The notes under the pieces were generated by a model. It was given only the letters and a program-made list of their open reading frames with translations, did not search any database and had not been told where the DNA came from. DNA of 64,000 nt, taken from Sistotremastrum niveocremeum HHB9708. Taxonomy: Eukaryota > Basidiomycota > Agaricomycetes > Sistotremastrales > Sistotremastraceae. Position numbers and translations under genes: made by a program. How positions within the stretch are numbered: the first letter of the stretch is position 1; the number at the start of each line of letters is the position of its first letter. Shown in pieces: positions 1 to 64,000 of this stretch. The stretch is from the NCBI GenBank assembly GCA_001630475.1, contig KV419406.1:1-64000 (forward strand), in the 5' to 3' direction.

Positions 1-535
1 CCGCTGCCGCATGCATCGACCGGAATCCAGCTTTCGTTTCAGAAATCTATTCAAAACACCATTTTCCCCTTCTCTCAACTCGCCGACTTTTAAATCATTA
101 CATTCGTCCTCCCAATTAAGTTGCACTACATTTTCGAATCAAGAACCACGTCCTCCATCCTCGGCATCAACATCACAGGCCGTCCTCGTCTATTGTTCAG
201 CTCTCAAGATCAGTGTTTCAAGATCAGGGCCTACGGCATCAAGACGAGGCCGATCATGTAAACTCGACTCTGTCGAGATGGGCTGCATTTTGGACGGTTC
301 TTCTGGGCCGTATCTGTCTCAATATCGCGTCGAACCGCTCACGGCCCTTGTATGCACTCATGTAGACCTTGGGCCAGGTCAAAGCTCTCTTTTCACTGGT
401 TATTCTGAAGTTTAGAATAGAGCTCCGAACGGTTCGGTTCGGATCGTTTTCGGTTGGAAAACTGCTCAAAACCGTGACTTGAATTCTTGATTTGAACCGA
501 TCGGATTTGAACCGCGGCTATCCGCAGTTTGTTTG
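1..535. repeat. Duplicated block at 3' side of hAT copy 1 (partner at 52200-52734)
   Basis: By eye this block matches 52200-52734 base for base except for about 12 substitutions, roughly 98% identity, with no indels. It includes the CGGTTCGGTT-rich hAT end (about 420-530) plus about 415 bases beyond it, and it continues past the left window edge. Identity stops abruptly after about base 535, where the two hAT bodies differ strongly. Open frames across it look like by-products of composition. Confidence 0.85.
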
Positions 536-2400
536 TGCAGACATTTTGTAGAGCACTGATGTCCATAATCTACATCTAATAGAATATTTTGATCACTTAT
601 CACCCCGCTTCCACTTCCTTCCTCGTTCTCCTGCACTACCCATCCGCTTTTGAAGCAGAATCATACTTCTCGTCACCATCGTCTCCCGGATTGTTGATTG
701 GCTGAGGGATGCACGTCGCAGCGACACCAGATCCCTCCCGATGCTGAACAAGCGTTCGACGCTGACAGACGAGCCCAGATGGATGTTAGAGTAGTTCATG
801 GCAGATATAGTGACATACCTGGAATTGCCAAGAATTGTCGTGCCATCCTTGCAAGAGGAGGAAATTCCTTCTTATTTTTCTTCCACCATTCCAATGGGTG
901 TACTTTCTTGGCTCGGCTCTCACGCAGATAGGTCTTGATTTCATCTTCTTCTTCCTGAACCATTGGCTCGTCATCAGCGAATCTTGACTCCATTAATTGT
1001 TCGACTTCGTCGAGTTCCCGTGCGTCATTGTTGACCTCCTGGCGTGACTGCGTAGCGCCAGCGCTGTATTCAGTGTTGTACGTCTTGACAAAGAATTCAT
1101 GACATCCTCTCACCCAATCCTCGCAGAAAATTTCTTCATTCTTGCCGCTCTTGAACAGGGCATCTTTGAAATTTGGATCTAGCACTTGTATGTCAATCAA
1201 CGTTTTATAGACAGAGCGTGATGTCAGAAAGCACTTACGTGTTGCGAAATAGTAATATTGTGTCTCGGATGATGCACGATCAAAACACTTCAGGAGTTTC
1301 TCTCGGCAGGTCGCGATGCCAGCAAGAAGGGATGGGTTGGCGAGGGCGGTCGTTGTCTGTTTGATATTGTCGAGAAAGTCCACAAGCGAGACAAAAGCGT
1401 TCATGGAGGAGGAAAGGGTTGGTTTGGAAGTGATTGACATAAAGAAAGATGCCCGTTGAAACATCTGCGACAATTAAATTACGAAAAATGTGAATTTAAA
1501 ACGATGAGCGCACCGCTAACCATCCACACAGCACCTGCGCCAGATTCCATTCCGCCTTGTCCAGCTGATGTTGAGCGAAATAGGGGTGATCAGCGTCCTG
1601 ACACACTGCATCAATAATCTGAACACGAGATAAGATTTGTTAGCAAAGGAGATAAATGTCAGCAAGGACGGACGCACATCCCGAAGATACCACGTTCGAT
1701 CATCAACATGATTGAGTGCCAGCGAGTGACCACACCCAGACCTTATACTCTTCTTTCTTCTCTTTTGCTTTCCGCTTGCGTCCTTCCTCCAAGTTCCTGA
1801 GCGCCGCTTTGAAAAGCCCGTATCGTGGAGGACTTGAACGAACAAGCTTTGATATGGCACGAATCTGGGGCAGGTTGTGAGCAGTATAGACAGTGCTGTA
1901 TCGTATAATCTTACCTTCGTGATAACCGTTGCGGCATTGGGTGGCTCTCATAAATTCGGTTCGGGAAGTGTGGATGGTATTGGTATAATGCTTGGCTCTT
2001 CTCCGGCAGGCTCTGAGACAAGGTTCTTGGCCTCTTCCTGGGTCATGGCCTCTGCATCGAAGACAGATGCTTAGGCAGCGTCTTTTGAGATAACTTTGAT
2101 GGTGGTGAGGAAATCGACGACGGCGAGATGGATGATGTGGGGCAGGCATCGGATCGTAAACTTGTCGGGGTCAACTGGGTCAACTGGTTCATCTTCGTCA
2201 AAGTCGATGCCGAAGTCGAAAGGATCAGAGCCGTTGTTGTTGTTGGCCTCCTTGAGCCGCTGAATGCGTTCTTCGTAGACCGGCGCAAGTTGTCGTGCGA
2301 TCTCTTTCATCAGCGTCCCGTTGTTGCTGGCATTGTCGGCGGAGAGTGTCAAGAACCGCACGATTGGATTCTGAGAAAGTATATAATATGACATGGAATT
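415..2400 (-). mobile_element. hAT DNA transposon copy 1, 5'-truncated and decayed
   Basis: Minus-strand pieces spell a hAT transposase. N to C they include the DKFTIRCLPHIIHLAV segment (about 2180-2070), LVRSSP (about 1840), the MFQRAS segment (about 1460), and the C-terminal dimerisation region with WWKKNKKEFPPLARMA (about 900) followed by SVSVERLFSIGRDL and LRRASLS (about 760-690). These are hallmarks of the hAT C-terminal dimerisation domain. Short introns are visible, but stops and frame changes interrupt the body. Homology to the other copies ends near 2400, so the N-terminal BED-finger part is missing. The CGGTTCGG-rich end lies at about 420-530. It is not an active element as it stands. 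Confidence 0.85.
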
Positions 2401-2832
2401 AAAAAGGCTACGGAAGCCTCACGATTACGTCACGCGCGCTTATTTTCAACGCAATCACGTTCATTTCACCATCACCTGCTACAAGACCTGCTATACGCCA
2501 TCTCTCTTTCTCGGGCCCGTCTTTGCACTCCCTGAACCAATCCAATTGCTCTTACCACACTCTTGCCTCCATCGCTATCAGCCTAGAACGGGCCAGCACG
2601 CCTCGTGTTTGATCTGGCGTGAGGAACTCAGGCGTACCGAGCCAGCCGATGCGGCCGCAACCCACACACGCTGGAACAACGAGGCTGGTAGTCAGGAAAT
2701 ATAGGGACAAGGCGAGAGAGGTAGTTAAGGAAGGTTAGGAATTGGAAAGGAATGGAAAACGAGGCTGTAGAGGACGCGAGGCATGACACATATCGTACGC
2801 TCGGTTATGTCTCCAGTTCAGGTCTAATTTCG

Positions 2833-2840
2833 TATATAAA
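2833..2840 (+). promoter_or_regulatory. TATA box candidate for the dioxygenase gene
   Basis: A TATATAAA motif stands 234 bases upstream of the ATG at 3074. A C/T-rich tract follows it, as is usual before fungal start codons. The region 2401-3073 otherwise holds no recognisable gene; hAT homology has ended by 2400. Assignment to this gene is by position only. Confidence 0.4.
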
Positions 2841-3073
2841 GCAAGCTATCGCGCTACCTAGAACATCATATCTTTGTATCCCCCTCTGTACGCTACCCTG
2901 CGCTCCCAACCCATCTGTCATTCACGCTTCATCCTCATTCTTCGCCTGATTTTCTCCACCTCTCGTTCCTTGACTCAACCGGTCCAGTCCCCCTCCTTTT
3001 CGACCTCGAGTCCCGCTTATCCGACTTTGGGTCCTGACACTCGGCACGTGGAATCCATCCAACGATTTTATAT

Positions 3074-4762
3074 ATGGAGGAAATATTTGTCCGTCGTCTG
3101 GTGAGTATCTGTTATAATTACTCGTCTAATGCATGCCTACCTATCTGATCTCACGCAGCTTCGTTCCAATCGAGAATTTGGCGGCATATTCAAGCACAGC
3201 CCAGAGCTTTACAAGATCCCGGAGTTTGACATTGCCAATCATCTCGTTGAAGAGCCAGGTGAAATGGAATCTTCTGAAGACAACATATTACCAGAAGGTG
3301 CGTTATCAGCCATCCATTTCCCCATCCTGCTCACTATTGTTCGAGGCGAACTGCAATCTTTCGATGGCCAATTTGAGAATCCAGATCTGGAACGGCCTTC
3401 AAACAAGCGAAGTGCTTTCGTGTTGATGCTGCTTTCTCACCTTCGCCACTAATCCTATCTTCAGAGCTTAGTGATTCTCGCATGCCAGCTCCCTATTCCC
3501 TGGACCCTCGAAAAGCCTGGGCTAAGCCCCCGCCTCCGGCCAGCAATCAGATCCGAAAAAGAAATAAGAAGGACCAGGCCCTTCATACCAACAAAGAGCT
3601 GATGCATATCGCACAAGCGGAGAAGGTCTTTCAGACGGACTTCGATATTGGGACGTCCAGGCGAACGCAGAGTGGATATTTGGGTATCACCAGCATGCCC
3701 AAAGTCGCTTCGGATCGTCTTCCCAAGTTCATGAATGAGTTTCCTGACTACGAGGTCTGTGAAATCGAAGAAAAGTAAGTCTGCAGAAGTTTTCCAAGCT
3801 CTAGCTGAGGTTATTCATAGGGATACCACCGTTCTGATGGACTGCGAAAACCGTGTCTTCGCCCTACGCACAGTGATACCTACCTCCGCCAAGGTCGATG
3901 CATATCTATGCGAGGTTCTTGCAGCTGCCGAAGCTTTGCAGAAAGAGCTCAGCACCCTCAAATCCACTCATAACCGTGGGGCCTATGTGTCTGCTTTATA
4001 TGGATATTCTTTCGGTGGTGGGCAAACAGTATGCACGCTTTTTCTATACTCTGATACGTCTTTGATACTCGGGCAACCAGGAACCGTGCAACTTTCACCA
4101 GACCGCAAAGACCCGCAAGGCCTGGCGCCGCTTCTTGCACAATGAAGCTGTTCGCTGGATGATCAAATATGCCATGAGTGAGGTCATTCTGAAAGACATG
4201 TTCTCCCTTATCCAAATGCATTACAGGCCTGTTCCGCAACTGGTTTCCCCGCCTTTGGGCCCATTACGTCGAACTCCATCAAGCCGTGTGTTTAAGACCG
4301 GAAAATGAATTCATGGATATATTAGCCCCCCAATGCCCGTTCTTTGCCATGTCCCAAAACTTTGGACCCCAAGCCGTCTCCATTCGCCACAAGGACACTA
4401 AGAATTTGATATCAGGTCTTTGCTTGATTTTTGTACTCGGAGTGTTTCGCCACCAAGTCGGAGGGCACCTCGTGCTACACGAAGCCAAGGTCCTATTGGA
4501 AGCCAAGCATGGCAGTATACTGATGATTCCATCAGCGGCATTGACCCATGAAAATCTCAAGATCTTGGAGGGAGAACAGCGATACGTGTTCACCATGTAC
4601 TCTGCTGGGGGAATATTCAGGTATCGGGATCATGGTTGGATGACTGATAAAGCTTATGAACAAATTCATGGGAAAAAACCTGACCTACACGAGAGTACTT
4701 GGCAGGATGGTCTTGCTCGTTTCATGAGCATAGACGAGTTGGCGGCTTCCAAAGTAGCATAG
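3074..4762 (+). CDS. TET/JBP-like 2-oxoglutarate/Fe(II) dioxygenase, six exons
   Basis: Exons 3074-3100, 3159-3411, 3465-3774, 3821-4028, 4081-4177 and 4227-4762 join in phase to 476 codons plus stop-free internal frames. The C-terminal exon carries a double-stranded beta-helix signature: HxD in SIRHKDTKN (H about 353, D about 355), a GGHLVL strand, a distal His in ALTHEN (about 406) and an Arg in GEQRYVF (about 417). It also has the FGGGQ and SAGGIFR segments that I recall from the mushroom TET/JBP-like family, whose expansion with KDZ transposons has been described. Known TET/JBP enzymes oxidise 5-methylcytosine or thymine; the substrate here is inferred, not shown. Exon 2 might contain a further intron (3298-3384). 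Alternative: another Agaricomycete DSBH oxygenase outside true TET/JBP. No KDZ transposase was seen nearby; the left neighbour is a hAT relic. Confidence 0.65.
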
Positions 4763-6144
4763 GCAATACGTATCATCACTTAAATTCTCAGTATTCATTT
4801 TTGCATCTAATTACAAGAAGGCAGTCATACACAGTAGCTGAAATAGTGAAAACCCCAATGAGAAATAAGAACTTACAATGAATGCGGCTGAGTGGCTGTA
4901 TATATACGAATCAATACGATGTGCGGGTCCTTTCTCTAAGCTAGAAACTAGATCAATACTCGAAATTCATGCCCACCATGTTTTGATAACGGGCTTATTG
5001 TATTTATTTAATCAGCAATAGATGAAGTAAAAGCTATTATGGAGCCTCTACACTGCGTTTGAGACGGCTGTCGATATTGCAAAAGCAAAACTCGCAAATT
5101 CAGCTGACCAACGATGCCTTTTATAGAATTCCCCAGGGTTCGCACTTCGAATCCGAACCAAGTAAGACCGAGAGTGCGTGGTATAGCATATCAGAGCTAT
5201 GCTAAACAGTCTGCACACTCAGTCTATCCTTAGAGGTTCGTTGGCGCAATGGGAATGCACGCTGCTCTGAAGCAACCCACCCCCGCAGCCTAACCGCGTG
5301 CAATATGGTCATCCACAAGAGCCCATCCAGTGACTGTGCGCCTTCATGATCTGGCCATGGACGATCTTTCAATCCAATGGACCGCAACGGGTATGTGATC
5401 TTGCTGATCTCTTGCCTTGCCCAGGCGAACTGTCTGTGGGAAGGGGAGACCGCAGATTCCGAGCTGCTTCATCCGCATTCCTCAATCCGGTCGCCAGATT
5501 TTGATGAACCTCTTCCTCTGACTATCATTTAGAACGTGTACTCAGGTCAGTCACCGGAAAACCCTCTCATCGGACCCAAACCGTACCTGACGATCCCGGC
5601 AGCGCAATCATATTGCACTTTCGAGAGCTGAGCAATACATCCTGCGTCGTGAATTGGTCAAGCATATCATTCAATCATCGTTGTGAATTGGCACCTCTCT
5701 GCGGAAGAATGACCCTCATCAATGTTCGGTTTGGAACCAGAGTCCACCCTTGGCAGAAGTCCTTTCACAATACATGAGCCACACGCAAGGCGACACGCAC
5801 TACTTTTCATCTCTGCTTACTGTTCTCCGCACCTGGTACTCCCGGATTCGGCTTGACACGATCACTGTCCGGAGCGTCGCCCCTTATCGAGAGCTCTTCT
5901 TGAAAGAATGTGCGCTGGAGGTCTCCCGCATAGAGGCAGTACCTGGGTTTACGGAGCCGCTCGTGATGCACATTCTCCAACCATTGGTAAATCCACCGTT
6001 TCTTTGCTTGCGCAGAGCCCTTCTCTCGGGACTCCGTCCCCACTCTGAAACCAAAGAATGGTTGATACATGAGTAAGCCAAACATCAGAACTATGCCATA
6101 CTGACTTTTTTCCCCTGGCATGATCACGTCTTGCTTTGGGGGTT
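4763..6144. other. No assigned gene; one coherent unknown frame at 5750-6076 (+)
   Basis: I recognise nothing certain here. The plus-strand frame 5750-6076 (108 residues) reads like real protein, with helical, leucine-rich sequence such as SSLLTVLRTWYSRIRLD, and it ends just upstream of a helicase-gene fragment. It may be another captured exon of a gene outside the window. The remainder shows only short frames. Confidence 0.4.
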
Positions 6145-6610
6145 ACCTAGAGTCCAGACTGGCTTTGATCATTGGCAATCAAGTCGTTCATTTGTGAGTG
6201 CACGATCCTCTCACTGCGCCTCTCTCTAAACGCTGCGTAGGGGATGAAGGCACATCCATTCTCTACACTTCTCAACAAGAAAGTCCCGGTCATAATGTAC
6301 AATGAACTGGTGAGTGTCGCCTCTCATGCTGCGATGTGTTGTGCCATGGTCTGACCGATTGTCCATCTTCCTCGTGGATCACTAGCATCAACATTGACAC
6401 AAGATGCGTCTGCCCGTCACCCGCTATATATCATCACGGAACTGCCTCGGCAATAGCCAGACAACCGCTGCATCAAGGATTCAAAGGATATCGTATACCG
6501 TACGTTCACGCTGTATCTACAATCCTCCTGTTGCCTGTAATGCAATCCCTTCTGAGCAACCACTTCAAGATTTCGGAGTGTATTACACGGAGCGCTTCAG
6601 GCAGCCCCTT
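6145..6610 (+). pseudogene. Copied 3' end of the DHX33-type helicase gene, fragment 1
   Basis: The stretch aligns with 22535-22920 of the helicase gene. It covers the end of exon 9, the intron before the HPSS exon, the exon encoding HPFSTLLNKKVPVIMYNEL, the following intron, a degenerate last exon and part of the 3' flank. Because introns and flank are kept, this is a DNA-level copy, not a processed transcript. The terminal exon has diverged and would not encode the native C-terminus. It joins repeat R directly at about 6637. Confidence 0.75.
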
Positions 6611-6636
6611 GGCGATCACCAAGCTCGTTGCAAGAC

Positions 6637-7330
6637 TGTTGCAAGTTTGTCGCGGCGTGGGTCCGTATTTGGGGCTGTTTGGCGTCGATGTGTGCTCCTA
6701 TTTGGCTGTTTGGTCGTGCTTGGCCTCTGGGATCAGGGAGCGCGAAGCCTGGTCGGAAAGAGCCGACATCTCTTGTCCTCTCCCCTCTCCCCTCTCCATG
6801 CCCAGTGGTGAAGCCTCCGCCCTGGAAGCCTGCTGGTGCCTCGGTCCCCACTCCCCACACAGGATGGCATCCGCTGTCCTGTGCGCGCCCGCCGCGGCTT
6901 GCTGGAGCAAGTCGTGGCACCTACTGGACGCCAGATCGAGTGATCACCAGCTCCCACGTTACATCGCGCGTGTGGCGTGGGGGTCCAGTTTGTAGGAGCG
7001 CTGGGTCCTTCGTGGTGGGGTCGGCGGCGGCCTCAGGGATCTCGTTAAACAGTCAAGACTGCCAGCAACGACATGGTAAGCTCCCGGCCTCTTTCCCCTT
7101 GTTACCCTCGGGCCCGATCTCCTGGTGAGTGCGCGCCGTGTGCAGATGCTGCTGTTCTGACTCCCTCCGTCTAGCTCTTCGCAGGCTCTCCGCCGACTGA
7201 GTCCATCCTCAGCTTCATGCCATCAATGTTTCGTCTCCGATGAGCACGCCGCGTCAAAGTAGTGTCGACGGCAGGCCCGTCGCTAGTGTTTTCCCATTGC
7301 TTCCGTACATAGATGTATTTCCCATTTGTA
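6637..7330 (+). repeat. Repeat R, copy 1 (GC-rich, about 690 bp)
   Basis: This is one of four copies: 6637-7330 (+), 38075-38740 (-), 47230-47801 (+, truncated) and 61638-62310 (+). The core, including GGAGCAAGTCGTGGCACC and GGTCGGCGGCGGCCTCAGG, is almost unchanged between copies. This copy is the most diverged. High GC leaves frames of 100-166 codons open on both strands, but I see no protein family in them. It starts near TGTTGCAAG; class is unknown, and a solo LTR or non-autonomous element is possible. Confidence 0.8.
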
Positions 7331-7523
7331 TCTAGCACGCACTTCCGCCGTTGAACTTGGACTCCTACTGCTGGAATTCACCCCTCGCTATCGAACTCCC
7401 GTAGTTATTGACAATAAACATACGTAGCTGCCCTAGCTTGCTTGTGCATCTGGGATCAAGTAGTGTATCATCTAGGATCAAAGCTGATGTGACATGTGCA
7501 TCTACAGCTAGCAAAGACAGTGC

Positions 7524-8973
7524 TTAATTTTCAGGCACAGAGAATGAGAAATCTGTCATTCGCTTCTTGCCCAACTCTGCTAACACGGCAGCCTGCGCAT
7601 CACTGACCAGGGTCCCTTCCAATATCTCCACCCTGGACAGATGGGGAAGATGCAATGTTGAGCAATCGAGGAGGTCCAAGGTGGCCGTGATGTTACCAGA
7701 GAGACGCAGGACCTCCACGGTGGCAAGATCCTGGAAAGCAAGACGCCACAGTTCCGTAAGATCCACCATTTGCAGAGGGGACTCTCCGGCGGCGGCGCCA
7801 TCACCTGGGAGATGATTCTGAATCGTGAGCTCTCGTGGCTCGACGCACAGCTTGGCTGCCAATGTTCTGACGACGGCGACAAGCAGAGCAAGAAAAATTC
7901 CCTCCTCATCGACGACATATAGGCCATACAGGGGACGCCAATCGATGGCATACACATATTCGGGAGATCCGTCTGTGACGAAGAGAATGCGATCGGGATG
8001 CAGAGTGATACGAAGAAAGGTGGGGGTGATAGGTTTGAGCGGAGCGAACGGGAAAGTATCCGTCATCGAGGGACTTCTGAGACCGTGTTGATCGACGATC
8101 AATTTCTCGTGGACGGCGAGTTTGGTTATTGCGGGGAGCATGAGGGATGCCAGAAGGGAATGGACAAGAAACGACTCCATGTTCTTTACAGTCAGCAATC
8201 GGCAAGCCGGGAGCGACACTCGAACTTCAGCCTCGGTGGCTATTTCGAAAGAAAAGCGCTCTGGAGCGCCGATGACGCTCAAGTCCTCGAGTGCAGGCAG
8301 GGCTGACAACGTAGACAAGAGTCTTTGGTGTCCGCTGGGTTCAATGCTTATCTTGAGGACGCGCAGAGTTGGGAAACATCGCAGATTGGGGGTGTGGGTG
8401 GCATAAATGCATGCTGAAGCGAGCTGTGGAGCACTTCCTGCAAAGAGTGCAGCGATGATCTCGACCTTGTGGGCAACATTGAGACGGCAGCTCTGCAAGA
8501 CGGGAGCCGCAGTATCGATGGCTAGCGCCAGCCTCTGGCTGCATTGATTATTGTGAATGAATAAGTCTAGGTGCGCAATCGTAGACATGTTGTCGAGCAG
8601 GAATTTGGTCCAGTGTTGTTGATCGGATCGGTGCTTTCTTGTGCCTCTTGCCTCCAGAGTGTTCAAGAAGACGGTGAGTGGGCGGCCCTGGGACCGTTGC
8701 AGATATAGATCGACAGCGTCGTTTGGCCATTGGAGGTATATGGTTGACCAAAGATGGTGACAAGCGCGCTCCAAGCAAACGAATGCACGAAGTCTGGCTT
8801 CGCTGAGGGGCCTGTGAACACGAAAATGCACTGACATAGGACATCACATACATTTGTCCGAGAAGCAAGGTATGCCTGAGTCTCGTCTTTGCCGACGCAT
8901 ATGCCCCTCGGTCTGACATGTAACATTCTACTATTTTGAATAGTACATCGTCAGGCAAGGTGTTGAAAGGCAT
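7524..8973 (-). CDS. F-box/leucine-rich-repeat-like protein
   Basis: Two exons, 8973-8852 and 8811-7524, join in phase across a short 40-base intron to give 469 residues. The N-terminus has an F-box core, LPDDVLFKIVECY, at about residues 6-18. The rest is a leucine-rich body with phrases such as LRVLKISIEPSG and LEDLSVIGAP, the pattern of the expanded mushroom F-box/LRR families. F-box proteins recruit substrates to SCF ubiquitin ligases; the target is unknown. The start is the first ATG before the F-box. It is divergent from the RRM gene, with 246 bases between start codons that could serve as a shared promoter. The intron is short, so the exact junction deserves caution. Confidence 0.75.
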
Positions 8974-9219
8974 CTCCAGAGGTTCAGCGAGTGAGACCGC
9001 CCCTAGCCAGCTAATAGACGAGTCAGTCTGGTTCAGCTCAGGACGCGAAGATGCAAAGGACGCCGATGCTGAAAGACCTAGGAAATGACAGGGTTCATGA
9101 GCTCACCGGTATCCTGATCGTCAGCTTGTCCTGCGACTTCAAGTCAGGTTGTTTGGTTGCCTTTGCACCAGCTTCGCGTTTCGTCCCATTGACCATTTCT
9201 TGATTCATATACTGGCCAC

Positions 9220-10459
9220 ATGATGTCCAGCTCAAAACATGACCACCACGCTAAGCCATCACAGCCAACCTTCCCCGCAGGATCGGAGGCCGTAGTGGCG
9301 AAACTCATGTCCCAAGGCTCGATACGTAAGGCTATCGGTGTCAACCCCTCCGACGCCAACGCCTTGCTTGTTCGAGCACCCTCCACCTCTCAAAATACAG
9401 AATACAATCCACCTACAGCTATTTCACTTCCCAAGGAGCAAAAGGAGCTACGCGAACGCCAGAACAGCCCAAAACGGCGTCGGCTAGCCCCAAGCTCGGA
9501 CGCCAGTACTACCCGAACACCTAACGACACTTCATGCAAGTTACTTGTTGGTGGGATCCCCCCGGAGCTCTCCCATATCTGGGTGAGCAGACTCCTACGC
9601 GTAAGTAGACCGTTTATGAGTCTGTGATTCCCCTCGACCGTCGTCATTTGTAGGCCTGCGGTGCCGAGGGCGAGGACATCGACTTCAAGCCCCGCAAAAA
9701 GCCTTTTTGTACCAACAAGTTTCTTGAGCATGGGTTTGCCAGCTTTGAGCAGCCCAAAAGCATGCTGAGGGCGATCCAGCTGCTCAACGGTCTCCCACTC
9801 CCGGGATTCGATGAGAAGTGGCAAACAAGGAAGCTGACCGTCAAACCCGACTCCTGGCTCGAAGCCAGATTGGATGCATACTATCGCCTCCATGGGATGA
9901 GTCAGGTACGTCCCTTCTTTTTCTTTTCTGCCTTTGATGTGTTGCCTGCCGAAGCGCTAATGTCATACGCAGGTAGACCGAGTGGCGCTAGAGGTTGCGA
10001 GACGCAGCGTTCAACGACTCCACCAGTCCATGTGGCAGTTTCAAGAGGTGCGCCTTCCGTGGTCGATTCCCATTGCAAGCTCTCACCCCTTGCGCTCCTC
10101 GCTGACAGGTGGAGAAAGAGAAAGAGAAAGAGAAAGAACGTACTCGGAGGCGTAGGATTGCGGAGGCCACGCCATCTCCAGCGGACGCTGAGATTGGCCC
10201 TGGCGCACCACCTTCGAGCAAGGAAGCCGAAGTTTGTCTTGGTGGTTCTGGTTCTTCCTCTCGTTGTCACGGAACCGAGGCGGAACTGAGAGTGCCAGTG
10301 GAAAAGACAGCCCCTGCTCGAGAGACTCAGGAGGACGGCCAGCTCGAGCCTGGTAATGGATCATCTGCGAAAGACGGCGCTTCCGACCGTTGCAAGGAGA
10401 AAGGCAACGATTCACAGCTCAGTCCATCCTCTACAGACAAGGCCGATCCGAATGAATAG
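9220..10459 (+). CDS. RRM-domain RNA-binding protein, RBM25-like
   Basis: Exons 9220-9600, 9654-9905, 9973-10047 and 10109-10459 are all in phase and give 352 residues. A divergent RRM spans about residues 104-195, with an RNP2-like LLVGGI and an RNP1-like EHGFASFEQ. This order and the KLTVKPDSWLEARLD tail resemble the RRM of RBM25/Snu71-type U1 snRNP-associated splicing factors. A Glu/Lys/Arg stretch encoded by a GAGAAA microsatellite follows, then a low-complexity acidic tail. No PWI domain was seen, so it is shorter than RBM25. A second ATG lies immediately after the first (9223). Likely nuclear and splicing-related, by inference. Confidence 0.7.
10108..10140 (+). repeat. GAGAAA hexamer microsatellite inside the last exon of the RRM gene
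   Basis: About five GAGAAA units encode an alternating Glu-Lys run. Length changes in whole units would keep the reading frame. Confidence 0.8.
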
Positions 10460-11690
10460 CCACGGTCTGTGTTTTGCACTTTTGCTGTGCTTGAGTGCAC
10501 AATGTGTCCCTCTGTATGCTGTTAAAAGTGTGTGCTGATGCTGTTTCTCTGCTCTTCTTCTAGAAGTGTTCGTTCCGGCTGCAACAGCTTTTCTTCGCCG
10601 ACTTCTACTTTTGTCTGATACGTCACCAAACGGCTTCTGTCTGAAAGATGTTGAATTATGTCTCCACCTTCAATGCTCCGATCTTGGACTGCGATGTGCT
10701 CCCGTTCCCGGACAGCCTTAGCCCTATGAACATCTGGTGTTTATTCTCTAGCGCGATAATCAGAATTTCCCGGAGCTTGAATCCTGCATTTATACCAAAA
10801 TCTCCCATTCTTTACTTCGAGTGCCTGGTGCTGGTCCCATGAAGCTGTGTACTTGGTTTTTCTTCTGTCATGTCATTGGTTTTGTCTCATCTTTACAGTG
10901 TCAATCTCTGGAACACAACGGATACAAAGTCACCCCAGCACTGCAATATTCCGAACTCCTCATTCCCGCGATCCTGGCCCTACCATGCATGCACAATTGA
11001 TATTCTAATTACTGTACCACGCCCTCGTTGTGTATTTCATTTTCTTTGCATATAAATTGATAGCACGCACAATGCGGCTAACTCGAACCCCATGATGCTG
11101 CCGGGATCGTGTACCAATGGTGGTCGTATTAAAATTTAAAAGATTGCTCCGTCGCTGTGGCGAGAACTGGGGCCGGCAATGATGGGCGCGAGGTGACCGT
11201 ACGCGTGGCCTTCCGTGACCTTGGTTCCCGGGCTTCTCGTCTATACTCGTATCATTTCCTATTTAGGTTGTAAACTTACTGAGTGTGCGCTCCTTGAGAC
11301 GAAAAAGTCGAGGCGCCTCAAGAATATCCCTTCGAGAGTAGCGCACACACCTTTTGGAAAGGCGTGCTCGCCTCACTCGAAAACTGATGGACGAGGTCTC
11401 CAATTCCTCTGTGCGTGCTCATTTTTTAGATCGACTAGATCGAGAACCGAGGACCAGGTTTCAGCATTGATTTTATTCTATTTCATTTAGCCTGTCGATC
11501 AATACCATGAAGCTTGCTATCGAACTTTCGAGCAATCCTGGGAATAAATAAATGATATGTACACAAGAGAATGCTTTGGTCTTCTCTAAGTTCTTTGACA
11601 AGAGACACATGCTTCACAATGTTAATGATACAACTTACGGGTAATGTACTTGTCGGAGGTAGCAGCGGTGGCATAACTGGGGTCTCGGTC
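10460..11690. other. Intergenic, nothing recognised
   Basis: Only short frames without protein character. A palindrome-like stretch near 11320-11395 (GAGGCGCCTC and GGCGTGCTCGCCTC) has no assigned role. The RRM gene's 3' flank and the HSP70 pseudogene's 3' side occupy its ends. Confidence 0.5.
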
Positions 11691-11691
11691 T

Positions 11692-12330
11692 AAACCATCT
11701 GCAAGATATTGCTAGAAGCGATGACAGCCTGGTGAGCGGCGCCGGTGGCAAAGGCTTTGTTGGGGTTCATGGTCTTGTTTGACTCTTTGCCGGTGCAAAA
11801 ATTGGAGACGAGCTTGATGATGCGGGAAATACTAGTGGAGCTGCCGTCGTCGTAGGCTGATGACTTGTCGATCTCGGGGTCAGAGAGGCCTCTACCACGG
11901 AGTTCAGAGTGCCATGGGAGAGGTCCTGGCTCTTCGAAGCGGGCACGAGTGAGGGAGATGCAAACTCGATCCGTTGGAGGGAGCCGATAACGATGGAGGT
12001 CTGGAGGGCCGAAATGAAGGCAAGCTGAGAACGCCGCGAAAAGAAGAAAGGCAAGAGAGGGGATTGTTGGTGAAGTCTGCATTGTTCTTGTACTTTAAGT
12101 CTACAACGAAGGGATTCCCGAGACGAGATGGCTGTCACCAATTTTGGAGTTTCCCTCTACTATAGCAACTTGAAAGGGATATGTAGACGATTGAATTCCG
12201 CCAATGTTGAAGATAAGACTGATTTTCTCGCCGGTGATCTTCTCCAGACTACATCCAAAGTGTCGACGTGGCCGATCGGAACCAAGGCTCATCCTCGAAG
12301 CCCTTGAGGGAACTAGAATTGACGACATAG
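11692..12330 (-). pseudogene. HSP70 pseudogene fragment
   Basis: In three minus-strand frames, successive segments follow the HSP70 order: IFNIGGIQSSTYPF (ATPase-domain IFDLGGGTFDV region), GNSKIGDSHL (for AGDTHLGGEDF), ALQTSIVIGSL and LTRARFEE, then IDKSSAYDD and MNPNKAFATGAAHQAVI (for INPDEAVAYGAAVQAAI). Order and spacing are right, but several frameshifts and substitutions disrupt it, and neither the N-terminal start nor the substrate-binding domain is present. It lies just downstream of the MFS transporter gene on the same strand. Confidence 0.8.
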
Positions 12331-12461
12331 AGTACTGGTCCTAGGTTATCCTGAGGAGGAACACAACACGATGAGTCGAGAATCGGGGAGCAAGTAGAAG
12401 CAGTCTTACGATGATGTGCAAGTCGATAGCGACTCGGGTCGTAAGAGGCCACCTAAAACAA

Positions 12462-12505
12462 GCAAAGGCACCGGTTCCGTGACTCGCCCGAGAGACTCGA
12501 ACGGG
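12462..12505 (-). repeat. Short dispersed motif shared with the DUF202 upstream regions
   Basis: The motif GCAAAGGCACCGGTTCC followed within about 20 bases by AGACTCGAAC recurs at about 37921-37965 and, inverted, 62410-62453. On the minus strand the GTTCGAGTCTC part resembles a Pol III B box, and here it sits in a CGCCCG/CGGGCG hairpin. It may be a tRNA- or SINE-derived relic. No A box was found. Confidence 0.4.
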
Positions 12506-12604
12506 CGTTATTTCAGAATCAGATCGCAGATCTACATTAGCATTAAGGTGTCTGAGCACCGAGCTTCTAGTATTTCGTATCTTATCAGTGATCGCTAGTA
12601 CTTG

Positions 12605-15051
12605 TTATCTTCGTTCTTTGGCTTCTGCTGCTCTTCGCCACCCTTCTCCTCGCCATATCACCAGCAAAATCATGAGATCCAGGAGAACACAGAGTCCCGC
12701 CCATACAGTGTACAATCCGCCGTCTCCAATGGCTGTCTAGAGGACGAGCATCAGTAGGTATCCAGTCCGGAGACATGTATGGTCATACCTGTAAGGGTAC
12801 CGCAACTTCGGCGGCGATGAAGCCGGCGGTTCCTCGAAAGAAACTATTCGTAGCCTGAATGCAGAAAATCAGAAGTGCAATGACGAAATCCAAGCGGAAA
12901 ATCTTGCATACCACAGCAGTGGAAGATCTTCCGTTATTAGCGTCCACTATATACGCGAGGGTACTCGCATAGATCCAGCTAGACAATGTTTAATTCGCAT
13001 TCAACGTCAACGTATATGCTGCTTACATCGAAGCGAATCCTGAGAAGAAAAGCGCGACCACGAGACCCGCGATGTGGACGTGTTTTTGAGCCATCCAAGC
13101 ATACGCAATCACAGAGGGCGGGAGCAAGAACATGCACAGCTTCGTCGACTCTAGTCGCATCTGAAGGGCAGATCAGCCCTACACACTTGAAATTCTTCAG
13201 AGCACGAACCTCTGGATAGCTTTTCCCTCCGTTGGCAGCTTTCATTCTAACGAGCATTCGGTCAGACCATCTACCTCCGAGAATACTCCCAGCCATTGAT
13301 CTAAGACATGCGCGTCTAATCGTAATTCTGAATGACGAAAGATGATGCTTGCCCTGCACAACACACCATCAGAAACCGTCATCAGACGGGCACAATGATT
13401 GTCGCGATAACTGACCTATTCCAAACGAGAGGAGGACCAATCCGACTTTCAGCGCGTTGTAGTGATATGGCGCCACGAACAAAGTCTTAGAGCAGGTATA
13501 ACTTATGGAATAAGCGAAGGCGAAGAGAAGACCTTTGAGAATATAAGAATTGCAGCGACCAAAGTAGGCACAGACATACCCGATGGAAACAGGATCGCTA
13601 GATTATTCTTCCGCTTTAATATCTTCCATAATGGTGGGAATGGGTTGACGTCCATGAGTGATAGGCGTACATCGGCGGAGGTTTGCGACTGAGCCACTTT
13701 TGCCGCTGCTAGCTCTATGTCGACGACATTATTGAGAGGCGACGGCCTTTTCTCATGTTCATGTCCGACCATTGGTGTTTGTTGGCCGGAAGTTCCCTGT
13801 CGAGAGGTCTTCTCTAATTGGCGTAAAGCGAGACGCCTCAGAGCGCTTTGATACGATAGACTACGTTCTTCGCGGAAGGTGTCCTTGAACAGGGCGAATG
13901 AAATCCAGAGGGGAACGCCAAAAGCAGCAAGAAAATAAAAGGTAGCCCGCCAACTCCAAACTTGAGTCAGTACTGTGGGTTTGCATGCGTGAGAAGGGTT
14001 GTGATGCTCTAGGGACATGCCACTCACCACCGCCCAACAAGGGTCCAAGAGATGGCCCTATAAATCAATGAGCATGGGAAGCTACGTATACTTGAAGCAA
14101 GCTACCTAATAGCGGGGCTGCATAATAGATGCCCATCATAGTCCCACGTTCGCGAGGCTCAAATATATCAGCGAGAGTAGCGGCACCGATCGACAGAACT
14201 GCCGAAGCTCTACATCATTGTGATTGAGCGAAGAGACGATGACTTGAACAGTGAGATACTCACCCCGAAGCTTGAAGAATCCGCATCCCTATCAAAAGCC
14301 CTATCTGCTTCGAGAGTCCCCCGACAACACATGCCGCGGAAAAGAGCTAGGGCGTTGCAGTCAGACGATAGATGACACTGCATATATGCGCATGACTTAC
14401 TGCGATTGACGCTAGATAGACCAGCTGGATTAAAAATTCTAGTCAGAAATGATTGAAAGGGCGTCTGGAGCAGCTCACCTTTCGTCCCTTCACTTCGCTA
14501 ATCGCTGACCAAATCAAAGGTGTGGTTCCTTGGACGATAATAAAGACAGATAAACTGAGTGATATATCTTGAGAGGTGGCGTGCAGTTCATCCTGAATTT
14601 GTTGGATCGCAGCTGTCCAGATCGTTTATATGAGATAGCCGTCAAAATAAAGTCTGGTTGAGCATACGATTGTAGATATTCGCCCCCAGTGTGGCACACA
14701 TCGCCGCGCATGCTGTAGTTTTGTTATCGAATCAGCATAAGAGGGATGTCATAAGAAGTCAGAATCTACGAACCTACAATTGCAAGAGTGGCTTTCTTCA
14801 AACCGAACCAGTCAGTCAAGGTTGCGACTATCGAGGCGTAAAATTTGCACCTTTCTTGTCCAACTCCATCCCCGTGGATCATCTTCAACCGCTGTATGTT
14901 CGATATCGGGTTTCTCTATCACTATCTGGACAGCGTTGGTGCCAGGCCTTTCAGCCGTAGGCTCATGAGATCTTGAACTTTGCGAGAGGGTGGGCGAGTG
15001 CGTTGGACTCGACTGAGTCATAGGTAGCGGATCGGCCTGGATCGTCGACAT
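12605..15051 (-). CDS. Major facilitator superfamily transporter (DHA1 drug:H+ antiporter type)
   Basis: This is a multi-exon gene on the minus strand with about ten short introns. The N-terminal segment is cytosolic and Ser/Thr/Pro-rich and ends in DDPRGWSWTRK, a typical fungal DHA1 lead-in. Recognisable in order are the loop 2-3 motif WSAISEVKGRK (about 14500), SIGAATLADIFEPRERGTMM (about 14200-14130), APLLGPSLGPLLGG, and VWSWRATFYFL (motif C/TM5, about 13960). A long loop (about 13880-13660) separates the halves. The last exon ends WRRAAEAKERR and stops at 12605. Members export drugs, polyamines or organic acids at the plasma membrane; substrate unknown. The start at 15051 is the first ATG in frame. 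I did not confirm every splice. Confidence 0.8.
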
Positions 15052-15310
15052 TGGCAGACGAGTGTCTATGAGGTCCTGCGAGCCGTGAACACATTTGGCT
15101 TTTGTAGCTGGTGGACACCGTGGAGTGCCGTCAAAGGTGACTGCAAGGGAACGATCTTGCCGGTCGGGAAATCCGATCCGGCTCTCTTTCGTCCGAAAAA
15201 CCGATCCGTGATTTCACGAAGTTCAGAGCAGAAAAATATTCTGATTGTGATGATTTACGATAGAGATCATGGATGTGAAACAAAACAACAAGGCAAGTCT
15301 CGGGAAGAGG

Positions 15311-18271
15311 CTATGTCTGATACGAATGAGAGAGGTTTCCACCTTTGAACTCGCTGTGCGCTTTTGGAGGAGCTGGAAAGTTGCCATACTCGAGACCTGT
15401 ACCCGCTAGAATCCCGAGAGCCATGAGTTGCAGATAACGAAGAGACCCTGGTCGTGAATGCTTACTTGGTTTCTTCTTCTTCTCCTTTTTACGCTTCGCT
15501 GGGTCTGACGCTTTCTTGTCAGGTATATCATCGAGGAGGTTCGATGCCGTCGCATAGTCGAAAGGATCCAGTGAGACTCCCTCCTGCTCTTTGCTATGCC
15601 TCGCTTTCTTCGTCTTCGCCCCGTTTGGTTCTGGAGCCGAAGGGTGTGGCTCAGCTTGAGGAGGACCTGCAACCTCAGACTCCACGTTTAAGGGTGTCGT
15701 TGAAGGTTCTTTCCGCTTCCGTTTCCTCTGACGGCCTACGACCACATTGTCCATTACATCGCCAGAGGTCTTTTTACGTTCAGTAGCGGGAATGAAGGTG
15801 AGGTCAAGCATCTCCGCAGGCTGTACTGGGACCATTTCTTCCACTTCCACTTCTTCTGCTTCGACAAGCTTGGACGGGCCGGGCTCTATCTGTCTAGATG
15901 TATTAGCACAAATTAAAGAATGAAACGCGGTCAGCTGATGCATACCTTCAAATTATCGACCGAAGGAGCCAAGCGTATCGAACCATGGATCCGTGCCACA
16001 ATTTGTCGAAATTCGTCAGACTGTTCGGTTCGCTCAACCTCCATAAATTTGAGTTCGCACTGAGTACAGAGAACGCATACCTCGTGGTCTGGGCGATTTC
16101 CTAACAGACTGCTAGCGCTTGCCGCATAAGGGCTTGAGGTTTTGACAATGTTCCCGAAGAGACTTGAGGCTGTCGCAGAGAGGGTCGAATCTGAAGGACG
16201 GTGAATGTGCTATTTCCGGTAGATGAATGCTTATCTACCTCTGGAATCCCACAAGTTTTGTCCTCGGCTTTCTACACAGGGGAGCGATTGGATGACAGGG
16301 ACCGCCTCTGCCACAACTGGATCCGCGGTCGATTTTGCTGCATTCTGTGCTTCTTCAAGTTGTTCCCGCACAGTTTCCCTGATGAGCTCCAGTAGTTGCT
16401 TCAGACGAGTACGGACAGGAGGCGACGGTGACGGCAGGGTTTGCATGAGAGCAGTCATATCAGCAGGTGGATGCTCGGCGAGTTGGAATAAGTGGTTATT
16501 TGACATCACATAACTGCATAGAGGAAATCTGAAAAGAGGTGCTGCGGTACAAGTCGAAAAAACTGACCGTGTGCTTTCATCGTCTTTGCGGCCTATCTGA
16601 TCTCGCCAACCATGCACCGCCTTGAAAACAGCCAGCTGCAAGCCGGTCAAACCCCTGCCCCATTTCTGCAGCAGAGTATTCCAGCCCCCTGGTCCATTGC
16701 CACCCACAGAATCATATATCTCCTTCACGAAGGTGCGAAGAGATGTTTGTTTTGAACGCTCCAGGACCTCCAGGACCAGTTCCGGCCTGCCTTCGGCTTT
16801 GTCTAGTAGTGCGTTCTTCATGTTGTCATAGACAAACAGAAGAAAATGAGTGTCTGATCTAGCATATTGCAGCATCTCGTTTGGCAGAGGGCTACGATTG
16901 AAATGTCAGACATTATGAACTCTGACGGTGAAAGTGATTACCGACCGTATCCGCCAGTCCGCCATCTGGTATTTTTTATCGGCGATGAAGTCGCAATATA
17001 CGGACAATAACGAAGCCAGTGAATGCTTCTGGAATTCTGAATGGTGGTCTCAACTTCGCGCATTCTAGGGGAGACGGACTATTCTCACCCAGTACTTTAG
17101 AAGCATGGTATGTATCGAATAGATTGACAATGTACAATCCAAAATTTTGTTGGAGCCATATGATGTCACTTTCAGCACCATGGAAAACCTACTCAACTGT
17201 AAAACAAAGTGAAACCGGGGGAAATGATAAGACAGACTTTAACAATGGTCGGATCTGTGAAGACACCGTTCAAGATCTCCAGTTCATCTCTGAGTGCTAA
17301 GGTGTCAACGACGAAGTCGTGTCCGCGAGTGCTGATTTGCATCAAGCAGAGGAACCCAGAGAAAGTCCGATAATCATGATGTTCGAGATCGACAGCAATT
17401 TCAGAGACGGTCCGTAGCTGCTGGAACATTGCAGCGAGCTCCTCTCGTGTTGACACCCACGAGAATGGTGTCTCGTTCATGCTGGAAGGCTCTTGAGGGG
17501 TGACGTGACTAAAAAGCCCCTGAGGAAAGTCGATGTTCGCGATTTCGTGCCCATAAGGGTGCGGTAGTTGATTGGAGAGACACTCTTGAGGGTAATCCAA
17601 TGGGGCGAGGGCGTTTGGTTTGGTCCTGAGCAGCGGCTTCCAATTCGATTCATTTGAGTTATCCACAGTTCTTCGGAACTTCAACTGAGGCTTCGGGAGG
17701 TGGGAAGCGTGGAACAAATTCTGAGGAAGACGAACACGGCTTGCCTGCTAAGAATGAGTACGTGTTATTCTGATTAAAACTCCCACTGACCACTTCTGGA
17801 GCAGGCTTGATAGGTATGGCTGCCGGCTTGCTTGCACCACGGCCGAGAAATTCGTCCAGACACAAATCCTGGGTTTGGTTTTGTGAGTAGAGCAGGTCAA
17901 AGGATAATGCATGATTGGCTGACCGTTCGTTCTAGTAAGTTCTCCATCGAATCCACGACACGAGATCGAAACCCGTCCACTACATCGTCTTCAGTTTCGA
18001 GCTTCGCCTTTTCCTTGCGTTTGCCAGACTGTTTTGCAGTGGAGCCGCCGTCCGCGAGTTTAATAAGCTTATTGGTTAAAGAGAGAAGCCTATCGGCGCA
18101 GCTATCCAGCTCTTTGGCAAACTCTGATTCCAAGGTTCGATGAAATTGTACATCTTTTGGCAGACTCATTGACTTCTTGGTAGGAGCGAGGATGGCGGCC
18201 TGCAACCGAGTCTGAAAGTCGGAAAAGTTGGCATCTCCAATGAGCGATTCTGCTCTTCCGTTGAGACTCAT
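15311..18271 (-). CDS. RRP6: Exosome-associated 3'-5' exonuclease Rrp6 (EXOSC10)
   Basis: The gene has several exons on the minus strand. Exon 1 (from the ATG at 18271) encodes a PMC2NT-like helical domain ([13 protein letters not shown] to [12 protein letters not shown]). The nuclease follows: motif [11 protein letters not shown] (D-x-E) and FLCLMQIST near 17400-17330, [14 protein letters not shown] near 17185, [19 protein letters not shown] near 16990-16940, and [11 protein letters not shown] near 16865. An HRDC domain contains [21 protein letters not shown] near 16650. The tail is basic, lysine-rich and ends [17 protein letters not shown]. Rrp6 trims rRNA and snoRNA and degrades nuclear RNA with the exosome. 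It is head-to-head with the FIST-like gene: only 51-108 bases separate the start codons, implying a shared bidirectional promoter. Confidence 0.9.
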
Positions 18272-18322
18272 GGCGCCCTAGGAGAGTAGGCTACGAAAGA
18301 AAATGAAGAATGAAGGAAGAGC

Positions 18323-19826
18323 GTGAGGCAGAAACTTGGCGGACGAGAAACTTATCGGAATCGTCAACCGGAAAATTTCATGCAGAGAGCGTTGACTCTG
18401 ATATCGAAAAGTCCAGAAAAATTAGCTCGTCATATCAATCAGTCTTTGGCTCAGCATCGAAATGATACTCTCTTGTTCACAATCTCCTCCAATGTTGAAG
18501 CCACTCAACTGGGCGCCTTGGTTTCAGCTTTGACGACTTTGAGCGACCGTTACATTGGTTGTCTTTCTGCGCCTCTTTCCGCCTCCTCAAATGAGGCCGT
18601 CTGTTCTATGGCTTTCTTTAATCGTCAGAAATCAATAACATGGAGATCTGACGTGTCGGCTCCACCACCGGCTCAAGTGGGACGGTGGCACAAGAGCAGC
18701 CCATCCAGTCAGAAAGGCCCTCATAGCCTCGACGCTAATCAAGATTGGGAAACATTGTGGTCGTCCTCGGGGCCATCGTCTTCTCCTCTACCACCTCTCC
18801 CGGAATCATTAAATTACACAAAGTGAGCAGATCTGCCCAGCTTCGCGTGGTCATATGCCCATGGCTCATAAACTTCGCAGAGACGTTTCCTCATTGATCT
18901 ATCTGAATGATGGCCCGAATGAAAGCTTATCAAGGGCATTGCAGACGTCGTTCCCTACCTCTCATCAAGTACGCGTGACTTGAGTGTAGCCAAGTAATTC
19001 CGCTCATAACCTCATACCAAGATGGCTCTCCATGGGTCTTCGACCCCATTCCTGACTGGCCGCCCCTATACCCTGTTTCAAGACGGATCACGGATCTTCT
19101 CCCAGGGGGCTGTCGGGATTGCGCTGAGAAATCTGGCATCGCCCCAAGGACGGACCTCCCATTTTGAAGGCTTCCAGCCCATCGGCACTCCTAATGCAGT
19201 CACTAGGCAAGTGTCTTGGTTTTAGTATCCACTTTCGAGTCTCATCACTGTGTTTTACATCTAGCTCCGATGGAAATTTGATACATACCCTTGGTGGAGC
19301 CAACCCGACGAGAATGCTTATGAAATGGCTTGAAGATACGCGCAAGCCCGCCACGTTGACCAAGGATGTCAACATTTATCTCGCAATACTTTCGTCGAGC
19401 GCAAACGAACCCATACAAAGGCTTTATGGTATTACGTCTGGCGATCCAGGTAGAGGCTCAATCGCCCTGGACGCCGAAGTGGGCAAGTTGACGGGACGAC
19501 GGGTGCAGGTATATTACCGCTCTGCTTGAGACGTCATCTTTCTGACGCGGTTTCAGTTCTATCATCGTCCTAATGACCTCAACGTCGTCCCATTCTCATC
19601 ATTTCCTACCCCCAGCTCGGTCATCTTTGTGCCAGCGTCTGGCGATGGGGCGCATATTGAAGTGCCCGCAGCAAAATTGGCATCCGAGGAAGTCTCATGT
19701 TTAGAAAACGTATGCTTATCTGTCAGCGAGAATGGATTTAGTCTCCAGTCGCCAACTTCTGGCGACGCCACTTCTCCCTGGTACTCTCGCATACCTGGCA
19801 CTTTGACGAGATGGCAGTGGACATAA
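18323..19826 (+). CDS. FIST-like domain conserved fungal protein
   Basis: Exons 18323-18822, 18881-18968, 19022-19206, 19265-19508 and 19557-19826 are in phase to 428 residues. A start at 18380 would give 409 and leaves a more plausible 5' leader. The sequence has the look of FIST sensor domains: an N-terminal TLLFTISSNV strand-helix unit, SDRYIGCLSAPL, then TGRPYTLFQDG, GAVGIAL and GNLIHTLGGANP. FIST proteins are thought to sense small ligands; a role here is inference, and I recall only unnamed fungal relatives. The third intron uses a GC donor (AG|GCAAGT at 19207), the only way to keep frame. Confidence 0.65.
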
Positions 19827-20086
19827 AAAATCGCGCGGGGCCTGGTGTCCTGCAAGCTTTCGGGCAATTTAGCACGCAGATATATTTCTCAAATGTGTAC
19901 TGCAACACGCTATATACAACTCATATAGCACGATTCTCCCGTTATACAGACTTTGAAGTAGTTTGAAATTATTACGGCACTGGTGCGGCAAACCGCGCAC
20001 CCGCTAAATTCTTCGAGGTCGCTAAATTTTCTTCCAAAGTACCTATATGCTTCGCATCCTGTCTCTTGCGACGCCGCGGTATAACC

Positions 20087-22837
20087 ATGTCCCATATACA
20101 TTTTGGAGACGCAGATAAGAAGCAGGGACCTCAGCTTCCACTCAACGGAACTGGGAAGAACAAGAATAGCAGGTCGTTGGCATCGCCTGGGCAATACTCG
20201 AACACGAACGGAGGCACTCCTCCTCGGAAAAAGTTCAAGAAGGACCACGCACGCAGTTCTCATAATGCCCAACCCAATGGAGTTGGTCCGCACAAGAAGG
20301 CCGTGAACGGTGTCCTAAAGCACAAATCGTCGCGTTCGTTCAACCAGGAACAGGACGGTGCATGGACGCCAATTCAAAAACAACGGAGAGAACTACCTAT
20401 ATGGGCTGGTAAGCGTCATGTTTAAGCTGTAGCCTAACGTGCCAATCATGTGTCCACAGGCAAGGATGCACTGATACAGCAAATCAGGGAGAACGATACG
20501 GTCGTGATACTTGGAGAAACAGGGAGCGGGAAAACTACTCGTAAGCCGTCCTTTGAACCTCTTCAGAATAAGGCTGATATATACCAAGAGGTCCCACAGT
20601 TTCTCCTAGAGGCAGGCTTCGCGAAGGATGCCATGATTGGTGTGACCCAAACTCGCCGTGTTGCTGCGACGTCCATCGCACAGCGTGTTGCTCTGGAACA
20701 GGATACCAAGGTGGGGGATCTTGTGGGCTACTCTGTACGGTTCGAGGAGGCATCTAGCTCGGACACAAAAATCAAATTCCTCACCGATGGCATGCTCGTT
20801 CGAGAATTGATGATGGACCCGCTTCTGTCCGGTTACAGTGTCATTATCGTTGACGAAGCTCATGAACGGACACTCCGGACGGACTTGTTGCTTTCACGGT
20901 TGAAAGATATACAAAGAATCCGCAACCAGAGTTCAGACAAGAAGGGCAAACGTCCAGCATCAGAAAACGGTCTACTCAAAGTTGTGATCATGAGTGCCAC
21001 CTTGGATGCGGAGAAATTCAGCGCGTATTTTAATGGGTGAGCAGCCGATGCTCCTGCCCTTCTCATAGAGCATACTGACGTACTTTCCAGAGCCAAGATT
21101 GTTTACGTCCAAGGCCGGCAGTATCCTGTCAAGATATATTATACCTCTGAACCTCAGCAGGATTTTCTTGAAGCGGGGCTCAAAACATTCTTCCAGCTTC
21201 ACAAGGAGAAGATGGAAGGAGATGTACTTATCTTCTTACCAGGTTTGTTTTGTCCCATTCTTTCTTCGCCGTCGTCTGACCACCTTCAAGGGCAGGAAGA
21301 TATTGAGAGCTTAGACAAGTCTATCAAAGAATATTCTTCTCAACTGCGAAAGCAAGACACTCGAGTATGTACCGCGTTCTGTCCTATGAATTAGTGAGCT
21401 AATGTCTCGACAGATATTTGTCTGTCCGTTATACGCCGCACTACCCATGTCCCAGCAGACCCAAGTGTTCGCTCCGACGCCTCCTGAAACACGCAAGTGT
21501 ATCCTTGCGACCAACATTGCTGAGACCGCCATCACGATACCTGGCATCAGATATGTCATCGACTCGGGTAAATATAAGGAGAAGATGTATTCCACGACGT
21601 TTAAAAGTGGTCAGTTGGTTTCCTACCCCTAGTAACCGTTCTAATATGTGTCGTCAGCTATGGAGGCCCTCATAACAAAGTCGATAAGCAAAGCGTCCGC
21701 GATGCAAAGGGCAGGTCGAGCCGGGCGAGAGGTGAGTATCCTGGTCCTGGCGGCTCGATTCGTCCTCCTACAACTGCGCTAGGGTCCCGGGACTTGTTTC
21801 CGATTGTATACGGAAGAAGGATTCCGATCGCTCAGAGAATCGTCTATACCGGAGATTCAGCGATCCAACCTAGCATCCAGCATCTTACAACTCAAGTATC
21901 TCAATCAAGATCCCGAGACTGTCGATTGGATGGACAGTCCGGGTCGAGATGCACGTTCGTATATTATTCCCTCCTTGTTCTATCCCACTCATTTTTGGAT
22001 AGTTGAGGCCGCATTAATAACCCTTTTTGCCATTCAAGCTATCGACAGGACACGAGCGTTGACGCCGCTCGGTCGACTGATGGCGTCTTTCCCCGTCGAG
22101 CCTTCACTCGCTCGTGCCATTCTCGCATCGAGCGAACAAAACTGCAGCAACGAAGTCGTGGACATCGTCGCTGTCCTCTCCACCACATCCACCATATTCT
22201 TCGACCCTTCCGAAGCCCGCGAGGACGCCTCAGAAGCTCGACGTAAATTCCGCCATCCTACCGGGGATCACATCATGCTCCTCAATCTCTTCCGTGCCTA
22301 TGAAGAAGTCTTTGGATCTTCCGGACGACACGGTGCTATCGATTGGTGTCGCAAGCATTACATCAACGAGCGTGCTTTGGCCGAGGCGGTACGGATACGG
22401 GATCAGATTAGGAGTTCGTGCGAGCGCGTGAATGTCAACTGGAAAACGAGCAGCGGATTAGAAGCTGAACCTATTCTCAAGAGCTTCTTGATGGGATCTC
22501 CGCAGAATGCTGCTCAGCTCCATCCTGACTTTGACTATCGGCAGTTGATTGGTTCATCTGTGGGTACTCGATCCTGTCACTTCAACCCCTTCTGATCTTG
22601 GCGTAGGTCGTGAAGATACATCCATCCTCTACACTTATAGATAAGAAGGTGCCGGTTATAATGTACAACGAACTAGTGAGTCTTTCATATCATGCATTGG
22701 TCCGTCATGCCGTGATCTGACCGATTGTCGATCTCTTGTAGATAATTACATCGAAGATCTACGCAAGATGCGTTTCCTCGATCACCCGCCAACTCATTAC
22801 GGAACTGCCTCTGTATAGCCAGGCGACCGCTGCATGA
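20087..22837 (+). CDS. DEAH-box RNA helicase, DHX33/Dhr2 type
   Basis: Eleven exons (20087-20408, 20460-20540, 20589-21036, 21091-21242, 21291-21364, 21414-21609, 21658-21731, 21783-21954, 22003-22559, 22607-22675, 22742-22837) are all in phase, giving 746 residues, near the 707 of human DHX33. Motifs in order: Walker A GETGSGKTT (about 126-134), TQTRRVAA, DEAH (about 223), SAT, FLPGQE, ATNIAETAITIPG and QRAGRAGR, then the winged-helix/ratchet region and an OB-fold tail ending in HPSSTLIDKKVPVIMYNEL. The pre-helicase RRELPIW and the tail match DHX33 better than Prp2/16/22/43. Expected in the nucleolus in pre-rRNA processing. The low-complexity N-terminus is basic. Two partial copies of its 3' end lie at 6.1-6.6 kb and 34.1-34.7 kb. 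Confidence 0.9.
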
Positions 22838-23310
22838 AGCGATGCCATTCACCTACTGTCCTCCTGTCATATATAATGCAATGGCTTCTAAGCAAGCACC
22901 TCAAAACTGAAAACGGAGTCAGCGCACTCGTCCTGTCAATGCGTCGAAGTTGAAAGTGAACTGGACATATCCTAATTTGAATGGAATAAGCACGTGACCA
23001 CAATTTTCTTGCGAACTGCCGTCATCGCGCGTTCCTCGTCGTAGCCAACGTCGTGCCTGCCGCCGACTTCGATCATTTCTAATTGCCATCGTCATCTGAA
23101 GATCACGATTCCCCACTGAAATCCAGTCTACCACGGTGAACTCGAATCTACAGTCACCTCCGACGATTTCTTTTCTCAGGCTGACGGCTCCCTCGCTCGC
23201 ACTCGATTCTTAGTCAAAACAAGCAATTGAATAAAACACGTATCGCAAGACGCAATCCCAGCCTAGCTGAGCCAGACTAGCCAGCCCTATCCTTGAATCG
23301 AATCCCGATA

Positions 23311-23332
23311 CTCGAACTCGAACTCGAACTCT
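23311..23332 (+). repeat. CTCGAA hexamer microsatellite
   Basis: About 3.5 perfect CTCGAA units stand 30 bases upstream of the ATG at 23365, in the possible 5' leader of the next gene. Confidence 0.8.
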
Positions 23333-23364
23333 CGAAAAGCTCATCTCAAAACTCGATTACTACC

Positions 23365-24207
23365 ATGAAGCGATTGCAGGCAATGTCTCCTTTGCGACGA
23401 GCCGTCTTGAAGAGCATACTCGACGACGACCGTATCGAATATTCGCGCGATATGATCATAGAACATAGATTATGGGAATGTGTGAGTGTATCTCAAGGTT
23501 GAGCCACAAAGCGCTCAATGCTCACAATGAAACTGCCCGATCTTTACCAGCAAGATAACGACACCAGCTCCTCATCGCATGACGATCCGTCTCTGCTCCC
23601 GTAAAGCAGCACGGAGACATACGATGAGAGAGGTGAAGCGATTGTGACGGCTATGCGATCCTTGCTCTCGGAACCCCACCCAGTCAAAAAACTTTTTTGT
23701 GAAGAATGTGTCAAAACTCTTGTCGAGCTTGGTAGAACGCTTGGAACCCCATATATGCCGTACAAAGAGAGAAACCACATATCAACAATGATCCAAATCG
23801 CACTCGATACGTAAGCCTTGTTGCCCCTTCGAAACCTTAACTGTCGGATACTTGAACTCAAGTTCACAGGTCTTCTGAGGCGAATGAATCGATTTCAAAG
23901 CCCCACGCTCTCTCTAACTCTCTTCCCTCTCCTTCTTTGTTGCACAGCAACAATGATGATGTGAGCTTCACCACTACACACTTTGTTTACTCACCTTTCT
24001 CCTTATTTAGCCACAGCCTCGATCCATGTCGTGGGAAGAAGAAGGTGACATGATAGCGGACTTTCTCTATGACCCTCATCCTGTCAAGAGGTTTGTATGC
24101 AAAATTTGTATCTTGCTGATGAAGAACCAGACTTGTTGGATAACCAAGGGTCCTTATGTGACCCAATACGTCCCCGATTGTTCACCGTTCTTAGCCTACA
24201 CTTAGTC
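23365..24207 (+). CDS. Possible small gene with two PHPVK/CxxC units, unknown family
   Basis: A first exon from 23365 (MKRLQAMSPLRRAVLKSIL) ends at a GTGAGT donor near 23481. Two later segments resemble each other: EPHPVKKLFCEECVKTL with LGTPYMPY (about 23620-23815), and DPHPVKRFVCKICILLM with KGPYVTQY (about 24025-24200). Each has an acidic lead, PHPVK, CxxC and a G-P-Y phrase, so they look like duplicated exons or tandem paralogues. I could not link all parts in one frame; an in-frame stop at about 23601 needs a splice I cannot place. It may therefore be two genes or a decaying one. No known family recognised. Confidence 0.4.
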
Positions 24208-24209
24208 GG

Positions 24210-27200
24210 ATTGAACCCTGTGTCGTTTCATTCTGCTTCGCTTTTCCCGTCTTATCGCATTTTGAGCTGGTAGTATCCCCGTTAGATTTGTACTTTGTAA
24301 ACTTGTTCAACCCACAATTACCATAAAATATCATGGGGTCGTGGACCATTGGATGTGCATTCACGGCTGCTGTGACAGTCTATCTTTGCACTCTTGCAAA
24401 CGTTCATGTACAAGCAAAATCCAAGTTGACTGTCACGTTGTCCCTTCTCCTCCTCGGATCACGGCACGCGCATGCACGTTCTTTGTCTACGGGAGGCCTG
24501 ATTCAAGTACATGGTGATATTGTAAGACGATATTTTGTTGACTTGACTCATGTTGGATGGCCACAATTGGAAGTCAATCCTGCACGCTCGAGGATTCCGT
24601 GAAGCCTTCCAACTTGAACGGTCGCTCCTCTGCCCTGGGCCCATTGTAGATTGCTCGCTCGCATCCGACCCTCTGATGAAGCCGCCTAAGAAGAAAAAGG
24701 GAGCTAACGGCGCACCCACAAAATCTAGTTTCCCTCAACCCCTCGATCGGACTCGCCCCATCCAACTCAAAATCAAGACTCGCCGAGGGATTCTCTGAAG
24801 CAATACTCGGTATGACACAGTTAAAATGCTGACTCTTTCGATAGTGCATAGCTCGAACCTCTGAGAGCGCGGATAACTGGGTCTTTCGAATAAACCTGCA
24901 TCAGCCCGCCCCTTCAATATCAACAGCCGTATAATCCCTAGGAACGCGTCCTTGCGGATGCATGAGACGTATATCACCACCATACCGACCGTTCGTCGTT
25001 CCCCGTAGATCTGGCTCTCAGGAGGACTGTTTTCGGAGCCTGGCTGTTTAGTGGACATTTCCCTGTTCTTCAAGCTATATGACTGGTGCGCACCAGATTG
25101 TCTGTCGAGAGTTTTTTTTATCTCTCCTGACATGATTTGACTGGATCCCACATTCGAGACTGCTCTGCAGCTCTTCCAACCAGCTCCCACTCCCTTTCTG
25201 GACCCTCTCCTTGCTTAGTGCGCGAGGCAAGGCGCACAAGGATTTTCACGTCCGATCATCATAATCTATCTCCTTCCGATCTTCTTTGATATTCTGAAGT
25301 CTGGATCTTCAAACTACGTTGGAGCCCTTGCTCAATGAGAACTCCGCTTGCTTGTCTGTACCAGGTGGTCTCTCTTGCCAACGCTATAAAACCGCCCGTT
25401 TTGGAGCGACGCTAGTATCACTCGGACACACCAGCGACCGTCAGCGGGTACCTCACAACTGCCATTCACTTATCTATCGCTGATCTCAATGCGAGAGTAC
25501 ATTTCACGGGAGCTACTGACAAGATCCATCTCGTACCAAGTCCACGAAAGTGATGCTTCTCCAGGTGCTACACAAAATCCAGGTCTCAGTCGTCGAAGCC
25601 AGTCTAGAGCCGAGCTCCCTTCTCCGCTGGGCCCTGGGAGTTCCAGAGACAATTGTTGACTGAAAATGACTTCAGCTTGGGAACGCACGTCCATCTGACT
25701 CATGCTCAACGTTAAAAGTGCTATTGACAGCAGATTCGACTCTTTGAGTGTCTGCGCCATCCATATTGTTATGATTTTTTTAGAATTCGGGAGGCCATTA
25801 CCGATCTCAAGATTCGATGCGCGGGCGACGCGGCAGCCGCAGCATTGAGGAGAGACTGGTTTGACATGGCGAAGGATGAGATGTCAAGTGGAAGTTGAGA
25901 AAACCGGTACATGTACAACAGATGCAGACAGCCGCGTCGTTTGCGCATCACGTGAGCATTTTTAACAACCTCATGACGTGTTGTCTTTGACAAATTAGGA
26001 AAATTAGGACTCCGACTTCGAGTTGCTCGCTTCGCCTTCTTCGCGTTTCCGACCTTGAAATTTCGTGGAAATGCGTCTGTGTCGGAATCAGAGCCATATC
26101 TCGAAGGCTGCAGATTGAAGGATCTCCGGTCTTTCTAAGACGACTATAATATCCCCTCCAGAGACTACTTGAGGCCGCGTCTTTGAGGTCAGAGTCAGTT
26201 CTTGAACACGACCGAGAGAATCAATATGCACGGAATGACTACATATTTATAATTTATGCAGATTCTCCTCCTGTGTCAAAATAATATGTCTCCTCGGGCA
26301 TCGGCTTGCTCATTCGAGTGAGGACACGATTTCCAACGGCCACTATAGGAACTTTCTTCGGCCCCCACTAGTACTGGGACATTCAACGAAGAAGATTTGT
26401 GCGTCGACTGCGTTTTTGCTCTTATCTCGTCGGTTTGAGTGGCAAGCTCGGGACTGGCCTCGAATATCCCGTGCCCGTACTCATGAAGACATCAAACGCA
26501 AACGCAGACCACGAGAGCAGGTTCTGTCGATGATCTGAAAGCTGCGATTGCATTCCTGAAATTTACAACCGCGGAAAAACTAGTGATGAAATTCTTTCTG
26601 TCAACTTGACTTTCCTCCCAAACCGATCCTCTCGCTTCTGACTTCAGTCTCTACATGCAGCTGGTGCTTGTTCACTCACCGCTTTTCACCGTCAAGTGAC
26701 TTCCTGAATTTGAAGATTTGGCTCGAGAAGAAAGAAACTCCATGCTCACTTGCCAACGATGTGCGATGCTGGTCGACTGGCTGGATGATCCGTGTGTCAT
26801 GGCCATTCTTGCGATCCCTCTTTCGGGATCTCCCCTCCAGACAAGGCGGTTGATTTTTGTCTAATGAACGCCCTGACCTGTCGACTTCCCTCCTTCGGTT
26901 GTCTGACTGTCAAACCTTGAAAGCTCCCCGTTTTGCTCTAAGATCTGTGTATTGCGATGGTGATAACCATGACCATCTTGATTATGAAACTGTTGATTCA
27001 TGCTCTTGCCTTCTCTCCATAAATGCACAGTAAAGATTTGATTGAGCGTTTTAGTGTAAAAATATTATTTTTCGTGAGAACCGCAGGCTGCACTGCCACG
27101 CAAAGTCTAATGAGCTCCAAAACGGAGTTCAAGGCCCCGGAGAGTATTTCGGCGAATAAGATGGTTTCCGTCATGCCGCTCCACCTGCGGTATATAACGT

Positions 27201-27230
27201 CCTTGACGCAGTCGGTGGCAGACGACCACC
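24210..27230. other. Gene-poor stretch, nothing recognised
   Basis: Frames up to about 150 codons occur on both strands (for example 24735-25190 minus), but none shows domains, splice-linked continuity or family motifs. A CTATAAAA box at about 25384 has no gene downstream that I can support. It could be decayed mobile DNA or an unrecognised fast-evolving gene. Confidence 0.45.
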
Positions 27231-27234
27231 AAGT

Positions 27235-28617
27235 ATGCCAACACACGGACACAATGTCTTCGAGCTCTCAGAACAACAAGTGCAAGATAGCTTTCATGCA
27301 TATCTGCAATCGTCATTGGCGCAGGTGAAAGCGGAGAAGTTGATCGATGCTGAGATGTTGGGAAGTGCAGAGGGCGATCTTATGATTACTGGTGCGTTTA
27401 TTCTACATGAATTGAGAGGTAGCTGACGGATATTAGGACCTGCGCTGTGTCTTTACTTTGCTGCGTTGCGATCAGTGACTTATCCACCCTCTGTCCCTCT
27501 TCCTCGAACGAGCAAATCACTTCCTCCAATCGACCTATCACCTACGAACTGCCCACCCGCGTTCATTCCCTTCCTCCGCGTCTGGTCAAATAATGTTCCA
27601 GCTATCCAGAGTCTCTCTCCTGAACATCAGCATGACCTTGCCCGGATTATCTGTGGATTGGAGAGCCTTTCCTTTCCGATTCCTGACAATATTACGAGGA
27701 TAGCAGCAGAATTACGAGCTGTGTCAATCGAGATCAGCCAGAGACGGACGTTCCAGGAAAGATTTGGACAAGATCTCCAAGCCGCGATTGACCATGATAC
27801 AACGGACGGGGAGAGCGCGAGTCCTGGGATAGGGAGGAGGATAACTGCATCATTCGTTCCGCCACCTTCGTACGAAACAGCGACGACGCCTTCTCCTTCT
27901 CCTCAACCCTCCCCGCGTGTCTCATCCTATGCATTCCCCGAACCCGAAATTCCCAACTTATCCGGTCCATCTCTAACTGTTCCCCAATCCTCATCCTCAT
28001 CCCACTCGCCCTCACGTACTCCCTCGCCCTCACCTCCTTCACCAACTGTCCTCCCACCCGATGCACCCGCAATCCAAATAATCCGCGAAACACTCTACGC
28101 ATGCATGGCCGAAGTCCTCTCCCCCACCCCCTCCCTCCAATCACTCATCTCCTCGAACCCACCCCGAGGATACTTCGCCACCGTCTCCCTCGCAATTCTC
28201 TGTGCATCCACATCCTCCATATCCCCCGACGGTGCCGTAATTGGTGTAACAGGTCAAACTTTGAAATTGTCAGAGTGTCCGAGGGAAGTACGACCACTTA
28301 TGAGTGAATTTGTGGGCATTGGAGCGCTGGCGAGGGAGATTGAGGAAGAGGATAATGAAGCTGCTATGGAACTCGCTCAGCGCGATCGAGAGATTCCTGA
28401 GCCCCGACTTCAGCAAGTGAGGCGGATTCTCGAGAATGGTCTCGGTGCGGAATTGGAGTCTGTGAGAGGGGGTGAGAGGAGTCCGAGCCCGGAAGGACGA
28501 GCTGTCGTATTCGCTAATCGTATCAATGCGCTCGCCATGAAGATGATGAGTCTACCAGCATTCAAAGAACGACAGCGAGATATATTCAAAGTGCTTAAAG
28601 GCATATTAGGACATTAG
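27235..28617 (+). CDS. Conserved-looking fungal protein of unknown function
   Basis: Exons 27235-27391 and 27437-28617 join in phase to 445 residues. The N-terminal part is helical (FHAYLQSSLAQVKAEKLID), followed by a compact leucine-rich segment with two or three repeats of aliphatic helices. A Ser/Pro-rich linker sits at about residues 215-270 (SPSRTPSPSPPSP). The C-terminal region is helical and ends RQRDIFKVLKGILGH. There is no signal peptide, membrane segment or known catalytic motif. The long uninterrupted exon, consistent codon use and clean splice support a real gene. A cytosolic or nuclear scaffold is as far as inference goes. Confidence 0.7.
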
Positions 28618-29005
28618 GTATCTGTACTTGTATCTCTAGGTGGACTTGATTCATTATTATTTCTGGATTTTGCACATCATATTGTAGCGGTGATCAAATG
28701 ATTCAAATCACCTCCTCCAAATTTCGAAAGTCTGCTATTCGTTCAACGCTCAGTCTCTTCGCTCGCTGGCACTCACTGACTCTCAGGCTATCCCAGTATC
28801 TCCACTTTGACGGCGGACCAAGGTTTCTATTTTTGAAGAAAAAAAAACTCTCTATTATCTGATGGAATCGTTCTTAGGGATCTCTCGTTTGGTCCGGCTC
28901 AAACTACAGTGTTACTACGCTGATTCTGCCACTAACTGCGCATGCGCCCTCGAAAGCGTACAAATAGGCATATCCATCGTAGATAGAGTGCTGGGTAACC
29001 TTTTT
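28618..29005. other. Spacer between unknown gene and hAT copy 3
   Basis: AT-richer intergenic DNA with an A9 run at about 28840. No gene recognised. Confidence 0.5.
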
Positions 29006-29009
29006 GGTG

Positions 29010-31720
29010 AGCTTCGCTATGTTCATGGAGCGACTTGATCACATGGAGAAGGAGCATGCTGGTCTGTGGAAACAACAAGTGTGGATGAAGCCAACAGACG
29101 TATCACTGCAGCACAAGGAGATGGTTCGAAGCTTTGAAGTCGTGGCTCAAGGAGGTCAGTACTAGCCGCCGATTGTGTAACTGCCTTTGATCCACTCTCA
29201 CGTCGCCTGCACCACCATCTTAGTCGTCCGATCTTGACGAGTTTTACGAGCGGGTCGTGCGATATGTCAGACCATTCACCGAGCTTGAATTCCTCGAGTT
29301 TCTCGACATGATCTGCTATAATTGGCCACACCTCCGCGAAAAAATTATCGGCGCTGATCAGCTGAAGAACAAAATCGAGGGCTTAGCACGGACTTAAAGG
29401 ACAGGATGAAGGAGTATTTTGAGGTAAGTGTGCGTGCTGGGTGGTCATCGGGTCTGTCTTTACTGAGGAACGGCTTTTCGTTAGCAAAGTGGCCATCGCT
29501 GCCGTTGCGTGGACTTCACCAGATCGTATCGCGTTCAAGTCAATGATCGGTCATTGGATCCGGATTCATGGGCATTGGAGGATAGTATGATTGAATTTGC
29601 TGGGCTACATGGGCCACACGAGGGGAGGAATCTGGGTGGAACATTCATGTCAGCTCTTGAGGATATGGGGCTCGTTGACAAGGTGCGCACCCATGTCTTG
29701 AATCCCATTCTTGCCCTGATCCCAAATCAACCAGTTTCCGACACTCACTGCCGATAACGGAAGCAATAATGGTACCTTGATGAAGATCATACGTCAACCC
29801 ACCCCCGTCTACAAAGAACGTATCCAGCGACTTAGGGAGGCAGGTAACCTATCTGACAACTTCATTTTTGGCACGGAACTCGACGAAGACGAAGACGAAC
29901 CAGTTGACCCCGACAAATTCACCATCTGATGCCGACCCCACGTCATCCACCTCGCTGTTGTCGACTTCCTCTCGACCATCAAAGTTATCTCAAAGGACGA
30001 CGTAGAGGCATCTGTCTTTGATGCCGAAACCTTGACTCACGAAGAAGCCGAGAAGCTCGTCTCGGGGTCTGCAGAAGAAGAACCAATCGTGACGCCGGCG
30101 GCGTCTGCCTCTCTGTCGGATATACGAGAATTACCCAACGCTGCAACGGTCATTACCAAGGTAAGGTTGCTTAATCTAGCGCTATCTGCAATCCTCACAA
30201 CCTGTATAAGATTTGTGATATCTTGAAGCTTGTGCCTTTGAGTCCTCAACGATACGAGCTGTTCAAGCCCGCACTGAAGAATTTGGAGGAGGGCCGCAAG
30301 TGCAAGGCAAAGGAGAAGGAGGAGGAGCGCAAGGCCCGCGCGTCGGGACTTATACTGGGCATTGTCACTCGATGGCACTCAACCATTTTGGTGATTGAAT
30401 GGGCGTTTTATTTACACGACGTGCGTTTCTTCTTACTCCTCATTTCAGTATTGATCTCTTCATCATTATGTTCAGGTTATTGATGCATTATGCAACGATC
30501 GCACCCCCCTCCCCCCCTCTTCTTTGCACAGTCTGAACTCGACAAGGCAGATTGGAATTTGGCGCAGGTACTTTGCGGATGGTCAAAGGTACGCACACCG
30601 TACCCATTCATGTTATCCGTAAATTAATTGAAACAGATGTTCCAATGCGCATCTACCTTCATGTCCACTACATCCAAGCCCACCCTCGGCTGCTCCATGG
30701 ACGCCTTTGTCTCGCTTGTAGACTTCCTCGACACCATCAGCAAATCACCGCCCGCTCTCGGCGATCCGTCCATTCTCGCTGGCATCACAGCCTGTCGAGA
30801 TAAATTCCTGAAATGGTGTGATCGCGCATCCGCTGAGACCGAGTACTACTATTTGCACCATGTGAGCCGTCTGTCTCCTTTGATATCTACCAAACCCCAA
30901 CTTTTCGGTTAGTGTTAGACCCAAATTTCAAGGATGCGCTTTTCAAGAACGGCAAGAATGAAGAGATTTCTGCAAGGAATGGGTACAAGGATGCCACGAG
31001 GCCTTTGTGAGGACGTACTATGCCGAGTACAGCACTGACACGCAGTCATGTCTTGAGGCCGACAACGTGCCAGAGGAGCTGGACGAATTCGAACATTTGA
31101 TGGAGTCAAGATTTGCTGTGGACGCACCGAGTATCGAGGTAGAGGACGATGAAATCAAGGCATATCTGCGTGAGGGTCGAGCAAGGAAGGTGAATCCACT
31201 GGCGTGGTGGAAGGAAAATCGTAGGACATTTCCGCGTCCCGCAAGGACGGCACGGGATTTTCTGGCCAATCCAGGTATGTGCCTTTGTCATGCATGGCCT
31301 ATTCTAATGCACATCTAGGCTCGTCTGTCAGTCTCGACCGCTGATTCAGCATCGGAAGAGACCTTGTTTCGCTGCAAAGGGCATCCCTCAGCGAAGCGAC
31401 GATCCGTGAAATGATGGTGACCAGGAGCATCATTCTCCTTCAAAAGCGGATGGGTCGGGCAGGAGAACGAGGAAGGAAGCGGAAGCGGGGTGATGAGTGA
31501 TCAAAACATTTTAATAGATGTAAATTATCGACATCAGTGCTCTACAAGATGTCTGCACAACCAACCCGCGGCCATCCGCGGTTCGAATCCGATCGGTTTG
31601 AATCAGGATTTCAAGTCACGGTCTTGAGCGGTTTTCCAACCGAAAGCAATCCGAACCATACTGTTTGGAGCTCCAACTGGAATGATGTGGAGCTTCAACT
31701 TTGGGGATTACAGAGGATGC
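29010..31720 (+). mobile_element. hAT DNA transposon copy 3, decayed
   Basis: Plus-strand pieces follow hAT transposase order: FYERVVRYVRPFTELEFLEF (about 29245), a QLKNKI segment, AVAWTSPDRVAF (about 29505; the DxWTSPN-type motif), the NSNNG and HVIHLAVVDFL region (about 29760-29970), LVPLSPQRYELF, TRWHSTILVIEWAF (about 30370), MFQCASTFMSTTSKPTL (about 30636), and a C-terminal dimerisation region with WWKENRRTFPRPARTA and LQRASLSEATIREMM (about 31200-31420). Several stops and frame changes make it non-coding as a whole. The 3' end (about 31556-31680) carries the same CGGTTT-rich terminal sequence as copies 1 and 2. Short introns are preserved. The N-terminal BED finger was not found. Confidence 0.85.
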
Positions 31721-31789
31721 AGTGGCATTGACAAGGCGACAAGAAATACATGAATAAAGTAAGGATAAAATAAGCATGTTGTGGATAGT

Positions 31790-33285
31790 TCAAACGCGCG
31801 TGTTCTGGATGTCATACATCTGGAAAGGAATAGTCAGTTCACACAACACAGAAGGGGGGAGAATGGAAGACTTTACCACAGGATGTTCATTGGCATGACG
31901 AATGACCTCCGCAGCACCCTCAACCACAAGCTCAAGCATTGGCTCAAGGTCAAACAGACTGTCATCACACTCTCTGTCGAAATATCCGACAGCACAGATA
32001 AGCACGTTTGCCATTGTTGTGAAGGTACCTTCATGATGTTGGGAGCTGACATAGATGTCAAGTCCGAGTGCATATGCAATGTGGGCCAGCACAGGTTCTG
32101 TCATGATAAGACGAGTTATGTCCTGGCAAAAACAGGTCAGTCAGCAAAGCATCTCCGAGAAACAGATAACGTACATGAATATGAATGACAAGGCTTGTCT
32201 TGGTGGACAAGAGGACATCCATCCGCTCCTTGATCCAGCCACTGAATATATTGAACTTGAACAGGCCCGTGCCAACTGTGATGGTGTCGGCATGCTGTGA
32301 AATAAGCTTTCCATCGGCACCAAATTCAATGTATTGAACCTTGGAAAGAGCCTTCCTGAGACACTTCCCAAAGCCCCATATCTCCTGCCTGTTTTTGTAG
32401 ATGAAATCTGTGAGGGCATTTTCGCATGCTGGGCGATGCCCAGGATTGTACTCCTGAAGGGACAAGAGGGGAGCGTTAGGTGGAGATCGACCTGGGGCAG
32501 GAATAGCCTTTGCAGTAGCTGGATGGTGCAGTGCAGTCACTACAGGCACAAGCCATGCAATGAGTGCCTGGAGACCATGATTTAACCAGATACCCAATGC
32601 CCATGATTCGAACAGATTCGCAATCCATTTTGGGGCTTCAAGAAGGTGGTCTGCATTCCAGTTACTGTAGTAGGCTAGATCTCCTGGTGAAACCTGCAGA
32701 AATCGGTTCGAAAGGAGTTCCATTTCGATGACAAAATGAGCCATTATGAAATTCCGTTGGAGGCGGCGAGTCATGTCCTTTTATAAGAATCAGCAATGGC
32801 GTCCACGAGGGACACAAGCAGTGGCATCACTTACGTCAAAATGACTGCGATTCTGCCCGAACCGCTGCGCTACTCTGGGTATCACATAGCCCAGCAATGC
32901 GTCTCCTCCGAACTCGTAGATTTTGTTTGTAGGGAGGCGGGGTCCTGAATACGGGTGAGTTCTGTAGTGATAGAGCATAGAAGTCGTTGCTACCTTCATC
33001 TAGACGCATTTCGACCGTGACCCAGGGTAGATCCGGTGGTGGTTGTTGCACTGCCGTAGGATGGCAGTTGAAAATGATCCTTTCCAGCCGTGGGCTGGTA
33101 ATGACAGGTTGGCGAAGTTCGCCGATTTTGAGACGATATATAGTTTGTTGAAGCATTTGAACGCTATCGCGATCCTGAATGGATCTCGTGTTGGGAGGGT
33201 GGTATTGACCAGGCAACTCAGGTCGCCGCTGATTTGGAGCGGGTTGGTCGGGTTTGCCTTTGCCATTACGACGAGTTGGAGGCAT
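31790..33285 (-). CDS. RNase III-like protein with dsRBD-like segment
   Basis: Exons 33285-32994, 32944-32835, 32777-32175 and 32122-31790 are in phase, giving 445 residues with no stop. A possible further 3' intron does not change frame. The first half fits an RNase III fold: a helix from ITSPRLERIIF, signature YEFGGDALLG (E-F-G-G-D, about 107-115), then APKWIANLFESW (about 180-193), where ADVFEA is usual. Asp is replaced by Asn while the Glu is kept. About residues 250-330 (ALTDFIYKNRQ to VGTGLFKFNIF) resemble a dsRNA-binding domain. The C-terminus (ITRLIMTEPVLAHIAYALGL, then MANVLICAVGYFDRE) looks like a second, degenerate RNase III half. Role in dsRNA processing is inference; catalysis is doubtful. 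It sits 70 bases from hAT copy 3. Confidence 0.6.
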
Positions 33286-33434
33286 CGTCGGCAGCGGCAG
33301 AAACGAGCGACGCAAAAGGTTGAGTTACTGCACAGCCAGGTGTATACGCTAAATGAGTGGTTGAAGCTGAAGTGGGCCCAGCCCAAGATTGAGTGTTGTC
33401 GCTGAGGGAGTGTTCGACCTGAATTCAGACGCCG

Positions 33435-33480
33435 CAGCGCCCGTTCGGTTGGGTTGGGTTCGGTTCGGTTCGGTTCGTCG
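33435..33480. repeat. CGGTTCGGTT-type tract, possible hAT terminus
   Basis: Tandem GGTTCGGTTC-like units resemble the ends of hAT copies 1-3. Together with the end at 31556-31680, this places the RNase III-like gene between two hAT-type terminal tracts. It could belong to a separate non-autonomous element. Confidence 0.5.
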
Positions 33481-34100
33481 GATTCTAAGGGCCAAGCTAA
33501 TGCCGATCGACATCTAAACCGTCCTATTACTAATAATATTGTGCTCTACTTGCTTTTACTGAGAGTGATCGTCCTTCTTTTCAGCCCGCCAGCATTGCCG
33601 GTGTTTTACAAGTCTCGTCACACGCAGACACAAGCTCATGCAGGTCGACCTCTCGCTACGCGTTCACCACTCGGCCTCTCCAAGCCGTTGTTGAAGGACT
33701 GCCGACCACATCCTGCCTCGCCGACAAAGAACGTCTCCACCGCATCCCCGGACTGCTGAGACACCTGCGTTGGTTCTATCCATGATGCCAATTCGCTGGA
33801 CGACCAAAGGCTGAGCGGTGAGCAGGGGGTCAAACAATACGCCTCAATGGGGCACACAAGGCCGCAGAGCATGCGTTCAATCCAACGGATAGAAGATCGT
33901 TCCGGCTTGCATGATGTCTCTGCGCGAGACTCTCTGTATCTTGCGTACATTTACCCTTATATCGGGACGACGTGCGAATGGTACACTGCTGACGGAGTTG
34001 TCCTGACCCCACTCTCCATTGCGTGCCTGATTCAGGCTTTACTAAGCCCTATGATTAGTGATGATAGTCGTTGAGAGTGAAATAAAATCTACCACTCACA
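33481..34100. other. No recognised gene
   Basis: Only short frames. Left boundary of the captured-fragment mosaic; the origin of this DNA is unknown. Confidence 0.4.
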
Positions 34101-34109
34101 ACGACTTGG

Positions 34110-34665
34110 AGCATCAGAGGGACCCACTGACACAATGCATGAATCAAATTGAAAGGGGGTTTAATTGGTGATCTATGGTCTGTCAAGTACAGAGTTGTAT
34201 TCGGGACGTTCTGGGAAAACCTACAGCATCTTCCTCCGACAAGCACAGACATTCTGCGGCATACGTATGCGACTGGGGCGCTCACCACACTTCTGCGTGA
34301 CAGCTAGCGTGACGGCCATGGGCACAAGACTCCCTTGCTTTGCCAGAGGCAGTTCCGTAACTCCAGGTTCGGGCTGTGTATGCATCCGTTGGAGACCGTA
34401 TGCCTGACCGAGATAAGAAAGGGGGGGTGAAGGACAGACGCATCTTGCGTCAATGTTCATACTAGTCATCCACGTCGATCCACGACGAAGAACGAAAATC
34501 GGTCAGACCATGGCACAACAAATCGCAGCATGAGAGGCGACGCTCACCAGTTCATTGTACATTATGGCCGGGACTTTCTGGTTGAGAAGTGTAGAGGATG
34601 GATGTGCCTTCATCCCCCACGCAGCGTTTAGAGCGAGGCGCAGTGAGAGAATCGTGTACTCACAG
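34110..34665 (-). pseudogene. Copied 3' end of the DHX33-type helicase gene, fragment 2
   Basis: Minus strand; matches fragment 1 (6145-6610) and, more distantly, 22550-22860. It covers the intron before the HPSS exon, the exon encoding HPSSTLLNQKVPAIMYNEL, the next intron and a diverged last exon (INIDARCVCPSP). Its intron sequence is closer to fragment 1 than to the native gene, so both copies derive from one intermediate. Homology fades near 34200. On the minus strand it directly follows the SCC2 fragment. Confidence 0.75.
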
Positions 34666-34669
34666 ATGA

Positions 34670-35245
34670 GCCATTTGACACGCTCGACGCTCGGTGGGGC
34701 CAGCCAATTGCTCCTCTTGACTTTCCAGTTGATGATCCAAAACAAAGCTTGATTCACGTGAGCCAGTCGGCCCCTGGATTTGATTCAGTGCTTTTCTTGC
34801 CAGCAGTGGTTTGTGATTCCACCAAGGAAGAAAGGTCGGAGAACGGCGTATACCGCGTGTATGACGAAAGTCCGACACCGAGGCAGAAACCTGTGTACCA
34901 AAGAGTTTGCCGACCTGAGTGATGACGCTGCAGGCGACGGTGATGAGATCGAACTTCAGCGGCGGACCAAGTCAATGCAGACGTTTGACTTAGTGATGAT
35001 CTCGCATGGAAAGAGGAGAATGATTGCACAGAGAAGTAGATGGCACGCGTTGGTGCAGTTTCCGTTGGCGACGCACAGGTTGTTGGGAGCTCTCCGGGCT
35101 CAAGCTGAAATATCATCAGCACAGGAAATCTCGGCATAAGCCACACCTGTGTTTCAAAGCCAGAAGCTCCTCCTTGAGGACTATTGCAAGACGCTCATGT
35201 TCTCCTCCGCCGAGAGTTCTCGTGGATGTGACAACATCTCCCAGG
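34670..35245 (-). pseudogene. SCC2 fragment (two pieces of the gene at 43.5-44.6 kb)
   Basis: Bases 34679-34760 match 43557-43615, and 34775-35240 match 44035-44560, in the same orientation; the roughly 420 bases between are absent. Diverged by substitutions and small indels, with frames broken. Junctions: after the CCCCACCGAGCG sequence it meets the helicase tail, and at about 35245-35265 it meets the intron of the dehydrogenase copy. Confidence 0.8.
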
Positions 35246-36870
35246 GCTCAGCTTATCAGGGTGATTGGCGAACCTTTCTCCTGAGTCGAATATGATGGTC
35301 ATTTCTGAAGAGACGATGAGTTCAGTTACGACTGTGAAAGCGAAGAAACTCCTTATCACGCACAGCTTTCGCGATCTCGGGAAGAACGTCAAGACTTCCT
35401 ACTGCCCCGTCTACTTGTCGCCCGGCATGGTTTGTGACCTACTCAGGATTAACATTCGACCTTAATCAAAGAACAAAGATGAACATACCACTATACCGTC
35501 GCAACCAACTTCATGTTCTTTGATCGCATCCTCAACGCTTTGGATACCTTTGAGCACGAATGGTCTTCCGCCTGAAACTTCTTTCCACTAAGAATCCCGA
35601 AGTCAGCTTCCCGCAACCTTCGTATCAATTGAAGGATGATGTCACCTTTTGAATGAGCCATTTAACTTTATCCCAGGTATGCGCTTTCCCATGCCATACA
35701 TGTGAGTCGATCCATTTGCCTTTTTCTTTCTTCAGATCTTCGCCGTATTTCTTCATGAAGACTGGGTCGCTTTCGCCAATCTCGTTCGAGGCTACAACAT
35801 GGCTCGTAAATATTGTCATCAGTGAGAGAAGATGTTGCTTACGGCTCCCTTGTAATAAAACCTGATGTGCCAGTTGAGCAGTCGTCAAAGAAGCGCATAC
35901 ATGACTTACGTATAATTAGCAATGCTGATGTCTGTAGGTCTCCAACCGAGCTGCCACGTATCGGTCGTGAGCATCAAGACATCGAAGACCACTTCTCCAC
36001 GCGCGATGAAGAAGGCTCAACGTCTTTGAAAATATCAATCTATGTATGCACATATAGAGGGGACGCTAGACTTACAATTGCATCATCATGGCCCATATAG
36101 AGTTGATAGAATCGAGGGCTCTGCGCCTCGCCACCGTTCGGTCCATCATAAGACCAGACTTCGTTAGACTTGTTACGAGAAGCCGCCCCTTCATCATTTC
36201 CTCTTGCAACTGCTTCGATCGGCTGAGAGCGAGCGGTGGAGAGGCAATACTGTTCCGTAGCTTCAGTGTGGGTTGACCGATAGGACCAGTAGGACTAGTA
36301 GGCTACTCACAGGCAAACCAAGCTCTCCTGCGATTTTCGCAGGGACGAGCTCTCCGAGGGGAGTGTAAAGCTTGTTGATGGCAATGGGAGCGAACATGAT
36401 GGGAGCGGGGATTTTGTGACCAAAGATGTTCGCTGTCTTGACCGTTAGTGCTTATGTTCCCAGTTGAACGGTATGGAAAGACGTACTCGTCAAGTCATGG
36501 GTATTGGTGTCAATAAGCATTCAAGGCACGATCTTCCACCGATAAAACGCCTCCCTACAAGCCAACGTCAGTCGCAACGCATAGCTATATATGTGGACTG
36601 AAAGACCTGTTGGCTCGGTCGGTCCATCCCATGCCAGCGTTCGAACTGGCGCACAGATATCCTCGGTCAGACAACTTCTTCTTTGCGCTATCCTCGAGTT
36701 CCTCAGGATGAATAGAGAAGGTAGGCACTGACTGGGATGAGCGAAAGCATGGCAAGATAATCGGAAGCCTCACGTTGACCAGTAGCGCCTCCATAACGGA
36801 AGACTTGTCTTTGATAGAGCGAATAGTGAGGGGAGGGCCCTTTGGGTTTGTTGGTAGGATCCATGAGCAG
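35246..36870 (-). pseudogene. FMN-dependent 2-hydroxyacid dehydrogenase copy, 3'-truncated
   Basis: Minus strand. Recognisable exons: GPSPHYSLYQRQVF (about 36840), FSIHPEELEDSAKKKLSDRG (about 36700), WKIVP-stop-MLIDTN (about 36530), NIFGHKIPAPIMFAPIAI (about 36420), YCLSTARSQPIEAVARGN (about 36240), SPRFYQLYMGHDDAI, NEIGESDPVFMKKYGEDL (about 35790), WHGKAHTWDKVKWLI, then TNHAGRQVDGAVGSLDVLPEIAKAV (about 35420-35350). This is the lactate 2-monooxygenase/cytochrome-b2 family; the FMN-site NHAGRQVDG is present. An in-frame TGA replaces the Arg codon usual after IVP. The gene stops in the intron after IIFDSG, where SCC2 sequence takes over, so the last part (RTGADVFKALALGA onward, including the Arg/Gly phosphate-binding segment) is missing. 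Intact 3' counterpart: 63446-64000. Confidence 0.8.
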
Positions 36871-37118
36871 AGTATAGAGCATCGCGGAGGAGCGCACTTG
36901 TTTCTTATGCCGTTTCCTGGATGCGACGGCTGTATGAGGAGTTCCATCGCAATGACGTCGTGGACGTGGATGAGGAGCTTTGGCGGATGCGATCACTCTC
37001 TTCCGCGGTCTGCCGTCTTCCGCTCATCGCACCCGGCATTGCCGTAAGAGAGTATGCATAGGATCCGGCAGAAGAAATAGATGTCCTAAAGCAAGGCTGT
37101 GAAATGTAACATTCGGCG

Positions 37119-37808
37119 TTTATGCTCTCGGAAATGATACGAGGACGCCAAACACGACAGCTACGAGTACCACCAATGCACTCGAAAGGAATACGACTGT
37201 TGCGCGTGCGGGAGAGAATTGTCCCTTCGTCAATGCATTCTGCACGTCGAAGAATCTCCATATACCTACAAAATATTTAGCTCGACGGGTGGATAGCCGT
37301 GAAAAGAGCACTCCCCAATAGCCAAGACTATGAGACCGAGGAGAACAATAGATGATCCGAGTGGTCGAGCGAAGCGTTGGATGTTCAAGTGAACGGGACC
37401 CGAGGGATTATTGTGCATCGAAATCGTAAACAACTGAACCAATGCTGTGATATTCACTCAGCAGTCGATTAACCAAGGGACGAGCAAAAATAACTCACCA
37501 ACTCCAGCAGATGCTATAGCCAGACTGGTCCGAATATAAGCCAACCATGTTCGTTCGGAAGCAAGGTGATCTCGGGCCACCGAACCAGAATTCTCCAACG
37601 TCAAGGATATCCAAGAGAGATAACGAGGGAGTCTTATTGATTCCCATGGTTTGGCTTTTGACTCTCGGCGAGCTGGCGAACTCGAAGAGGCCTGTGCCTC
37701 GGGCATGATGAGCGGGAGCTGCGAGTCGGTCGACGGTCGTGAAACCACCAGAGCAGGCACAGCTTTCGACGCTACAGAAGCTGTAGCAGACTCGTTATTG
37801 ATGCTCAT
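37119..37808 (-). pseudogene. DUF202 membrane protein, duplicate copy with damaged splice donor
   Basis: Near-identical inverted copy of the gene at 62566-63254: ATG at 37808, disordered Ser/Ala-rich N-terminus, then SVARDHLASERTWLAYIRTSLAIASAGV, the DUF202 core with its first membrane helix, followed by two more helices (SSIVLLGLIVLAIG and VVFLSSALVVLVAVVFGVLV). The second intron's donor reads GG instead of GT (GCTATTG|GGGAGT; GCTATCG|GTGAGT in the other copy), so normal splicing is doubtful. Coding substitutions are few. DUF202 proteins resemble the membrane part of vacuolar transporter chaperones; function unknown. Called a likely pseudogene, but use of another donor is possible. Confidence 0.65.
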
Positions 37809-38074
37809 AGTTCAAGATGAAAGAACGAAACTAACCTGATACGTAATTGACGATGCTTTTCGTGTACTAGGAAAACGCAATCTCGCTGCCAAGAGGCGTC
37901 ATGAAAGAAACCCAAAACAGGCAAAGGCACCGGTTCCTTCGCCTCGGCGCGGGAGACTCAAACAGCTGATAGTGCTTTCCTTGGAGTCGAACTAAGAAAA
38001 TTTATTGGCGAATTATGTTGCACAGTGATGACTAGCTATTATTTGCAAACAGTGTTTGTTCGATAGACATACAA

Positions 38075-38740
38075 AATACACCTATGTACAGAAGCGATGG
38101 GAATACACTAGCGATGGGCCTGCCGTCGACACTACTTTGCCGCGGCGTGCTCGTCGGAGACGAAACGTTGATGGCACGAAGCTGAGGATTGACTCAGTCG
38201 GCAGAGAGCCTGCGAAGAGCTAGACAGATGGATCAACAACAGCAGCATGGGCACGCGGCGCGCACTCACCAGGAGAATGGGCCCGAGGGCAACAAGGGGA
38301 GAGAGGCCGGGAGCTTACCATGTCGTTGCTGGCAGTCTTGACTGTTCGACGAGATCCCTGAGGCCGCCGCCGACCCCACCACGAAGGACCCAGCGCTCCT
38401 ACAAACTGGACCCCCACGCCACACGCGCGATGTAACGTGGGAGCTGGTGATCACTCGATCTGGCGTCCAGTAGGTGCCACGACTTGCTCCAGCAAGCCGC
38501 GGCGGGCGCGCACAGGACAGCGGATGCCATCCTGTGTGGGGAGTGGGGACCGAGGCACCAGCAGGCTTCCAGGGCGGAGGCTTCACCACTGGGCATGGAG
38601 AGGGGAGAGGGGAGAGGACAAGAGGTGTCGGCTCTTTCCGACCAGGCTTCGCGCTCCCCGATCCCAGAGGCCAAGCACAACCAAACAGCCAAACAGGAGC
38701 ACACATCGACGCCAAACAGTCCCAAATACGGACCCACGCC
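38075..38740 (-). repeat. Repeat R, copy 2
   Basis: Inverted relative to copies 1, 3 and 4. Virtually identical to copy 3 (47230-47801) and very close to copy 4. As in copy 4, it lies about 260 bases upstream of the DUF202 start, with conserved intervening DNA. Confidence 0.85.
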
Positions 38741-39213
38741 GCCCGGTTGTGTGTAGCCTTCAACAACCTTCGAATTCCGAGGGCAGGCCAGACGAAAACA
38801 TCAAATTGATCGACCGCTCGAGAGAAGCGGCCAGCTTGTCTGTCAGGTTGGGTATTCCGAGTGTCTGCTTTTTGGCGAGCATGGCAGGTTCATTCGGCGA
38901 CCTTGACCGAGAGATTACCAGTGATAGATGAGGCGAGGTGCAGCCTGTCTTAGAGCAGCCAAAATCGACAGTAGCTTGATGTCACAAATAGTCGATTCGA
39001 AAACTCGGCCAGGAATACATTTTCCAGAGTATACCGGAGAGTTTTGCTGGTCACATGTAGGGTGCTATCCAAGTACGGTTGACAGTCATACTTCACAGCG
39101 GCGCATTCTTGACCAAGGGGGAGGTAATGTCGCGTTGCAGGGATGGGCAATACGCAAGAACTAGCTTCGCGCGTCCAGTCTTGCACGAACGCGGCCCATC
39201 GAGCTTTAAGAAC
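38176..39213 (+). repeat. Left arm of 1.04 kb inverted repeat around SCC2
   Basis: Reverse complement of 46762-47801. Encoded frames of 164 and 78 codons are identical in both arms, and I found about one mismatch near the outer edge. The arm consists of part of repeat R (outer) plus a 440-base segment (inner, 38770-39213) found nowhere else in the window. Confidence 0.9.
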
Positions 39214-39316
39214 TAATAGGCTTATCCCTCAACGCGCTACGCTTGTTTGGAACCCATTTCAAGCATTTACTGAAGATACGCATGAGCATGTAGCATAGAC
39301 CGGATGGGAAATGTAA

Positions 39317-42300
39317 CTACTCCTCTGGTAGGCCGTACAGGATCTTCAAATGCGCCTTGAGAATTAGGACGATACCAACGAGGATAGAGGCTTTGGCCAT
39401 AGCGATGTCGAGAGAGGAGGTCGAGGATTGTGCGGAGGAATGAATAGTGGCGGCAGCATTATTTTCTTGAATTATAGGAGATTCGGTGGGGTTTGGACCA
39501 GCGGGTACAGTGGATGGCTAAGTTTTGGAGATGACTCATTAGAATGACCACGGTTTGAGCAACACTCACTTGACTCGACGAGAAAAGGTTTGCGACTGGA
39601 ACTTATGTATCATATATTTGGGTACCTGCTACGGAGAGCACCGAAGTAAGATGGCGGATCACGGTCAGGACTACTTCCAGTGTTTTGTAGTCTAACGCAG
39701 CGACGTTTTCCGCCATATATCGAGCAAAATCAATGTCGTCCTGATGATCGCATGATTCAGCTCGGGCATATAAGTCAGAATACTATGGAGCAGACCTGAG
39801 AAGCCTCGACAAGTGGAAACACGATGTCGAACGATCGGACAATAGCCTTCAAGAAATCTTGGCGAGAAGATCGCTTTTCACGAACGAGAGAATACCATGG
39901 GTGAAGCAGTGCGGTGACCTCAGGAGCGCAGCGATACCCTGTAAAAAGGCATAAGCGGCGACTTGGACCCCAGATTGAAGCTAACCTTGCACTATATTCT
40001 TGCACATCTTCCGTTGATACTGGTAGGACGCGCGGCAAGACTCGGGGAAACGGGTATTAATTAGGGTTGCATGCTTGCCATGCAAGAGAGAGTGGAGTGA
40101 TATGGCTCTATTTGACAGCACTGAATTGTCGCTACTCTCAAGTGCGATGATCACAGGCATGCACTAGACGGAGTGGGATGAATGACAGTCGAGCAAGCGA
40201 GAGAAACGAGCGACAAACCTGAAGAGGATGTGCAAGTCCTTGTTTCACGATGAATCCCATAATCTCAAAAGCTGGAGCTTGGATCGACGGGTGAACCGAT
40301 AACGCAGATTCCAATATCTGCGAGATGTAGCGCTGCATGATTGCAGAGCTCACCCTGGATATCCGTCAATGAGAGCGATGAAGTTGAGACAGTGAATTGA
40401 CACACCCTGAATCGGCGAAGTCATTCGAGCTACCGATGCGCTCTCCCATGTTGACTTCCCCAGATGCAGCTTTCTTCTTCGCTCCTGAAGCTACGGATAA
40501 CGTGAGATCGACCGTCCGATGCAACCTCAGGCTGCAATACCTTTTTCATGAGCTACATGTTTTGCAGATTCTGCAACGAGGAATGCTTGGATGATCTTGA
40601 GCAGTTGACTTTGCGATTCGACGTCGGAGGAGTGAAAGACGCCATCCATGATGACCGACGACTCGTCCAGAGTCATCAAGTTGGGGTACCCCTTGAACAG
40701 GAATCCTGGCAGCGACTTTAGTTCCACAGCTTGCTGAGCAGACGTCACATACCAAGGCATTGCAGCAATCCCTTTCTCATCGTCGACTCACGAAGCTTCT
40801 TGTACAGCATGACCAGGATATTGTACACGTGCTGAGCAATCGATGTCTGCGGGCGTCTTCAGTGACAGTCCTGATGGCTTCATGAGATATCATACCGAAG
40901 TTATTTGATTCAACTCCGAGGCGTACGCTAGTGAGTAATCTGGATGAGGGAAGCACGGGTGTGACCAGCGAAGCAGCTCACTTTGGTTTCCCTCTCGAAG
41001 CTTGTCGAAATCACAATGCTCGCAGAGCAACGACGTAATGGAGATGACCATGTACAAGACTCGAGACGTCGCAGGCACCTTCATTTCCTCAGCAGTCAAC
41101 TTCACGATTCCCCTCAGACGACCTATAGTCTATCAGACATCAATGATATCACCAGCAAAACTCAATCACCTAAACATGACTTGAGCAACCCCACGAGGCT
41201 TTTGTAGTCGTGCGACAGATATTGAATGGTGGCGCAATAGCATGCCACTGCTTCTCGGAGGCCCTGCGTTTAAGCAGCGGAATGATCAAGAAGGTATCGC
41301 TGCTGAACGTACTCCAAATCCTCCCGCTGCCGACGGTTTGAGAACCATAGGTTGCAAAGCTTGTTGGAGATCGGCAGCAAATTTAGTCGCCGTCCGAGGC
41401 ACCCTTGGGATGTAGACACGGAATATCTTCAGCAAGTAGTCCGCCAGAATGATCTCCTCGCTCTACACATCGTTAGCGGGAACTCCGTGCGCCATTAGAT
41501 GCTACATACGGTGGAGGCATTCTTCAAATAAGGAATGAGCGTGGTGGCTTTGCTTCCAGAGATGATTGCCGGATATGCAGAGGAGAATACATATATGGTC
41601 TTGATGCTTGCCACAATGTTCTTCGAAGCCGTTAGTATAATTTCAATGATTTGCCTAGGGTCACTGCACCTGTCCCGCAGATTCATTGGCATCGACCAGA
41701 CTATCGGTGAGGAAGTCACAAATTTCGGTGTACTGCTTCTGAATCACAACAGGCTCCTTGCCGTCTTTCTCGGTAATGATCTTGTGTAGGAGATCTTCAA
41801 GAGTGGGCCGATCTTGAAACTCTCCAATCATCTTGACAATGACAGAAACCTTGGCAGCGAGACGACTCTTGGTATCAAAGCCATACTCAGCCGTGCGCGA
41901 ATTTCGAGCTTCGAGATTTTCAGCGGTGCTGGTAAACCACAGTTCCTCGATCGTCTTAATCGCCAAGTCCTGATTATTTGGTTCAGTAGCTGAGCGACAC
42001 AATATGCCTTAATCGAACCTTCACGTTATCATCTTCATCGTGTATGCGCATCGTAAGACGAGTAATCACATCTACGCGACGATCCACATCCTGTGTGATT
42101 TCATAGAAGGTTTTCAACAGTCGAACAACCCGCTTTCGGACGCTGAGACCAGTGTCCTAGAGAGCCGATGAGCAGGAGCACGAGAGCGGGAAGTGGACTT
42201 GACTAACGGCGATGCGATCAGCGATTCTAGCATAGTAGTCGTCTGCCAGCTCAGGGATCTGCTGCACATACTTCCCGATCAATTCAACGGCTGCGTCGCG

Positions 42301-45300
42301 TACTTGAGGCGAATTGTCGAGGAGATGTTGCTCGATTGCAGTCCGTACTTTCGACTAGTCTTAAGCTCAGCAAATGCCAGATGGTGCAGAGAGGAGAGCA
42401 GTGCGCTTACATTGCGGAATATTTGAGGATCACTTGTGACGATCTGACCAAGCGCCCGTAAGGCTTTGGTACGCATTGTAACAGCGCTGGCGTCCGATGC
42501 CACAATGACGACACTCAAAGCCGGGTCAGCAATACTTTTGATATTCTGCCAAACGCCAAGGTGTTCTGCGAGACGATCTATATGAGAGACCTCTCGAAGA
42601 GAATTCCTGAACGCGGTCTGAGTTGAGAGAGCAAGCAACACAATGGAACTATTCACGCCTCAAATACGTCGGCTGAGCTCTCTTTCCAAACACTCTGGAG
42701 CGCCATCTTCAAAGTTCGTACAAGTTCCGGGTTGTTTCTCGGACGCCTCCCCTCATCCTCGTCTTCGTCATGCGACTGATAAACCTTGAGAGCGGAAGCT
42801 AAGCGCTGACCCCACTGCACTGCCGTCAATTCTCGGGCGGTCTGCAGCATATGAGTCGTAAAAGTCCTCCTCGGCAGCGCAACCATCACAAACCTCGTAG
42901 ATCTGATCCTCGGAAGTTCTTTTCGTTAAGTAAAGAATGATTTCCTGGTGCTCGTGGGCGAACAGCTTGAGTGATTCAATGTTTCCTTCGGACAAAACCT
43001 ACGCCACTGTTATCAAACACTCGTCAACGTAGGAACACCGGCCATACCTCATCCCATGTCTTGGTAATGGGGGACAATGGGGGCGCGCTCGATTCCTGAC
43101 TTGCTTGTTTGGCTTTCACAAGTGACGAACGAAGCTTGGCAGTAATGACCCCCAGGTGATCAAGAGCCAGAGACTTCAAAGTGTTGGCATCTGCGGTAGC
43201 TTTATTATCATCGAGGCATGAAATCTGGACTTCCGTCAGAAATTTAAGAATACCGCCACGGTATGATGACTTGCCATGAAACGTGCAATCAGATTGAGAA
43301 CCAAACTCGCGGCAGGCCATTCTGGCCAGTGTAAGACAACCAGCAAGTCAGAGATGAGATTGTCCAAAATGATCCGGTATTCTGCGTCGTTTGATGACTT
43401 GGTAGCCTTCCCTTTTCCAGATCTGCGGTTCTCGCTTGAGCCGAGCAGTGGTGCTGTAGACCTTCGTCCGACCGTTTGGTTAAGAACGTAATCATGGTGC
43501 GCGCAGCTTTAGTAGTTGGTTCCAAACCGGTGGTATACAGCTGGAGTTCTTGGTAATCACGCTCGGTGGGGCCAGGCGGTTGCTCCTCTTGACTGTCTGG
43601 TTGATGATTCAAGACGAAACTCTGTTCGCGTTCGCTGGCTAGTCTCTGGAGTTGAACTCGGACATCGTGGGCGGATGTCTGCACTAGCTGTAATAGGAGG
43701 GCTGAGACCGTATGTATCGAGTACCCGTTTCCAAGTCTACGCGAAGTCAGCACCGCAGACTCTGAATAAACCTGAAATCATTATTCACTTGAACTGCCCG
43801 GCCATTTGTTTGACGTCCGGCAGGCGGATGAGAGAGGTCAGAATCTCTTCGATGATCCAGGAGCGCTGCTCTTCGTGGGACGCAAAGATCTAACAGTCTC
43901 GTGCTAAGCGTCACATTCTATGAGATTTGAGGGACGTACATTCCAAATAAGCACCAAAGCTTCTAGACGCAAGCCTTTCATAGAAGTTTTTCGGCTGGCT
44001 GCCTCGTCCGGAGTAGAAAATGCAACTTTGCCTGACTTGGATTTGGCGCTCTTCTTGCTAGCAGTGTTTTGTGATTCCATCACGAAGAAAGGGCCAATAG
44101 CGACGTATACCGTCTGAATCACAATAGAGTCTGACATCGAGACAGAAACATCTGCACCAAAAAGTTTGTTGATCCTAGTGATGACGCTGCAGGCGACGGT
44201 GAACAGCTCGTCGATCGTTCCTCGAATAGATTGAATTTCCGAGGCGGAAGATGTTAACACAGACGTTAGGATGGGGGCTGTTCCGTATGCAGGGAAGAGA
44301 ATGATTCCACAAAAGGGTAGATGACATGCGTCAGTGCAGTTTTCGTCGTCGACAGACAGGAAATTATGAGCTCTTCGGAATAAAGCTGAAGTATTGTCAG
44401 CAGAGTCAAACCTCGAAGGCATGGGACGCACCTGTTTTTGGAGATTGTCACTCGTCAAGAGCGCAATACAGCATTCCGAAGCCAGAAGCGCCTCCTTAAG
44501 GACCTCTAGATCGACGCTCATGCGATCGATCTCCTCCGCCGAGACTTCTTGTGCGGCAGGGACAACATCTTCTGAGGGAGCACCTTCAACCGGAGACGAA
44601 CGAGCATTGTTTCCTGGTTTCGAACCTTGCTTCCCTTGCGCATTGGCCGCAGCTTGACCGGATGGGTCCAAACCTTCTCCAGCCTTCACACTTCTCTCCA
44701 AAATCTTCATGACTCGGGATAGGATGCCGAACTCCAAATCACCGGTTCCACCGCTTCCCACAGGAAGAGGTGTGGGACCAGACCTCATCTTCTTCCTTGA
44801 TCGGGCAATCTTTGACACCAGTTTCTCGAGCTTTGCCATTGTCACGACGCTCAAACGGGCTTTGGTCCAGTCGTCAGTTAGTTTCGAAAAGAAGTCGCTT
44901 TCGTGAGATCCGGAAGAGGGGCCTATGGAGTCTTCGGCCTCGAATATGTCTTCTAATAATGTACTGAGTTTCTCTAAATGACCTAGATTCATGTTGAGCG
45001 GTCGAAGAACAAGCAAAGCGTCAGAGAACCTACTTCGATCATCACGGCGCCCAGTCGAGCTCTTCGAGCTGAAACCCAGCTGCGGTGTCTCTACGGATCC
45101 GTAGCCTCCCAAATTACTGTCTGGAGCGCGACCGGAGCGAGATGTGGTGGGCGTTTTGAACAACGATCGTAGACTAGGGAGTTCAACACAGAGCATTGTT
45201 GGACTCTGCTTTGCGGAATTCGATGTGCTCGAGGTAGCAGCGGTGCTCGCGTCTGTGGAGAGGTATTTGGCGTATGGGATGCAGGCCGCTTGATGGGAGT

Positions 45301-45784
45301 AGTTTGCAGGGTTCTGTCTCAGACCGCAACAAAGGCTCGGGACGGGAAGACGGTGGCCCCATGGGTGTATACGGGGTGTGGATGCTTTCTTGGGGGTTAC
45401 TCTGCACGCTTTTGATCGGCTCTGAGTATGATGAAGCCATCGGAGAAAAAGGCAGATTTTGTTTTTGGCGGGATATGGCCTGCAGTGGTGGGAGAGAGAA
45501 CACCAGGGACGGAGACGAAAGGGGCTTGGTACTCTGTCGCGGGGGGAAAGGGGGGGGAGGAAACGAATCACGAATGAGTGTTCTCCATGGTTTGTTCCGC
45601 GTCGACACTGAAGAGGCTTTATTCCTGCAGGTCGACGCCGTAAATGTGAGCGGCTTACCCTGCATCCTCTGCTGTAGATTGAGCGCCTTCGTGCGCTGAC
45701 TCTGCCACCAATTCACCTGTCTCGGGCCCTCTGGGACATGCGACGAAGTCAGAGCCTCATCGCGTCGTCGTACTTGGATCCTAG
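39317..45784 (-). CDS. SCC2: Cohesin-loading factor Scc2/Mis4/NIPBL
   Basis: Large minus-strand gene with many short introns. The C-terminal HEAT region is diagnostic: [13 protein letters not shown] and [12 protein letters not shown] (about 40330-40225) match the IMQLYLKQVLEA and NQGLIHPVQ segments of NIPBL. Others are [37 protein letters not shown] (about 43740) and [12 protein letters not shown] (about 41930). The N-terminal third is Ser/Pro-rich. Scc2 with Scc4 loads cohesin on chromatin. The 5' end is unresolved: an exon begins by about 45784 ([15 protein letters not shown]) and upstream exons may exist. The stop at 39317 follows LYGLPEE, where I would expect about 50 further residues, so the C-terminus may be clipped. 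Both gene ends lie close to inverted-repeat arms. Confidence 0.85.
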
Positions 45785-45789
45785 TGAGG

Positions 45790-46761
45790 GAGAGAAATCA
45801 TGCGAGAGGGCCGGAGTCTCGGTGATGCATGTCAAGTCTCCACGATGTCTGGAAACTAGGGCCGTGTGTCAAAACCTGGTTCACCGATCGCGTGATTGAC
45901 CAGACGCAGAGGAGCAAAGGTTTGAACGCCGATGCGATTCGTTCACGATGGAGCGAGGAGGATGCGATTGATCATGAGAGCCTTCAGACGGTCCCGGTGC
46001 TATGCCCTGAAATATCCATCGCTGTCCTGCCATGGATATCACAGTTCCGCGAAGGGCTCACGTTTGAGATTCCAGGTGGCGAGGTGGACGTGGAGTTTCG
46101 CAAGGTGGAGTCGCTCCTGCAACATAGCGAAGTTCAAAATCAACGCGGAGCACGTTTATGACTGAAATGGCCTGACCTTTCCAGCTAAGCCTAGATATGA
46201 GCGAGCTAACGACAGTAAGAGCGCTGTCCTGAGCTCCCAGGAGGTACTCTAGACATAGCGAGACTCGTGACGCGTCAAGTCTTGAAGCAGCTCCAACAGT
46301 TGGACGAAGTTCCTACAACAGCCGGACATCGGCCACATCTCGAGATTACCTTGTCTTCAGTGCACTGACCGGATTTCGGTAGCGTACATCCGTCGGCATC
46401 GCCAGGGGACACCTTCTCGGCATTCATCGGCACCGTTTCCGAGTTCGACTCACGCCTCATCCTTTCTCGAACATGACCAGATGTATTATCTCAACTCTTG
46501 CTTTCTTGTGAATCTTGTCTCTGGGAACCTTCAAATCGACTCAAACATGCATACGCTCAACACATTTGCGCCAGTACAGCAGCGTTGACTTCACTCTCCT
46601 CTAGGAGACGGCAAGATACAATGACGCAGCCGTAAATCAACGTTGTCAAGATCTCTCTTTTGAAGCATATGGCTGTCATCTGTGCCCGAATATGGCACCT
46701 GTTTTCACCATTTACTGCTCGGATACATGTAAAGGCAAAACAATTCTCGCCCTCGACTATA
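45790..46761. other. SCC2 upstream region; no separate gene recognised
   Basis: Probably contains the SCC2 promoter and first exon(s). A plus-strand frame of 110 codons at 45829-46161 has no recognisable features and overlaps the likely SCC2 5' end. Confidence 0.4.
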
Positions 46762-47801
46762 AGTTCTTAAAGCTCGATGGGCCGCGTTCGTGCAAGACTG
46801 GACGCGCGAAGCTAGTTCTTGCGTATTGCCCATCCCTGCAACGCGACATTACCTCCCCCTTGGTCAAGAATGCGCCGCTGTGAAGTATGACTGTCAACCG
46901 TACTTGGATAGCACCCTACATGTGACCAGCAAAACTCTCCGGTATACTCTGGAAAATGTATTCCTGGCCGAGTTTTCGAATCGACTATTTGTGACATCAA
47001 GCTACTGTCGATTTTGGCTGCTCTAAGACAGGCTGCACCTCGCCTCATCTATCACTGGTAATCTCTCGGTCAAGGTCGCCGAATGAACCTGCCATGCTCG
47101 CCAAAAAGCAGACACTCGGAATACCCAACCTGACAGACAAGCTGGCCGCTTCTCTCGAGCGGTCGATCAATTTGATGTTTTCGTCTGGCCTGCCCTCGGA
47201 ATTCGAAGGTTGTTGAAGGCTACACACAACCGGGCGGCGTGGGTCCGTATTTGGGACTGTTTGGCGTCGATGTGTGCTCCTGTTTGGCTGTTTGGTTGTG
47301 CTTGGCCTCTGGGATCGGGGAGCGCGAAGCCTGGTCGGAAAGAGCCGACACCTCTTGTCCTCTCCCCTCTCCCCTCTCCATGCCCAGTGGTGAAGCCTCC
47401 GCCCTGGAAGCCTGCTGGTGCCTCGGTCCCCACTCCCCACACAGGATGGCATCCGCTGTCCTGTGCGCGCCCGCCGCGGCTTGCTGGAGCAAGTCGTGGC
47501 ACCTACTGGACGCCAGATCGAGTGATCACCAGCTCCCACGTTACATCGCGCGTGTGGCGTGGGGGTCCAGTTTGTAGGAGCGCTGGGTCCTTCGTGGTGG
47601 GGTCGGCGGCGGCCTCAGGGATCTCGTCGAACAGTCAAGACTGCCAGCAACGACATGGTAAGCTCCCGGCCTCTCTCCCCTTGTTGCCCTCGGGCCCATT
47701 CTCCTGGTGAGTGCGCGCCGCGTGCCCATGCTGCTGTTGTTGATCCATCTGTCTAGCTCTTCGCAGGCTCTCTGCCGACTGAGTCCATCCTCAGCTTCGT
47801 G
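46762..47801 (-). repeat. Right arm of 1.04 kb inverted repeat around SCC2
   Basis: Mirror of 38176-39213. The outer end stops at AGCTTCGTG (47801), after which copy-specific DNA begins, so repeat R is cut short here. Confidence 0.9.
47230..47801 (+). repeat. Repeat R, copy 3 (3' truncated)
   Basis: Part of the right inverted-repeat arm. It lacks the last roughly 120 bases present in copies 1, 2 and 4. Confidence 0.85.
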
Positions 47802-50110
47802 AGTCTCATCCCTCACACCTGTGCTCTATGTCCACTCTCTGAGTCTAACCCCCAGACATAGGGTTCCTTTTCTCGTCGGTGCCCTTTGACAGCAATCACA
47901 GAAGACAGACCGTGCGTCCTATCCCACCTCTCACAAGAACGCCGTTGTCTGTTCGCAGTTTGCATCCCTTCACACCGTCTTGACCATGACGCAATTTCCC
48001 ATCCATCATGCTTGTTCCCTTTGGTTGCCGTAGCTGCAGTGTCAGGTGAGGTTCACCATCTGTTACCACGGCTTGAATTTGAATGTAGCATACTTTGCTT
48101 TTTGTTCAGATCAGAAGCTGAGGATCTCGAGAATAGGCAAACCTGTTTTTATCCCGTAGTGCTCTGTACATAATCCTGACAACTACGACGTTGAGATACC
48201 GTTGTCGCGTCAATAATCTTATTAACATCGACTGTACTTGCTTGACTGCGCCGTCGAGAAGTCATGAATCTGGTGTAGCAGACGGCTGGTTTATTCATCG
48301 ACAAAATGCGTCAACATCCTCACTTCAGTCCCAGTCACTCACTCTTCCTCGGCTGATGGATCACCAAACAATCTGTGGAAATAGACTGACATCTCAGGCA
48401 GCTCGAGCCCGTACTGGCCCAAGGCTGCTCTGCAGAACTCACTACTATTGGGAACGACGGCTCACATTCTGAGCTCCGCATCGCACGCATTAGCCTGCAA
48501 CAAGGTCAGACACCCTCAGCGAGCTCCCTTCCTATTGCAGTCTTCTTAAGGCTACCCAGGCAGGGGCAAACCGCGGGAACATCATGATCATCTGATTGTA
48601 CAGCTCGAAATTAGCAGAACGCTGTTTTCGTTGAGCGAGGAAAGGACCACGGAACGGTCTTGGACACTTCTTGGACATGAACACCTCATTTCTCGCTCGG
48701 AGTCCAACCTTGGCTCGAAAGCTCTGTGGATATGAATCTGCTGGACAGGACACTTACAAGATCGGCCACCCTCTTGCTCTTCGTATGAAATCCAACTTTT
48801 GTGAAGCCGACTCGCTCAGCTTATCATAACAAGGTAACACTGAGCTTGGGTAAAGTCGAGAGCTCAGGTGCTTCTTCCAATCACTTCCGCTCTGCTTAGA
48901 CTCACTTGATTACTTCCAGACTCTTGACGTTTTCTGGAGCAACACGAATATTGATCCACGTCCATGGAAGGACCCTTCTCTCTCTGCCCCCGCCCAACCA
49001 AGACTTTCAGTTGCAGAAACTTGACCTCTGCCCCGGTTAGACTTGCACACTGAGAACCAGATTGACCGCGCCGATTTCTTCCACTGAGCAGCCGTTGCGG
49101 GCCCAGCCCTGAAGAACTCATCAGCAATGTAATCCATCGTGTTCTCTGTTCTCTCGGAACCCAGTTCAGGGACCTCCATTCTTGGTACGATCACCAGGCG
49201 CAAAGAGCAAGCTCAAGTCAAACTATGCTTGATTAACGATCTGTCAAAGCTATCACGCTTCGAGACATCCGAAGGTATCTATGTTGCGGTCGTGATGGCT
49301 GTAGTCTACTGATGCGTAGGGAATCCTAGGGATCCTCGGCGGTATCGCGCTTCACAGTCACAATCCTTGTGCGTTCGCCATGCGCTACCAGGACACAATA
49401 CCAGCATCTCTATCGCCCTGGCGAGACCACTGGTGCTCACCGGCCCTGCTGCAAACTTGCACGTGTTTAAAGCGAGGGGCATTCAAAGAAGATTGTGATT
49501 CGATCAAATCGACAGTGGCTGAGGTTTATCTGTTGAGTGAAGCGTTCGTGTCAACGCTCCTCCTTGACTGGCGGGATCCGGATGCTCGGTCATTATTTCC
49601 TCGACATCCAGTCTTGACATGGCTTGCTTTGAGCTCTTGAGCTTCTCTCATGTCCCTCTTTTCTCCGGAAGAGGGAGCGGGATCGATCGTGAGTCTTCCG
49701 ATTGAATTTCGGACGTCCAAGCGATGCATATGTCTCCGAGAATCGTTTGGACTCGGTCTCATCCTACGTGTCTCTTTTTGTCAACTGACCTCCGTCTTTC
49801 AGAACCTTGACTGGCAATCGGGCAGAGATCGACGGTTTTCCTGTCGTAATCCATAGGAGTGTATGATAGTAAAGTCGTAGCGCCAGTCATAAATAGGAGT
49901 TTTCGCCGCCAGCAGATTTCAACTACTGGGCGGGCTAGTTATCTTTCCTACAGGCTTCTGGTTCAATTTGTGGTCGGTGATAAACCCCTCAACGTGACAG
50001 TGATGAAGCAATATCTTGAGACTGTGCATCAATTCCACACTTGCCAACAAATAATAATAAGAATGGGTTGGTCATACAAATCAAATAGTTTGAGAACAGG
50101 CATGGAGAAA
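47802..50110. other. Gene-poor stretch, nothing recognised
   Basis: Frames up to about 97 codons on both strands without domains or clear splicing. Similar in character to 24210-27230. No repeat to the rest of the window was evident by eye. Confidence 0.45.
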
Positions 50111-51295
50111 TCAAACTCTAGAGTGTGGCCGCCGTGGATACGGGGCTGCTGCCTCTTTACGGCTGTGTTTTCCGCTGGTATAAGAGCTCTGTCTCTCTGA
50201 CTCTTTTCGTACTCTAGCCTCTGACTCTTCATGCATCCTTTTCTTCTCTTGCCAATCTCCCCAGGGATGCCTCCGACCTTCGTGATGTAGTCGCTGGTAA
50301 TCGTTTCCTTTGCCTTTGGCTACGAAGAGTCCCAGATCTTCGCCCGGAGGTAGCGGTGAGTGATACCCCTGATGGATCGCATATATTGGGTCAGGATCAG
50401 GGCTCAGCATCAAGCAGGGGCGAGACGCACATAGGTGATCCCGGAACACTCGGAGCGAGGATAAGGTGATCGGATGTCTGAAGATCCCAGGAAATCATTG
50501 GGTTGGTCTGGTTGTCTGGGGGTTGGGCCGGAAGAGAGGGTGTAGGGGGATGGAAGAGGCCTCGGGTCGAGCTAAAGCGGCATGGAAAGTATTGGGCAGC
50601 AAAGTTACCGCCACTCATGGCTTACCGGCAGGGATGACGGAATAGCGGTGGCGACTGCCAGTGTAGGAGCAGATGAAGATTTGTTGGTAGTGAGAGGTTT
50701 CGAGTCTTTGGGGGGCTGCTTATGGTTTCGTAGGCGTATCATAGTGCTGCCTGAGTATGGCTCGCGGCTCGGAACCAGCCAGTCAGGCCTCCAATAGTCC
50801 TGATAAGTTGAAATATCATCGTAGTCTAACTCGGCGGTTTCGTTGCGGTAAGGGATGCGAGAAGTTGCGGGCTGAGAGGAGTCGGTTCCATTCGAGGGTG
50901 CACTTGATCGAATAATGCCGTCTTTACGAGTGTTTGACAACGAGACTAGTGCTGAAGATGAGGACGAAGCTGGGAAGGCGGCGGCTGCGTGTCTCGACGG
51001 CCCAGATAGTCTAGTTCCTACTGGCGGTTGATTCGGCCTTCGCAGTTCAAGATCGACAGGTCTGGAGACAGGATGCGGTATGTGTGAAGGACCTTTGATG
51101 ATGTTGCGGCTGGTGGAGGGCGCGCGAGAATGTACGGTAGGATGCAACATTTTGTGAGAGGCCCGCACCGACGCGATGTTGGATTTCGTAGAGACGACGG
51201 AGATAAGCGGCTGAAATCCCGGAGAGTCCCAAGCAGGGGTACTGGTTGTTGAGAAAGAGAGTCCAATGAGCGGCTTGCACCAAATTCTCGCACAT
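50111..51295 (-). CDS. Predicted multi-exon protein, proline/serine-rich, unknown
   Basis: From the ATG at 51295 a coherent helical segment reads MCENLVQAAHWTLFLNN and ISAAYLRRLYEIQHRV. After an apparent splice near 51090 the frame shifts to a long Ser/Pro-rich region (about 51100-50605) with YDDISTYQDYWRPDWLVP. Further segments (RPDWLV, GLFHPPTPSLPAQPP, then a charged GDWQEKKRMHEESEARVRKE tail) run to about 50111. The stop at 50605 implies another intron I could not fix. A cyclin-like or adaptor fold in the N-terminal part is possible but unproven. Confidence 0.4.
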
Positions 51296-52199
51296 GGCAG
51301 CCACATTAAATTTATAAATATCATCGAAGCTTGATGAAACGTCTGTATCAATGGAGTTGCCTAACTATGAGCATCAGGAGCTTCTCCCATCCTCCAGGCG
51401 CCTCAGAGTCCTGCAATCAGCGTCGAATGAACATGAACATCCCTGTCTGGACGCTCTCCATCATTTTAATCACGTCACCGCTATAACATATAGTATGCGG
51501 TCTGGCAAGCGTGCAGTCATGTGATCAAGTTTGGCACGTGATGCCGCGTCCGGGGCTCTTTGAGTTTGTTTGGGCTCAATTTCTACTTTGGACTTCTGCT
51601 TGTTCACGAGCTGAGAGCAGCCGGTTTGCCTCAAGGCTTGTGAATCAAGGAGAGCCCCTTTTTCATACCTTACATTGGCTAAGCCGAAGGGGCTTTAAGC
51701 CCCATGCTTCTTAGTTACAGCAGTCAGCCCTTATCGTCCTGTGAGTCATTTGCAGAATCTATGCTGTCTATATAGATGCTAATTTTCTTGCCCCCCTCTT
51801 ACACGTTCATCAACAAAATGAACTCTTGCTGGAAAATACGATCTTTTTAGAGGGGAATGGAACGGTATGAATCGGATTTAAGAGATCCTGAAAATAGCCT
51901 GAGGTCTTGTCACAAATCGCAGCTAGTGATCGTACTGACAATTCCTTGGCTTTTCATTCATAGGCTATATACTGCAGATCAAGGAGGGCTGATAGACTTG
52001 TAGAGTCTGACGACTCTTCATAGTCGTTGCGTTCATATTCTTTATTATTTCGACTTCACGCTTGCGTCATGCACAGTCCTGGATTCCGATGCTGAAACAG
52101 CTACTCCTTTTCGGTTCAAGATTCAAAGTCCACCTTCCTGTCCCTCTCGACCTTCGTCCCCCCCATGAGTCAAATATATTTACGTCGTCCCTCGCGTTC
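51296..52199. other. Intergenic, nothing recognised
   Basis: Short frames only. The last 150 bases are C/T-rich and border the duplicated hAT-side block. Confidence 0.5.
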
Positions 52200-52734
52200 C
52201 CGCTGCCGCATGCATCGACCGGAATCCAGCTTTCGTTTCAGAAATCTATTCAAAACACCATTTTCCCCTTCTCTCAACTCGCCGACTTTTAAATCATTAC
52301 ATTCGTCCTCCCAATTAAGTTGCACTACATTTTCGAATCAAGAACCACGTCCTCCATCCTCGGCATCAACATCACAGGCCGTCCTCGTCTATTGTTCAGC
52401 TCTCAAGATCAGTGTTTCAAGATCAGGGCCTACGGCATCAAGACGAGGCCGATCATGTAAACTCGACTCTGTCGAGATGGGCTGCATTTTGGACGGTTCT
52501 TCTAGGCCGTATCTGTCTCAATACCATGTCGAACCGCTCACGGATCTCGTATGCACTCATGTAGACCGTGGGCCGGGTCAAAGCTCTCTTTTCACTGGTT
52601 ATTCTGAATTTTAAAATAGAGCTCCGAACGGTTCGGTTCGGATCGTTTTCGGTTGGAAGACTGCTCAAAACCGTGACTTGAATTCTTGATTTGAACCGAT
52701 CGGATTTGAACCGCGGCTATCCGCAGCTAACCGC
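52200..52734. repeat. Duplicated block at 3' side of hAT copy 2 (partner at 1-535)
   Basis: Roughly 98% identical to the block at the window start, with differences clustered at about 52500-52620. It covers the CGGTTCGG-rich hAT end and about 415 bases beyond. Confidence 0.85.
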
Positions 52735-55060
52735 GGTTTACAATAGCACACCTCTTGTGGACGAAATCACAGTAGTTTAAGTATGAAATACTAAACATAA
52801 CTATGTTCTCTTTCGTTTGATTCCCCTCCGTTTAGGTTCTGCTGGCTCCAACCGCTTTTGAAGCATCAAGGTGCTGCGCAATATCATCAGCTCACGGATT
52901 GTCGTTTCGCTGAGCGAGGCTCGACGAAGGGAAATCAGATCGCGACCTGCGTTGAACGAACGTTCAACGCTCACAGAAGACCCTAGGACGAAGTTAGTTG
53001 ACTTTGTCAAAGCTAAAAGGATGAATGACTCACCTGGAATTGCAAGGTAATCTCGAGCCATTCTTGCAAGCCTGGGGAATCTGCTATGATTTGCACTCCA
53101 CCACTTCTGCGGATCTGTCTTCGGACCTCTTCCCTCACGCAGGTAGGTCTTGATTTCTTCATCCGACGTCGTCGGTTCGACCGCGGGAAACCTTGCGTTA
53201 CATCGTCGCTCCCAATCGTCCGCTTCGTTAGCTACTGAGTTCGTCCGGGCATCAGGGTCTTCAGTGCTATTCTTGTCGGCATACTCAAGATTGAAAGTCT
53301 TGACAAATGACTTGTGGCACACGGACCCAGTCTTCACAGAATACTTCTTCGTTCTGCTCATTTCGAAGAAGGATATCCTTATAGCTTGGATCGAGAACTA
53401 AGTCGGGGGGAAGTGAACGGCTCTGATCTGTAGATAACAAGAAATACGACGCACCGGTTGCAAAATAATAATATTCTGTCTCTCTTGATGCCCGATCGAA
53501 CCACTTGAGTAATTTGTCTTTGCATGCTTCGATACCAGCGCGGACAGAGGGGTTGCTAGAGGCGGTGGGGGATCGCTTGATTTCGTCTACAAAGTCGAGG
53601 ACGACAAAGGAATTCATGGACGAGCTCAGTGTAGGACGAGAGCTCGCCGCCATGTTGAGCGAAGCACGCTGAAACATCTGAGACATGTTAGCAAGGTGCG
53701 CACAGCAGACCTGATTTGATACGAACGCACCTTGAGCCACCCACAGAGAGTCTCCGCCAGCTTCCACTCATCTTTCGACAGGCGATACGGCGCAAAGTAC
53801 GGATGACCTTCGCTTTTGCAGAGGTCGTCAATAACCTGAAGGCGATGATATATAAGCCACTTGTGAAACGGAATCAATCGGAATACTTACCTCTTTGAAC
53901 TCCAGCCCACGCTCCATCATCATCATCATTGAGTGTCAGCGAGTTACGACATCGAGTATCAACCCTTTGACGCGAGGTTGATACTCTTGCTTCTGTTCAG
54001 CAGCTCTCCGTTGTCGACCTTCATCGAGTCGCTTGACAGCAGCTTTGAATACCTCAGAGCGCTGAGGCGAAGACCGCACCAGTTTAGCAATGTTGCGAAT
54101 CTGGACATGTTTGAACGAAGAGGGTTTATGATGAGCTGAATTGCTGACCTTGGTGATGACAGCGTGAGGTTGAGGCGGTTCCTTTTGACCTGGCGCAGAA
54201 GCCGCCGCTGGAGCAATCGGTTCGGGAGCACTGTCATCGGGGGATGGTAAGTTGGCTTCGGCCTCTTCGACAGTCATAGGGTGTGGTTCGAATGCAGAAG
54301 CCGCTACATCTTCTTTGCTGATGGCTTTGATGAATGTTAGGAAGTCGAGGACGGCGAGGTGAATGATGTGGGGAAGGCAGCGCATAGTGAACTTTTCGGG
54401 ATCGAGTTCGTCGTTTTCCATATCTGAGTCCTCGTAATCGGCGGGTATCGTACCAGCCTCCTTCATGCGACGAATACGGTTCTTGTACACAGGGAGGAGT
54501 TGTCGAGCAATCTCCTTCGTCTGTGTGCCGTGGTTGCTTGTGTTATCGGCAGTAAGAGTTAAAAACTATTGATGTGATCAGTATACACTGTACAGCGCCC
54601 GCATTGACTCTGGATTAGCTACGCACCTTGTCCACCAAACCAATTTCTCGTAATGCATCCATGAACGTATGGCCTAAGTTCTCGCCGTCGTGTGTCGCCG
54701 TCGTGTGCCCCATGCAATCCAGCAAAGTCGACCACGCATTCCTCCAGCGCCCAACTCCCAATTCTTAGTGATCCACTGCCCAACAATCGGAATGAACGCG
54801 ATACGGTTGGGCGACGTCCATGCATGCCCTGCGAATGCGACCTTGCCCACATCATCACTTTATTGGATCGGTCGGTCAGACGGGAACAAAGAAGTGAGAC
54901 AACAGCCAAACTCACCTCAAAGTATCCCTTCAACCAGCTATTCACGTCCTTTCCGACTTGCATGATCTTGTTCCTCAATTGATCGACGAGTTGTATCTTC
55001 GATCCAATGAAGACCTCAAGATGGCCTCAATCGCAACAACGAGTATCCAAGGCCTTGCCT
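52615..55060 (-). mobile_element. hAT DNA transposon copy 2, transposase body
   Basis: The best preserved copy on the minus strand: AGHAWTSPNRIAFIPIVGQW (about 54830), VDFAGLHGAHDG, the MRCLPHIIHLAVLDFL block (about 54385-54330), IRNIAKLVRSSPQRSEVFKAA (about 54100), the LSKDEWKLAETLCGWLKV exon (about 53790), MFQRASLNM (about 53680), and a dimerisation region with WWSANHSRFPRLARMARDY, SVSVERSFNAGRDLISLRRASLS and LMILRS (about 53095-52870), ending at 52801. Exons have short introns. It differs clearly from copies 1 and 3 in protein sequence. The N-terminal BED-finger part is not adjacent; a candidate lies about 3.1 kb upstream (58150-58970). Confidence 0.85.
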
Positions 55061-58000
55061 TGATCTTGTCCCAAGAATTGCGTCGAGCCAGAAAAACCAC
55101 ACCGCGAAAGCCTCAGTCGCCGTCTTTCTTGAATGACATTTGGATTGACGATCAGGATTATCACTGTCACATATCCCTGACAACTCACTCATTGGTATGA
55201 CTTGGTCTATTCTCGTTGGGAGGACATCACTAATGATTGCTTAATGCAGTGATAGAGGTCGCTCAGTTCAGAGGACTTCAAAAACCTGAACATCCAGTGG
55301 GCCATCCGACGTTCAAATCCATCCTTTCACTATCGAACCCGGGGAAGATGGAGATGAAATTCTCGGACTCAGGGCTCGTGCCCCGGGGTGACCTCTTGAA
55401 AGCTGACTCGGAACAGTGTATCGAGTCGTAGACGAAAGGAGAACGGCTGCTGGATGTGAATATGATGTCCTGTGCGTTATCTTCTTCTTACATCAGGAAC
55501 TCACATTTATCTCTGATGCTATAGATATAAAGACTGTGCTGCTCCAGTCGCTTTAGCAAAAAGGCATCACCAACTTCTCCCCCGATAAATCAACGGATTC
55601 AGGGATGAATCGTGTCCCTCCCACGCACTAGTAAGATCCTCGGCTAGTCCACAATGTCTCTTGCGATATCCCGATCTTTTGTCCCAATTTAGCCATCTCA
55701 CTCGTGGAGGATGAACACTAGTCGCTTTGGGGCTTCCACCAACACGATACTCAGATTGAGTGATCTCGGTGTCTGGCCAACAGGACTCCTCGGAGCTGTC
55801 AGAGCGCCTCTTCCTGCAGCGGAACATGATTAAAGATCTAATCATGGCTTCGGCGTCCAACTTTGAACCCGCCGTGCCTAGGTAAGTCAGGGGTGGCGAC
55901 ACCGTTGGCGTACCAACTTTGAAAGATTCACCAACTCTTTCAGAGCCGAATTTGTCATCGAACTTTTTGACTGGGTATCGCGGTCGGTATCTTATGCGAA
56001 CTTCAGAAACGAAGGACATGAACTTGCCTCCCATCATGAGCCTCAAACTCTGTGCAAGAAAACTTCTTCGACTTCTGAGTATGAGAGTCTCCTGATCTTT
56101 GCCCATGCCAGCTCTCATCTACTATATCAGGACTGTCACCGAGATAGGCGCCGTTCGAATATCTTGCCATCTCACCGCCGACAATTTTCGACCACCTCAG
56201 CTACCGAAGTTGCATTCGTTGGAATGCGAGGAGAAACAGTCGCAAGATTTCAACTTCGTCGATCCGCCGCATATATACGCACTTGTAAGTCACACCTTTC
56301 TCTAGCCGTCCCTGATCGCGTCTTATTCTGATCAAGACTGTCAAACTACTACGCCGAATCAGAAGACTCGGCGATGAAATTTCTTCGTGGTGATAAGACA
56401 GTCGGTTCGATATATTCCCTTTGATACTGCCAGTGTCACTGTGAGCTCTCAACAATACCAATTTTGCTGCACGCTTCTGATGTCTCTTCAGAGAGCGACA
56501 GCCGGTATTTTGAAAAATGGTGACGTCCTTCGGCCGCCTTCATCAACGTCATCCTCAAGGGTTCTGGCCACAATAGCCATTCTGCCGATGCATGTGTCGC
56601 TCGGGATCAAATCCGTCGACTGCTCTGTGTCCGATAGGTATGTCTCCTGCCATGCAACGTCCGCCTGCTCATTTCCAACCATCTAGAGGTACAGAATACC
56701 GCCTGATACATGGCCATCTGTGCCGTCCTTCGTGATGAGGAGCGTTGCCGTCAAAGACAAAGATGGTCTGACGGTCCCAAGTGATATCGGTGGCTTTGGC
56801 TACATCGGATAGATGGCAGGCCGCATGTTCAGCGACGGAAAGTAGCAAGCATGGCCACTCTCTTGAACCATATCTCACTTTTTTTGCCATTCTTGTTGAT
56901 CCGGCTTAGAGCGCTTTGCGCAACTCGGCAATGGTTGTCCTGCTTATGTAGTGTCCGAAAATTGTGACAAGATATTCCATGAAGTCGAATTTGGAAGTGA
57001 ATGTATGCGCTACAAAAGACTGATACAAATCAATGGGTATCCGAAAGGGAGAGGATGAATGGTGATGAAAATAAGTACGAACTAAACAGCTCAGAGGAAG
57101 ATGAGGATTCGATCAGTGAAAACAACTAGCATAACGTACGTTGAGTTTGGCAGCCTATGAAAGGGCAAATCTCTCGATCGTCTTTGTCTCAGGACGCAGA
57201 GAAGCCGTGTCGTAATATCGCATCTAGATGTGAAAAGCAAACATCTGATAGTGCTGTAAGTCTTTGCAACTACGGCTAATCGATTGTCCGCTTACCTGAG
57301 ATATGCAGGGTCCGTACTCAAGTATCATCGACTCGAAGCTCGCAGAGATCATCAGCCATTTCTTTGGCACAGTCTTCTGCGGGGTGATGGGCGAAAAGTC
57401 CAGGGCATTGTGTCGGCACAAAGTTCGAGACATCAAACTGGACAATTTTTGTTCGCAGTCGTCCAACAATATGAGCTCAGAGGCCGTTAAACGTGTGGCA
57501 AACCACGGCCGAGCTGTAAAAATGATAAGATACCCTGTCACGGCAATAGTGTCGAGGGCGGGGATCTACCTACATGTTCCCCTCAGATCGCATGATTCGA
57601 ATGCCCACAGCCCTCCTCAGCCTCTCGAAATACTTGATATCGTTCGATAGTTTAGTTTCTGTCCAATTTCTATTGTTTCCACGTTGAGGATTCAAGAGCA
57701 CCAGGTGACGAATGCCAACCAACATAGAGTATCATGATAGATATTTCATGAGACCACTACATCAATTTCGGTATGAGCGACATCGTCCAGAAAAGAAAGA
57801 TAAAATCTGACGCACCAGCGAATACGTAATGCAGCTCACTCTCTTCTCTAACCTGACTGAATCCAGACTCTACCGTAGTGCCACCTTGCTGGATATCATT
57901 TTCCTCGCGGCTGGAGAAGGCAAAGTTGCGCATCGGGCAAGACTCGGGCTGCTGTCGAGTTCTCCAGTATAGTCTTAGGCTTCATAAATGCCGACGTAAA

Positions 58001-58149
58001 GCTTACTAAACGATTGCTGTATAGACATTGTGTGAGACGGAAAGGCAAGCTCAACGTCAGCGGTCGTTGATGCCAATGAAGGTTCGGCGCCGGAATGCGG
58101 CATAGTGCGGCCTGCTATCTACGCTCGTCTCAGTCTTCAATATTCTCCA
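55061..58149. other. Unassigned DNA between hAT body and hAT N-terminal piece
   Basis: No gene recognised. The longest frame (55567-56118 minus, 183 codons) lacks family features. This could be sequence inserted into a hAT element or unrelated DNA between two elements. Confidence 0.4.
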
Positions 58150-58970
58150 GCTACGATGTCTTTCGACTTAATGAACCTCGAGATGTGCGATAGAATCATA
58201 CAAGACCTTGAAATCGATTATATTTGCCCCAGCACCCCAGCAAGACCTAGACTTAAGTAATTTGTTGTCGATCCCCGGGTCTTCTTGCTGACGTTCCAAG
58301 GCCCCTTTCCGCAGGTGCCGCAATGGAGCTCACAGCTGACATGCGCTGACAAACCGACCATCTCGTCTTCCTTGACCTCGGAGATCTCCAAGAAATGATA
58401 AACAAGAGCTTTCTTCCCTTTGAAATGCTTGTTCTCAGCGGCATTATTCTTCTTAGCGCGGCCCTTCATTTTCATTCTTCCACCACATTTCCCGACTCGA
58501 CTCGCACTGTCTTCTTTGGAGCGATCGGACTGCCGCTATCAGAGTCAATGACAATGGGGGTGTGATTTGAGTAACGCGTGAGTAATCCCTAAAATGTCTT
58601 GTATGTCACTGCTTACCGGCGTTACCGCTAGATTCTCTTGGAACCGTTGGTCCTTTCACAGCTCTGGCCAAGGTCTGCGTCGACTGGACTGAGTTCTCGC
58701 CATGGACTGCGGATTTATTGGATTTGTCTCTGGTGTCAGATGACCGTTGGCGGTTGGCATTGCAAAACGGAGATGCCGACGTACTTGGGTTTCTTTTTCT
58801 TGTTCTTCTCGGTGACTTTCTTGATTTTGTCAGGTGCACCTGGACCCGCGACAACTGTCCGCTTCTTCTTCGAGAAATTTTTGTCTTGTGCCGAGACTGT
58901 GCCGCTATCGCTGTGCGATCCGCCTCGCTCAGCCGTCAGCGCAGCATGATATGCACCGACTTTTCTGGAT
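58150..58970 (-). mobile_element. hAT transposase N-terminal region with BED-type zinc finger
   Basis: Minus-strand exons read a lysine-rich leader (KKKRTVVAGPGAPDKIKKV, about 58890), IDSDSGSPIAP (about 58530), then GKKALVYHFLEISEVKEDE and CELHCGTCGKGPWNVSKK with RGSTTNYL, followed in another frame by SRSCWGAGA. CxxC, then STxNL and SCWG is the BED-finger pattern at the start of mushroom hAT transposases. Same strand as hAT copy 2. A frame change follows the finger, so it is decayed. Confidence 0.65.
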
Positions 58971-60372
58971 AATACTATTCGGCAACCCGGTTTCCGGGGT
59001 TGCCAGGATTAAAACATGATTTCTGAGGTAAGCAGCATCATGCATCAGCGTCGGAATCAGAGTCGTGTATGCAAGATTCCCGTGAACTTTCAGGCCTGCT
59101 TGAAAAAGCCGCGTCATATGAGCAGTAGTGCGGTATACAGCCCAACACATTTCTTCAACCAGGTCAGATCTTGGAGATGCTCCGGCAATGACCGACGATA
59201 CAAACCATTACGTAGACTACGGTAGAGAGTCCTTTGGTGTCTTCGATTTCATTAGACTAGGCCTACAATCGTTACATATCATCATTACTCCTTCTTATTC
59301 CTTGCTTCGAGAGCCTCAAACCACTCGTATTGAGAGAACCGTATCTGAATTCATCGGCGCCTGGAATTCGAGACAATAAGTCTGGATCGTCACATTCACT
59401 TCCATCCGCATTCTCGTCGACGTACACGCCATTCCCCTCTCACAACTCAACATAATGCGTTGACTATCTCTGCTCAAAGACATATGACTCAAGAATGCCG
59501 TCTCAGGAACCCAGTCCCAGATGTAATAGGTTGGATACCGATGTTGTAGGTTGGATGGCAACAATGTACAAAAACCCGAGTACGTCCTCTCCTCATGTCA
59601 AATCTCTTCCGAGTCGCGCCCTAACTCATCCCAGTGCCCACATTGGATTTAGGATGCTTTCATCAAGCCTTCCCCGTAGCAGTTGAGAGTTCACATTCCG
59701 TTCGTCATCATCAAAATCCCTTCATTATCCCTGCTTACATTCTTTCCTCAGTTGCATCCTTTGCACTTCTTTGCATGCTCGCCGTCGACACGCCATCAGG
59801 TCAGTGTTGCATTACATACCCCTAGCGCTCTCAACTCACCCCAGCTTGATTTAGTTCTGCTCCGCAGTCCGGCATCAAAGCAGAGATAATGGATGGATAT
59901 CAGGTGACGGGATTAGAGAGCGTCATGGCGAGGCAATGAGCAGGGCGCAACAGGTGATTTCTTTCGGTTCGGCTTAAGTAGATAGCACTGTATCACTAGT
60001 AGACTTGACAATAAAATGATTACTAGTATCTTGACAATATCGCAATTGTGTGATTTCAAATACACCATTCCTAGTTAGAAAGCAAAAGGTGTGCTCGCTT
60101 ACTGGCTCAAAAACCACACAACGAACGCAGAATTCCAGTCAACTTAGGTGTTTATACCGGTGGCTTTGGGTTGGGTCAGTGACCTACTGTGTGTGTTTTA
60201 ATTATTATTTTTATTCAAACTCCCCGAATGTGTGGGGTTAAACCCTACAATAAGTGTGCTTATATCCACCGAAAATGTACGGTACCCAAGCTCACAGTGA
60301 TTTCGACAGAACAAGGTTATTGGGTAGATCACTGTCCGTAGACCGAACAATGAGGTCATGCACAGCAATACC
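58971..60372. other. No recognised gene
   Basis: Short frames on both strands. The stretch 59950-60270 is AT-rich with little coding character. Confidence 0.45.
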
Positions 60373-61287
60373 TTATCGACGGCGAGCACAACAAGCACAG
60401 CACGTAGGTTTCTGCCATTGGATGCAAGATCGATATTTGCGAAGGATGTTTCGTACCGTACTACCGCGACTCGGAAGGTTGGGCCATGCAGCCCTGATTG
60501 GTTCAGTTTCGCGCTGAGCAGCTGCACCACGTTCATTGCGATAAGCATTCGGGGTGACGTTTATAAAAGTTCCAGAGATAGCATCAGCAACACGAGAACC
60601 GTAGTCGCACGTCAATGTGTCGTATGCCGTAGACGAAGAAGAATGCATTTCGATCCAAGCTATGAGTTGATCAACAGTTCCAAAGTCATAACCTTCATAC
60701 TGAATGGTGATGTACTCAGAAAGAAGAAGTGGAAGACCGGCCTTGGTGCGGTGAGTCTGAGGTACGGGTACGAAAGCTCGAAGACAAGCATCCTTACTAA
60801 GGTGTCCCACTAAGAGCTTGGATAGTCGTTGCGAGAGTTCTTGCGATAATCCAGCATTAACTGATGGACGCATCGAGCGAGCAGGGCGGGTACGAGGACT
60901 AGGTATAGTCGACGAGGCAGCTTCAGGCTGATAATCAACAGAGAGGTGTTGCAAAAGGCGTTGACGACGCAAAGCAAGAGGGAGTGGAGAGAGCTGTGGA
61001 GAGTCCACTGGAGACTGAACAGATAATCCAACGTGACGGGACATCTTGGTCACAGAAGTTGAGGAGAGCAAAGGGGACATTCTGATGTTCACTTGCGACC
61101 TGAAAGCTGGAAGTCCATCACAGGAGCATCGTTGACGCCAGAGAGCACAGTGTTCGCCGACGCTGGAGTGGCAATGTCCAGAAGCGATATGGAACAATAG
61201 CTGGTCTGACAGTTCGCGGATACGGTGAAGATGACTGGTTTCAGGTATTGGTATAGCTTGCAACTGTGCGTAAAAATCGCAATACAT
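60373..61287 (-). CDS. Unidentified 304-codon open frame
   Basis: An uninterrupted minus-strand frame from the ATG at 61287. Sequence includes LRRQRLLQHLSVDYQPE, a Ser/Pro-rich stretch, LSQELSQRLSKLLVGHL and YEGYDFGTVDQLIAWIEMH, which reads like a short zinc-knuckle-free helical protein; Cys residues cluster at the very C-terminus (CCACCARRR). No family recognised. Length argues for a real or recently lost gene, possibly part of a mobile element; no intron needed. Confidence 0.45.
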   Translation of the reverse strand: MYCDFYAQLQAIPIPETSHLHRIRELSDQLLFHIASGHCHSSVGEHCALWRQRCSCDGLPAFRSQVNIRMSPLLSSTSVTKMSRHVGLSVQSPVDSPQLSPLPLALRRQRLLQHLSVDYQPEAASSTIPSPRTRPARSMRPSVNAGLSQELSQRLSKLLVGHLSKDACLRAFVPVPQTHRTKAGLPLLLSEYITIQYEGYDFGTVDQLIAWIEMHSSSSTAYDTLTCDYGSRVADAISGTFINVTPNAYRNERGAAAQRETEPIRAAWPNLPSRGSTVRNILRKYRSCIQWQKPTCCACCARRR

Positions 61288-61637
61288 CAATCGAATGTTG
61301 CCAAAAATGCCAGTGGCGAAAAAGATCCAACAGCGAGGCTGTCGAGCTTTGTGCCGTCACAGGACATGATTGAACAAAAGACAGCGAGGAAAAGTTCTTC
61401 ACAGACCGACGCTACAAGTTGTCGTGGCTACGCGGGTATAACGGGACTGCAAGGCACAATTTGAACCTCGGAAATTTGTGAGAACAAATTGCCGCTACAG
61501 CGTGCACAGTGAAGAGAGTGTGAGAATGTTTCTCAAAAAAGCCGAATCGTATTGCATGAGCACAATCATCGTCCGACAGAGCCCTCTCTACTCAGACAAG
61601 CAGAGTAAGAGGAGGGGAGCACCAAGTTTGTTCAAAT

Positions 61638-62310
61638 TGTTGCAAGTTTATCGCGGCGTGGGTCTGTATTTGGGGCTGTTTGGCTGTTTGGTCGTGTTTG
61701 GGGCCTCTGGGATCGGGGAGCGCGAAGCCTGGTCGGAAAGAGCCGACACCTCTTGTCCTCTCCCCTCTCCCCTCTCCATGCCCAGTGGTGAAGCCTCCGC
61801 CCTGGAAGCCTGCTGGTGCCTCGGTCCCCACTCCCCACACAGGATGGCATCCGCTGTCCTGTGCGCGCCCGCCGCGGCTTGCTGGAGCAAGTCGTGGCAC
61901 CTACTGGACGCCAGATCGAGTGATCACCAGCTCCCACGTTACATCGCGCGTGTGGCGTGGGGGTCCAGTTTGTAGGAGCGCTGGGTCCTTCGTGGTGGGG
62001 TCGGCGGCGGCCTCAGGGATCTCGTCGAACAGTCAAGACTGCCAGCAACGACATGGTAAGCTCCCGGCCTCTCTCCCCTTGTTGCCCTCGGGCCCATTCT
62101 CCTGGTGAGTGCGCGCCGCGTGCCCATGCTGCTGTTGTTGATCCATCTGTCTAGCTCTTCGCAGGCTCTCTGCCGACTGAGTCCATCCTCAGCTTCGTGC
62201 CATCAATCATTCGTCTCCGACGAGCACGCCGCGGCAAAGTAGTGTCAACGGCAGGCCCGTCGCTAGTGTATTCCCATCGCTTCTGTACATAGGTGTATTT
62301 TGTATCTCTA
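61638..62310 (+). repeat. Repeat R, copy 4
   Basis: Close to copies 2 and 3, with a small deletion near 61680-61690 relative to them. It lies about 260 bases upstream of the intact DUF202 gene and may act as its promoter or 5' leader; a GTAAGC donor and CTTCGCAG acceptor lie within it. Confidence 0.85.
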
Positions 62311-62565
62311 TCGAACAAACACTGTTTGCAAATAATAGGTAGTCACCACTGTGCAACATAATTCGCCAATAAATTTTATTAGTTCGACTCCAAGGAAAGC
62401 ACTATCAGCCGTTTGAGTCTCCCGCGCCGAGGCGAAGGAACCGGTGCCTTTGCCCGTTTTGGGTTTCTTTCATGACGCCTCTTGGCAGCGAGATTGCGTT
62501 TTCCTAGTACACGAAAAGCATCGTCAATTACGTATCTGGTTAGTTTCATTCATTCATCTTGAACT

Positions 62566-63254
62566 ATGAGCATCAATAACGAGTCTGCTACAGCTTCTGT
62601 AGCGTCGAAAGCTGTGCCTGCTCTGGTGGTTTCACGACCGTCGACCGACTCGCAGCTCCCACTCATCATGCCTGAGGCACAGGCCTCTTCGAGTTCGCCA
62701 GCTCGCCGAGAGTCAAAAGCCAAACCATGGGAATCAATAAGACTCCCTCGTTATCTCTCTTGGATATCTTTGACGTTGGAGAATTCTGGTTCGGTGGCCC
62801 GAGATCACCTTGCTTCCGAACGAACATGGTTGGCTTATATTCGGACCAGTCTTGCTATAGCATCTGCTGGAGTTGGTGAGCATTGATACATCATTTCTTT
62901 GTGAATCGACTGCTGACTGAATATCGTAGCATTGGTCCAGTTATTCACTATTTCGATGCAAAATAATCCCTCCGATCCTGTTCATTTGAATATCCAAAGA
63001 TTCGCTCGACCGCTCGGGTCATCTATCGTTCTCCTCGGTCTAATAGTCTTGGCTATCGGTGAGTACTAGCTTCACCGTTGTACAATCGTCGAGCTGATTA
63101 TTTGATAGGTATATGGAGATTTTTCGATGTGCAGAATGCACTGACGAAGGGACAATTCTCTCCCGCACGTGTGACAGTCGTGTTCCTTTCCAGTGCATTG
63201 GTGGTACTCGTCGCTGTCGTGTTTGGCGTCCTCGTATCATTTCCTCGAGCATAA
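62566..63254 (+). CDS. DUF202 family membrane protein
   Basis: Exons 62566-62875, 62930-63058 and 63109-63254 are in phase, giving 194 residues. The N-terminal about 65 residues are disordered. The DUF202 core follows: NSGSVARDHLASERTWLAYIRTSLAIASAGV with the conserved Arg-Thr-Trp-Leu-Ala-Tyr stretch and membrane helix 1, then RFARPLGSSIVLLGLIVLAIG (helix 2) and TVVFLSSALVVLVAVVFGVLV (helix 3), ending SFPRA. Related domains occur in yeast VTC proteins and bacterial YidH; biochemical role unknown. All splice sites are canonical here, unlike in the duplicate at 37.1-37.8 kb. It converges with the FMN-dehydrogenase gene, 191 bases apart. Confidence 0.85.
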
Positions 63255-63445
63255 GGCGGCGTGTCACGTTCGAACCCAGCCTAGCTTTAGGACATTTCTT
63301 CTGCCGGATCCTAAGCATATTCTCTTACAATTCTCTTACGGCAACGCCTGGAAAACATTATGTTACAGCGATATACTCTACACTAATCTTCTCTTCTTCG
63401 TATTATTCATTCTGTAATTTGTATCAATTATCAATCATGGGAATC

Positions 63446-64000
63446 TCATAGTTTAGCGTGTTCTCCTCTTGCCGGCGGAATCCCATGAGGATTAAATTTC
63501 AGAGCCGAAGGATCTACGTCCCTCAACACTGGATATCCAGCAACAGTCATCAGGATATCAAGGTCCTTTTCCGATGTTAGTATGAATATTGACTCGCAAG
63601 ACGAAAAGTTTACCGCTAGCAGAGACTTCATGACGTGTCGACAACCCGACTCCCCCTCATGGGCCATACCCCAAACGTACAGCCGGCCAACCTCGACGAC
63701 GTGTGCTCCTAAAGCAAGAGCTTTGAAGACGTCAGCGCCGGTTCTAGGTTTTCGTGTCAGTATTGGTTGAGCTTCTCAGGGTGATTGGCGAACCTTATTC
63801 CTGAGTCGAATATGATTGTCATTTCTGGAGAGACGATGAGTTCAGTTACGACGGCGGCAACGAAGGAGCTCACTATCGCGAACAGCTTTCGCAATCTCGG
63901 GAAGGACGTCCAAACTTCCGACCGCGCCGTCTACTTGTCGCCCGGCATGATTTGTGACCTGTACAAGATCAAAATTTGATTAAAAGTGAAGAGGAAAGGT
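63446..64000 (-). CDS. FMN-dependent 2-hydroxyacid dehydrogenase/lactate 2-monooxygenase, C-terminal part (runs off window)
   Basis: Minus strand, continuing beyond the right edge. Exons read VTNHAGRQVDGAVGSLDVLPEI-AKAVRD, then (after an intron with GTGAGC donor) KMTIIFDSGIR, then (GTTCGC donor) TGADVFKALALGAHVVEVGRLYVWG and SGCRHVMKSLLA, then (GTAAAC donor) DLDILMTVAGYPVLRDVDP, ending GEHAKL. NHAGRQVDG, DSGIRTGADVFKALALGA and GRLYVWG are the FMN/active-site and phosphate-binding segments of this TIM-barrel flavoprotein family, which oxidises L-lactate or related acids. No breaks seen in the visible part. A truncated copy lies at 35.2-36.9 kb. Confidence 0.85.

Follow-up and report, generated by a model that had tools for sequence, protein, structure and literature searches.

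We analyzed a 64-kb stretch of DNA (the window) at the start of contig C13 and confirmed a mosaic of host-gene pieces lying side by side from ~38.7 to 34.4 kb, all on the minus strand, which is probably the worn remnant of an old local duplication of a neighbourhood containing a repeat (R), a DUF202 gene, an FMN-dependent dehydrogenase gene, SCC2 and a DEAH-box helicase gene. C13 coordinates continue those of the window past its end, and we derived gene models and codon phases ourselves from the sequence. On the minus strand the order is R, the complete DUF202 gene, the dehydrogenase, the SCC2 pieces (SCC2') and the helicase 3' end (hel'), with tight joins. The initial annotation had described four host-gene segments joined in one orientation beside R, and alignment recovered every piece at its position and in that orientation, with matches far beyond chance; the SCC2 identity of 34.67-35.24 kb, which it had singled out for checking, was borne out (E 9e-48). 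Its view that copying took place at the DNA level also held, since introns were present in the aligned copies. The shared orientation of the four pieces has a 1 in 8 probability by chance and carries little weight alone. Viewed at the base level, junction J1 between hel' and SCC2' (34679..34686) consisted of 8 unaligned bases between two BLAST alignments. J2, between SCC2' and the dehydrogenase (35240..35249), fell within dehydrogenase intron 11, in agreement with the proposed cut inside an intron, and J3 (37033..37043) joined the dehydrogenase upstream flank to the DUF202 3' flank and so lay in neither coding region. By our reading of the diverged alignments, overlap at the joins was a few bases at most.

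The raw identities of the pieces to their counterparts (helicase 72%, SCC2 70%, dehydrogenase 86%, DUF202 94%) suggested an age gradient along the mosaic, which was gone once unselected sites were compared. The Jukes-Cantor distances at these sites were 0.29-0.38 for the four pieces, with errors of 0.04-0.07 where computed: 0.375 +- 0.073 for the DUF202 introns (31/105), 0.286 +- 0.070 for the DUF202 3' flank (19/80), 0.300 for the dehydrogenase introns (125/506), 0.351 +- 0.064 for SCC2' third positions (35/125) and 0.300 +- 0.040 for its first and second positions (63/255), and 0.344 +- 0.052 for hel' against the helicase gene (51/185). All four pieces were equally distant from their counterparts within error, with gene conversion blurring some of the compared pairs.

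The pieces differed in their history since divergence: purifying selection acted on the DUF202 gene and the dehydrogenase through most of this period, and the SCC2 and helicase pieces drifted as dead sequence. The DUF202 gene of the mosaic (copy B, 37120..37808, minus strand) has three exons; its counterpart, copy E (62566-63254), lies with R copy E at 61614..63328 on the plus strand and encodes 194 aa. The DUF202 and R piece (37044-38696) matched copy E at 94% (E 0), a value that is an average because a near-identical stretch over R and DUF202 exon 1 (37491..38696, minus strand; 0-4 mismatches per 50 bp) is mixed with one that, from ~37507 onward, differs by 6-26% per 50 bp. The near-identical stretch is likely a conversion tract. 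Mismatches in exons 2 and 3 were 3/91, 2/92 and 23/92 by codon position. The two proteins differ at 3 amino acids in 194 and copy B still reads 194 aa, with an intron-2 donor of GG (37315-37314) where copy E has GT. This part is a whole conserved gene and no fragment.

The dehydrogenase paralogue (35250..37032, minus strand) comprises 167 bp of upstream flank and exons 1-11, the 3' end being absent. It matched C13:63770-65539 at 85.6% (E 0), the only other place listed when the genome was searched with the DNA of 35240-37044. The counterpart, which carries an FMN_dh domain, occupies 63449..64000 on the minus strand of the window and crosses its end; the modelled gene extends to an ATG at ~C13:65372 and the match to C13:65539. 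The exons differed from it at 26/714 first and second positions and 77/355 third positions, and the introns at 125/506. Against the ~88 first- and second-position differences expected from a neutral branch, the observed 26 were a strong deficit (P 3e-16), indicating that the paralogue once lived as a gene. Its damage consists of a nonsense codon in exon 3, taken from the alignment and reading frames, and of indels of 1 bp in exons 6 and 8. A stretch of 101 bp (35665..35765, minus strand) had zero differences from the counterpart and is likely a conversion tract.

Neither SCC2' nor hel' gave any sign of a working period in its codon-position mismatches. SCC2' (34687..35239, minus strand) consists of three pieces, 34687-34749, 34773-35154 and 35157-35239, with identities of 84, 70 and 76%; between them, 409 bp and 39 bp of SCC2 copy A have no counterpart. 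Mismatches in the longest piece were 32/31/35 by codon position, i.e., neutral. SCC2' was about equidistant from two long copies, copy A (39219..46068, minus strand) and copy B (C13:78691-85682), which are 88% identical and whose mismatches over 44440-45200 were 12/12/53 by codon position. The name SCC2 for the long copies is putative and rests on our own reading of the sequence; Pfam found no family in three copy-A frames, and for two copy-B frames its hits to PDS5 (E 0.057) and Cohesin_HEAT (E 0.072) fell short of the cut-off. An additional SCC2 fragment at C13:66702-67550 had a distance of 0.306 over all sites (207/823).

hel', a DEAH-box helicase 3'-end pseudogene fragment defined by BLAST matches (34425..34678, minus strand), had mismatches spread about evenly over the codon positions in each frame tried. 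The presumed source at 22.6 kb, the 3' end (22550-22734) of a helicase gene on the plus strand (19500..22950, approximate limits; Pfam DEAD, HA2_N and HA2_C), did align at 72%, but the closest relative of hel' was a second dead fragment at 6.2 kb (6153..6568, plus strand), which matches the helicase over 6153-6477 and 6517-6568. The match between 34425-34678 and 6179-6422 (+) was 87% (E 5e-90). The distance between the two fragments (0.096) was smaller than that of either to the gene, so at least one fragment was copied after its death. The initial annotation had placed all source genes elsewhere in the window, and they do belong to the same neighbourhood; however, the dehydrogenase counterpart passes the window end and SCC2 also occurs at C13:78691-85682.

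In the reading we favor, one old duplication would have copied the local gene neighbourhood, and the pieces would have been brought together by deletion and end-joining, without capture by a mobile element. Loss of the dehydrogenase 3' end was probably a late event, conversion of R with DUF202 exon 1 and of the 101-bp dehydrogenase stretch would be recent, and the common orientation would reflect ancestral order or chance. Deletions of the type needed were present within SCC2', and the first 124 kb of C13 holds more local duplications. Several observations go against such erosion. At the second locus DUF202 is on the plus and the dehydrogenase on the minus strand, not collinear with the mosaic; a single inversion cannot turn the mosaic order into that order, and one genome was compared. 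The DUF202 third positions (23/92) and the 167 bp 5' of the dehydrogenase ATG (14/167 differences) were less diverged than the introns, and the hel' fragments are mutually close (0.096).

Replication-template switching is a possible origin of the joins. That a single event of this kind (FoSTeS/MMBIR/MMIR-like) fused the four pieces at once is rather unlikely, even though it would account for the single unselected-site age and the little or no homology at the joins. In yeast (PMC2518615), microhomology- or microsatellite-induced replication yields segmental duplications that share with the mosaic a local, multi-gene extent, low-homology joins and new gene neighbours, but it relied on microsatellites or on microhomologies of 5-10 bp, more shared bases than the few at most found here. 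A probable long working life before truncation also sets the present case apart: a dehydrogenase that lacks its 3' end and shows long purifying selection implies that J2 should postdate the duplication. The two hel' copies, far nearer each other than the gene, also speak against one event.

Pack-TYPE and Pack-hAT elements carry several host gene fragments joined together. The mosaic likewise joins multiple host gene fragments, but no framing inverted repeats were found around it and one of its pieces is a whole gene. Capture by such an element (e.g., hAT-driven) or by a Helitron, the serial process that the initial annotation thought the mosaic resembled, is improbable. A hAT dimerisation domain with related remnants lies inside the window, and the genome has 15 Helitron_like_N matches, one of them on C13 at 289.6 kb; none of the 15 was within the window, consistent with the earlier remark that no Helitron helicase was seen. 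A report on the Pleurotus Helitron HELPO1 (PMC4289320) describes captured genes and host gene sequence gathered together, as in the mosaic, which differs in having no detected Helitron 3' end and no RepHel at the site. The two inverted pairs in 33.4-39.4 kb were both internal to the mosaic and did not frame it, and the longest match between the flanks (32.9-34.7 vs 37.0-39.6 kb) was 11 bp. A scan of both strands of 33.0-39.6 kb for a Helitron 3' end (hairpin, CTRR, then T) gave 0 hits (mean of 200 shuffles, 0.13); this absence says little, since the scan accepted a 6-bp stem only if perfect, a tighter condition than that of HelSearch, and ends can escape it. Six flank stretches of three Helitrons, whose termini are approximate, had no match in C13:1-124000. 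The single neutral age and the long working life of two pieces, unexpected of a truncated captured fragment in the case of the dehydrogenase, led us to favor erosion over capture. A chain resembling serial transposon capture thus became explicable by one old duplication after unselected sites were dated and selection was measured.

The dikaryotic state is common among mushroom-forming fungi, and the pieces might have been copied recently from the other nuclear haplotype or from unsampled functional paralogues, the divergence predating the joins. Such donors would explain how a truncated dehydrogenase bears marks of selection, but several of equal age would be required and the genome search listed one other place alone for 35240-37044; this origin is improbable. 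An assembly artefact at R is hardly credible: R copies B and D are the same at all but 2 of 1045 positions and contig C69 starts within R-like sequence, which could make the long-range order near R wrong, but J1-J3 lie in sequence several to 30% different from other copies, and an assembler cannot create diverged copies. Separately, a mating-type locus was rejected, as the 25 pheromone-receptor matches were at C13:527-626 kb and on contig C35, none in the window.

R, the short repeat beside the mosaic, is a better lead than the mosaic itself: it may be an RNA gene without prior description, and is a candidate for a fungal RNA family located at duplicated segments. R blocks are ~0.7-1 kb with a core of 252-253 bp. 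Copy B (minus strand) shares 38051..38742 with copy A (6611..7343, plus strand), which adjoins the second hel' fragment, and 38175-39219 with the inverted copy D (46757..47801, plus strand). The core in copy B (38348..38600, minus strand), a candidate structured RNA, has a conserved GTAAG directly after it. Four copies are on C13 and three more on C45. The core was identical in four copies, three of which are near-identical far outside it (B and D over 1045 bp, B and E over R and DUF202 exon 1), and identity among those three may simply reflect recency or conversion. Copy A differed from B, per 50 bases, by 1-2 upstream of the core, 0 inside and 4-11 downstream; the core stayed constant, with divergence downstream of it in copy A and on its surroundings in the C45 copies.

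Covariation in R was mixed and suggestive, from a set of five rows, two nearly identical, that also supplied the fold. Of 439 cells, 98.2% were paired and 11 had changes on both sides, and the covariation score was 0.134; each of these values was matched by 0/500 shuffles. Six pairs changed on both sides, equalled by 58/500 shuffles, and there were 17 further pair types, equalled by 476/500; slides of 1-3 columns left 0-3 pairs changed on both sides. Rfam gave no match in the window at the gathering cut-off and only two in 38050-38950 (E 2.8 and 3.9), and R fits no known Rfam family, which also removed a 7SK-like or other known RNA as candidates. R as SRP RNA was rejected, the lone SRP RNA candidate sitting at C1:209287-209550 (51.4 bits, under the cut-off of 65). 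A coding exon was rejected as well, since by our reading of the alignment the frame that stays open for 207 aa in copy B runs into a TAG in all three copies on C45. Exact 26- and 27-base R patterns had 0 matches in viral_contigs and genome_contigs, which hold no fungal genomes and carry little weight here. The literature searched, including a portion of PMC5640933, contained nothing like R, which is no proof of its absence from print.

We infer that R is a conserved, possibly structured RNA gene at several duplications rather than a transposon end. A bolder version is a long shot: R as a new RNA gene, functional, structured and spliced, with a core fixed by selection and conversion, that seeds local duplications as a miniature fungal core duplicon with mosaics growing beside its copies. 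Primate core duplicons such as LCR16a (PMC7419210) likewise place one repeated unit at duplicated segments of different genes and form mosaics; LCR16a is 20 kb, versus ~0.25-1 kb for R with four copies on C13, and a driving role for R is speculative. The inverted R copies B (38175-39219) and D bracket SCC2 copy A.

We analyzed the window (the first 64 kb of contig C13, which has 880,741 bases) by comparisons internal to one genome (34.7 Mb in 111 contigs), with a self-comparison covering the first 124 kb of C13 together with portions of contigs C45 and C69. Self-comparison and alignment bore out the mosaic described in the initial annotation as four pieces, the sense of each on the minus strand: a DEAH-box helicase 3'-end fragment (hel', 34425-34678), SCC2 pseudogene pieces (SCC2', 34687-35239), an FMN-dependent dehydrogenase (35250-37032) and a DUF202 gene with repeat R (37044-38742). 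The three joins had 8, 10 and 11 unaligned bases between neighbouring alignments, and any overlap at them was judged by eye to be a few bases at most, an estimate limited by divergence. Genome-wide DNA searches scored best candidates only; among the matches listed, the dehydrogenase piece (35240-37044) had one other place, the helicase piece had two matches, and the SCC2 piece, as previously assigned, matched SCC2 six times at two copies. R was found at three other places on C13, one of them with DUF202, and the further matches listed for 37044-38742 were a short one on C13, three to contig C45 and a single one to C69.

Raw identity had suggested that the pieces arrived serially, a reading that did not hold at presumably unselected sites. 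Jukes-Cantor distances were 0.375 for the DUF202 introns (31/105), 0.286 for the DUF202 3' flank (19/80), 0.351 and 0.300 for third and other positions of SCC2', 0.344 for hel' and 0.300 for the dehydrogenase introns (125/506); since standard errors were 0.04-0.07 where computed, a single age fits all pieces. A second SCC2 fragment, to the right of the second dehydrogenase (C13:66702-67550), had a distance of 0.306 and is thus about as old. SCC2 copies A (39219-46068) and B (C13:78691-85682) were closer to each other, with third-position distances of 0.245 and 0.166 in two stretches and 58 of 860 sites differing in a third. A MITE-like insert with 142-bp inverted ends at 94% (C13:67604-68213) lies between two parts of an SCC2 pseudogene fragment, and a 584-bp inverted repeat (97.8%, 230-bp spacer; C13:76715-78112) lies immediately left of copy B.

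For the dehydrogenase counterpart we obtained an 11-exon model with GT-AG introns over the part matching the mosaic. The two copies differed at 15/357 first, 11/357 second and 77/355 third positions; third positions were similar to introns in divergence (Fisher P 0.33) and first plus second positions did not (P 1e-28). Because 26 first- and second-position changes were observed on both branches, as against ~88 expected on the mosaic branch alone (taken as half of the intron difference) had that copy been dead since the split (P 3e-16), the mosaic copy was functional for most of its life. Today it has one nonsense codon (exon 3) and single-base indels (exons 6 and 8), and lacks its 3' end. The mosaic DUF202 (copy B), read via the exon map of the second locus (copy E), gave 194 aa with three replacements; mismatches in exons 2 and 3 fell at 3 first, 2 second and 23 third positions, 31/104 intron sites differed, and the second intron of copy B starts with GG. 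Mismatches were even across codon positions in SCC2' (32/31/35) and nearly so in every frame of hel', and both look like dead sequence.

These patterns would be explained by an old duplication of part of the local gene neighbourhood, after which most of the SCC2 and helicase sequence disappeared, the dehydrogenase lost its 3' end at a late stage, and conversion acted near R; such a history would account for the ages, for the signs of selection and for the deletions inside SCC2'. On its own it leaves the order of the pieces unaccounted for, because DUF202 and the dehydrogenase are tail to tail at the second locus. One-step template switching would agree with the shared age of the pieces but is incompatible with a long-lived dehydrogenase truncated from the outset. 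Capture of gene pieces by a transposon, of the Pack-type or Helitron-like kind initially proposed, lacks element ends at the mosaic as far as tested.

As to conversion, R and DUF202 exon 1 were nearly identical between the two loci (4/310 differences in exon 1), divergence jumped at the start of DUF202 intron 1, and the dehydrogenase contained a 101-base perfect run against its counterpart. The R arms B and D around SCC2 copy A differed at 2/1045 bases. These arms (38175-39219 and 46757-47801) are inverted 1045-bp sequences, and the end of one of them, 39219, coincides with the start of homology to SCC2 copy B.

The 253-bp R core was identical in three C13 copies and in the fourth over 252 bases (tool-rounded identity), and was 85-90% identical in three C45 copies. 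Copies B, D and E were near-identical far past the core, and their identical cores therefore need no special cause. Per 50 bases, copies A and B had 1-2 differences upstream of the core and 4-11 downstream of it, and the core itself had none; the flanks of the C45 copies aligned poorly. Folding gave z -1.84 on the minus strand (9/200 shuffles as good) and 0.09 on the plus strand (106/200). The consensus fold had 88 pairs, 6 changed on both sides. Paired-cell share, covariation score and double-change cells each exceeded all 500 shuffles, the count of pairs with double changes was reached by 58/500, and that of further pair types by 476/500. Since the covariation alignment had five rows, two almost the same, R is only a candidate structured RNA. 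GTAAG followed the core in 5/5 aligned copies, and an Rfam search returned no fitting family. Papers cited alongside the mosaic and R are PMC2518615, PMC7419210, PMC4289320 and PMC5640933. On C45, three R-like units (1417-2342, 7532-8456 and 13193-13636) are spaced ~6 kb apart. Contig C69 (77 kb) begins inside R-like sequence (positions 1-741), which would make R a possible break point of the assembly.

Elsewhere in the window, 1-2350, 29740-31673 and 52200-54403 are related transposon remnants (65-84% identical), and a frame at 52.8-53.4 kb matched the hAT dimerisation domain. The genome also has short introns, Helitrons and 25 matches to STE3 pheromone receptors, a number of which, many in fact, cover single exons; these features suggest a basidiomycete. 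A weak, below-cut-off match to the Tet_JBP oxygenase domain lies at 4193-4759; at 16234-16905 there is an HRDC domain and a weak 3'-5' exonuclease end, perhaps marking an RRP6-like gene. Another local duplication, 75-83% identical, was seen at C13:105784-108460 and 120975-122915.
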